Below, in pieces: positions 1 to 64,000 of a stretch of DNA of 64,000 nucleotides. The position numbers were made by a program, and so were the translations under genes. Every line of letters starts with the position of its first letter. Within the stretch, counting starts at the first letter, position 1. A model generated the notes under the pieces. It saw nothing but the letters and a program-made list of their open reading frames with translations. It did no database searches and had not been told where the DNA came from. The stretch is taken from NCBI RefSeq assembly GCF_949628265.1, contig NC_088788.1, positions 7,316,001 through 7,380,000 on the forward strand, in the 5' to 3' direction. Source of the stretch: Cloeon dipterum (Eukaryota; Arthropoda; Insecta; Ephemeroptera; Baetidae).

Positions 1-1063
1 AATTACAACCTTAATACATTCCTTCCTTAATGAAGAGATCGGTAAAAAGTGATGCTTTGGAGGGAAGCAGTGTGGCGCCGTCTCGCCCCTACCGTCCAAA
101 TAGCTATTTGTATTTTAACCTGTATCGCAAGCAGGTGGCAGAACAAAAGGGTGTGCGACTAGCCTTCTCTCCACTGCACCTTTAGGGTCGCACGACAGCA
201 ATCAAACAAAATGTTCTCCCTCCGCAAGATATTAGATGGCGAGACGGCGCCACAATGTAAAAAAATAAATCATGACTGTCAGAGGGAAGGCAGTACAGTG
301 TACACTATCGAATCAGATTTTCTCGTAAATTTGAAACACTTTAAACCCTTTTCATCGAGGCTCTTTTAAAATCCCTGGGGCGATCTGATTGAAGCGGCTC
401 GGCATATATTTGCCTCAAGATCAAATAAATAGCGTAAATTTAATAAGAAAAAAAGACAACTAGATTGTGTTCCTCTCACAATCAAGTACAGCGTTGCAAA
501 GATTTTTTTTCCGGCACACCGTGATCCAGAGCAGGCCGGGGGGATTAGGAACGCATCCCACCCCAAACCACCCAACATATTGAACCTCTTGAATGTGCAG
601 GTAAGAAAAATCAATCTCGAGCGCATAAACTGCAGCAGCCACCTTTTTCCCCCCCCATGCCTGTGGCTGTGTGTCCGTCCGAGCGGTGTTTAAAATTTTT
701 CATTTAAAGACTCATCCGTCGCGTCCCCCAAAAGGGGTAGGATTGGCGGTTTCAAATTTTTGGCAAAGAAAAATTAAACGCCGGCGTTTTCACTCATCTC
801 GCACTTGCACCCAACGCCGGTCGCTCGCTCGACCGTAGAGTTCTTAATCACGCTATTCTCGGCGAGGGTCGCGGTGGAAAATAAGGGTCAAGAAAAATAA
901 ATAATAATACCTGATAAATCAGTACGCTCCGACTGAAAGCACGTCAACCTGCAGCGCGCAGAGAGCAAGCAACAAGTATTTGTTTGAGGAGGTCAAGAAT
1001 AATTATTCTGTCAGCCACTCTCGCTGAGACAACCTCGCAAACTACCCTACGCACTAGGGTTCG

Positions 1064-1262
1064 GTATATCAACTTTGATATATCAATTTTGATATGATAT
1101 TTTAAATAATCATATCAATATCATCGTTGATATTTTGAATATCAGAAAATATCAGCTGATATTTCGGAAAAATATCTGATATATCTTGATATTTTGGTGT
1201 AAAATATCAATATCATCGCAGATATTTAGAATATCATATCAATATCAGATATTGGATATCGT
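1064..1262. repeat. ATATC/GATAT-rich degenerate repeat block
   Basis: About 200 bp are built almost entirely of overlapping GATAT and ATATC words in both orientations, giving many small palindromes such as GATATATC. Spacing is irregular, so this is not a simple microsatellite. Dense short subterminal motifs of this kind are known from some DNA transposons, but I see no terminal inverted repeats or target duplication here, so the origin is open. Confidence 0.6.
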
Positions 1263-2281
1263 TTTTGACGCGGATATCGTTTCTGCGCACCACCGACTGA
1301 AGTTTGAGGGAACGCTGTAGGGGAGCTTCCTTCAGGTACTTAACAGGAGAGCATCTTCTTTTAACTCCTTTTCTTACACTATTTAAGACAAGTGATCCCC
1401 ATCGCACACCGTGGGAAATGTTTTTTTTTTCGATAAATTGAACAAGCGCGATTGTACGAATTAAAAATCGAGTCATTTCAGCAAAAAATCAGTCAAGAAA
1501 ATCGCCACACTCACCAGTCACAGCAGAGGAAACGTTGTCGAAGGACTGAGCAGGCTCGAAGCTCATCCGATTTTTTGTGATCCGAACCACAAACACACAA
1601 AGACACTCGGCACGAAACACAAAGCAGCAATAATAACTCCACAAGACGGATCCTGGGCGATGTTCACGCTGGAGAAGAGCATGGTTGTGTGGGCGAGTTG
1701 CAGAGTCAAGCCGTCATCTCAAGCACTTTTTTCTTCATCCCTTTCTCATTTTCTTCCACGAAACTGGCCATTGCGGTCCAGCGGGGCCGTCAGGCATTGG
1801 ATGGGAGGAGCTGAAATTGTTAAAATTAATTATCAAGTAATGTTCATTAATTAGGTAGCCGTCCAGTTAAAGCACTTGATCCAAACTTACGTAACTAATG
1901 GACTCGGCAATAATTCTAACGTTTTCTTAAAAACAAAAAAAAAAAAATTGGCTCCCAGTTTCACATATGATTTTATGTTTTAGAGATTTTCAACTAAGCT
2001 TTTAAAATTTGTTTTAAAAGATGTTAAATTAATAGGAATGCATATTTCAAAGACAATTTAGTCAGGAAATTAAAAAAAATCATAATAGAATAATAAAATC
2101 AAACTGTCATTCTGCTTTCTTATCTTGGAAAATATCTCCACCTTGAGATTTCGTCTTAAAATTGCTGTTTAAATTTTTCCAAACTTTGAGTGACCTCCAA
2201 AACAATGCTAGAAATATAAATTTTGACTCATGGTGATCTTAACAGCAAAAAATTGTTCACGTTTGATGCGGAAGAGAATCA

Positions 2282-2511
2282 GGGTTTTTCAAACTCACCA
2301 AAATCAGTATTAGAACCACTGGTTACACCAAGAAACTGACAATTTTAACTATCAACGTAATTTTTCCATAATTTCAGACTCTTTAGGAGCAAAAATTGAC
2401 TATTTACGGGTTAAATTCGGAAAAATGCGGAAAAAAAACCCAATACTAGTGGGTTTTTCCAGCCGGTTTTTAGCGCAAAAACCAGTGGTACATTTTTGCG
2501 CATTATTTTTT
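2282..2511 (+). mobile_element. Partial copy of the 7253-7651 hAT-type MITE
   Basis: The segment aligns along its length with 7410-7640. Shared landmarks are a CAAAATCAGTATTAGA block, the AGGAGCAAAAATTGACTATT block and the terminal part with CCAGCCGGTTTTT and TTTTTGCGCATT. It lacks the outer CAGGGTTCGC terminus at both ends, so it is a decayed or truncated copy. Confidence 0.7.
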
Positions 2512-3817
2512 TAATGGTAAATTAAAAAAATAAAAAGGCTTATGTATATCATTGATCTTGAATTTTTTGCTCCATGCGTATACATTACATAGTCAATTAA
2601 GGAAAATTTATTTAGTTTCATTCCAACGTTTCCGTTTTTTATTCCATTATGTTTGATTTTACCAATTTTACATTCCTAAAGTATGGTGGCGAAGAGAAAC
2701 CCTTTTTTGGGGTGAGGGATGTAAAGCCGAAAAAGCGTTGTTATTATTTTCCATTATTAGAACCAGCAACCTTGATTACCCAGATTTTAAATTTATGCAT
2801 ACAGCCTTCAGTGCCGAAATGGCTTCTCACAGTCAGCTGCCCCCCGGTGAACCCCCCTTAAGGCCCTTAAATTTAATATTGCAAAAGTGCCCCAAGCCAC
2901 AATGTAAATAGGAGCTTTTTTAATATAAAATATATTACGGTTTGTGCATGGATTTCGATTTAATTCAAATATTATAATCCCTCTGTAATAATCCGATAAA
3001 CAATTAAGAAATAAACTTACGTTTAAATCATGCTGCTTTCCTTAAAAATAATCTGCGAAGTGAGGACTTAACAGTCGCAACGTGCCAGTTTTTAATGGTG
3101 TGGATGAAATCCACTGCTCTCCCTTTACGGAAAGTGGGCAGTAGGCACTGGCAGAGGATGCTGTTGCAGTGGCTGCACTAAAGAGCGTCACAACTGTTCA
3201 ACTGTTGGTCTGTTGTGGCCCAACTCGCGGTGTTGCCAGCTGTACGGCGTTAGTGTAGATCGGGAGAGGATACTATATTTTCCCCCAGCCTGATAGAGGC
3301 TTCCGCACCACCGTTCCACATTATTATCTCACTTTAAATTTCACCCCGAATGACAGATTAGTTCATGCCGCGGAAAAAAGTCTGGTCTTTTAAATAAAAT
3401 TCTCACTTTATTTGGATTGAAGCTGACGTCACGCTGTCGCTGATCACGTGACTGTGGTTAGAATCGAGTGTATTGCTACTTTCCTACAAGTACATTCGGA
3501 ATTTTGCTACATTTAAGGGACAAGTTGGAGATCGGAATTTTTCCGCGGCACAAACGTGATGACTCTTTGTGATAGATCTGCACTATGTAACCGTGTCATG
3601 CTAAAAACAACAAAACTCAGAATTTAGGGAATTTAGAGTAACGCAACGTTCGGAATTTAAATTTTCAATGATAGAAAAGATCAATATTAAATACTTCACC
3701 TGCGCAAATTAATTGATAATAGTTTTAGCAATTGAATTATTGTTAAATTAATCTAACGAAGAAATAAAATTTAAAAATGCAAAATGCAACCAATAGAAAA
3801 AAATTGGTGCTTAATTC

Positions 3818-4259
3818 ATTTTTTGATACTGGGCAACAATTGAAAATTATTTAAATTGTTGGATGCCTTAAACAATTGACCGATAAACAATTTGTTCAAC
3901 AATTTGCAATAGTAAAAAATGACCTTCCTACAATAAAAATTCAAATTTTGCCATTTTTCTTCAAAATTCACTGTGCTTGAACATATTTTCGTGGCATATT
4001 TCGATTCCTCTCGTCGAGATCTGTCCAACGGTGTATACCACTTATTGGGGAAACTCTTGGTTTTGAAATTAAATCGGATTTCAAGTAAGGAGACAGCTAT
4101 TTCCATTTGAAAAGCACGCTAACTTTCCAGCCAATTTTCTCAAAAAATTACATGGCTTCCTAGGTCAATTTAGGCTTTAACTGAATCCTAAGGGATGAGT
4201 TTATGCATTGGCAACAAGCATTTTCCAGGCTTTTCCAGTATCATTCCTTTAAATTGTTT
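3818..4259 (-). mobile_element. TA-target MITE (AATGATACTGG family), inverted copy
   Basis: This is the reverse-complement counterpart of the element at 24670-25107 over about 440 bp. It ends with CCAGTATCATTCCTTT at its right side and a decayed CATTTTTTGATACTGG at its left. The inner blocks around TTTCCCCAATAAGTGG and the ATTGTTGGATGCC motif are shared. No coding capacity is seen. Confidence 0.75.
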
Positions 4260-4979
4260 CAAAAATTTAATTATATGATTTTTTAAACCATCCCTATTTT
4301 CAAAGCAGGTCTATCAAACGAGATGATTAATTGTTTAGTTAAAACAATTGTTTTTAATTAATTTCATCTCGAACCTCATCTGCTCGGCACATCCCGTGGG
4401 CCAGGGCAAGGAGCCCGCGAGTGACCGCAGAGAGGAATTTGCGCCCAATGTGATCATCTTTCTCTTCCCCACAACGAGGTCTTTTTCTGAAACACGCCAG
4501 AAATTTGTCCCTGAAACTGTTGTAAAGGTGCGAAAACCAGCAAACAAGTGGCGAGTTCCCAGCTATGTATATATTTTAGCATTTTGATTCACTTAAATTA
4601 ACCAACTCTGACAGCCGCAAAATTACGATACCTGAAGCTTAATTATTATCAGTTGGCTTCACCGAGAATGCCTTATTACCAATTTATGGTTTTGAAATAT
4701 TAAGATTAGCTTGCTTGTGTTTATATGTGCAGTAAATGAAAATTCTCATCATCAGTTTGAGCTTCATTAATTTATTGCTTAGCCGTTAAATCAGTCTTTA
4801 ATTGTGGTTTTGATCGACCCGCGATTTATTCCAGTCTTGACAGTTCAGCGAACTTTTGCTTGAGATTAGCTTCAAATAATTTATTAAATTTAAACCTTAA
4901 AACTGTACCACAGGGGTCTCCTCATCGTCGGCAGTTGGGCTTCAACTTAAATTTAAATATTTAATTTCTGCTCAGGGTT

Positions 4980-5621
4980 TCACGCAACATGATCCTCGTC
5001 AGCTGGAAAAAAATATTTTAAAATAATTTATAGTTTCCAGATTTGTCCAAAATAAATAAAATAAAGGAATTATTTCAATTTTAAACAGTTTTAAGTTAAA
5101 ATATACTTTAAAAAAGGCGTACTTTTTAATTTAGGTTTGAAACGGAAAATATTAAGCAAATAAATGCAATTCTTTCGTACCTAATATATATTAATAATTG
5201 CCATTTTTTTATTTTATTATGGCCTGTAAAACTCACCTTGGATGATGATTCCTCTCTTATGATAATCAGTCAAGACTGCGAGGAACAATCGTTCGAACGT
5301 CGACCTTTCGCCACTCTCCACGCAGCGCGGCACAGGACAGGCGAAAAGGGTGCAGCCTCTGGAGTGGTCCTGGATCAAGAGCATCACCGCCTTGCAATAG
5401 AAGCAGTTGGATCCGCGGGCGCAGTCTGTGCCGTTGTGCTCGCGCAGAGTGGCATTCAGCTGGCTGCAGCAGTGAGGGTGGCCGCAACCGCCTTCGTTGC
5501 ACAAGGTGAGAAAGTAGTGCACCAACGACACGTCCCGCACGTTGATCCGAGGACGGAACTCCTTCAGCGGGCAAAAACAAAACTTCAAATTTCTTGATTT
5601 CAGAAAAACAAAATATATCAA
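4980..5621 (-). CDS. Small TAZ-type zinc finger protein (gene B), 5' end uncertain
   Basis: A TAZ domain is the zinc-binding adaptor fold of CBP/p300 that docks transcription-factor activation domains. The main exon is 5238-5561 and the terminal exon 4980-5002; they join in phase 1 (donor GTGAGT, acceptor TTTCCAG) and end in ADEDHVA then TGA. Three zinc sites of His-Cys-Cys-Cys type are visible: the first around LVHYF to HPHC, the second in REHNGTDC to FYC, the third in DHSRGC to CPVPRC. The frame stays open upstream to an ATG at 5621, but an acceptor just before the GAG codon at 5561 suggests an upstream exon I could not place; a transposon fragment begins right upstream. No other CBP domain is seen. 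The related gene is at 8820-11422. An ATTAAA follows the stop on the minus strand. Confidence 0.65.
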
Positions 5622-5640
5622 GATTCAAGCCTATTTTGTC

Positions 5641-5885
5641 CATGCCCCAAAATCTAATTTTTCGAATTTTACTGGTTTTACGCCCTCTTTTTTTAGGAAA
5701 GGAAATTAATTGCTTCCGGGGTGAGAAAATTTAAGCAAATTTAATAGCGAGAAAATAAAAAATAGTACTTTTGAGTCTTGAGTTTTTTTATTTTTTCAAA
5801 AATTGCAGATTTTAAAAAGGGGTCTATGTTTGGCTTAATTAAAATTCACCAGCTCATAGTAGCGTTAAATTCTGCCTAAATTAAA
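5641..5885 (-). mobile_element. Fragment of the 871-bp TA-target element
   Basis: The segment matches, in reverse orientation, the 3' third of the element at 20913-21783. Shared words include the CCCCAAAATC start, the GCCCTCTTTTTT block, GGAAATTAATTGCTT and the TAGTACTTTTGAGTCTTGA region. Neither terminus is present. It abuts the TAZ gene B exon. Confidence 0.65.
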
Positions 5886-7244
5886 AAAATCACAAATTGA
5901 AAAAATTGAGGTAGCAAATAACAGCAATTTAAAAGAAAATAATTGCACATTAGAGAAGATTTTGACCACTCCGACCGCATATTTTAGATTTTCATAGGGA
6001 AAAAAAGGTGTAAATTCATTTCTTCCACAAAATTAAGCAGTAAAACTTGTTAATAACCAGCAGTAAGCAAATGCAACCCTTGGTTTTACAATTGAAAATG
6101 TCAGTTTTGGTTGATGTAGATTCATCTAGCGAAATGAAAAATAGTAAAAGTTTGAGTACGCAAGAAAATCCTATACTAAAATCTGTCTCAAACAGACAAT
6201 TTTGCTTTAAAATAAAAACACATCAAATACCTTCTTGCAAGCAGAATCCATACCATCGTGTTTTCTGTCTGAAGTCTGCATGTTGAGTTTCAAATTTAGA
6301 ATGGTAGAATTGCTACGTTCTCTGTCACCCCCTTTGCGTCGCTCTGCTCTCTGTTCTCAGGTGAATGTGTCGATGTCGATGGTGTTGTTCAAACTCTTTT
6401 GTAGCCGATGGAATGCCACCCTGCAGAGCGTGCACCTGAATGGATTCGAGAAAAGTTCCACAATTATATAATAGTTGAGTTCATGGACGAAAGGAGATAT
6501 TGTATTTCATTGAATAGAAGATTAAACAAAAGATAAATTTCAAAACTCAATAAAGCAACACGTTGGATTGAGAAAAATCTGCGGTCTTTCATTGAAAAGA
6601 GAGACACGACATTAATCATGTTTGTGAGGAGTGAGGGCATTGAGCAAAATAATTGTGCTGCCCAAACAACAACATGTTTGTCAATGCTGTATACTGTCAG
6701 CACCTTATTTTCTGACTTTTCAGGGATGAACGGCCTTTAGGCCTGCCTATTCGCCTTCGCGGCGCGGGTGTAATCGTTCTCTCGAAGATGACAAAAGCAC
6801 AAAATCGTTTTGAAATAGGCGTACAACACATTAAGCTGGTAAGCAGGGTTAATTCAGCTTTTTTGAAAGCGTGTGAAATCGTTGGGCAAGAATTTTAATC
6901 CCAACGTGTTTTTGTTACAAATATAAAAGAATAAAAACTTTCTACATAATGCGCACTTGTGGGAAGGTAATTCCAATATTCCTATTATTCGTTTTTAAAA
7001 GATATAAGTCCAATCGCCTCGCTCAACCGAATCTAAAATATCTGGAGGTCTTTAAATAACCAATCGCTAGGAAAATAATTTATTTTGGTCCCTCGCAGAG
7101 CTTCGTAATTTGATATCAGCGACGAATTGAAATAAACATGAAATTATAATTTCCCATGTGTCTCAAACTGTGCCGCATATTGATAAAAATATATGTTTTT
7201 TTTCTCCTGTTTGCGTTCTGTTGCGTCTTTTTCTTATAATTATT

Positions 7245-7659
7245 ATTATACCCAGGGTTCGCAAAAACCCGCATTTTTCCGGAAAAACCCACTGCATTGC
7301 AAAAAACTGTTTTTTTGGGGGGGGGGGGGTTTCTGCAATTTTGCACATTTTTCCAAAACACATGCATTCTTATGGAAAATAAAAAAATCTCATGATGGAT
7401 GACCAAAAATAGGGATTTTTCAAAATCCCCAAAATCAGTATTAGAGCCACGGGTTCCTTCAAGAGACAGAAAATTTTAACTCTCAACGTAATTTTATGAA
7501 ATTTCAGACTGATTTGGAGCAAAAATGGACTATTTTTGGGATAAATTCGGAAATATGCGGAAAAACCCAAAACTGGTGGTTTTTTCCAGCCGGTTTTTTG
7601 CGCAAAAAACCAGTGGTGCATTTTTGCGCATTGCTAAATTGGCGAACCCTGATTATACC
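7245..7659. mobile_element. hAT-superfamily MITE with 8-bp target duplication
   Basis: The element proper is 7253-7651 (399 bp). It starts CAGGGTTCGC and ends GCGAACCCTG, a perfect 10-bp terminal inverted repeat. It is flanked on both sides by the identical 8-mer ATTATACC (7245-7252 and 7652-7659). An 8-bp duplication with CAGGG-type termini is the mark of hAT elements. It has no transposase frame, so it is non-autonomous. A G homopolymer of 13 bases lies inside near 7317-7329. Confidence 0.93.
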
Positions 7660-8074
7660 AGCGCAGAACTGCTCTGCAGGATTATTCCCGCGGTAAACAT
7701 TCGCGTGACTTCCTCGTTATAGTTAATAGTTTCTCCACAAGTGGCGCACGCTACCACGAACACAGCCACAGAACGTCTTGCGGTACAGCACAACGCACTA
7801 ACACACTAATGGGTAAAATACAAAATTAATAAAAATGTGCTTTTATTAGATTTATAATTACATTTTTAACTCTTCGACGGTAATAAATTGTCTGAACTTT
7901 CACAGTTTTTGCCTTTCATGCTCTCTATAGTCACACGTTAAATAAAGAAAATAAATATTGGGTACATAAAATGAAGCTGTAAAAATTAGACTGAGTTTTC
8001 AGTGCGATTTAGACAGATTTGAATGTTTTTAAACACATTATTTCAGACACATGTAGAAAACTTTCGATTAAATT

Positions 8075-8400
8075 CGAGAAAATTGGCTGGAAAGTTAGCA
8101 CGCTTTTCAAATGGTAATGGCTGTCTCCTTACTTGAAATCCGATTTAATTTCAAAAGCAAGAGTTTCCCCAATAAGTGGCATACACCGTTGGACAGATCT
8201 CGACGAGAGGAATCGGAATATGCCAAGAAAATATGTTCAATCACAGTAAATTTTGGAGAAAATTGGCAAAATTTGAATTTTACTGTAGGAAGGTCTTTTT
8301 TCTTATTGCAAATTGTTGAACAAATTGTTTATCGATCAATTGTTTATGGCATCCAACAATTCAAATTATTTTCAATTGTTGCCCAGTATCATTCCACTTT
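8075..8400 (+). mobile_element. Truncated copy of the AATGATACTGG MITE
   Basis: The sequence matches 24783-25107 from the GAGAAAATTGGCTGGAAAG block through to the terminal CCAGTATCATTCCACTTT. The left third is missing, so only one terminus remains. The open frame across it is a by-product of the repeat, because a matching frame occurs in the inverted copy at 3.8-4.1 kb. Confidence 0.8.
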
Positions 8401-8819
8401 AATTTTTTGCAGTGTATGTATACAAATTTATTTGCTTTCAAACTCGCGATTTACAAGCTAAAAATCTCCATGGTTGAAACTGAAAAAAAAACAGAATGTA
8501 AACCACTATTTTTAACGTACGCGCACTTAGCTAAATTTTAAAATAAAAAATATGTTTTTCATGCACAGAAAGTCTCGGAAGTCTAATTTTGTATTGTCAT
8601 TCTAAAATTATTTCATGTGATCAGAGTTCAAAAGCCATTGGTGATCCCCTAAACAAATGCAGCGAGACTGATACTCGTAAAATTATTTCATCTTCCCTCC
8701 TTCCTTACAAAACGGCTTTATCAAATAAAAAACCGCATAGATTTTCTAATTGAAATCTACCAAAATTTATTTTCACCATTTTTATGAGATCAACAGAAGC
8801 TTTTCTTTCAAAACAAGGT

Positions 8820-11422
8820 TTACGATTCTTGGGCTGGATTATCCTGGATCGTCATTCTCTTCAAATTCGGAAATTCCTCATTCAATATCCTCCCATTTGG
8901 TGCTGGATTATTACTTGCGGAATGCGTGTGCGTGGCGAAATTGATCTGGCGAGCACTACTTTGCGTGAAATTTGGGAAATTCGGCATCTGCCTGCATAAT
9001 TGCTGAATGTTGTTTCGCTCTTGTTTGCGGCGCTTTCTGCTGCTGCTTGGCATTGCGGGGACTGCAGGTAGTCCAGGCGCAAATCTGCCAGCTTGGTTGA
9101 AGTTCATAAAACTAGCCTTCAAAAATTGAATTTAAAAAAAGAATTAAATTAAATTTCGTCTGAAACCAGAAAAACACTTCAAAGAAAATTAATAATTTAA
9201 TTTACCAAACTGGATGATTGAAATTAGTCTACCATTTTTAGTGTTTTAACTAAACTGAAGGTTTAATTTGATTTTAAATGGTTCATTTTGGTTAAAACTA
9301 CGATTAATTAGAAGATATTGGTCGCGAAAGATTTTATTTAAGGCAATTGACCAGTTGTACATATAATAAACCCTTAGTGTTTGAAGCTGCCAATAGATGG
9401 CGCCACCGTTTACTTTCTCAATAAATTTAGTTTTATGGTACTTCCGCTGCGATTTCAGACTCAATCTAGCTACTGTGCATTCTTCACTTAATGTGCTTTC
9501 TTTTGGCGTGCTGAAAACCAAAATCAGTTAAGCCAATCGCAGTAGAATCGTGAAACACTATTTTTTGAATTAAAAAATCTTTTCCAGCGTTTCAACGGCG
9601 AATGGCTGGACTGATTTTGGTTTTCAGCACGTCAAAAGAAAATAAATTAAGTGAAGAATGCATAGTAGCAGGATTGAGTCTGAAATCACAGCGGAAGTGC
9701 CTTAAAACTAAATTTATAACAAAAGTATACGGTGGCGGCTTTGAACACTTAAGGGTTTATACAACTGGTCAATTTTCAATTTAAACTGGTTTTAAAATTC
9801 TTTTTAATGCTTGTGCAAAATTTCACAGGCTATATTTTGGCCCTGAACTGAAAAAAATTAAGGGAGATAATATACTTAAAAATCGAAATTTATAAAAAGG
9901 TCGCCTTGTCCTTTGACCTACGACATTTTTGTTAATTTAAAAGTCATGATAGGATGAAAAAGAAGGTTAGGAAGACGAAAATTTCAGGATGATACTTCAA
10001 CTCAATCACAATTATTGTTCAGTCTTTTATTTCGCGGGTTATAAACTTGGCTTCAAACTTGAATTTTCCCTTCCCTCTTAATAGCACAAGTATTTGAAAT
10101 AAAATCAAGACACGCCATTAAAATTACACCTAGATCTTCTCGTTAACAAATAAATAATACAGAATATATTTACCTGCACTGGGTTAGCTACATTATTTAA
10201 AGGTGCAGGAAATTGTATGCTCCTGGCTCGGTGTACGAGCCTTGGCAATACTTCCCAGACTGGATGGAAATAAGGCATTACAACCTGGCACTGTAACCTA
10301 TACAATCAGTTTCGAATATCATGATGATCCTATATTATTGTATTCATTTTTAAATTAAACCTGCTTACAATTGGTCTACTTCAGTTGCTTTATCGGCGAG
10401 CTCGTCCAGCAGCCGCCACAGGTTTTGTTGCTTCTCAATAATCGCTGCCTGGTGCATCATCGCTGAAAATAATTTGTCATTTTGGTTAGGGAAAGTATTT
10501 TATGTATTTAGGGTATTTAGCACAACTGCACTGATTTCAAGTTCAACCCTGCTTCATTCTCGGCGAGCTAAAACGACAGCAACAGTTTCTTACCTTGGAT
10601 TTTTTTTTTAATATTTCTACCTCAATTGGCTGAATTTATAATCGTTTTCAGCTCTTGGAACAAAATATTTGCAAACGAAGCAAGATTCAGCGGGGTCCAA
10701 ATTCGTGCGACGCGCGGATATGGCTTTCGTGAAGTATGGTGTGAAAATGCGCGAAAAGAAGCAAGTTTTGGTCAATATTGTGACATAATTTGCATTCCTT
10801 GCACTAATTGAGTCTTCGGATCGTTAAAACAAATTTTTGATACTCGTACGGCAATCCAAAGAGGGCTTTTTGTTTCCCACATTCAGACGCCATCTTGGAT
10901 CTGCGCAGTGCGAACCAATTTTATCGTACATCTGGAACCCGCTGATTTAAATTGAAATTGCAGTTAGCAGAAAGTGTAGTAAATGAACGGCCGGTTTGTG
11001 TCTTAAAACAGTACGAACTATTTACAAATAATAGCGATTCAGGATGATTTAACATTTTTCTTTTGCTTTTAATCCAAAAACATGTGTAGCTTATTTTAAA
11101 AAATCATACATGGCGTCTTGTGTGGATTTTGTGGCTGCTGTCCAGCTCTCATTATCCGGAACTGTAGGCAGTAAGGGACTGTACAGTCGTTCAGGTCGCA
11201 GCGTTTGCTGTGCTGCCTGACTAATTCAGTCATCGTGTCGCAATCTTTGCACGCGCCACTTTTTTCTCGGCCCGAGCAGTTGGCGTGGTTCTGAATAACC
11301 GATTTTATGAAGCGGCACTTGGGCACTTCGCAGTCCATCTCCTCGCACTCGAAGCCGTGCAGACACACGTCCAGTCCGCGATAATGCTGCAACTGCTTCA
11401 TCGTATCGTGGTAATGTAGGTG
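8820..11422 (-). CDS. TAZ2-like zinc finger protein (gene A), 5' end incomplete
   Basis: Four exons join in frame: 11110-11422, 10369-10462, 10174-10297 and 8820-9116, with phases 1, 2 and 0 agreeing at each junction and 275 codons in total. The first encodes a TAZ domain close to the second TAZ finger of CBP/p300. Three His-Cys-Cys-Cys sites are visible, for example NHANC to CKDC and QHSKRC to CTVPYC, followed by a helical, Gln-rich extension as in CBP. The last exon carries a basic SRKRRKQER cluster, a likely nuclear signal. An AATAAA lies about 50 bp past the stop. The first exon has an in-frame ATG at 11401. A possible 5' exon is listed separately, but its phase does not match. No acetyltransferase, KIX or bromodomain is found, so this is an orphan TAZ protein and not a CBP gene. 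Confidence 0.72.
9345..9775. mobile_element. Long-arm foldback MITE (ACCAGTTG family), copy 1
   Basis: Two arms of about 200 bp face each other. The outer ends read AATTGACCAGTTGT and ACAACTGGTCAATT. Shared inner blocks are the CAGCACG(T)CAAAAG motif, GTGAAGAATGCA and TCTGAAATC(G/A)CAGCGGAAGT. Further copies are at 39420-40200 and 59312-59736. It sits in the third intron of TAZ gene A (10173 down to 9117). No protein is encoded. Confidence 0.85.
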
Positions 11423-12264
11423 CTGAATCAAATCAAAGAAATAAAGTAATTTTACGACAGGCAAATTTGGATTTTATCTGATAATTTAGTATATTTACAA
11501 ACGCTCTATATTATTTTTGATTTTGACGAAATTAAACAATAATCTATTTGAGTTACATTTTTAAATTTTTCGCCGAGGTTTTTTTTTAATAACTGTTCAT
11601 TTTGGTCCCGCATTTCTCATCTGCAGTACTTTTATTTCCTCCAAAACAAAATTCAGTTTTAGCTGCAGAAATTTTTGAATTAGCGATTGTAGGAAGCGTC
11701 CGCCAACACTCGTAAAGAAAAACTAGCAACGAAATTGGAGACCCACCCGCAACTCGCATCTCCTTTTGTGATAGAAATACCTCTTAAAAAATTCAACTAA
11801 GCAAAAATTCCACCCATTCTTAATCGAACTATTTCAAGAGTGAAAAACTGCTCGTAAAATACAAATTTCTTGTACATTGTTGAATACTCTTTACTGCCAC
11901 TCAATCAAGAGGATTTTAATTGCAAATAAGTGCCGTGAAATTTATTTCCTCCCATTAAACTTAAAAATGATTAACATAAAAAAACTTGGGAGCAAGATTT
12001 TCATTCAATTATTCTATCAATGTTTCATGACTATATATTTAGTTAAAAAAAATAAGAGAACATTCTTCTGCTGAAAATTATTTTACGATCAAGTTACGTG
12101 ATGTAAAATATAAAACACATAAAAAATTGGATAAAAATCCGAATATATTCCATTTTTGTTTGTTTGTTTTGACTCAAAACTACTTGATTTGTGCTCATTA
12201 CTCCATTTCTAAGACGCGCCAGAAAATAATTACTGAATAATCAAATACACACGTCCTATTTTAC

Positions 12265-12334
12265 CTGATGGTGCATAGCGGCGATAGAAATCTAGAGTCC
12301 TTCTATAGATTATCCGATCAGTAAGACGTTGCAT
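12265..12334 (-). other. Possible 5' exon of TAZ gene A
   Basis: On the minus strand an ATG at 12334 opens a frame of 23 codons, starting MQRLTD and ending YAPS, that runs into a good donor, CAG|GTAAAA. The peptide looks protein-like. It ends in phase 1, whereas the TAZ exon at 11422 begins in phase 0. Either an exon between them is missed, or this is leader sequence, or the match is chance. Confidence 0.25.
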
Positions 12335-14174
12335 GCGACGTTTTATTCACCTCACGAGTGAGACACCTGGTTAGGAAAACACCTTCACATCACTCCACCT
12401 GGCGGAGGGTTAATCCGTTGACTTTTTGGCGGCCGGGAACTGAGCTGGTTAAATAACTGATTTGTGAGAGAATGCAGTGACGGTCTATTTGAAACCATAA
12501 GAGCGTTGAAATAATGTAAATCTTCATCTTAATCTCTTTGTTTTTGTATTCGTTGTGACACTTGCAGCAGGGGTTACTCGAAATAAATGGGGGGGCGCGA
12601 GTTAATATGTTAAAAAATGTTTAACACTTTTAGGCCTGACCTACCTCAATGGAGGCGCCAGCCGATTTAAAGGCCGCGACCGCGGAGAGGAACCGTTTCA
12701 ATGCGAATATTGAAGAGCCACCAGGTCGGCATAAATATATTGAAACTTTTCTTGTTCGTCCAGAACGAATAAAAAAATATCTTACAGGACCCTGCATGGC
12801 GTTAAGTGTGATGACCGCTCAGGGGGGAAAGGGGAGGAAATAACTCCATCAAAAGGGTTGCATGAATAATTTCACGCCACATACTCAGCCTAAAAGTCTT
12901 GCTCGTAAAACAATTAAGGATATTATCTCCAATGCAAAATTAATTTTGAGTTGGAATCTAATTAGTTTTATTAAATAAATAACGAAAATCTTGTATCAGA
13001 GATGATTTTTTCTAATTTAAATTTGAAGACTAAAAGGAATTTAGGTGCTTTTTACTGCGCAATGAATATAATTTCCATTCAATGAATATAGAAGGACGTA
13101 CGGAACTTTCTTTGATGCTTTTGTCCCTTTCTTTTTGATGCATGACAGTTTAGGACTACTCAGGAGAAGTAACCGAATCCGTTGCATATGTGCCGCAGCC
13201 ACTCCTGTACAATTTTTTTCACGCCCCTGCAAAATTATCGGCTGGCAGATTAGGCCGAGGAGTGTTAAAACGTTATAGCCAGCATTATTTATAGAGCTTT
13301 TAAATAAAAAAATCCATAATGATATGCTGCGGGAAGTGAGAATCGTTTTTTAATGTAAAAATTTAAAGCCATTTCCGTGCAATCATGATTTTCAAATTGG
13401 ATGTACGATAGTATGCGATTTCTTATTAATTTAATTTAAGGTAGGAAATTTGAGCTCTAATAAAATAAAGAAAATTAATCATTTTTCAGAGCAAAAGATA
13501 GTTTTTTTTGCTCCAATATGAATTTTTCTAATTGTAAAGACACACCACGGACCTTTAAAAATTTCCTTTGGTGTAAATTTGACATAACCATCGTTTGGTC
13601 TAATTAAAATTTGCATGCGCAACGATTTTCACAAAGTAAAAATCTGAAATTTAAATAAAAATCAAGGTTTTTGGTTAATCTCTAAAATAATCCTTCAGCA
13701 AGAAGTGTCCCCGGATGAAAAACAATATTAAAATTTACTTTATTTTACATCAAGGTGTCGAAAGCAATTCTTTTACAGGCGGCTGACAACTATATCACAA
13801 TTATTGTTTTAACAGCTGAGAATTTACTACTGCGCACTCTGGTCTACAAGTGCAGAGAAATAAGTTGACAAAAAAGGCACACAATCTAGCCTTTTTTAAA
13901 CAGTGACCAACTAGAGATGCTCTTCATCACATTTTGGAGGAAAAATAACAAAAAATCCACTACGTTTGAGTGCGACATCTTTATTTGTTTGAGAGATTTA
14001 GTTTGTTCAGTTTGAGTGACAGAAGTTAAATTTTTATGGCCGCTATCCCCAGTTTTTAACCCGTTTATTCATAAGATGAGAATACACTGACGTTGACATT
14101 GCATTTAACTATATTTTTAATCAATTATTTTGCTGCACGCAAAGAAATTAATTTTTCAATTTCAAATCAGTTCA
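12335..14174. other. Intergenic stretch, no supported gene
   Basis: This is AT-rich sequence between TAZ gene A and the first kinase gene. A plus-strand frame at 12649-12843 is GC-richer than its surroundings and begins with a plausible peptide, but it matches no family I know and has no supporting splice structure. I see nothing else. Confidence 0.4.
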
Positions 14175-16448
<2,274 letters not shown>

Positions 16449-16614
16449 CTCTCAGTTAATTTTCCTAACGGGCCGCTTGCCTGCACTCTGATGACTGGTT
16501 GGGATTGGGAGTTTTCCCCTCGGCACTCTCACTACCCCCGCACCCCCCTCAGGTGTCACTTCACTCACAACGAAAGGCGTGCCTTGTTTGAAAAATACAC
16601 AAGATAAAACCTCT

Positions 16615-17098
16615 TTTAAAGGCCCACTTTGACGAAAATTTTGAGTACACGAATAGATTCCTGAGGGTCGAATTAGGTAAATTTGATATTTTTCTGACCA
16701 AAAACTTCAGCGTGACGTGTGCGTAGCACTCACGGAACTTTTTTTGCCGCCAAATAATATGAACCTTTTGTGCGCGAACTACGCATGCGTCAGACCTGGT
16801 GGGGCGGCCGGCCAGCGGACGCAGATGGAGAGGGGGAAATAAATGTGCTTCGCATCTTATCAGCAGGCGAGCGGCGAGAGAAAATGATGTGCGTCGGCTG
16901 GCCGGCCGCACCACCAGATTTGACGCATGCGTAGTTCGCGCACAAATGGTTCATATTATTTGGCGGCAAAAAAAGTTCCACGAATGCTACGCACGTCACG
17001 CTGAACTTTTTGGTCGGAAAAATATCAAATTAACCTAATTCGACCCTCAGGAGTCGATTCGTGTGCTCAAAATTTTCGTCAAAGTGTGGGCCTTTAAA
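16615..17098. mobile_element. CGCATGCG foldback MITE, longest copy
   Basis: Ends read TTAAAGGCCCACTTTGACG and CGTCAAAGTGTGGGCCTTTAA. Arms of about 200 bp contain ACCTAATTCGACCCTCAGG, GGCGGCAAAAAAAG and ACGCATGCGT, and enclose a GC-rich centre with GGCCGGCC. It lies between the two kinase genes. There is no coding capacity. Confidence 0.87.
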
Positions 17099-17307
17099 AA
17101 GTCAAGAAATTTTAATAACATTTTTGCATGTTAAATGGGAAATGATACTAAAAATTTACTTGTAAAGATGCGGGGCCATATATGAGATAAAATGATTCGA
17201 ATTTATTAATGAAACATAATAATAGGATTTGATATATGCATTTGATTTTATTTTCTCTATTTTCACAAATATAGAGAATACCCGGGTTGAGATGGTGAAT
17301 ATATTGT

Positions 17308-17540
17308 TAATTCATGAAGACTACCTATTATATTTGGTCTGCTTATCCCCAACGACCAAATTTGATCTCCGATTTCATGGTGGCTATAGCGTCTCTCGTG
17401 AGAGCGTGGTAAATCGGCGATGAGCTGACGCGGCGGAGTTGTCGTGGATCCAAATGGTCGAAATAGACCTCTTCAGACCAAATTTGGTCGTTGGGAATGA
17501 GCAGTCCAAATAATAAGTCGTCTTTATATGAATTAACATT
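17308..17540. mobile_element. Foldback element with CAACGACCAAATTTG arms
   Basis: The left arm, about 17308-17370, runs from TTAATTCATGAAGAC through CCCAACGACCAAATTTG. The right arm, about 17478-17540, is its inverse, ending in GAATTAAC. The arms are imperfect, and the centre contains CTCTCGTGAGAGCG, itself a palindrome. It lies just downstream of kinase 2. Only one copy is in the window. Confidence 0.7.
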
Positions 17541-17591
17541 TTAAAACTATCTATCTATAATCTGGCGTCATTCTAAAATCAAATATATCAT

Positions 17592-19708
17592 CTACTTCTT
17601 ATTCTTGGCTTTCTTGTTTTTAGGCAGTAACTTCCCCTGATCAGACGTTGATGTACTTGTCTTATTTCCCGGATCGCTAGTATCCTTATGGCTGAGAGAC
17701 TCCCCGCTGCTCTCAAACTGATATTTAACCACAACATCCGACACGTTAACTGATGCAGTCGGCTTTTTCTCGAAGAAATAATGCTGAAGAGCAGCATTGC
17801 TGTCTATTCGCTGCTCTGGATCGAGAGTCAGCAATTTGTCCATCAAGTCGCACGCGTAGTAGTCCTCGACAAACCGGCTCAAACGTTCGACGACCCTGCG
17901 CTGCTTCTTGTCGCGGAGCTGCTGCAGCTGGTTGAACCCTGTCAGAGTCTCAACGGTAGGCCAAACTTCTGGGGTGATAGAACCACACAGCGTGATGATG
18001 CGAACTAGTTGCTCTTCCTTACTTTTGCCCTAGTAATATGATGACGGAATTTATTGAAAATATTACAATTTTTCGTGTAACACTATGTTATTTCAGATTG
18101 TGGCGTAAGATTTTATTTGACAGCTAAACGACCGTCTTTGACAAAGTTTCTGAGCACACCAATCGATTCTTGAGGGTCGAATTTGGTAAAGTGGATGGGT
18201 TTTCCGACCGAAAAGTCCAGCGAACTTTTTTTCCCGCCAAAATAATGTGAGCGTATATGCGAGAACACTGCGCATGCGTCAAAGCTCGTGTGAGCAATCG
18301 CAGAGAGACCACCTGTACGAATGACTTTTTTGTCAGATCCAGCCAGCTCTGACGCATGCGCACTTCTCGCATATTTGTTCATATTTTTGGCGGGAAAAAC
18401 GTTCTACTGGTGCTTAGCACGTCATGCTGCACTTTTTGGTCGGAAAAAATGTCCACTTAACCTAATTCGAACCTCAAGAATCGATTGGTGTGATCAGAAA
18501 CTTCGTGAAAGATGGTCTTTAAACATTTTTACCGCAATTGACTGACCCTTTCGATTTTTAGGAAGTCAAATAGTTTAAGCTCAGCAGAAGCAGGATTTCA
18601 GAAAATCGCTGCGGAAAATTTGAAATCAAACGGTGGTGCCATTTGCTGACGGCTCAAACGCTATTAAGGATTTTTCCTGTATAGGCTTCATACGCTTCAA
18701 ATTCATCCAAAAATTAACAATCAACACCGCATACCTGTAAAATAGCGCATTTGATCCACATTTCGGCCATAATACATCCCGCTGCCCATAGATCAATTTT
18801 TGGACCGTGACTTTCATCTCCGAGCAGGATTTCTGGTGCACAGTAATGCCACCTGCCAATCAAAACAATTTAATGCACACGGATAATGATATAATTAATA
18901 TCAATACTTCTTATTCTCTTGAGCTGAAACAGACAATGCTCTCGCCAAACCGACGTCTCCCAATTTGATCAATCCTGTATTTGTAATCAAGACGCTCCTA
19001 GTCTTCAGGTCTCCGTGGACAATCTACAGTTTTTCAAGGCTCTTTAATGTACCGGAATTTAAACAATTAATTTCCACAGTTACATTTTTTTCATGAATAA
19101 ATTGCAGCCCCCTGAAAATCTGCTGCACCACACACTTGATATCCTCTATAAGCTCGAAATAATGGAGCATAGAAAAAAGGCTATGGTCACAATACTCCAT
19201 AACCAAGTAGATGAACGGATTGGAGTTAGAAGCTACGAAAAATAGCCAAAATATTATTTAATTCAATTCAACTAAATGCTACACAAATATACTAACGCGG
19301 CAAGTTGTGCATAGCGATCAGGTCCACAATATTTTCATGCTTCATGAGTTTGTGGATATTTTCCAGCTCTTGTTGGTTGACGTTTAAAAACTGCAATAAA
19401 TTTTGGAAACACATTAAATAATGCCTCTATTTATATCATTTGCTTCCATGACTCTTAAATATGTCAAGGATGTAAAAAATGTCTTACTTTGTGATTCTTC
19501 ATTGGCACTCTTTTCAGGACTACAAACTTCCCGTACATTTCTTGAGCTTTGTAAACTTTACTAAAATGACAGATATATAATTATAGTTCAATTAAAAAGA
19601 GGGATAAAGGTGAATTTACCCAAAAATTCCTTGTCCTATTTCTACACTCTCGGAAAGAAGAGAAGTAGCCATGTTGGCTTTTTTGGCGCGGCTGCGGTTT
19701 CTTCCCAT
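17592..19708 (-). CDS. CDK9-like kinase with degraded catalytic motifs (kinase 2)
   Basis: Seven exons: 19620-19708, 19488-19560, 19297-19390, 19084-19232, 18908-19023, 18735-18852, 17592-18029, all phase-consistent, 358 residues. It is CDK9-like by its glycine loop IGQGIFGKV, the LCGSITPEVWP stretch and DLMDKLLTLDPEQRID. Several catalytic positions are changed: HRD reads HGD (138-140), the catalytic-loop Asn is Ser145, DFG reads DVG (158-160), and only 18 residues lie between DVG and APE, leaving no T-loop threonine. The beta-3 lysine, catalytic Asp140, metal Asp158 and APE remain. The C-terminus is basic and ends KNKKAKNKK, possibly nuclear. The intron between exons 5 and 6 is only 55 bp, so no missed exon restores the T-loop. 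It may be a pseudokinase or a noncanonical kinase. Confidence 0.88.
18125..18524. mobile_element. CGCATGCG foldback MITE, copy in kinase 2 intron 6
   Basis: The ends read GACCGTCTTTGACAAAGTTTCTGA and TCAGAAACTTCGTGAAAGATGGTCTTT. Inner arms contain AATCGATT, TTTTCCGACCGAAAA and TGCGCATGCGTCA. It lies in the last intron of kinase 2, the same intron that holds a copy in kinase 1. Confidence 0.87.
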
Positions 19709-20681
19709 TTTGATTTGAAATGACCTGAGAGTCTAACTAACGACTGCTTAACTCGAGAGGATTATGGGAGGTTTTGCAACCAGGCAATATGCTATTCTGC
19801 CTCCCTCACGTAGACGTATCAGACAACCTCACCGATACACGGAATTCGGAAATCGGAACGTAGCAAGGAATGCTTGTAATGAGATCAATGCCTCCCGTCA
19901 ATTCTTGAAAATTATTTTAGATATTCAGCAATTTTTCTAATTGTTGTTCATTAATACCAAAAATAAAAATGATGTGGAATAAATGTCTTATTTATTCATG
20001 TCCTCTTCTCTTCATACTAAAATGCAGATTTGTTAATCCAATATTTCTTTGGGCATAGAAATTTATAGCGACTTAAATATGCATTAGAGGTCTCAGCCGC
20101 GGCTGGTGGACTGGCTTTTAGCCGAGTTTTTTTGCCCGGTGGCTGGCCATTCTTCCAGCAGGTGGCAATATTTTAAACGTGAAGTTTATTGATAGAGCAA
20201 AAGATATTTTTTTTCTCCTGCACTCTTTAATTTTTGATCCATTTTCACCAGCGGCTGGCGCGGCTGGCTGAGACTTTAAAAAAATTAGTTTCTTCAGTAA
20301 ATAATCAGTTTATTGTAGAAATTAAAACATATTTATAGAAGCCGAGACTATTAGAGCGCAATTAAAAGACGTTAACTTGGAGAAAATTTTCCGGCATTTC
20401 AATTATTCGACATGAAATATTTCTTTTTGTTGCTAACCTCCGTTCGTTGTTTTCCGCTTTCGTTGTTGTGCGATTATCTTATCAACTACATATGTATTCA
20501 ACGCATGCAGCACAATGAAAATGAACGACCTCCTTTGATAACTAACTAACCGCGTGCGCAACAATTAGCAAAGCTAATTGTCTTGAAATAAAGAATTAAT
20601 TATTTAAGTGCATTAGCCTGGAAGATAAAAACGTTTGCTTTCGCGCTGCTAAATTTGTTTTCCCTCGACGGTTGTGCAGCG
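19709..20681. other. Divergent intergenic region, kinase 2 and protease
   Basis: Kinase 2 runs left and the protease runs right, so both promoters should lie here. I see no clear TATA box at a convincing distance. A small inverted-repeat element fills 20089-20275. Confidence 0.5.
20089..20275. mobile_element. Short MITE-like element, GGTCTCAGCC termini
   Basis: The left end reads GGTCTCAGCCGCGGCTGGTG. The right end reads CACCAGCGGCTGGCGCGGCTGGCTGAGACT, an imperfect inverse. The middle is AT-rich. No target duplication could be fixed with certainty. Confidence 0.55.
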
Positions 20682-23643
<2,962 letters not shown>

Positions 23644-24669
23644 AGTGGAAACGAAAATAATTTTTAATCTTTAAATTGTAAAATTTGTTTTGGATTTATT
23701 TTTAAATCTATATGCATTGAATATCAAGGAAGTTTGTTCAACTTTTTTTATAATGTATTTTTCATTTAGAAAAATTATTTAGCCCTTGTCTCATATCATA
23801 AATAAATTTTATTTAAAAAAACTAAACTTTTCTAGAATGTTTGAAAAATGCAATCAGTCGAGGTTGTTTTCATGTTGAATATAATTAAAACCAGGCTTCA
23901 TCCTCGTTGTCAATAAAAGAGAAATGGTTTGTTCAGCTCTTGTTAGCTAGCAGTATGCAACCGGTTGAGCAGATATGGAAAGCAGATTGCCTCTAATTTC
24001 TTATCTGCCTTGTAAAATTCACCATTTTTGTTCAGGTGACAATGAGTTATTCGATGAAATGTAAAAATATATAATTATGCATCGTAGGCAATTCCAGGGT
24101 AGGCATTGTTTATTAACTGTGATAATAATTGTTATTTTCCACTCGCATTATAATGACTTTCCTGTGAAATTTTATCTCCAATATTGTGGTTATTTATTAT
24201 GTAATCTTTTCGGTCTTTGTTATGGATGAAACACGCTAGTACAAAGGACATGAAGCTTTTTCCATTTCACTTGGCTCGAACCATGAACCCCACATCATTA
24301 ACCAAAGCAGCCTCATATAGTTGTACGCCATTGGTGTTCAATAAAAAATATTCTATTCTATAAGGTTCTGTTCTGCGTGAACGTTCCACTTGTTCCAATG
24401 TGTATGTGTGTGCATGATACTGAGGCCGAAGGCAGTGAAAATTGAGACAAACCATGAAACCATTACAATTATATCTATTACAATGAGAGCTCCAAAACAT
24501 GAAATATTACAAAATAAATAGTACTTATTGTGCGTTGACGCACAAAATGTGTAAAATAATATGTATTATACTAATTTAGAAATTGCAGGAATTGAAACGA
24601 CACGAAAATTGACTTTCATCCTGTTTATTCACGAAAATACAAAAGTCATTTTTCTAACACTTCTTTTAA

Positions 24670-25107
24670 AGAGGAATGATACTGGAAAAGCCTGGAAAAT
24701 GCTTGTTGCCAATGCATAAACTCATCCCTTAGGATTCAGTTAAAGCCTAAATTGACCTAAGGAGCGCTGTAAATTTTTGAGAAAATTGGCTGGAAAGTTA
24801 GCGTGCTTTTCAAATGGCAATGGCTGTTTCCTTACTTGAAATCCGATTTAATTTCAAAACCAAGAGTTTCCCCAATAAGTGGCATACACCGTAAATCTCG
24901 ACGAGAGGAATCGAAATATGCCAAGAAAAAAGAAAATATGTTCGAGCACTGTAAATTTTGGAGAAAATTGGCAAAATTTGAATTTTTATTGTAGGAATGT
25001 CATTTTTTTATTATTGCAAATTTTTGAACAAATTGTTTATCGGTCAATTGTTTAAGGCATCCAACAATTTAAATAGTTTTCAATTGTTGCCCAGTATCAT
25101 TCCACTT
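24670..25107 (+). mobile_element. AATGATACTGG MITE, full-length copy
   Basis: The termini are AAGAGGAATGATACTGG and CCAGTATCATTCCACTT, a 17-bp inverted repeat with one mismatch, flanked by TA (24668-24669 and 25108-25109). The outer bases AAG(A/T)GGAATGAT are shared with the 871-bp family, so the two families could use the same transposase. No frame is conserved between copies. Confidence 0.88.
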
Positions 25108-25148
25108 TAATAACCTGATTGTCAAGGTGGTCTAGGTGAATTTCATGA

Positions 25149-25339
25149 AGACGTGTTTTTGGCCTACAGCAAAAATCGCTAGCAAGATTAATAAACCAAA
25201 AAAAACTAAATTTTTTGCCGATTTTTTCGCACCAATCAAACCCAAATATGTTCGGAGCCGATGGGACCTAAATCGGCAAAAAAAATCTAGTTTTTTTGGT
25301 TTATTAATCTTGCTAGTGATTACGGCCAAAAACACGTCT
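25149..25339. mobile_element. Foldback element, AGACGTGTTTTTGGCC arms
   Basis: The left arm, from AGACGTGTTTTTGGCC to GCCGATTT (25149-25224), and the right arm, from AAATCGGC to GGCCAAAAACACGTCT (25271-25339), are near-perfect inverses, with CTAGCAAGATTAATAAACCAAAAAAA in common. The unpaired centre is about 45 bp. No target duplication is obvious. Confidence 0.85.
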
Positions 25340-26230
25340 ATATGCGCTCTGTTAACTTCTCAAATATTGATTCACATATACTTATATCAAATTATATCAA
25401 ATAAATTACATATATCAATAAATTTGTTTTAGAATGCCCGCATAGTGATCAATAAAATTTTGATGAAAAAAAACGTCTATTGATTTGGTTCTTCAGCATC
25501 AGGGTTGAATGGTCTTGCTGACGTTGGTAAGAGTACTATTTTATTAATAGTGGATGGCTTTTCTTCGAACGGGCTGGTGGTAGTCCTGATGATCGCAACT
25601 TTGTTCTTCATTTTTGCAAACTGAAATGCGTTATAATTTATTGTTAAATTGATCAAACTTATAACGTCCATAGGTCGTGGTAAAAATGCGCATCGTTTAA
25701 CAAACACCCCAATCTTTCATTGTCGAATTGATTGGAATGGAAAGGGAGCATAGAATTAAAATTAATTAATACTCACCTATATAGACGGGACATATAAAAG
25801 TTTTCTGCTTTTCTGTCTGCTTATATAAAGGTGAATTCAAGATCGCACTGCATGTTGTTGTGCTGCCAGCGCAGGGTTGATTTGGACATCATTTATCATT
25901 CTCGTGCGTCCTCATCATCTCTTACCGACGTAAGGAGCTGAAAGGTAGAAAGCAAACCAGAGCAAACATTGATTAAAAACCTAATTATTATGAAAACATT
26001 CCTTAAATGGATTTAGGAAATTTTCTAATGCTTTTACTGCCTAGATAATAATGGAAATTTGAAAAAAAAAACGGAAAGAGACGAAAAATATACACTATAG
26101 AATTAATTGAAGCTTTAATTGCAAGAGCCGAAAAACGTGATGTTTTTGCGTAACCTGAGGCAATATATGACCTCATTTTTTGGTGCCACAGCAGAGAAGC
26201 CTGATAAGGCCAGGATGATGCCTTATCCGA

Positions 26231-26232
<2 letters not shown>

Positions 26233-26286
<54 letters not shown>
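26233..26286 (+). repeat. (CT)27 microsatellite
   Basis: There are 27 uninterrupted CT dinucleotides. It lies in a non-genic interval. Confidence 0.97.
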
Positions 26287-26289
<3 letters not shown>

Positions 26290-26302
26290 ATTAAATAGCT
26301 AG

Positions 26303-26366
26303 TAATAGATCCCAGAAATGCTCAAATATCTTCCCATTGCTAGCTTTAACACTCCTTACAATGCGT
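26303..26366 (-). mobile_element. SINE-like head fragment, copy D
   Basis: The words ATGCTCAAATA(T)C(T)TCCCATTGC and CACTCCTTACAATGCGTGCCAA match the reverse of the head of the 33553 copy. Only about 60 bp remain. Confidence 0.6.
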
Positions 26367-26463
26367 GCCAATAACGGGCTGGTTATTTGACATTTGAAAT
26401 TATCGAAATTATATCAAGCCAGTAGATACATCTATAGATTATATATAAACTTATATTAAAAAA

Positions 26464-27085
26464 GTACGAACTGTGCGTGCCACAAACTATCAGCACAGAG
26501 AGGAAAATCGAACATTGTTTTCATATTGTTTGATGACGTTTTCTTTTATCACATTGCTTATCTTTATAGCAATAAATTTAAAGCGTATACGCGTACCCGG
26601 TTAATCTCGATCATTTCTTTTCCCAACAAAAAATATGCTCTTATTTTTTCGCAAGGTCAGCTCAACGTTATATATATGCTTACAATTAGCAACTTGCGTC
26701 ATTTCATTCCGAATACTCAAGTTGAATAGATTAACACAGATAATAATACTTGACTTCCTCCAATATGAGCCCCCATTTTTGATATTATCTAGAGTATACA
26801 CATACTTGTACATTCAGAAAGTACGAACTGTGTGACGCACAAAATATCGCAGAGAGAGTGGACAATGGAACATATGCATATTATTTGATTGGCGTTTACT
26901 TTCATCAATGATTCCTTTGTATTTTAAAGTTAAGATAAGACTTGGCATTGTCATACGTGCGCAATTAATCTCGATCAATAAAAAAGTGCCCTCATTTTCG
27001 CAAGGAATGATTACTATATGCTCAGCAACTGCGTTATTTCATTCCAAAATGCAAAAGTTACTCAAGTTGAATAGATCAACAGCAA
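26464..27085 (+). repeat. Diverged direct duplication, period about 355 bp
   Basis: Unit 1 (26464-26750) and unit 2 (26818-27085) share ordered landmarks: GTACGAACTGTG, GTTTTC or CATATTATTTGAT, the AATTAATCTCGATCA region, TTTTCGCAAGG, ATATATGCTTACAATTAGCAAC-like sequence, CGTTATTTCATTCC and ACTCAAGTTGAATAGAT. No reading frame is kept between units, so this is not a coding duplication. Confidence 0.7.
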
Positions 27086-29189
27086 GGCACATTTTTGGTA
27101 CTCGGAATTCTCGCGAGTTGTTCGCTGTCATGAGGTTGTTTAAAGAGAGATTTAATTTTCCACAAGAGTCCAAGTTTTTTCTTCAATACAAAATGTGAAC
27201 CTGTGTGTGCGTATCTTTCTTTGTTTCAGAGTATTTTTAGAATTGCTGAAAATTGAAGAAAATAAGATAAAAAATTTAGTAACAAAATCTGTATCTTTTG
27301 TTGAATGTGAATATTGGAATTGAAATCTAGTTTAATATATAGAAATAAATATACTTTAGCAATAAGAAAGTTTCATAAATACAACAGAAAAAAGTATATA
27401 ATATAGCGGCCCTTACACATAATTCCAACTGAAGGTGGTATAATTAAAAAATGAACCGCAGTCTTTTAAAACCCGAAAACATATACTTACAGATTTCAAG
27501 TCTTAGTAGAGCAACAGTTTATAAAGGACGTATAGGCTAAACGCTATTTCCGGCAAAATTAATATGGAAAAAATTCATCGTTTTAATTTATGCCTTTATA
27601 TATACTTACATACGATGACTTTTTCGACTAGGAATGTCCGAATTCATACTTCCATGAATGAATCCTCGATTTTGACCTTCAATCAGAAAACAAATATTAT
27701 GTTGACAGGGATGTTTGCCATGATATATGCATGTAATATATGTGAACTCTATGGCGTTTAAAGTTTAGAAAAAGCTTGGCCGACATATATATCACACATG
27801 AGGTTGAAGTAAAATACATTATCGGAAAAAAACCAGAAAGGAAAAAATAATACTTACGATGTAGGGTGCGAAGTGCCGCTAATGAAACTCGATGAATAAG
27901 GCGAAGTTAGTTTTAACCAAGAGGCTAAATATCAACAAAAATTGAGAACGCATTGTTTTGGTCTCCCCGCAATAATTTTTTTCTCTGAGCTGCTAAAACA
28001 ATGCTTATGATTATTTAAACTCATCACTGCTACAATTTCTCTAGAAGTTGAATAATCTTTGTGACTGCCTGGGAGCGTAGCCAACGTGCGTTTGTCGCAG
28101 ATATCCTGTCGCTTAATTTGAGTTCGTCTCAATTTTGTGATAACAATCTTGATAACATTTGATGAATCATCATTGATTGTATATAGTTTTGTGTGTTAGT
28201 TAGTTTTAGTTTTAGAAATAATTTTTTTGCTGTACAAAATTTGAATTAAAATACGCGAGAAATTTTAAAATTGCTTATTATTAAAATGCTTTTGTTCTAT
28301 GTGCGTACGAATTTGGGTAATAGCTATTTATATTTGAAATGAAATTACCACCTCGGAATACTATTAGTGCCTTAATATTCCGACCCCTTAACTTTCTGCT
28401 CGCAGACCTGGAGCGGCTAAAAGCAGAGCTCGCTGCTGCGGCGGCATCTCTCTTGTTCGTCGGTCGTCGCGGCGGCTGCCCCTCACGTCCGTCCTTCTCT
28501 TTTATTTAATTATTGCTATATGTCATAAATTCCCTCAGCGGCCAGAAGGGACAAACAAGATCTAATGTAAAAAGGTTTGCCACAACTTATTGATGAATCC
28601 AGGAGCCAATCTTAATTATTCAATAACCAGGATATGCGCCGTGGTAATATTCCTTTTAATAATTTAATTTGTTTTAAGCGCCAAAAAAGGCTATTCCTCA
28701 GTGAGCCTTTAATATTCAGATTACTTTATCTTTGATTTAATTATATATGTTGCTGGTCAAGAAGAAGTTTATTTATTATTTTTTTTTTGACATGTACATT
28801 TTTGTATGGTGAGAATAAATAAGGAGGACAAAATAGTGAAACAGCGTGTGTTGAGCTTTAGAAACTGAGTTGGTTTTGGTTTATTATGCTCGAAGCGACT
28901 CTAACATAGAGAAAAAGGCTTTCGATCGCGAAATTGGCCGTAAATTAGTTAGCGAAGGCGAGACTTTGAAATTAAAAGGAAAATTCTTCCTGTGACTGGC
29001 AGGCAGAAGACGCGCAGGAGTGATGATGCTCATGGGGGTGGAAAAATACATTTTGGGACGTGGAAGACACAAAGGCAGTTTAACAGTGCTCGCCGGATGA
29101 TAAAGGATAAAAGGAGAAAAGCCAATTTTATACATAAAACAGCGGCTCTTTGGTAGCGGCCGGCGGTCACGCGTTAGGGCAGAGAATTG

Positions 29190-30038
29190 TCAATACGGTT
29201 CATCTTCACCCGGAGGCCCGTAGGGGATAAACTCAGTACTTCCATTTTTATTCTTGGCGATGATTTCATTCAGGATCTCACATAAACTAAGAATCCGTTC
29301 GTTGAGCTTATTGTATTCCCTAAACGTCCAGCGATAGGCGTTAAGAGGGACGTCCATTTTTTTATTCGTTTTCAGCCAACCAGTAATTCCCTGATAGAAA
29401 ACTTCCTGATTCCAATGAAGAAGAGCGTCCAGCAGGAAGGTATCGGGGGTCTGCATATTATCCTCAGCAGGGCCGTCGGTCGGCGTCACTGCCCCTTCAG
29501 GCGGTTTCTCCGTGACGCGGGGGATGGCGGGAATCATGTCTAACGCACTTTCCTGAGCGACAGGTTTGGCCATGCACTGAAATCAAACACAATCAATAAT
29601 TAGTTGTATTCTAATGTTTTTTTTTCAAGTTTTGAAAAAATAGGCTAATTTATAAAAGTTATTTACTTGACTTCGTGGACAACTATTTAATTTTCTTTGT
29701 GAAAAAAGGTTTAGATCCATTTTAACTCTTTTATAAAAGTCGTCTTTTACTGTCGAAAATGTTTTTCGCATCGATTTTAAGGCTCAAAATTTGATATTGA
29801 TTTTATTCAGTTTTTATTAGTTTAGGCGCATTTTTTAAAGTCAGCAGCTCATTGTTAAAACCCGTTATGCTCAAAGAAGTAGGCCTGTGTTTTGTTTATT
29901 ATAATTTTTTAAAAGAATTAAAAATACATTTTGTTAAACATCATTTACAATACCATTGACCAAAAAAAGATATAATTAAATTATTTTAAATACCTGGGAA
30001 AGGCTGGTGAGGAGGAAGATGGCGATCGTAGCGCGCAT
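29190..30038 (-). CDS. Small secreted protein, array gene 1
   Basis: Two exons: 29994-30038 encodes a 15-residue signal segment starting MRATIAIFLL, and 29190-29576 encodes the rest; the intron (417 bp) is in phase 0 and the product has 143 residues. After the signal come a Pro- and acid-rich region with VTEKPPEGAV, then a likely helical part containing DVPLNAYRWTFREYNKLNER. The C-terminus ends GEDEPY. I recognise no known family. Genes 2 and 3 share the signal exon almost exactly, the VPRVTEKP and PLNAFRWTFRDY motifs and the intron position. This is the most diverged member and its C-terminus differs from the shared EHSRAEY end of genes 2 and 3. A TATA box lies about 105 bp upstream of the start. 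Confidence 0.85.
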
Positions 30039-31767
30039 GTTGAATCGTTTGTAGGAAACTAGTTGCAATAAAGCTGCACTTGCACTTCACCTCCGACTCG
30101 TCTCGGCTTCCAAAGCTCAATAACCTTTTTCCTATTTTCATCCCTTATTTATGCTTTTTCTCCTCCTACCCACGCCACCACGCTAAAAACGCTTCCTTTT
30201 ACAATCAACAATATGTTTTTACCCTGAAGAGGGCACATGTGTGCATCCCGCTTTGTCTTTCGCCGAAGTAAAAATAACGAATTCCCAAGACGCTTGGTTT
30301 TTACAATTGGTTGACAATAAATTTGAACACCCAAAATGCTTGGTCTTTACAATTTGTCGACAATAGATTTAAAGTCGCCTGCCACCCTCGAAGTCACGCG
30401 CACAATTTCTTTTATCTTTCGTTTATTGTGCTGCGCTGGACTTGCTCCACATGTGGCTCGATTCCTCCTCGTTCTCACGCCGCTCTGTAGTGCTCGCAAA
30501 CACATTTTCGACTTGACCTTTGCTGCGTACATTTCTTCACCTAAGTAATTTCCCAGCAATATTAGAATTAAAACTGGTCTCTCTGATCTCGCAGCATAAA
30601 TATTAATTTTATTCAACATAAAATAACAGCCAGTACTCAATATTCCCCTTTCATCTGTATTTCCTAAATTAAAACTAGTTGTTTGATGAGTGCAGACTAA
30701 TCTTGCTTTAAAGACGATTCTTTTCTCCACAGGTAAAAAACTGTGCCGCGGAAAACAAAGGGTGCCGAAGCTGAAATAAATTGTATATACGGTGGTTAAA
30801 ATCTCAACTGCTCAACAAATGAAAATCATGAATTGTTTTACCAGGAGAAAATGTTAATGCACAGCAAGAGAAAATTATTGACAAAACCACTTCATTTTTG
30901 AAAAATTTTACTGAATCCTGATTTGATATCTGCTCAAAATGTATCTAATCTAAAAATAAAACATGAAATTCAAATTATTAAATTATAATTTTATTCAAAC
31001 GCTCATTTGAAACTAATTTTAAGATGAAATGCAAGCATTAAAAGGAAAAATAACTTTACTATCACAAGACGTTTTAATTAATTTCTCCAATAACAGATCA
31101 AACTAAATTTATTTTTAAGCTCATATAATGATATCATTTTCCGACCTGGAATGACTACACTGACGTCCTGACGCGCTTTAAGCAGAGCTCGCTCTCTCTT
31201 TGTTCGTCGTCGCGGCGGCGGCTGTTCCTCACGTTCGTCCGTCTCTCTTATTTAATTTTTGCTACTTCTCATAAATTCCCTCAGCGGCCAGAAGGGCCCA
31301 AACAAGATCTATTATACAAAGCTTTCCCACAACCAGTTGATAAATCCCGGAGCCAATCTTACTTATTCAACGTCGAGAGCCACGCGAGGCCGCAAGCCGA
31401 GAATAATCAGGATTATGCCGCGGCAATGTTACTTTAAATAATTCAACTGGTTTAAAGTGCCAAAAATGGTTACTCCTCAGCGAGCCTTTAATATTCAGAT
31501 TACGTTATCTTTGATTTAATTACATATCATGAAGGAGGACAAAATTAGTGAAACAACGTGTATTTAGAAATTGAGTTTTGGGTTTGGTTTATTTTGCTCG
31601 AAGTGACTCTAACAGAGAAAAAGACTTTCCGTCGAGAAATTGGCCGTTACTTACGTTGAGAAGTTTAAGGAAAAAAAAGGAAAGCCATGTTTATAAATAA
31701 AACAGTAGTTCTTCGTTAGCGGCGAGCGGCCGCGCGTTGAGGCAGATCGGGCAGAGGATTATAATTC
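30039..31767. other. Spacer between array genes 1 and 2
   Basis: This is the promoter and 5' flank of gene 1 followed by the 3' flank of gene 2. Most of it is conserved with the matching spacers at 32663-34765 and 35683-36600. Open frames here are conserved only because the DNA is duplicated. Long matching stretches with no shared protein reading suggest recent duplication rather than selection. Confidence 0.6.
30142..30154 (-). promoter_or_regulatory. TATA box of array gene 1
   Basis: Read on the minus strand it is GCATAAATAAGGG, at the same distance from the start codon as the TATA-like boxes of genes 2 and 3. The neighbouring 60 bp down to the signal exon are also conserved. Confidence 0.7.
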
Positions 31768-32662
31768 CTAATATTCAGCCCGACTGTGTTCGCGGTCCAA
31801 CTCTTTCTTTGTCTTGTATTCCTCTTCGGTCATTCTATGCTGGTAATTTATTAAACGATGAATCCGATTTGACAGCTTCGCGTAATCCCTGAATGTCCAG
31901 CGGAAGGCGTTAAGAGGGACGTTTAAATCGGGAGCCGAAATCATCAAAGCTCTCATTTCCTCAGCTGCAACTTCCCGAGCCAATTTATGAAGAGCTCTAA
32001 TCAGGAATTCATGGGGGGTCGGCGAATCCTCAGGAGGAGCGAAGGTCGGTTTCTCCGTGACGCGGGGGACTTGCCACATTGCTGACGCACTCTCCTGAGC
32101 GACAGGATAGACAATGCACTGAAATCAAACACGATCAACAGTTAGTTTTTCAGGTTTTGAAAATTAAATAGGCTAATTTATAAAAGTTATTTATTTGACT
32201 TTGTGGACAATAATTTAATTTTCTTTGTGAAAAAAGGTTTAGATCCATTTTAAATCTTCGAAAAGTCGTCTTTTACTGTCAAAACCATTTTCACATGGAT
32301 TTTAGTTCAAAATTTGATATTGATTTTATTGAATTTTAAGTTTTTAGTAGTTTAAGCGCTTTAAGTATTTTTTTTAAAGTCAGCAGCTTATTGATAAAAC
32401 CTGCTATGCTCAAAGAAGTAGGCCTGTTTTGTTTATTACGATTTTTTAGATTAATTAAAAATAAATAACGCAAAAATATTGGTTTCCGTTATTTTGTACA
32501 ATTTGCTGCTCACGGAAATAACAAATATTTTAAAAATATTGATAAAAACGTTAGGATTTTCGCTAAATTTTCGCTTAAATCGGCTCGAAAGCAAAATATT
32601 TAAAATCTTTTTAATACCTGGGCAAGGCTGATGAGGGGGAGGATGGCGATCGTAGCGCGCAT
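31768..32662 (-). CDS. Small secreted protein, array gene 2
   Basis: Exons 32618-32662 (signal, starts MRATIAILPL) and 31768-32118 join in phase 0, 131 residues. The mature part keeps VPRVTEKP, a Leu-rich helix with EEMRALMIS, the VPLNAFRWTFRDYAKLSNRI block and a charged tail ending EHSRAEY. It is shorter than gene 1 because part of the Pro-rich linker is missing. No enzyme motif and only one Cys (residue 16, at the signal junction) are seen, so it is not a disulfide-stabilised toxin type. Function is unknown. An AATAAA lies downstream on the minus strand near 31592. Confidence 0.87.
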
Positions 32663-32765
32663 GTTGATTCGTGTCCAGGAAACTAGTTGCAATAAAGCTG
32701 CACTTGCACTTCACCTCCGACTCGTCTCGGCTCCCAAAGCTCAATAACCTTTTTCCTATTTTCAT

Positions 32766-32778
32766 CCCTTATTTATAC
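32766..32778 (-). promoter_or_regulatory. TATA box of array gene 2
   Basis: The minus strand reads GTATAAATAAGGG, about 105 bp upstream of the start codon, aligned with those of genes 1 and 3. Confidence 0.72.
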
Positions 32779-33552
32779 TTTTCTTCTCCTACACACCGCC
32801 ACGTCATAAACGATTCCTTTTACAATCTACAATATGTTTTTGCCCTGAAGGGGGTACACGTGTGCCTCCCGCTTTCTCATTTCCTCAAACAAAAATTACG
32901 AACACCCAAAAGACGTTTTTATAATTTGTTGACAATAAATTTAAAGTCGCCTGCCACCCTCGATGTCACGTGCACAATTTCATTTATCTCTCGCCTGTTG
33001 TGCTGCGCTGGACTTGCTCCACATGTGGCTCGATTCCTCCTCGTTCTCACGCCGCTCGCTCTGTAGTGCTCGCAAACACATTTTCGACTTGACCTTTGCT
33101 GCGTACATTTCTTCACCTAAATAATTTCCTAGCAATATCAGAATTAGAATTGGTCTCTCTGATCTCGCAGCATAAATATTAATTTTATTCAACATAAAGT
33201 TAACAGCCAGTACTCAATATTCCCCTTTCATCTGTATTTCCTAAATTAAAACTAGATGTTTGATCAGTGCTGACTAATCTTGCTTTAAAGACGATTCTTT
33301 TCTCCACAGGTGAAAAACTGTGCCGCGGAAAACGAAGAGTGCCGAAGCTGAAATAAATTGTATATACGGTTGTTAAAATCTAACTGCTGAAATACAAAAA
33401 TGAAAATGATGAATTTTTTGCCATGAGAAAATGTGAATGCACAGCAAGAGAAAATTATTGACAAAACCACTTCATTTTTGAAAAATTTTACTGAATCCTG
33501 ATTTGATTTCTGCTCAAATTGTTTAATCGCAAAATAAAAATTAAACAGCCCG

Positions 33553-33974
33553 TTGGCTCGCATTGTTAAGGCACTCTCAGGAGTGTCAAAGCAATGAGAG
33601 GTATTTGAGCAGTTCGGAGATCTAATACTGGCTATCCAATGTCAGAGATGGCAAAAAGTGGTTTGTTTAGTGACTCGAATTGCTCAAATTGCTCAACGGG
33701 CTGGGAAGCGCACCGGCGCCGACTCGCTACTTGCTGGTTTGCATCTTTCCAGCATGCGTGATTTGGCTTCATGGGACAAATGTCTAGCGTTTAAATGCAG
33801 TCCTCGGTGCGGAGGCAAGAGGTCCTTGAGTGGGCTGGGTCCCTGAAATGTGTGGCCTGGTGCGCCCATGTTATCCGTTCGCGGTGTTATTGGGACCCGG
33901 GTTTCAGCATTCGTGCTAGTGCAGTGCGCGCCCTTCCCGGTCCCCGCGGACAGGAATAAAAAGAGCAAAAAAAA
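33553..33974 (+). mobile_element. SINE-like element, copy A, with poly(A) tail
   Basis: It runs from TTGGCTCGCATTG to an A-rich tail, AATAAAAAGAGCAAAAAAAA. It aligns along its length with the reverse strand of 54577-54967. There are no terminal inverted repeats and the tail is A-rich, which fits a retroposed short element. A B-box-like AGTTCGGAGATC lies about 60 bp from the start, so a Pol III promoter is possible but weak. It interrupts an array unit that is continuous at the same place in units 1 and 3. Target duplications were not resolved. Confidence 0.75.
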
Positions 33975-34765
33975 TTCAAATTAATATTAAATCTTTATTC
34001 ACACGCTCATTTGAAACTAATTTTAAGATGAAATGCAAGCATTAAAAGGAAAAATAACTTTACTATCACAAGACGTTTTAATTAATTTCTCCAATAACAG
34101 ATCAAACTAAATTTATTGTTAAGCTTATATAATGATATCATTTTCCGACCTGGAATGACTACACTGACGTCCTGACGCGCTTTAAGCAGAGCTCGCTCTC
34201 TCTTGTTTGTCGTTGCGGCGTCGCAGCGGCTGCTCCTCACGTTCGTCCGTCTCTTTTATTTAATTTTTGCTACTTCTCATAAATTCCCTCAGCCCAGAAG
34301 GGCCCAAACAGGATCTAATATACAAAGGTTTCCCACAACCAGTTGATAAATCCCGGAGCCAATCTTAACTATTCAAAGTCGAGAGCCACGCGAGGCCGCA
34401 AGCCGAGAATAATCAGGATTATGCCGCGGCAATGTTACTTTAAATAATTCAACTGGTTTAAAGTGCCAAAAATTGTTACTCCTCAGCGAGCCTTTAATAT
34501 TCAGATTACTTTATCTTTGATTTAATTACATATCACGAAGGAGGACAAAAATAGTGAAACAACGTGTATTTAGGAATTGAGTTTTGGGTTTGGTTTATTT
34601 TGCTCGAAGTGACTCTAACAGAGAAAAAGACTTTCCGTCGCGAAATTGGCCGTTACTTACGTTGAGAAGATTAAGGAAAAAAAGCAAAGCCATATTTAAA
34701 CATAAAACAGTGGTTCTTCGTTAGCGGTCGCGCGTTGAGGCAGATCGGGCAGAGGATTATAATTC

Positions 34766-35682
34766 CTAATATTCAGCCCGACTGTGTTCGCGGTCCAACT
34801 CTTTCTTTGTCTTGTATTCCGCCTCTTCGATCATTCTATACTGGTAATATATTAAACGTTCAATACTTTTTGACAGATTCGCGTAATCCCTGGATGTCCA
34901 GCGGAATGCGTTAAGAGGGGCGTTTAAATCGGGATCCGAAATCATCAAAGCTCTTAATTCCTCGGTTGAAACGTCCCGAGCCAAATAATGAAGAGATCTC
35001 AGCAGGAATTCATCCGTGGTCAGCGAATTTACAGAAGGAGCGTCGGTCACTGCCCCATCAGTCGGTTTCTCCGTGACGCGGGGGACGCCGGGATACTCGT
35101 CAAACCTCCTCTCCTGAGCGAAAGGATGGGCCATGCACTGAAATCAAACACGATCAACAATTAGTTTTTCAGGTTTTGAAAATGAAATAGGCTAATTTAT
35201 AAATTTGTTTACTTGACTTCAGGGGCAATTATTTAATTTTCTTTGTGAAAAAAGGTTTAGATCCATTTTAACTCTTCTAAAAGTCATCTTTTACTGTCAA
35301 AACCATTTTCACGTGGATTTTATAGTTCAAAATTTGATATTGATTTTATTGAATTTTAAGTGTTTAGTAGTTTAAGCGCTTTAAGTATTTTTTTTAAAGT
35401 CAGCAGCTTATTGATAAAACCTGCTATGCTCAAAGAAATAGGCCTGTTTTGTTTATTACAATTTTTTAGATTAATTAAAAATAAATAACGCAAAAATATT
35501 GGTTTCCGTTATTTCGTACAATTCGCTGCTCAAGGAAATTACAAATATTTTAAAAATCTTGATAAAAACGTTAGGATTTTCGCTAAATTTTCGCTTAAAT
35601 TGGCTCGAAGGCAAAATAAATGAAATCTTTTTAATACCTGGGCAAGGCCGATGAGGAGTAGGATGGCGATCGTAGCGCGCAT
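34766..35682 (-). CDS. Small secreted protein, array gene 3
   Basis: Exons 35638-35682 (signal, starts MRATIAILLL) and 34766-35137 join in phase 0, 138 residues. It shares the C-terminal part with gene 2 nearly exactly, including KTKKELDREHSRAEY, and keeps a longer acidic linker with TDGAVTDAPS, like gene 1. The conserved block reads APLNAFRWTSRDY, with Ser for Phe at one position. Genes 2 and 3 are therefore each other's closest relatives. Function is unknown; secretion is inferred from the signal segment only. Confidence 0.87.
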
Positions 35683-35785
35683 GTTGATTCGTGTCCAGGA
35701 ATCTAGTTGCAATAAAGCTGCACTTGCACTTCACCTTCGACTCGTCTCGGCTTCCAAAGCTTAATAACCTTTTTCCTATTTTCAT

Positions 35786-35798
35786 CCCTTATTTATGC
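35786..35798 (-). promoter_or_regulatory. TATA box of array gene 3
   Basis: The minus strand reads GCATAAATAAGGG, about 105 bp upstream of the start codon, aligned with those of genes 1 and 2. Confidence 0.7.
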
Positions 35799-36599
35799 TT
35801 TTTCTCTTCCTACCCACGCCACTACGTCATAAAAGCCTCCTTTTACAATCTACAATATGTTTTTGGCCCTGAAGAGAACACGTGTGCCTCCCGCTTTCTC
35901 ATTTCTTCAAGCAAAAATTACGAACACCCAAAAGACGCTTGGTTTTTACAATTGGTTGACAGTAAATTTGAACATCCAAGACGCTTGGTCCTCACAATTT
36001 GTCGACAATAGATTTAAAGTCGCCTGCCACCCTCGATGTCACGTGCACAATTTCATTTATCTCTCGCCTGTTGTGCGGCGCTGGACTTGCTCCACATGCG
36101 GCTCGATTGATCCTCGTTTTCACGCCGCTCTTTAGTGCTCGCAAACACATTTTTGACTTGACCTTTGCTGCGTACATTTCTTTCCCTAAGTAATTTCCTT
36201 GCCATATTAGAATTAGAAGTGGTCTCTCATAATTTTACTCAACATAAAGTTAACAGCTTTAGTACTCAATATTCCCCTTTCATCTGTATTTCCTAAATTA
36301 AAACTAGTTGTTTGATGAGTGCAGACTAATCTTGCTTTAAAGACGATTCTTTTCTCCACAGGTGAAAAACTGCCGCGGAAAACGAAGAGTGCCGAAGCTG
36401 AAATAAATTGTATGTGCGATGGTTAAAATCTCAACTGCTGAAATACAAAAATGAAAATGATGAATTGTTTTGCCAGGAGAAAATGTTAATGCACAGCAAG
36501 AGAAAATTATTGACAAAACCACTTCATTTTTGAAAAATTTTACTGAATCCTGATTTGATATCTGCTCAAAATGTCTAATCTAAAAATAAAACATGAAAT

Positions 36600-38101
36600 T
36601 CAAAATAATATTAAATTTTTATTCACGCACTCCTTTGAAACATATTCTAAAATGAAATGCAAGCAATAAATGGAAAAATAATGTGACAATCACAATACAT
36701 TATTCTTAATTAATTTCTCCAATAATAGATCAAACTAAAATTTATATTTAAACTTACATAATGATGTCATGTTGCGAATTTCTGCAACACAGCGAAACCA
36801 GAAAATATTATTAGTGCCTTCCAAGCCCTTAAAATGGAATGTTAGTGATTTTTTATTAAAAAATGAAATTTCATGCAAAACCGCCCTTCCATGCCTTTCA
36901 GACCTAAAGTGGCCCAAAATCCAATTTTTCTAATTAAACTAGTTTCGCCCTCTTTTTTGAGCAAAGGAAATTAATTGATTTCGGAGAGAGGAAAATTATG
37001 AAAAAGTGTGCAGTACAAATAAATTTTTTATTTATTTTATTTTTTATTCATTGTTTACCATGTATGAAAATTTCAAATTTTTCTGATAATGAAAACGGAA
37101 TTAAAATGATAATTGAGTAGCGCGCCGGCCACCTTCTGTAATGCAACCAGAAGCGACGGCGTGAAACGCCCCCCTCTGTTGGCCAGCAGCGCAGTGCGCT
37201 GACCAGTCAGGTTGTTTTTGCCAATTTTCTCCGAAATTTTCACTGCTAGACTATGTTTTCTCACATGATTTGGAATCCTCTCATCGAGATCTATCTGACA
37301 GCCAAAGTCTTTTTGGGGGGAAATGCGGAATTCCAGTGAAAATCACGATTGCACAATTTCTTTTAGAATTCTCCTTTTAAAACAATGCTAAGTTTGAGGC
37401 CGATTTTCTCGAAAATTTACAGCGCTGAATGTGCATTTTTTAACTGTAAATGATCCTCAGGACCTAATCTGTGTGTGTGTTAAAGGATTTTGCGGGAAAA
37501 TTCACTATCATTCCTCTTTAACTTACAGCTCGCAGTCCTGGAACGGCTCGCTGCTGCGGCGGCAGCTCTCTTGTTCATCGTCGCGGCGGCGCTCCTCACG
37601 TTCGTCCGTTTCTCTTATTTAATTATTGCTATTTCTCATAAATTCCCTCAGCGGCCAGAAGGGCCCAAACTAGATCTATTGTAAAAAGGTTTGCCACAAC
37701 CAGTTGATAAATCCCGGAGCCAATCTTAATTATTCAATAACCAGGATTATTATGCGCCGCGGTAATATTTCTTTTAATAATTTGATTTGTTTACAGTGCC
37801 GAAAAAGGCCATTCCTCTTTGTCAGCGAGCCTTTAATATTTAGATTACTTTATCTTTGATTTAGTTATATATCATGAAGGAGGACAAAAATAGTGAAACA
37901 ACGTGTATTTAGGAATTGAGTTGGGTTTGGTTTATTTTGCTCGAAGTGACTCTAACAGAGAAAAAGACTTTCCGTCGCGAAATTGGCCGTAAATTACGTT
38001 GAGAAGTTTAAGGAAAAAAAGGAAAGCCATATTTATAAATAAAACAGTGGTTCTTCGTTAGCGGCCGCGCGTTGAGGCAGATCGGGCAGAGGATTATAAT
38101 T
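36600..38101 (-). pseudogene. Fourth array unit, coding part missing
   Basis: The 3' flank of the secreted-protein gene is present, including the GC-rich marker, the TGAAGGAGGACAAAA block and AGGCAGATCGGGCAGAGGATTATAATTCC. At 38101, exactly where the stop codon of genes 2 and 3 would follow, similarity ends and unrelated sequence begins. No signal exon or body is found beyond. A 687-bp transposon sits inside the remnant. The unit was either cut by a rearrangement or formed as an incomplete duplication. Confidence 0.8.
36832..37518 (-). mobile_element. TA-target transposon, second copy of the 871-bp family
   Basis: The termini are AATGGAATGTTAGTGATT (left) and TCACTATCATTCCTCTT (right), flanked by TA (36830-36831 and 37519-37520). 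It is a 687-bp internally deleted relative of 20913-21783. The flanks rejoin as CCCTTAACTT, which is the uninterrupted sequence of array unit 1 near 28389. It contains a GC-rich stretch near 37118-37205 that I did not find in the longer copy. Confidence 0.85.
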
Positions 38102-38180
38102 CCAAATAACCGGCTAATATATTCATTTCAAAGAATGGAATTTTAAAAATGCACCAGAACAATTTTTATTTATTACTTAG

Positions 38181-40886
38181 ATCCCAGGAAATTTCCAGAA
38201 TGTTTGCAATGCAGAGAACGGTGGGACAAAAGCGGTCATTTTATCACATTGCTTCTACGCAGCCAGTCAAATATAGCAGAGCATTGGAAAGAAGGTAGTC
38301 AGCTGCAGGTAATTATTATAGAATTTTTTTTTTAGAAAATTTACACGTTTTTAATGACATTTAGTTTAGTTTTCTTAACTTTATATTAAATAAAATATTT
38401 GACACTAGAAAGCAAGGCCAACAGAAATGTCATGAATTCAAAAACACCTTGCAACACATTGTGCGTCTTTCTCTCTTTCCTCCAATTTTACTCAATTGCA
38501 ATATTTTAAATATTTCAGAGAATATACCGACATTTTGCTTGCGTGACTTCAGAGGAATTCTGAGCTGCGAAATAAAGATGGAAGAAAACAAACCATCTAG
38601 TTCTCCATTTTCCACACAAAACGAAGAAACTGATATACGTAAGATTATAAATAAAAAATATATATGCCTAGGAGGAGAATGTTATGTAATTATTTTTTAA
38701 TGTGAATTTTCAGATGGCCAACCGAATTTGGTTACGACGGACCAAGCACGCGTAGATGATCATCAAAGAGATAACTTGAACGATCTCCCATCGAACCAAT
38801 CTGAAAACGCGATGCCCTCCGCCAGCCATCAGATAATACCGCAAATCGCTCCTGGCGCTGGAAACTTTCTTGTTCAACCCAACCCAATGCTTGGACTGCA
38901 TAGTCATCATGGTTTTATTTCCGCCGTCGACCCATCCCTAAACCCCGCCGTGCCCTTATACAGCAGCAACGCACCCCAAAGTATTCTTCAAGATAGTCTT
39001 CAACGGCCGATTTCCGGCCCAAATTATATGATGGGCACTTTCCCTCCAAATCAAGGCACGGAATACTTCGCACATCGGCCAACCAGATGTGGCCTGGCCC
39101 TTCCGCCGGCTAGATTTTGGCCTGGGATTCGACCAGAATTCAGTTTGGAAAACCTTCAATATCTACAAAACGCTTTGCATCAGCAGATTATTAATCCCCT
39201 TCTTCCGCCACACCAGAGAATGGGAATTTTTCATCAGGGAGCAGCTGGTTTATACCAGCAGCAAATGGGAAATCCGACGCTCCAAATTGGCAGTAACGTT
39301 TTAAGCGCCCCGTGCCCTGGACGTGAATCACAAATGGGACAGCAAGGAGGAATTTATCCAGGAGGTGCGTTTCTTACATCTTAACAAAATGATAAAAATT
39401 GAATTTCTAACCGATATTCACCAGTTGTATAAACCCTCAGTGCTCAAAGCCGCCAACAGATGGCGCCATCGTACACTTTCGTAATAAATTTAATTTTAAG
39501 GCACTTTTCCGCTGCGTTTCGAAGCTCAATCCAGCCTCTGTGCATTCTTCACTTAATATGCTTTCTTTTGACGTGCTGAAAACCAAAATCAGTTAATACA
39601 ATAACCATAGAGTCGTGAAAATCTATTTTTTGAAATATAAAATCTTTTCCAACGTTTTACGGCGATTGGCTTAAACCGATCTTTGTTTTCAGCACGTCAA
39701 AAGAGAACATATTAAGTGAAGAATGCACTATGGTAGGATTTAGTCTAAATTCGCAGCGGAAGAACCTTAAAATTAAATTTATTTCCAAAGTACACGGTGC
39801 CGCCAACAGATGGCGCAACCACAGACTTTCTTAAAAAATTTGTTTTAAGCGGTGTTAAGGCATTTTCGCTGCGATTTCAGACTCAATCTAGCTACCGTGC
39901 ATTCTTCAATTAATTTGCTAATTTTTGACGTGCTGAAAACCAAAATCGGTTCAGCCATTCGCCGTAGAAACGTTGGAAAAGATTTTTTTATTTCAAAAAA
40001 TAGTTTTTCACGATTCTACGGCGATTGGCTGAACCGATTTTGGTTTTCAGCACGTCAAAAATTAGCAAATTAATTAAAGAATGCACAGTAGCTAGATTGA
40101 GTCTGAAATCGCAGCGGAAGTGCCTTAAAATCGAAAGTCTACGGTGGCGCCATCTGTTGTCGGCTTCGAACACTGAGGGTTTATGCAACTGGTCAATTGT
40201 GAACATTTTCAGCTGCAGGCCTCTACCCTGGTTTTACCCACTCCCCTGCTGTGCCACCTGCCTTACCATCTGATTCTGACAAACTTAAGATGCCGAGCGT
40301 AGCGAGAGAGAAAAAAAGGATCGATCCGTACCTAACTCAAACAAATTACACAGAAAAAAAGGATCCAGGATTTTGTGTTTTGTGCGAAAGACGTGTCCCC
40401 CAAACTTACAACCATAAAAAGGGCAGTCATTCCACTAGCGCACTATATGCATACAGCATATTCCAGAGCTGCGATGAGCCTACACACATTTGTGCGCCTG
40501 TTGATGTTGAGGATGGCAACGAGGTGTCGCAATGCCCAACTTGCAAAGGCATATTTTACAATCATCGCGTGGACAAACGTAATCACAACTGCATTGAATT
40601 GCCTGACGCGAAGTCGATTGATCAGGGAAAGGGAAGCGAGTATTGTCTGTTGTGCCAATTGCGATGCGAAAATGTCGAACAGCATTGGCATCATGTGCAC
40701 AAAAGTAACAAGTCGTATACAATTGGCCCGCTAGGCGAGACGAGGATCAAAACTCTATATCCGGGAAACATCGATAAAAGTCTAGAACTAAGATACGAGT
40801 ATTGTCCCTCAGAGGGTTGCGAAACTTGTCCTTTGGTGACCTTTTTAACTCGCTTGAGACGTTCGTGTGCTGGTTCACGGACGTAA
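38181..40886 (+). CDS. Pro/Gln-rich protein with C-terminal zinc-finger region
   Basis: Four exons join in frame: 38181-38308, 38521-38638, 38714-39364 and 40213-40886. The first has no in-frame ATG, so either an exon is missing upstream or translation begins at the ATG at 38578, giving 461 residues. The large third exon encodes a disordered Pro-, Gln- and Asn-rich region. The last exon has three finger-like pairs: CVLC with later His, CPTC with NHRVDKRNH, and CLLC with HWHHVH, plus CPSEGCETC near the end. The first exon also has CLQC. This suggests nucleic-acid or protein binding in the nucleus, which is inference. I do not recognise the family. Two foldback MITEs fill the third intron. Upstream lies the broken array unit. 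AATAAA is at 41021. Confidence 0.72.
39420..40200. mobile_element. Two joined copies of the ACCAGTTG foldback MITE
   Basis: The first copy (39420-39800) begins CACCAGTTGTATAAACCC. The second (39800-40200) ends GGGTTTATGCAACTGGTC. They meet at GCCGCCAACAGATGGCGC, where the right end of the first and the left end of the second are missing, so they probably recombined at that shared motif. They occupy the third intron of the zinc-finger gene. Confidence 0.8.
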
Positions 40887-42142
40887 AGTGTAAATACGGG
40901 ACCGCGGCTGTCCCCTTTCAATTAAGGCCCAAATGTTATAGCGCCTGCCTGGTTTTCAAATGCCCATCTGCCTAACTGACAACTACATATGTAGAGATGA
41001 AGATTCTTGAAATAACAAAAAATAAAAAAATAATTGAATTAACGCTGACCACCATATAACCCTTTAAGTGTTTTATTTCAAATTTAACTCTTATGATAAA
41101 ATCATTATTTGCCTCACATCATTGCATAATCTCTAATAAAATTATTTGTTAATTATCTGGGATTTCCCATAATGGTCTTTATATAATTCAAAATAGCGTT
41201 TTGTTTTCTTGCGTTAACTGAGGTTTTTTTTAAAAGTGAAATCTCGACTGCTGAATGAAGTTTATTAAGCTGTTCCGCACAGCTTTTGTGCTGTGCGGAG
41301 TTGCAAACTTTCTAATTTTGCAGGCGTTCGCATCCTTTTATTACCGCATAGGGCGATTTTTCTTCTCTGATGCATAATTTCAACAGGTATATTTATTAAA
41401 ATAAAAAAATTGTGGTGTGGAAAAGAGTTAAAATTTACTGTCTTTTGTTATTCCATTTAATGGCAGGGCTTAAAATCTCCTTGGGGAGTTTCCCAAACAA
41501 GCAGAACAGTGTTTTTACCAGTTTCGTGCGGTTTGTTGCACCAAAGAACTCGAAATAGACCAGTTTTGCCATTAATAAATAAAGTTAAACGCTCATAATT
41601 TACTGTATAAATAAAACTTGACTTATTATAACAAACACAAAAATAAAACTTAATTATAAAAATGCTTTGTAGGAATAAAAATTCGCGACTTCAATGTGCT
41701 CTAGTTCTTATTTGTAATTTTCCTCAGCTTAAAAGATATATTTTTTGTAAATTTCTGATAAGTTATCCCCTCAAACCTAAATGCATTAAAAGTAATTCAT
41801 TAATTGTTATAGAATTATGTTTGAGGATATTTATATGTCAGCGTGGTTGCGATGGGAATAAGAGCAGGACAAAAACACATATCTTCTTTAACTAACGACC
41901 AGTTTATTTCATATAATGAGTAACAGCTTGTTCCCATTGATCTCAAAAACTCAAATTAAAAAAAATAGTTTGAATGCCTTAGGATTCAGATTTTGGAATC
42001 TAATTTTATGTGTCGAAACTCGTACATTCCCAAAAAAGCTTCTCAAAATCAAAAGAAAAATAAAGAAATGAACGAATCTGCCCGTTTCAGCAAATTTAAT
42101 AACAAAAGTTAAACCCCATGCAACAAAAGAAGTGTGCGACCT
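40887..42142. other. Convergent intergenic stretch
   Basis: The zinc-finger gene (plus) and the first Argonaute gene (minus) end towards each other here. Contents are the AATAAA at 41021 and a perfect 10-bp stem hairpin at 41274-41299. I see nothing else. Confidence 0.55.
41274..41299. other. Perfect inverted repeat, 10-bp stem
   Basis: TCCGCACAGC and GCTGTGCGGA are separated by TTTTGT. It is GC-richer than its surroundings. It could be a chance palindrome or part of a decayed element. No protein context explains it. Confidence 0.6.
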
Positions 42143-45100
42143 TTAGACAAAGTACATAGGGTATCTAGTTGATATATCCACGTAGCTGTTCCTGCTTGCA
42201 TTGAATTCATAGATCTTTCTTTCCAATTCTCTCTCAAGGTCCTTTTCAGAGCTGCAAGAAACAATCATAAAAATAGCATCTAATGAAAGGATATGTAGAG
42301 AGGACTAACAGGTTTCTCTTAACGGGGGAGTTGGAGCCCTTGCAGTAGTGTTTGGCTCTGGCCGCGGCGAGGTGAGCGTAGTAGGTCGGCGCAGGGTACG
42401 AGATGCTACGTGTGCACCTGATGCAGAGGTGGCACAAGTAGTAGGTCAACTTCTCAATTTCTTTGTCCGTCATATTACAATCATCATGGAGGATTCTGTA
42501 CCTTGTCGGCCGTACTACCGTCTGTGGTAGCAAAAAAATATGTTTTTCAAACTCGAAAAAATACTTCGTTTTTAAAATTGAACTATTTTGGCTACTCCGA
42601 ATCTAGAATTCTAACAATCAGAATTGCTAAATCTTGGACTCATCTCGACCACCCCTGATCAGCTGAAGGGTTTAGGGGTGTTAACTTTCCACCCCTAAAA
42701 TTCTATACTTCATCAACCCACCTCCCTCGAAAAAGTAAAATTATAACACTGCCACTTGGCCTTTTCCAGCGTGTTAATTTGGACCATGGGCAGAGGTTAA
42801 AGAAAATATGTCTCAATTAAGCCTTACTTTGCCCACGGGTGCGTGGCTGACGAGAAAGAAGTCCCTCTGCCAAGGGTGGGTGATCGTGGAGTCGACGACG
42901 AAGCCAGGTTTCACATTATTTACTTCTGTTTCTACTCCTCCTCTAACTGTGTATTTAGTTTCCACAAAAAACCTGGAAAATTTCAGGGCAGTTAAAAGTA
43001 GCATAACCAAAAGTGCGCGTTTCAACTAGAGCTTCCATCAAGCTTAATTTATGTCCAGAGAAAACGATTTCCCAAAGTTGACAGGGTCCCAGGAAAAAGT
43101 TCTATTTTATTTTTAGGGAAAAACCACAACATATGATATCAAATTTCTGGGGATCCCGGTTTGCTTGTCGTTCCATGTTAATGTCTCAAAATTTCAATTT
43201 GGAGGAAAAGATGTCAGATTGACTGGATGCTCTAGTAGTAACGTATAAAGTTTGAAAAACATTTTTTTCTTTTCAATTTTAGATAAAGACCTGGTGTGGT
43301 GTCTCTTCTGCACAACAATGAACGTGATGAGTGGCTCATTTACACCAGCTTTCATGCATCCATCTTTTATGGCACTCAGTTCTTTCCTCAGAACCTAAAA
43401 AAGCAACTTGAGTTTCCCCTGCACGAGTTTTCAACTGAGCAATATTTACATCGGCGAACTGGGAGTCGCTGACGCCGTCCCTGTAGAAGATGATGTGCTT
43501 CGGCAGCTTTTTAGCATTAGCTTGATATTTTTTGACCAGAATCTCCGTGATTTCCTTCAAATTCGAAATGATCTCCTGCTTGGGCTGCTGCACACGCCAC
43601 TGCATGCTATATTTGGTCATGTTCTGGTCGAAGCTTGCTGTCACCTAAAAACAGAAAATTTGATACAGGTAATTTCAGGTTTCAAATAGATTATAGGGCT
43701 ATATTGTTTTTTCTAAGCTTCTAATCGTTACGGGATCACCAAATGAGCTCTATTAAAGTCATTTGAAGCACACGCAAAATCAACTATAACCACTTAAATA
43801 GGCCAAAAGGTTCAAGGCTAACTGAATTTTCACTGCTTTCCATCTACTTCATGGGATAAGAATAAAACATTTCCAATTTTTCCAAGCAACATCTAGTCAA
43901 AATAACCAATTTTAGAAGTCTAAATAATATAAATTCAATAAAATGTTTTGTTCTAAGAATATTACCAATGACGTTATTCAGAAAAACTTCAATCACACTC
44001 TTTAGCTACCTGGAAAAACATCTTAAATAATTTGCTTGTGAAATATCTAGAAATTTTACAAGTAAGACCATCTACAAATAATTAACCGTCAAGTTAAAAT
44101 TAGTCCAAAATTAAATCGGTCCTCGATTTGTTTGAGAAAATTAGTCAAAATATCTTACAGCTGCGACTGAAGGTTCTTGCTGCGATCCTGGAGGTGGGTG
44201 AGTGACGTCAGCCCCCATGATCATGGTGTCCTCTTTGGAAACGCTAGACATTAATGATAAAATTATTGTGGAAATTAAAGGCCAGTTTAAATAATTTACT
44301 TGTACTTTAGAGAATAATTTTGTCCACCCAGTTTCGCATTGATCTTCATGAGAATATTTTCGTAAATGGTTTTTATTCTAAATGTTTCTTTCCTATCTTC
44401 TTCTGCCGTATATTGTTTTTTAGGAACAGCGTTACCTTCCTTCATGCACTGAGTCAAGAGACATTTTTTCTCAAATGTCTGCTTCACAAGCTCTAAAATA
44501 TACAATATAACATATATTCTTAAATATGCATTGGTTAAATAATTTGAAAACTTTTACTATAGATTGAATTATTGTCAGGTATGATTACTAAATCCAAATC
44601 GCGCTTATCAGTACTACCAGCCGCATTTCCTAACCATTGTTCCAGAGCTGGTATATTTTTATATTCATAGTTAGTCCCACTTTGTATACACAAATTGTCG
44701 ATGCCAAGCTTTTTGCCTAAATCAGACAGCTTCTCTTTCACTAAACTGAAAAAATATAGTCAATATAGCATTGGGAAAATAGTTTAATTATGTTTACTTC
44801 AGATCTAATTTTTTAGTTTTGGTCAGATTGATGGCGATAATCCTCAGAGTGATTTTTTTGATGGGTGACATGAATTTGAAGTATTGGCTATTAGGGGAAA
44901 TAAACCACACTCCACCATTTTGAGGTTTTAAAGAAGCTTCCTTGCCGTAACACAAAGTGGGTTCTTTTAGGAGCGTTCCATTCACTTTGGTCATGTTCTT
45001 ATCGACTTTCAAGCCAAACTCCTGTTTCAGGCGATCATCACTATTTGATTTCCTTTCCAAAAGTTTGAACTGTTAATAAGAAAACCATCATTAGCAATTT

Positions 45101-47780
45101 AAATAACAAACAGCTGTCTGTAACTGGTTAATTAGTCAATTTCCTATTTCCATCATTATGGCTTCTTTATCTATGAAATTAAATGTTTACAGTGCATGGA
45201 ACACTGATAACACAATGTATTTACGATTTCCAACTCACAAAAGATTCAACTGTTCCTTTGCGCATTTTTGGTGTCATCTGTTTAGATATCCGGACCATGA
45301 CATCTGTTACTGTTTTATCAACGTTCCTCAGGGGCAGTTGGTATTTAGCTGGCGCCAAAGTGCAATACTGCAGCAAAAAATAATTAATTTTTTATTTGAA
45401 TCTAGAGTTGTTTCGTAACCTCCATGGGATAGTATCTGCTCCCAGATTTCAGGCACTTATTATCGACATTGATCGAAATTTTGTTACGCTTGAAATAGTT
45501 TAGCACAGAAATTTCCTTATTTTCATATATGAACCTGTGACAAAACAAAAAAATATTTCATTCTAATATTTCAAAAATGTAGCAATGCAAACTAACTCTT
45601 GCTTGTCTGGTGTTTCGGCAAGTGCGGTGATTTGGGTATATATCTCATTTTCGGCAATGGGTGATTTGTAAATGACCTGGAGACCTGGAGACACGAGATT
45701 TTAGATAGGTGTTCACACAATGAACAGTGTGTAGCCATAAGAATTTACCTCTGAAAAAGTTTCTCAAAAGGTCAGGCTTAGGTGATAATTCTTTCATGGT
45801 CTTAGTCACAGGTAGATCTGCTTTTGGAAAGGCCTTTAGAGACACTGGAAGCATTAGATTTTGGATTCAATTTTTAAATTGATTGCCAAAATTGCAAATT
45901 AAAAAAAAAGAAACGTAGCCCCTTAGTGTTCCGTCGCCAATGATTTCTTTTGATATGCTTAAATAAAAGATTGGTTCAGCGAACCGCATTAGTTTGCTTT
46001 AACGTTTTTGAATAATTACTAGCCTATATAGCCGTGTTATAAACATATTCATGTGCAGTAACAGGATAGTGCTTCAATAAGAGCAAGCATATGTTGTGGG
46101 GCTGTCTGTTGGTGGCTTTGAACTCTAAAAGGGCTTAATGCCAGTGAATTAAAACCGCTTACCATCAACATTGAGGTATAGAGGAAACTCAAAATTTATC
46201 TTAGGTTCTCCTAGAGAACCAGCCTGGAACCAGCCTGTGCAAATATCAATGATTTGAAATATATTATTCCGAAAAGGAATTTCATCTGCCTCAGCGTTAA
46301 AGAAGCATCGGCCAGCCGTCCTACCGAAACTGAAAATATTCATGAGTCTCAGTGAGGAATAGATCCTAACTATTTAAGTTCCAACCAATCCATTCCAGGC
46401 TGGCGAAGAATCACGTCGAGTGCCTGCATAACCGTTCGGGGAGATCTAGCAACGACACCCTCGTCAAGTTTGATGTATTTCAATATTTTTTCAGTCTTCA
46501 ACAGCTCCTGATTTTCGGTCACCTTCACCATGACTTTAAATAAAGAGCTCACATGTTCTAGTCCTTCAACACGAAGTGTTTCAGAAAACTGAAAACAGGA
46601 TAGAAAGATAATTTGCATTTAAAGAGGTTGTACACAGCTTTGAAAAATAGTTGCTTAAGCCGAAACGCAGCAGTCAATCGACTATTGAATTAGTTTAATC
46701 AGATCTACCAATGATTCCTTAAACAACAGGCGCTGGTTGCCGTACAATATTTTGTTGCCGTCGTACGCAGGATATCGTTTTGGCCAATGTGACTCACAAA
46801 ATGTTCGCATGACATCTCTGCAAATCAGTAATTAAAGCATTTGTATTTTAAAATAAAAATCCTAGTATAAATAAGTACTTCTTAAACATTCTTGGGACGT
46901 TCACCCACTTCTCTTCATTTTTTTTGTTTAATACTTTCATTTTCATATCAACATCATACTGAATTATCTCCATATCAGCCATTTTATGAAGGGTGGTTTC
47001 AACTTTGAAGTGGTTAGTGAGAGCTTCACAAGGTATTTCCGGTTCTACAGCAGGCTTGGCTTGTTTTTGCTCTTTCTTGGGTTTTATCGTCACGAAGCCG
47101 TCGTCAGGAGGATTCTCCTTCTGAGTTCCAAGTCCTGCAGCCTGCGTGTCTCGAATTCGCCTGGCGAAGTCTTCATACAAATTCGGCTCATTCTTATCTG
47201 ATCTGCACATGTCAAATTTATTTAAGGGATTACTTGAAAGAATTTTTTTAAAAATTATTTCCGCCAATGTTCCATTAATTTCGGATGCACAGTTAAATTT
47301 AAATCCTGGAGCGAAAAAAAGACCTTTCGGCGTTGGACGAGACGGCGCTGGAGGTGGACTCCGGACTCTGCACCGACCGGGCGCTGCTTCTGGCTGCTGA
47401 TTGTGATGAGCTGTTGCTGGTGACCGACGAAGGCGTCCTTGGACTCGCCACGCTGGACCTGCTGGAGGCGTCGCTCGCCTCGGGGCCCCACGCGCTGCTC
47501 GACGGCGCAGAAGACCCAGGGCTCAACATGCCTGGGGGCATCCTGCTCGGCGTCGAGGCACCCCTGTTTTGAGCACTGATCTGCAGGTTTTGCATGCCGC
47601 TGGCTACATTGCTGGACTGGTTGCTCTGACGATTCCGCGGACGATTCGAATCTAAAAAGGAAATATTTTCTCTCAGTTTCTGATCTGTACGGGTGAACCC
47701 ACCATCGGATTTTTTTCCTTACCTCTGTCTCTCCTGTCTTTCCCATCTTTCCCCGAACCTTTATGTTTCTTCGGCGGCAT
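42143..47780 (-). CDS. Argonaute, siRNA-class (Ago2-like), copy 1
   Basis: Nineteen exons join in frame to 1039 residues: 47723-47780, 47324-47651, 46879-47202, 46709-46817, 46386-46588, 46163-46329, 45749-45844, 45597-45684, 45420-45534, 45239-45367, 44798-45069, 44558-44745, 44300-44492, 44159-44243, 43450-43644, 43291-43394, 42828-42972, 42310-42521, 42143-42251. After a basic start and a Ser-rich disordered region (about 20-128) come the N domain (from about 188), PAZ (about 429-539), MID with the phosphate pocket IYKLVK, LTQC and KINAKLGG, and PIWI. The slicer tetrad is complete: Asp769 (GADVTH), Glu809 (KQEII), Asp841 (FYRDGVS), His983 (YYAHLAAARA). It ends PMYFV. Divergence from miRNA-type Ago1 and the long low-complexity N-terminus argue for the siRNA branch. 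A paralogue lies upstream on the same strand. Confidence 0.94.
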
Positions 47781-50120
47781 TGTTGTCTCATTCGCAAAGA
47801 TTCTGGAGAGAAAAGAATTTGAGAATTTAATGGAATGGCAAGAGGGAAATGTTATTGTCCAACGGTGTCTTAATTTTGTAGAAGCATTTGGGGAATTTGA
47901 ATTCCTTAACAGCAAAATGTCTGAGCGGGGCTGAGGAATGACAGAAATTTGTCCAGTTGCTAGTTATTTTCCTCATGCGACAGAAAAATACAGATTCCGA
48001 GAAAATTCATCGGATTCCCCGCATATAGTGGTGGTTAGGAACAATATAATTCAAATATTTGAGCCACTAAATTCCATAAATTCCAATGAGACATTATGTT
48101 TTAATTTTTAATTTGTACAGCATGGAAAAGTTAATGTCTGCCAGGTTACACGTTTCACCAGTTCTCATAAGAACCCCTTACAAAAGTAGGGGTGGTGAAA
48201 ACTGTAATTTTTCCATACATAAAACCCGTCAATTTAATTAATTTTAAAGTTGTGTTCGGCAGATTCTACTTCATTCCGAATGATGAGGAAAATGAAATCA
48301 ATTTGAGGTAAAACCGCGTTTCAGGCCTTGGTTTGTAAAAAAAACCATTAGAATTTCTGAAAATATTTTCCAATTTACTTACTGTTTGCTCCGAGTAGAG
48401 AAATTGGCTGGGACAGTCTGCGCTGCTTTACTGCTTCTGAACCGAACCTAAAGCTGCGAGGAAATAAGCTCTTTAGGTGAAGTTTGTATAGGGTGGGGAA
48501 CACTTCAGGGGGAGAGAGGCAAGAGGTGCGGCATCAGAAACCTGTGGATGGTGCCCTTTTGTCGCGACGGTTGCTTCTGGAAATAGCAATAATGAATGGT
48601 TAGAATGTGAGAATTCTGTCCAGAGTCTTGTCTTTAAAGTGCATTTAAATCCAAGAAAAATACTTTTGTGCGAGCCCCCAGTGTTCAAAGTTTAAAGCCG
48701 CCACGGCATTGAGATTTTAAGACTTTGTTTTGGAGTAAATACAGTCAATGTAAAGCAATAAAATTATTTCTAAAAATTAATATTAGTCCAGCCAATCACC
48801 AGGCAATTTTAATTCCAAACAAATTTTTTTCTACAGTTTCTTTGTTTGTGAAAACTTCTGTTACTGAAAAAAAACCGTTTCTTCACGTTTTATTCAGGAC
48901 CATTACTCGAAGCTAATTTTCCTATTTCACCCTATGTACTAGTTTATGTTCTTGTTTCATGAACAGTGTAGAAGCACGACCAAGCAGGCCGAAATAAAGA
49001 AAATTAACATTTGAGGAAATGTCCAGAATTTCAATACAGCGCATAGATTTTGTTCATTTGTGCAAGCAGTCGTTTGTTTTTGTGTTGAGCCATACTATTG
49101 AAAACCATCAGATACAAGATTTTAATTTAATATTCTTTAATTGTGCTATGCAATCTACATAGTTAATTCGATGAAAATTTTACCACGACTAATAAGTTGA
49201 GCGTTCAACCAAATACGCCGGGGACCTTTGATAAATATTCCTGGAATTCAAACAATTTTCCTGCGTTCAGAGGAAAAGAAGGTTTGATAAGTGCTTTAAC
49301 ATACATTACGTTCGTTCCGTTTGGCGCCAGTTGCAACAGTTAACAAAATTCTAAAATAAAGTTAGTACCAAATTTCCGACGGAATTGTTTTATGGAAATT
49401 TAAATTAACACCTGAGAATCGATTAAAATTTAGTGAATCCACGCAATTTGGCCTAAATACCGACGTTTAAATGTGGACAGTTATGCAACCCGCACGAAAA
49501 GGCCGTTCTACGGCACAGTTTCCTCTGTTGAGCAAGGCGTACGTGTCAGCAACATCAACTCAAATGTAAACGCTGAGAAAATTAGCTCGACTGAAGACGT
49601 AAAGAAAACGATTTCAGGCTTATTTGATCAAGTAATTCGATTAATTAATTAATTTGTGGGAATTTTATTTGAAAAGGAAGTTGACTGTTGGAAAATCATG
49701 TTGGGCAGGGTTGGGATTGTCCGGATTGTCAGACGATTATGTTCGAAAGAAATGAATGTGGTTTAGCAGGTTTTGGAGCCAAATTAATAAGAGAATTTAG
49801 CGTCACCTTTCATGCCCAAATTAAAATCGAAAGCAAAAACTGTCGATCTCGTCTTGAATTACCAACTTTAATTATGGTAGATTATTTTGATTTACTCCGA
49901 TTTTAATTCTGATTAAAAAACCTTCATTTTCGCATGATAATCCAGTTTTATTTTAGGGTGATTTTCCCAAAGCATAACAAAAATGAAATAATTAGATGAT
50001 ACATCATAATGAACAAAGAAAAAAAAACAATATCATTTTTAATCAGATTTTAAGCCGAATCCCAAAATCCTTGAAGGCGGCTACAGGCAGTGGCTCAAGG
50101 AACGGACTGTGCAGCTCAAA
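47781..50120. other. Spacer between the two Argonaute genes
   Basis: It should contain the promoter of copy 1 and the 3' end of copy 2, where an ATTAAA follows the stop. I find no exon that extends either gene with confidence, and no named repeat. Short open frames on the plus strand near 49.7 and 50.0 kb are not protein-like. Confidence 0.5.
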
Positions 50121-53100
50121 TCAGATAAAGTACATTGGGTATTTATCGGTGAGTGCCTTCATGGTGTCGACTTTTTCTAATACTGACTTGCTCACTTCCT
50201 CCCATTTAATCGTGATCTCCTCATCAGTCCTACAGCAAAGCAAAAAATTGTGCATAAACAGAGAACAGAGAGCACGTCAAAAGTTGATCAATTGAGTGGC
50301 AAAAACCGGTGGTGAAAAAACTGGGAGGTTAGCGAATGAAATCCTGAATAGGAAAACTTACAGGCCGGTGAAGTCCACAGTAGGCATGTCTTGCATGATA
50401 GCGAAGAAGTAAACCTTAGCCCTGGCGGCGGCCAGATGAGCGTAGTAGGTCGGGGTAGGGTACGAAATGCTTTTGGCGCACTTGCTGTACAACATGCACA
50501 AGGCGTAGGTCATATTCTGCACATCATTGTCGGTCATACTGGCGTCGTCGTGTAGCAAGCGATAACGGGCAGGCCTGGCTGTGCCCTAAAAGGAGTTTTT
50601 ATTCAAATCAATTTCCAAATGCCAAAAATAAACAGAATCATACTCTTGGGCATAGTTGGCTCACGAGGTAAAAGTCTCTGTGCCATGGGTGCGTGATCTT
50701 CGAGTTGACCATGAAGCCTGGTATCACGTTGCCATTTTTTTCAGAAAAGAACCTGCAAGAAATTCAAAGCAATTAATCAGGGATTAGATTGGTGTAAATT
50801 TCTACAGTAAAAATGATCTAATATAATGACTACTCAAATGCCAAAGATGCGGCAAATGTAGATATTTCGGTGATTCTAAATTCACAAAAAGCTCAACGGT
50901 TTGGGTTTTAACACTTTTCTAGCGGCTTTTTAAGGACTAATATCTGGTGTTTCAATAAAAGGCCTAGGTGCGTGGAGGCGGAAAGATAGGGCCTGAGCAC
51001 CTATGCGGCCACTTAGGCTGCATGTTTTCAACTTAAAAAAACATTAAACTAAAAACTTGCCTCGTATGGTTCCTCTTTTGCACGACAAGGTAGGTGATTT
51101 GAATCTCCGTAGAGATATTGCTGCACGCTTTCTGTATGGCCAACAATTCTTTGTTCATGACCTAAAAGCAAAGAAATTGAATATTGAATGCACTAGCTGG
51201 GAAAGACTTAAAAATATTTATTACAGCAGCCAACTGGCCATCGCCGACACCGTCTCTGTAGAAGATAATGCGTTCTGGATAAGATTTATTCTTTTTGTGG
51301 TAGTATTCAAGGTGTGCCTGCGTCATTTTCTCCATTTCTTGGATTATTTCCTGCTTGGGCGACTGCACACGCCACTGCATATTGTAGTTGAACAGGTCAT
51401 TTTCGTGACTGGCCGTCACCTGAAGAGGAAGAAATGCACGCAGTCCTTAATGGTTACTTCACATGACGCTTTTAGATACAAATTCGAGCATAGAAAATTT
51501 TGTTTTTGATCCTGTATTGTGACAGGTGCAGCCACAATGGTAATTAATAAACTCCAGCCTGAACATTTATTGTATTTGTGTAGCATGACCTGATGCAGAT
51601 AATATTCGCAGTGTTCTTTAGAAGAATTAACTCACTATTGTTTAAATGAAAAATGGAATTTGCATATATTTACCAATTATGATAAATTAACGCCCATGGC
51701 TTCATCCATGTGAATACTAAAGCATTATTTAATATTATTCCATAGAAGTCAGATTAAAGCGACCTTGCGGAATTAAATTTTGAGAAAATACATCTAACTT
51801 ACAGCAGCAATGGAAGGAGAATTTGTTGAGCCTGGTGCTGGATGAGTCACGTCAGCGCCCATAACCATGACTTTCTTGTCGCAGAGTCTATTGGAATGGG
51901 GTAGGGTTTATTTATCAACAATAATGTATGTAAAAGATAATTCTTTACGGTTTATTTAAAGCATGGTTCTTTCCGTTCAGCTTAGCGTTGATCTTCAAGA
52001 GGAGATTAGTGAAATATTGATCCTTTTTTTGTATATATTTTTCTCTGTTCACATCCAAGGTAGTTTCCAATGTTGACCGCTTCAAGCACTGAGTCAAGAT
52101 GTTGAGATTTAGCTCAAAAATCTGCTTGATTTCCGCTGAACAAAAAAATATAAATTATATGACAGCTCTGGTTGTCAGCGAGGAACTTATACTAAATAAC
52201 TTACTAGGAGTGGTGATAATGGCTTTAATTCCTCAATTAGGTTAAATATAATGAGAATTTAAAAATTTGAAGTGGCAGAAGCAATTTTTTAAATTAATTT
52301 TAATTCACAGAATGATTTTAAAAATATTTTAAATAAAATTGTTAAAAAGCAAAACTGGTGTAATTATATATGTAATGGTAAAAGTTGTGTAAATCAATTT
52401 TGAGTTTATTCCAATATCTTATTAACATATATAAAATTATTAAGCAATAAACTCTGAAAATATCAGTATGTATAAAAGTTCACTGTCAACTGATAATCTG
52501 TCTCTAATCAATAGGAATCTGAACAAAATGTCATCCCGCAATTTTATTTTAAAGTTCCCTCTCTCTGTAACCAAAATAAAAAGCTATATATATATTATGA
52601 TCAAAAAATTTCTACAGATTGCTAACGTCACATCAAAGTGTACACGTTCGAGGCGAACATAATATGATATTAAGCTGAGCAAAATTAGGGTTCAAAGTAA
52701 TGTAAATACGTTTCAAGATATTAAACTTTACCTAGCTTGCAACACAGACAGAACTAATGGGCATAGTGATTATGAACGTACGGTAAGGGTCTTCTGGTGT
52801 AAACTTGTCAGGCATGATAACAAAGACCAACTGATAGAATATCATTTCTTTCTTTGTAACTGATGCCAGCTCATCCATTGATTTTTGTTCCATATCAATC
52901 GTTGGGATATTCATGTTAAGGTTATTCCCATATTGTTCGATGTTTTCAATCACATCGCTTAACAAAAGAATTGTATGATTGATATACAGAGTAACTATTT
53001 AGATTATACCGTAACAATTTTCCTTCTAGTGGTTTTCCTCGTGGATCAAGAGCAAGTAACAACCACTTAGGTTTTGCGGTGTCCAGCTCTCCCGCCATTA

Positions 53101-56100
53101 GCAACTTAACACTACTATTGATAGTCCACGAGCCTCCTCCTGTGATACATATTTCTTCGTACTTGAGGATAGGAGTATCAACCTTTTTGCCAAACACCGT
53201 AGCCATTGATTTGTTGACGCTGATGCCAAACTCTTTAAGGCAATTAGATTGGCTCGTCAGGTTAAGTTCGGCCATCTTCAACACATAGAAGAGAAAGCGC
53301 TTTTTAGTTTTGAAATGTTGAATCTAGTTCATGTCAATTCAAGTTATTTACTACACAGGTGTAAGTATCCACAAGAGATTAACCAATAAATTTAAATGGA
53401 ATATATGCTTCAATGAAAATTTAAAAATTGCGGACCTTTGAAAATCAAATTCCCCGTGGAATAAACTTTGAATATGTATGTCGTCGTGATTAATTTAGAA
53501 TTTAACTAAGAAAACTCACATTTTCCTCAATGTAGCGCTTCCTAACCTCTGGACTAGCAGCAGCTTCTGAACACAATTTGCTGATTTGAGATCTATTGAG
53601 ATTTCGAATCGGCACTGTTTGATATCTTCGCGCCGCAATGGTACAAAACTGAAATTAAATTTATTTAAGTTCCTACAACAACAACAACAAAAAACACAAA
53701 AAAACTTACTTTCATTGGCAACAGACCTTTATCAGATTTCACACAGGGCTCTTCATCTTTGTACAGCCTGATTGAATATTTTTTATCGAAGTATTCTGCC
53801 ACGTTTCCTTCATGAGTCTGTTGGTTTACTTCAAATTTAAATGATCTGGGAAAATTTAAAAATTAATTAATAATATATAAGATATTTCAAGTGAAAACGC
53901 ACTCGGTTTTGTTAGGAGCTCTACCAAGCCCAGTCGCATTCAATAGCCTGGTTAGCGACACGTTTGGGGTACGCACTTCATACTGAATCTTCGCACCTGA
54001 AATTTTTCTTATTAATTAAACTCAAACTTGTAGCGTGTCCCGATATGCAATATTCACTGATCATGGTTTTTGTAACAACAATTTTCATATATATATATGG
54101 ACTTGCTGTGCAGGGTAAAATGACCATTTCTCGCGTTATTATTTTTAAGGACACTAATTTAAATCTGAATTAATTTCATTAGACAAAAGATTATTCAAAT
54201 TTTGCAAGCTTGATCATTTCGGTTTTTACATCAAACATGATCTGTTTAGTGTGTAGGACGCAAAATAAACAAATTCTTGGAATAAACCCCGATTATTATG
54301 TTATAGTTTTTACGGTTACCTTTTTGGTATAAATATTTATAAATAAAACCAAAATATCAGCTAAGAAAATCTGAAGCCAGAATAAATATCTAATACCGTG
54401 CAAATTCGCCTTGTCCATATAGGGTCAAGTGGAGAGTAAAAATACAAAACGAACAAAACATATCACACAATCTAGAAACCTTTTTCAAAATCCGATTTCC
54501 TGACCTAAACTCCCACCTATACTATACTTAAGTTCTGAAAGAGAGTTTCAAGTATTAAATATATTCAAGAGATTTATTTTTTTTTTGCTCTTTTTATCCC
54601 TGTCCGAGGACTGGGAAGGGCGCGCACTGCACTAGCACGAATGCTGAAACTCCCGGGGGCCAATAACACCGCGAACGGACAACATGGGCGCACCAGGCCG
54701 CACAGGGACCCAGCCCACTCAAGGGCCACTTGCCTCCGCACCGAGGACTGCATTGAAACGCTAGATATTCGTCACGTGAAGCCAAATCGCGCAATACGCA
54801 TGCTGGAAAGGTGCAAACCAGCCCGTCGAGCAATTTGAGCATTTCGAGTCCCTAAACTAACCACTTTTTGCCATCTCTGACATTGGGTAGCCAGTATTAG
54901 ATCTCTGAACTGCTCAAATACCTCCCATTACTTTGACACTCCTGAGTGCCTTGACAATGCGAGCCAACTTACTTACTACATTTCAATAAAAATGAAAGTT
55001 TTTCTGAGGCTAAAAATAAGCAATCTCACATAGTGCATTGGCTATTATTTTACCACATACCACATCTCAGTCAAAGTTCAACAAATCCAACACGCAAGTT
55101 TTTCTTAAGACTTTTTCATTCTCAGTTGTAATGAATAAATAAAGTCATACATTTGATAAAATCCTTTAAGTTAATTTTATAACGTTTAAACTCAGAGCGA
55201 CTAGGTGATTATAAAAAATCAATATCCAGGTTGCCTCTTATTCTATTAACAATTCACAGTGGCCACAAGCAACTATTTTTTTTTTTTATAAAAATCTCAT
55301 TGAATATTTTATGAGAAAAATTGCAGCAGTTAACTCAAAAGGAAACTTTAAGTGCAATATTTGAATAGCCTTTTAAGACAGTTAGTTTCCAAGTTTAAGG
55401 TTGGATGAAATGGCTAAGAATGGCATAAATTTCATATTATTATGCCGTTAAAATAATGCTGACCACCTTAATTCAACCCATTTCACATATCTACCTCTCA
55501 AGAAGTCTTGGAGTGCAGTAATCTTTTTCAATTCGGTCACTGGTTGCGGCTTCCGGAAAGCACAGTGAGCAGCTATAAGAGAGGAATAATTTACGAGGTG
55601 TTAGTCACGGCTAATTGTAAGCAGGTTTACCATCCAAGCACAGGAAGAATTGGGGCTGACATTTTGATTTAATGCTATTGTAGGGCATTTCACCAACAGC
55701 AATAGTTTGGAAAAGGCCTGACCAGTGCTCGGCCCCACCTGTAAGACCTTGTGGTTCGGGTCTGTCAGCAGGAACCTTGAAAATGCTTCGCCCGACTTTG
55801 AACGTATTGTCTCTGTTGGCACAATAAAGAGAACCATGCAGTAAAACACCTTTGTCAAATGTGAGCAGGTAGAATAACCTCTCCAGTCCAGCGCTGAGAA
55901 GAATCACTTCAAGCGCTTGAATAGGTTTTTGAGGATAAGTCTTGCCATTGAATATTGATGGAATTTTGGCGTACTCAATGATATCACCAATTTGCACACT
56001 TGAAGGCTTCTGGCATTCTTTCACCACGACTTTGATTCCTATGGTCTTGGTTAAGTTTCCAGGCAAAATCTCTTCAACGTGGACAACATCACTTAACTAA

Positions 56101-58283
56101 AAATAAAATCAGAAATTACTAGCAGGCTGGCAGAGTTTATCGGGTTGTGTTTTCTCATAAGATATACCACCCAGTTTTTTTTCATAAACTTTCTTTGCCA
56201 AATTTAGCGCCAGATAATTATGATATTTTAATTTTATTCCTGGTGTCTAGAATTAGCTGTTTCATCAGGTGAAAATGAATCTGCTTGAAAATTATCTTTA
56301 ATCTGCTCTCATTTCTGCAAAATATTTATTTCAATATTTTTGAAGTCACCAACGAATCTTTACAACGCATCTCAGGGTGCCTTCCGCTAAATCATGCATA
56401 CTTTTAGGCTCAATAAATTTGAAGACTTTCATGATCATGAAAAATAAGAACATGACCATGATTTCAATCTAGCGCATCATTTAAAAGCTTAGAAGCTGAA
56501 TTACTAGCATCAATTTCTCTTCGCCATTTAATTCAGCACACTTGGGGCAACATTTTACCATTGCAAAAATCTAAGTGGCATTTTTTGGTATTTTCTGATA
56601 ATTTCAACTAAATAATTGAGTTGCGGGTTAGGTTAGAGACACACAAATTTGAACAATGTTTGTGTTTTCCTCTGAGAGTGAAAAGATCAAATAAAAATTC
56701 CAACCAAGAGCAAAATTATCTAAATGATGAAATAATTAACGGAGGTGAGATATCCCAAAATTAGCTCCAAATTTCAGGCAAATTTTGAAACATCGCCAAC
56801 AACCAGAAGTTGCAAGAATTGGGGACTTATTTTGCTTTTACTACTTCTTCTTCAAGTAAAATCTGCGAGAATTATTTGAGCAGCAAAAAATGGCTTGTGT
56901 CGTCATGGGAGGTATTTGCACCAACAGATATCGTGATACTTGAAAGATATCGTCTTAATTATATGGCAGAAGAATATTATTTTAAAATTTATTTTAATGT
57001 TTTCCAACAAAATTGTAGATTGCGTAAACATTTTAGAAAAGAATGCATTTTAGAGCCATATGAACCCAGTAGGATGCAAAAATTGAAAATATTGCAAGCT
57101 GGGCATTAGTATAAACAGAAGTAGTGTGCATTGCTTTTTAAACTAATAGTTTTTTACATGCATGTCAAGAGTTTTTCTTACCTCCGTCTTATTCTCTGAC
57201 AATTTCGCGCTGCAGTACAACATATGGCTGCCGTCATACGCAGGAAACTTTGTAATAGACTGCTGTATAAGAAATTCCTTTAAAGCATCCCTATGATTAG
57301 CAGAATATATAAAATATGAAATTAGAGCGAGATCGTAAATCAAACCTGCGGAATTTGCTGGGGCATTCTTTGCCTTCTGTACGGTCATCACGAAAAATAT
57401 TCATCCTGACATCATACATGTAGATTTTGACCTTTGGATTTATGGTGATTTCGAAGTGGTTCACGTACGCCACATAATCTGGATCAGTTGTTTCCTGCTT
57501 TTCCTTCGTCTCATTGAATATCCTTCTTCTAAACAAAAAATTTTCCTTGGCAATTCTGCAAGCAAAAGGACCGTCTCGCATAACATTCATTCAAACACCT
57601 AAGAGGATTTATACATTTTGGCGGTTTTTTGAGAGACATCGGGACTGATAGCGCCTTCTAGAGGAGAATTCACAGGCCCCCATGCACCGTCAGACTCACT
57701 TCCAGCACCAACTGAACCTGCTACTCCTCTAAGTCCAGCATGGCTGAAAGTGATATGATGAATTTATTGATTTATAATAAATTTGCTGCCTAAGAGGGTC
57801 GACGTTGGTAAATATTAAGTTATCAATATTCAAGACCAGCACATGAATTAATTCTCATGATATGGCATCAACCTGTAAGCGCTGGAAGTGGAGGCCGGAC
57901 TCAGCACTGATTGGGCGCTGCTTCTTGACGACGAATCGTCACTGGTGGCTGACGTCGGACTCATGAGGCTTGATCTACTAGAGGCAGCACTCAAGCGACG
58001 GGTACCACCTAGCGCTTGTTCAGGGGACAAGGCCGATGAGGAGGAAGCCTCGCCTTGATTGTCACCAATTCTCATACCTCCCACCGCACCGGCAAGGTCG
58101 GATTCACTGCCCTGATTGCTTGCAGAGGAAGCCGTACCTGTTTAAAGAAAAAATAATCAGATTAATAGACATGAAAGAATTTTTTTCTAATGTGAAAATT
58201 TAAGCATATGTTTTGCATAATAATACTATACCACTTTCTTCCTTCTTGGTTTTAACCTTGAGAAGCTTCTTTTTCTTCACCAT
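50121..58283 (-). CDS. Argonaute, siRNA-class (Ago2-like), copy 2
   Basis: Nineteen exons join in frame to 1030 residues: 58232-58283, 57873-58137, 57615-57743, 57346-57528, 57182-57290, 55631-56096, 55495-55572, 53903-53996, 53710-53845, 53520-53648, 53010-53275, 52782-52957, 51949-52135, 51803-51887, 51225-51419, 51061-51161, 50644-50752, 50362-50585, 50121-50229. Order is Ser-rich N-terminus, N domain (NHFEI), L1, PAZ, MID (PYPEIK, LTQC, KINAKL) and PIWI. The tetrad is complete: Asp769, Glu809, Asp841, His970. It ends PMYFI. The linker after the N domain is one exon here but two in copy 1. Intron 16 uses a GC donor (GAG|GCAAGT). Intron 7 is 1.5 kb and holds a SINE-like element. The fourth exon could start upstream, at another in-frame acceptor. 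Confidence 0.93.
54577..54967 (-). mobile_element. SINE-like element, copy B, in Argonaute copy 2 intron 7
   Basis: On the minus strand it runs from TTGGCTCGCATTG to an A-rich tail (T-run at 54577-54586 on the plus strand). It is the reverse of copy A at 33553-33974 with scattered differences. It lies in the same orientation as the host gene. It provides the uninterrupted sequence that proves the TA insertion at 20913-21783. Confidence 0.78.
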
Positions 58284-59311
58284 CGCGAAGTTTCACCAAT
58301 CTTCTAAACAAGGAGAGAAACATGAAAATGTTTGAGCTGGAAGAATTAGTGATGGAATGGAATGGCATGGCAAGTATTTACGATCCCAAACGAAGGAAAT
58401 ATTTAAGGGCTTCGGCATTTCAAATATCTAAAAAAATTTGCGTTCTTTGCGAGCAAATTGCAACTCTAGAGAAAAATCATCCAATACATTTCAAAAATGT
58501 AGGCCGCAGATGAAAGAAAATGTCAGATAATCGAGTATAGGGCTTGTAAATAAATTTACACAGCAGTTGTGCGTTCTGAGACCAAATGTAAAAATTCCAA
58601 TCCAGCATTCACCGAACTTCCCACCACGCTTTGAATTCCAATCATACATTAGCTGATTTCCAAGTATGTGATTTCAGTTTAAATTACTTGATTTTCATGT
58701 TTAAATATATAAAAAACAATTTCATCTTATAAATAGCTCTCTCACAATCAGCTCAAAATAATTTTAAAAGATTTCCAGATATAAGACTATATATTATATC
58801 ATTCCCGTCTGCATGGATTTTTTTAAACTAACAATACATTGCAAATTACAATAATAGGATCATTATCAATGCACCTAGAGGTTAAGATAGTTTCCCAAAC
58901 ATCTAGTTCCTAAATGAAGCAAAGATTTTATAATTCTGACTTACTGTTCAAGAGTAAACTGCTAATAGATGAGAGGACGGCTTCAGTCAACTTACAATTT
59001 AGCTGCTCGCCTATTAATCCTCAAGTGAAAGATAAGCTAATGAAGTTCCGAGATGCAGAGGGGAAAATTTGAACTCGAAAGGCTAGTCAGGGAAGGGTAG
59101 GCAGAACCAATGAGCTGTGAACAAATCTTATGCGGAATCAGGTAAGAAGTGTCACTCAATTGGATGATCTGTTTCATGGTTTAAGGGGAAACTACTTGAT
59201 TTTATGGATTTTATCTAATATAACATCCTGAGGAAATTACCAGTCTCCTCATATATAATTATTTATTGTTCAGGGCAGAAGAATGTGTCAGAAAAAATTA
59301 GTAATAAATTG

Positions 59312-59736
59312 ACCAGTTGCATAAACCCTTAGTTATTGAAGCCGCCAAAAGATGGCGCAACCACAGACTTTCTTAAAAATTTTGTTTGAAGCGGTTTTAA
59401 GGCATTTCCGCTGCGATTTTACACTCAATCTAGCTATTTTGCTTTTTTTTAATTAATTTGCTAATCTTTGATGTGTTGAAAACCAAAATCGGTTCAGCCA
59501 TTCGCCGTAGAAACGTTCAAAAAGATTTTTTTATTTCAAAAAATAGTTTTTCACGATTCTTCGGCGATTGGCTGAACCGATTTTGGTTTTCAGCAAGTCA
59601 AAAATTAGCAAATTAATTGAAGAATGCACAGTAGCTAGATTGAGTCTGAAATCGCAGCGGAAGTGCCTTAAAATCGATAGTCTACGGATGCGCTATCTGT
59701 TGGCGGCTTCGAACACTTAGGTTTTATGCAACTGGT
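59312..59736. mobile_element. ACCAGTTG foldback MITE, copy 3
   Basis: It begins ACCAGTTGCATAAACCCTTAG and ends TTTTATGCAACTGGT. The two arms match the copies at 9345-9775 and 39800-40200, with the shared CAGCA(C/A)GTCAAAAATTAGC and CTGAAATCGCAGCGGAAG motifs. It lies upstream of Argonaute copy 2. Confidence 0.85.
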
Positions 59737-60429
59737 GAAAGTTACCAATGCTTAAAATACAGGGTTTATTATTTATTAATTAAGATGAAAATACCAGTAA
59801 TAATCTCATCTGGAAGCAACTGCATGTAAGCAGGCAGGCCACCATTACACCTTTGTGCCGTGTTTATTGGGGTAGAGTGGTCGGAGTTTTTGTTAGGCTA
59901 ACTCTCCTCTGGCAATCGCATTATATGTACCCTTAACAACAAAAGAGCCGATTCCCTGTAACATGCATGTACTAGACCCACAACACCATTTTGGCAATTA
60001 TTATTGCCACAACCAACTCTAAAATCTCTGAAAAATCAGATTAGCCTTAAATTATTTTCATTTCCGCAATTTTCAGAGCAATTATGGTTGGAGCTTGAAT
60101 TTATCATGGCCTTTACTGCAAGGTAAAAAAATAGTTTAATCAAGAGATGCATATATATTTTATTTAACTACCCTTCGAAACTGATACAAAAATTTGTTTG
60201 ATTTTGTAAAATATATTGTTAGTATTTTTGTAGATATTTGAATAATATTATACAGATGACTTGGCAAAAGTTGATCTTATTGTTCACGGACCAAAATAAT
60301 TATTGATCCGTATAGTTGCCTGCATTACGTATTACATTGCAACACGCGAGATCATACTATATATTCTAAATATTACATTGACCAGCTCATTTTCGAAGGG
60401 TTTCATGCCAAATGAAAAATTTTAGCAGA

Positions 60430-60655
60430 AAAAAATTGACATGTCAGAGGCCGGGGAAAAGCATCAATTCGTCCTGGTCCCGGTAAAATTGCGCAACGTT
60501 CAACAAACACCCAGATTTTCATTGTCAAATTGATTGTTGACCTTTTCTTGCAACAATTAAATTCGCGTTTGGTTGTTGAAAGTTGCGCGATTTTGCTGGG
60601 GCCAGGACGAATTATTAATGAAAAAGCATGGAGGTACCAATTTTTAGTCAACATA
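60430..60655. mobile_element. Foldback element with GTCCTGG..GCGCAAC arms
   Basis: The left arm contains CAATTCGTCCTGGTCCCGG and AAAATTGCGCAACGTTCAACAAACA. The right arm holds the inverse, ending CCAGGACGAATTA. Outer parts pair less well. A single-arm relative lies at about 25688-25740 (GCGCATCGTTTAACAAACACC). Confidence 0.75.
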
Positions 60656-60821
60656 TTATTACAACAATGGTCGAAATTTAAAAACAATAATTATTTATTC
60701 CAAACCATTTTGCTGTTTTTAAAAGAAATACCTTCTGCGCATGCCTTCCAACGTATAAGCATCAACAGCATCTGCAGCGCCAACGAGCCCCTGCTCACTC
60801 AAATGGCGCGTAAATGAGCCA

Positions 60822-61050
60822 GCTAAGAAGTTCAGCATCCACTGGCAGGTAGCAGGTCGAAAGCTTTTTCAGCCAATCAGATGGCGACTTGGAGTTTGTT
60901 GCCTGTTACGCCCACGAAAAACTCTGACACACGCCCCTCTTCGCCTCCCTCTGCACGTGGGCGTAACAGGCAACAAACTCCAAGACGCCATCTGATTGGC
61001 TGAAAAAGCTATCGACCTGCTACCTGCCAGTGGATGCTGAACTTCTTAGC
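60822..61050. mobile_element. Foldback with 95-bp near-perfect arms
   Basis: The left arm 60822-60916 and right arm 60956-61050 are near-perfect inverses around a 39-bp loop. The ends read GCTAAGAAGTTCAGCATCC and GGATGCTGAACTTCTTAGC. Few mismatches are visible, so the element is young or kept by gene conversion. No target duplication is clear. Confidence 0.9.
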
Positions 61051-61691
61051 TTGCTTCCGCACGCTCTAAGGAGAGTAAATCCACACATTCTGGAAGTCAA
61101 GACTAATTTTCCAATCATTAATTCAAATTATTTCTCAATTCCTATATTTAAAATTAATATTAACATTTTTTAACCTCTGTGACTACCATCCCATGACCTC
61201 GCAGGGTCACAATGAGGCGACCATATTTTTGCTTCCCGCAAGGAGGATTTGAAACGTAACATAAACGACTGCAGCGCCAAAGGTTACGAATTACTTTCCC
61301 AAACTCCAAGCACTTCAGCAGTTCAGTATATGAACACGCGTACTTCGCCCAGAATTAAAATGGCCAAATCTTCAGCAACAACTCTCGTCCTATCGGTGCA
61401 GCGGTCAGCATTTTTGACGAAGAAGCGTCGAAGGCCTACACGCTGGTTGACTATGGTTGTCTCTCTCGCTGCCAAAAGAGCGCGAGAGAATAATATGAAG
61501 AGGAAGAAGGCCGCCGAGAAAATTTTCGTGTGTAGCTGCCATCTTTGTTTGGACTCTGAACACCCTACGGTCATCCTGCTTTGCTAAGAGGAGAAAGTCA
61601 AGCACAAAACCAGCCCTTTTCAGGGCTACCAATGATTTCTGTTGAAGTTATAAAAGCAATTATCAAAATGGTGATACAAATTTTTTTCTTT

Positions 61692-61763
61692 GTAGTGTCA
61701 AGGACGAGGAACTTAGGACAAGCACATTTCTTAGGACAAGCAGTTCCTCGTCCTTGACACTAC
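61692..61763. repeat. 22-bp inverted repeat with internal direct repeat
   Basis: GTAGTGTCAAGGACGAGGAACT and its exact inverse enclose a spacer in which TTAGGACAAGCA occurs twice. The same GGACAAG or CTTGTCC word recurs near 62.23-62.26 kb, which ties this repeat to the palindrome array next to it. Confidence 0.8.
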
Positions 61764-61869
61764 TCTCGAGAATGTCAATCAAATCAAACATGGAAGCCGC
61801 CGAGTGTGTAAATTTATGAGATCTTATCCAAATGAATTATAAAATGATTAAAAATGACTGAAACCATGA

Positions 61870-62465
61870 TCTGCAGGGTCTGTGAGTACATAAAAGAGAT
61901 GTGCGCTCGCTCTCAGATTGAGACTGAAAAGCGAGCGAGCGATTTGGTCATCACAGTGAGTATCAAAAGCGGTCGGCCGCTTTTCAGTCTCACTGTGAGG
62001 ACCAAAATGCTCGCTCGCTTCATTATCAAATGAGAACTAGTGTTTGGTCATCACAGTGAGTACGAGAAGCGTCCGGACGCCTTTGATACTCACTGTGAGA
62101 CTCAAAGTTGCATTATCAATTTAAGAGCCGCATTTTGATACTCATAGTGAAAAAATTTTCTGTGAGTGTACGTAAACGAGGCAACTTTTATACCGGCCAC
62201 ACAAGAATAAAAATGTTCATTAAAACGACTCGTGCTTGTCCTATTTAAATTCCTTGTCCTCTTACTCAGAGTCTGTGAGTACTTAAAAGGGAAGTGTAGT
62301 TTGGTCAACACAACTGATTATCAAAAGCGATCTGCCGCTTCTCGAACTTACTGAGATGAGGAAATTCATGCTCGCTTCCGTCTTGAACTGACAATGAGAG
62401 CTAACGTTTGGTCATCACAGTACAGTGAGAACCAAAAGTGTCCGGTAGCCTCTGATAAGATTAGT
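61870..62465. repeat. Complex palindrome array (GGTCATCACAGTGAG units)
   Basis: The core TTTGGTCATCACAGTGAG recurs near 61944, 62041 and 62407, and a diverged form near 62301. Each is followed by AAAAGCG(G)TC and then an inverse such as CTCACTGTGAGAC, so each unit is a palindrome. TCTGTGAGTAC(A/T)TAAAAG occurs at 61879 and 62271, showing a larger direct duplication of about 392 bp. GCGAGCGAGC and its inverse frame the first unit. No coding frame is present. Confidence 0.8.
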
Positions 62466-63287
62466 GCTTGATTACCAGGCGCCTGCTAACTGATCATGCC
62501 TCCTCTCTATGGTCAGTTGTACGTGGTCAGGTGTCAAAACTCTCTTCACTTTTAAGTTGGATTCGCTCAACCACCAACGGACGATACAATGCACAATGCA
62601 CCTCGCTGTTGGAGTATATGGATTTTAATATGAGTTTTCAAGCAGTCAATCAGAAATGAGAGATTATAATCAAGAACTTGACCCATTAAGCAGCAATTTT
62701 CCAAATCACACCAGTCACGCCAGGAGCACACACCGCTCTAGACCAGAAGACCAGCTACGTCAGCTTTTCTGTGAGAACTGCTCCTAAATTTTCATAAGCC
62801 TGCGCCGCATTAGGGAATCTGAAAGGGTCAAAAGCGTCAGTTTATCAAACTATTCACTTTTTTAGATGAATTTCATTCAATGTAACTATAAATTTATGCT
62901 ATTCATCCTTCAATAAAAAGAAATCCCCAAAAGGAAATTTTGTTTTGGAACATTTTTCAACCCTCCCACACACATGTCATCTCATATTTGTGAATTTTTA
63001 TTCCGTCAATTTGGTACGTGGCACGCCTCAATTCTTCACTTGAGATCACTTTGAGCATTGAGCAACCAAATTTGCAGTGAATGTTATGTACTCAACGAGA
63101 GCCACTATATTTTTAAATAAAAATGAATAACACACCCTACATCTGCTAGGTTACTCACAATCAGTGTGGCCAAATTTTACTTAAAATGAAACTGCGTGCT
63201 TGTGAAACACACAGTCAAACCACCCATATGCAAGCAAATTTAACAAAAAAAACATAATTCCCCTGATTTGAGAATTTATGTACTCAC

Positions 63288-63444
63288 CACAATTTCTGAG
63301 TAGCGTGGCAACAGATCGAACTGTCTTAAGTACCAAGAAACATCATGGGGCCACGTGGGATGATTGTAGCTCCAGAATGAGTTAATCGTGGCCCCAAAAT
63401 GACCACCACCAGGAATGTGGATTGATGTTGGAACTGGAGCAGAA
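63288..63444 (-). CDS. Single internal exon of an unidentified gene
   Basis: A 157-bp exon is bounded by TTTTAG (acceptor) and GTGAGT (donor). One frame is open throughout and reads like a real protein, with IHIPGGGHFGA followed by an aromatic stretch containing WPHDVSWYLRQFDLL. The other two frames contain stops. It starts with the third base of a codon and ends in phase 0. I do not recognise the family. An upstream segment ending at about 63559 with PVPIKWV and a GTGAGT donor matches in phase but lacks a start, and a downstream acceptor near 62822 with a protein-like frame does not match in phase. The gene is therefore incomplete in my reading and may extend past 64000. Confidence 0.6.
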
Positions 63445-64000
63445 CTAAAACAACAAGAAAAATGCAATCAAATATGGCAACAGTGAATAACATAATGTTG
63501 TGTTACAAATACATACATAACTGATTCTTGACGAGGCAGGCAACGTTCAATCACACTCACCTCACCCATTTTATTGGCACAGGACTCTTCTCCTACACGT
63601 CACACGTCAGTTCACGTTCACGTCTGGTTCACGTATATAGCACGAAGCACGGCCGCATTGCTTCAAACAGCTTCAAACACAAACTTGCTTGTACATTGTA
63701 CATTGCTTGGCCTTGACGCCTGCAGTCTTCTCATCTGCCTTCGCCGTCCCTGGACCGTCTGCCTTTTGACTTCTGCCCTGCTTCTGTGCTTCTGCATCTG
63801 CATTGCTTTCGATGGTAAAAGAATTGCACTTTATTATAATCTAGAAGCTGTCTGTCTCAGTGTCAGCATGTTAGATTGATGTTGAATTAGGTTATTTTGT
63901 CTTATTTAGATAACCCTTAAATCGCTCGCAATATTTTAATGCTGCGCACGCTTTAAAAAGCGGTGAACGGAGACTACAGACATCAGGATTGCATGAAATA
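63445..64000. other. Right edge of window, no firm feature
   Basis: The segment at 63559-63590 may hold a short exon joined to the one at 63288-63444. The rest shows open frames without protein character. I see no repeat of note. Confidence 0.4.

Follow-up and report, generated by a model that had tools for sequence, protein, structure and literature searches.

In textbook insect RNAi a single Argonaute serves the siRNA pathway, with a few present in other insects. Many insect Argonaute-2 proteins, though not all, carry an N-terminal tail rich in Gln or RG. In nematodes the WAGO proteins represent a system in which many Argonautes, mostly devoid of the catalytic tetrad, function downstream of few Dicers with guides made by an RdRP. 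Duplicates of Ago2 are known in other arthropods (PMC4824172, PMC6505081), and the expansions described for the Drosophila obscura group and Glossina (PMC6505081, PMC4824172) are, like that reported here for the mayfly Cloeon dipterum, lineage-specific and fast-evolving. The mayfly differs in belonging to another insect order, in carrying 13 Ago2-like loci and in having a subset of these with a changed tail and an apparently eroded PAZ domain.

One account states that Cloeon possesses the RNAi genes 'AGO1 and AGO2', with copy number unmentioned in the available text (PMC11597413). Another reports, for C. dipterum, 12 Piwi-like sequences in the Piwi/Ago3/Aub orthogroup, with Ago-like genes counted as a control (PMC12147562). 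That expansion concerns the same species and the same Argonaute superfamily; our own scan of the genome gave five Piwi-like loci, and the available text of the paper gives no Ago-like number for C. dipterum. Our literature search found no report of an Ago2 expansion in this species, although Ago2 expansion as such is already known.

The window that we analysed is a stretch of 64,000 nt from the C. dipterum assembly (NC_088788.1), and positions are given in window numbering; all features listed are on the minus strand. The original prediction was of two complete Argonaute genes lying head to tail across 42143..58283, with 19 exons each. The span is exact, with the start codon of gene B at 58283 and the end of the gene A stop codon at 42143, and the spliced models are open. 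Gene A (47780-42143), which carries the public name 'argonaute-1-like', indeed has 19 exons and encodes 1039 residues; gene B (58283-50121) has 20 in the spliced model and encodes 1017. From the stop of B to the start of A is 2,340 bases. The models are regular: every intron of A is GT-AG, B has a single GC-AG intron (after exon 17) and 16 of the 18 introns of A are common to B in position and phase. Pfam Piwi is matched with E-values of 6e-85 (A) and 5e-80 (B). ArgoN is also above the cut-off in both, as are ArgoL2 and ArgoL1 in B; ArgoL2 in A falls under it. Gene A is identical, letter for letter over 1039 residues, to the public C. dipterum protein P0001, so that its gene model has been arrived at twice. 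With B as the query, no near-identical protein was present among the best 120 matches in a database clustered at 90% identity; this absence could mean that B is unannotated or unexpressed.

All eight residues of the DEDH tetrad and of the Tyr-Lys-Gln-Lys pocket for the guide 5'-phosphate are kept in both genes, as had been predicted. In A the MID pocket consists of Tyr692, Lys696, Gln707 and Lys742, the last three encoded by exon 13 (44300..44492) and the Tyr692 codon lying at the exon 12/13 junction. The first tetrad aspartate, D769, is in the GADVTHP motif of exon 14 (44159..44243), Glu809 and Asp841 are in exon 15 (43450..43644) and His983 is in the PTYYAHLAA motif of exon 18 (42310..42521). 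The corresponding pocket in B is formed by Tyr681, encoded by the last part of exon 13, with Lys685, Gln697 and Lys729 in exon 14 (51949..52135); D756 (GADVTHP) is in exon 15 (51803..51887), Glu796 and Asp828 are in exon 16 (51225..51419) and His957 (PTYYAHLAA) is in exon 19 (50362..50585). A and B are most likely slicer-competent Ago2 paralogs that became specialised following duplication.

The two proteins are 34.5% identical overall. By domain the identity is 28% in N and L1, 32% in PAZ, 27% in L2, 24% in MID and 49.5% in PIWI, and on these values the earlier statement that they differ widely in N, PAZ and MID stands. Against the two ordinary mayfly Ago2s compared, A and B are 34-35% identical overall, whereas the two pairs of ordinary copies that were measured are 56% and 73% identical.

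Both genes resemble insect Argonaute-2 in the order N-PAZ-MID-PIWI, the tetrad, the pocket and the clade to which they are assigned; they depart from it at the N-terminus and in PAZ. Most of a Ser-rich tail is encoded by exons 1-2 of A (47324..47780; about 190 residues in total, extending into exon 3, with one RG dipeptide) and by exons 1-3 of B (57615..58283; about 179 residues in total). The two tails are related (44% over 91 residues, E 5e-12, when aligned directly to each other with no low-complexity filtering). A count of their composition gave 1 RG, 3-6% Gln and 20% Ser, and found no Gln-rich or RG-rich tail in either protein; the tails of ordinary mayfly copies have 5-8 RG dipeptides, as opposed to 0-1. 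The PAZ region is present in the alignment. In A (exons 8-10, 45239..45684) it gave no Pfam PAZ match in the protein or the genome scan; in B (exons 9-11, 53520..53996) it scored 27.3 bits against a curated cut-off of 28.8, with no genome-scan match. Ten of the 13 Ago2-like loci did match PAZ in that scan, two with scores under the cut-off; the three without a match are A, B and C4:14.5 Mb. PAZ thus appears to be eroded in A and B, and as the match is weak for B and absent for A, guide handling may be impaired.

Clade membership was assessed with an alignment of 51 rows, including 32 of 223 public proteins. The main tree omits two short Piwi-like fragments (C3:11.2 and C2:28.3 Mb), and quick trees further omit C4:14.5, C4:28.64, C4:28.65 and C5:3.029 Mb and the Piwi-like C2:24.9 Mb. 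The Piwi rows, which serve as the root, are loci of the same genome, with no reference Piwi protein among them. A phylogeny had been proposed as a check on the original prediction, and in it both copies lie apart from Ago1 and from the Piwi-like loci. A 100/100 branch separates three own-genome Piwi-like loci from all AGO rows, and A and B are on the Ago2 side of a 97/99 branch, separate from Ago1, the vertebrate AGO proteins and the tick proteins. Since those tick proteins, one of which is named argonaute-2-like, fall with Ago1 in the full tree, 'Ago2' for A and B means the insect Ago2 clade. Grouping A and B with Ago1 is rejected (p-AU 1.9e-60, the group having been defined after the tree was seen); A is not an Ago1 and its public name is wrong. 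The Ago1 of this genome is at C1:18.2 Mb, scoring 3216 with a vertebrate AGO1 guide and 1068 when the guide is a Cloeon Ago2. Intron positions are a weak means of telling Ago2 from Ago1, because Ago1 has four of its own seven introns in common with A. In quick trees from which the longest branch (C4:14.5 Mb) and the other members of their own clade were removed, A and B, each taken singly, cluster with the mayfly Ago2s (SH-aLRT 96 and 98), and a MID-PIWI quick tree places all mayfly Ago2s together (99). The ordinary Ago2s of C. dipterum and Neocloeon triangulifer (P0008, P0010, P0011) form one mayfly Ago2 group with A and B once that longest branch is omitted, and 13-15 introns are common to A or B and two complete C4 models. 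Assignment of A and B to the insect Ago2 clade is therefore supported by the sequence comparisons, with the position of their group among insect Ago2s not resolved in the full tree.

Spliced alignment gave 13 Ago2-like loci in the C. dipterum genome, A and B included; the genome also has a single Ago1 locus and two Dicer loci, the latter with Dicer_dimer and RNase III matches. The related mayfly Neocloeon showed one Ago2 among the best 120 matches in each of three lists. Ten of the 13 show no visible damage in their models, four of these ten being seen in part only. Four Ago2-like branches are also represented by proteins on shorter C. dipterum contigs (P0008, P0013, P0018, P0117). A and B belong to a fast-evolving chromosome-3 clade, with C3:8.07 Mb and C3:7.53 Mb, which lacks the RG-rich tail seen in ordinary mayfly copies. 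C3:7.53 Mb is placed here by the main tree (98/72); its sharing of synonymous codons with B (z 0.9) and C3:8.07 Mb (z 1.7) is little above chance, and with an ordinary copy it is z 3.4. Among A, B and C3:8.07 Mb such sharing exceeds chance (z 4.2-7.3), against z 1.1 and 0.1 in comparison with Ago1.

The original prediction described A and B as a tandem pair. They are adjacent and on the same strand, but the description is too narrow for two of 13 loci. A groups not with B but with a locus 0.7 Mb distant, C3:8.07 Mb (100/97 in the main tree; 89 in the MID-PIWI quick tree, where the order inside the clade is not settled, at 18). A also shares more synonymous codons with that locus (z 7.3) than with B (z 5.0), and A and B as sisters have a marginal p-AU of 0.026. 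They are probably not sisters, and with only 34.5% identity a simple recent tandem pair was rejected.

We hold with good confidence that A and B are intact protein-coding Argonautes of the Ago2 clade, which would have arisen by duplication within the mayfly lineage as part of a birth-and-death family. The MID pocket of each is predicted to bind a 5'-phosphorylated guide, and the DEDH site would cut matching RNA as in other Ago2 proteins. A Ser-rich tail without RG repeats, together with an apparently eroded PAZ, may alter the loading partners or the grip on the guide 3' end; these changes imply that after duplication A and B could have become specialised in guide source or tissue. With two Dicer loci found, numerous effectors would depend on a small number of guide-producing enzymes.

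The age of the clade is a separate matter, compatible with this explanation. The clade may predate the divergence of Cloeon from Neocloeon and have been lost from the latter, rather than being a fast-evolving Cloeon novelty, and on this we are almost evenly divided, leaning slightly against. In the quick trees that include A or B singly, each falls outside the Neocloeon and ordinary Cloeon Ago2s (SH-aLRT 97 in both). However, A and B are long branches, which tend toward the base, and the data do not reject a grouping confined to Cloeon (p-AU 0.176). Synonymous sharing with an ordinary Cloeon copy is above chance for A (z 4.2), and near chance for B (z 1.7).

A bolder proposal is that the chromosome-3 group constitutes a functionally new class of Argonaute in animals. 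Its members would be slicers derived from Ago2 that have a Ser-rich and possibly phosphorylated tail, a reduced PAZ and a loading route other than the ordinary one, and they would belong to a set of 13 siRNA effectors supplied by two Dicers. This would be an insect counterpart of the nematode WAGO radiation, similar in combining many Argonautes with few Dicers and different in that A and B keep the tetrad. We regard this as speculative and rather unlikely.

We likewise consider it unlikely that A and B are redundant copies under relaxed constraint, heading to pseudogenes with no separate role. Relatives have already been damaged: C4:14.5 Mb has lost three of the four tetrad residues and is a catalytically dead paralog, C3:7.53 Mb has an in-frame stop within PIWI and C4:28.65 Mb, unlike C4:28.64 Mb, is without the MID exon. 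The apparently eroded PAZ and the want of a near-identical public protein for B among the matches listed are in keeping with decay. Nevertheless, the frames of A (19 exons) and B (20 exons) stay open over roughly 3 kb, and the catalytic and pocket residues are kept despite the low overall identity. Among 29 reference Argonautes 77 columns are invariant; 71 of these are conserved in A and 66 in B, compared with 47 in C4:14.5 Mb. The NG86 dN/dS is under 1 (0.37 for A and B, 0.42 for A and C3:8.07 Mb), values that are rough because dS is high. These comparisons show A and B to be evolving fast, yet evidently under constraint. A dedicated division of labour, with one gene antiviral and the other directed against transposons, the example originally given, is very improbable: the genes are open, strongly diverged and adjacent, and Ago2 duplicates of the Drosophila obscura group are described as having turned tissue-specific (PMC6505081), but as two of 13 loci that are probably not sisters they do not mark the level at which functions were divided, and the data do not suggest such a split.

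The 13 Ago2-like loci of this mayfly offer a natural experiment on the multiplication of Ago2, for which the candidate causes are tissue specialisation and an arms race whose opponent is a virus, a transposon or meiotic drive. Ago2 copy number would also have to be reckoned with in any RNAi tools planned for Cloeon.

Two Argonaute genes of the Ago2 clade, A and B, lie head to tail on the minus strand, with 2,340 bases between the start of A and the stop of B. Gene A (47780-42143) has 19 exons and encodes 1039 amino acids; gene B (58283-50121) has 20 exons and encodes 1017. The original prediction of two complete, adjacent genes on one strand is thus borne out, whereas its count of 19 exons holds for A and fails for B in our model. 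All introns are GT-AG, the sole exception being a GC-AG intron after exon 17 of B. Both proteins gave Pfam matches to the Piwi domain (E values of 6e-85 for A and 5e-80 for B), to the N domain of Argonautes and to linker 2, which in A scores under the curated cut-off. The PAZ match of B is also under the cut-off, and no PAZ match was obtained with the A protein. The A model equals a public Cloeon dipterum 'protein argonaute-1-like' (P0001) over all 1039 residues; no near-identical protein was found for B among the best 120 matches listed in a protein search with B as the query.

Alignment to 29 reference Argonautes (Ago1 of this genome, Ago2s of Neocloeon, Ladona and other insects, and sequences from ticks and vertebrates) shows that A and B have an intact DEDH tetrad and, in the MID domain, an intact Y-K-Q-K pocket, as had been predicted. 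The wide divergence also noted at that stage is real: identity between the two proteins is 34.5% overall, 49.5% in PIWI and 24-33% in the remaining regions. As a measure of conservation we used the 77 columns that are invariant across the references, of which A keeps 71, B 66, and the loci at C3:8.07 Mb and C3:7.53 Mb (contig and position in this assembly) 67 and 70, respectively. The rows for ordinary Cloeon Ago2s keep 72 to 76, save three lower rows: C5:3.029 Mb keeps 70, and the two partial models at C4:28.6 Mb, in which columns are missing, keep 65 and 66. The damaged paralogue at C4:14.5 Mb keeps 47.

The pair does not stand alone. A Piwi-domain search of the genome (190 Mb, ten contigs) gave at least 59 exon matches, such counts being lower bounds. 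They were sorted by eye into 19 loci: 13 Ago2-like, one Ago1 (C1:18.2 Mb) and five Piwi-like. The 17 loci outside the window were modelled with our own protein-to-genome spliced aligner; six Ago2-like models, for which the locus sequence was used in part, are partial at the N end. The Ago2-like loci are at C1:36.8 Mb; C3:7.358 (A), 7.366 (B), 7.53 and 8.07 Mb; C4:1.250, 1.257, 1.289, 14.5, 28.64 and 28.65 Mb; and C5:3.022 and 3.029 Mb. The genes predicted as a tandem pair do adjoin, but they are two of 13. The Piwi-like label denotes a low score with all three guides, in a comparison that included no reference Piwi protein; four of the five have Gln for the last pocket Lys. A PAZ scan of the genome matched 16 of the 19 loci but missed A, B and C4:14.5 Mb; no additional Argonaute locus was noticed in it. 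In Neocloeon triangulifer a single Ago2 (P0011) was found among the best 120 matches listed in each of three protein searches.

All eight tetrad and pocket residues are intact at seven of the 13 Ago2-like loci, including A and B. Elsewhere, three tetrad residues are gone at C4:14.5 Mb, C3:7.53 Mb has one in-frame stop, in PIWI, and the pocket Tyr is His at C1:36.8, C4:1.257 and C4:1.289 Mb. Two inverted copies occupy C4:28642500-28657500 (dS 0.035), and the one at 28.65 Mb is without the MID exon that bears the 5'-phosphate pocket. That the expansion is an artefact of a single assembly is disfavoured, since four family branches recur as proteins from shorter Cloeon dipterum contigs (P0008, P0013, P0018 and P0117). 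The public Cloeon protein nearest to C3:7530980-7537635 is P0117, at 70% identity, which is unevenly spread (one early exon at 92%, a stretch of the middle at 45-46%); P0008 differs far less from its C5 counterpart. The mismatch could reflect rapid turnover, mosaic copies or the existence of a separate paralogue.

The PAZ scan also matched two Dicer loci and a lone site. Dicer_dimer and RNase III matches occur at two loci, and one Dicer-dimer exon (C5:2978524-2978775) lies about 44 kb from the tandem ordinary Ago2 pair at C5:3022304-3029939. The lone PAZ match (C5:3163870-3164019, 33.7 bits, one stop within the stretch) covers a part of the profile resembling that at the two Dicer loci; genome scans gave no adjoining Piwi, Dicer_dimer or RNase III match.

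In our main tree (49 rows, 875 columns, LG+C20) a 97/99 branch places A and B with the insect Ago2s, in keeping with the predicted affinity. Grouping their clade with Ago1 was rejected (p-AU 1.9e-60) and A and B as sisters marginally so (p-AU 0.026), both for groups defined after inspection of the tree. A joins C3:8.07 Mb (100/97), with B next to them (99/93); these, C3:7.53 Mb and P0117 form one clade (98/72), whose position among the Ago2s is ambiguous. In trees with A alone or B alone and the longest branch removed, each groups with Neocloeon and ordinary Cloeon Ago2s (SH-aLRT 96 for A, 98 for B) and branches outside them (97 for both). A MID-PIWI tree unites all mayfly Ago2s (support 99). 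Tests on the 49-row tree rejected neither a single clade uniting the mayfly Ago2s (p-AU 0.228) nor a grouping confined to Cloeon (p-AU 0.176). The most plausible reading of these placements and of the groupings left standing is that A and B are mayfly Ago2s, which may have arisen either before or after the Cloeon-Neocloeon split. Of the 18 intron positions of A, 16 are common to B, 13 and 14 to two complete C4 models, and four to Ago1, which has only seven in total.

Synonymous-codon sharing at identical residues, expressed as z against chance, is above chance for A-B (5.0), A-8.07 Mb (7.3), B-8.07 Mb (4.2) and A with an ordinary Cloeon copy (4.2), and is not above chance with Ago1 (A 1.1, B 0.1). 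Weaker values were found for B with the ordinary copy (1.7), for C3:7.53 Mb with A (2.5), B (0.9), 8.07 Mb (1.7) and the ordinary copy (3.4), and for A with C4:14.5 Mb (3.0) and a Piwi-like locus (1.7). By NG86, dN/dS is 0.37 for A-B (0.70/1.87) and 0.42 for A-8.07 Mb (0.60/1.45), rough ratios given the high dS. Two ordinary copies give 0.20 at dS 0.85; three of four younger family pairs give 0.42-0.54 and the fourth 0.20. These values speak for A and B as probably fast-evolving yet constrained proteins.

The window also contains several repeats. At 28388-38108, three to four copies of a unit of about 3 kb (72-89% alike) stand in tandem and carry repeated minus-strand ORFs (29190-29582, 31768-32124 and 34766-35143), two of which were scanned with no convincing Pfam match. 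A repeat of about 400 bases, in both orientations and 73-92% alike (9345-9772, 39416-39802, 39799-40198 and 59307-59739), resembles a small mobile element; a second of similar length (33552-33974 and 54579-54968, 83% alike) has its latter copy within intron 8 of B. Minus-strand ORFs at 5217-5624 (16.9 bits, under the cut-off) and 11096-11473 (32.4 bits, over it) match the TAZ zinc finger.

The Cloeon genome has been reported to have AGO1 and AGO2 (PMC11597413, in the portion available). In the available portions of PMC12147562 a Piwi-like expansion of 12 sequences is described for Cloeon dipterum, compared with the five Piwi-like loci counted here; Ago-like counts serve there as a control, and that text gives no Ago-like number for this species. 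The available part of PMC6327564 holds nothing on mayfly Argonautes, and we found no published account of a Cloeon Ago2 expansion in open-licence PMC text, figures and supplements aside.

A and B are open slicer-type Ago2 genes within an expanded, fast-evolving family. By analogy with that family, each would bind a 5'-phosphorylated guide and cut guide-matched RNA. The division into antiviral and transposon siRNA roles raised in the original prediction is not supported, nor is any other particular role for A or B (drive suppression, testis). Ordinary mayfly Ago2 tails hold five to eight RG dipeptides (five Cloeon rows and Neocloeon), those of A and B one each, and those of C3:8.07 and 7.53 Mb none. 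Ser makes up 16-20% of the A, B and 8.07 Mb tails and likewise 16% of that of Neocloeon; the three are mutually related in one-to-one comparisons with the low-complexity filter off (E values of 4.7e-12, 5.9e-6 and 9.3e-10). In the PAZ region, most of 18 aligned rows have a near-PxxPCLxVG motif, where A has KCLKSG and B EEPCVKS. The altered tail and PAZ are a pointer to altered loading or handling of the guide 3' end, and A and B may accordingly be specialized Ago2s.
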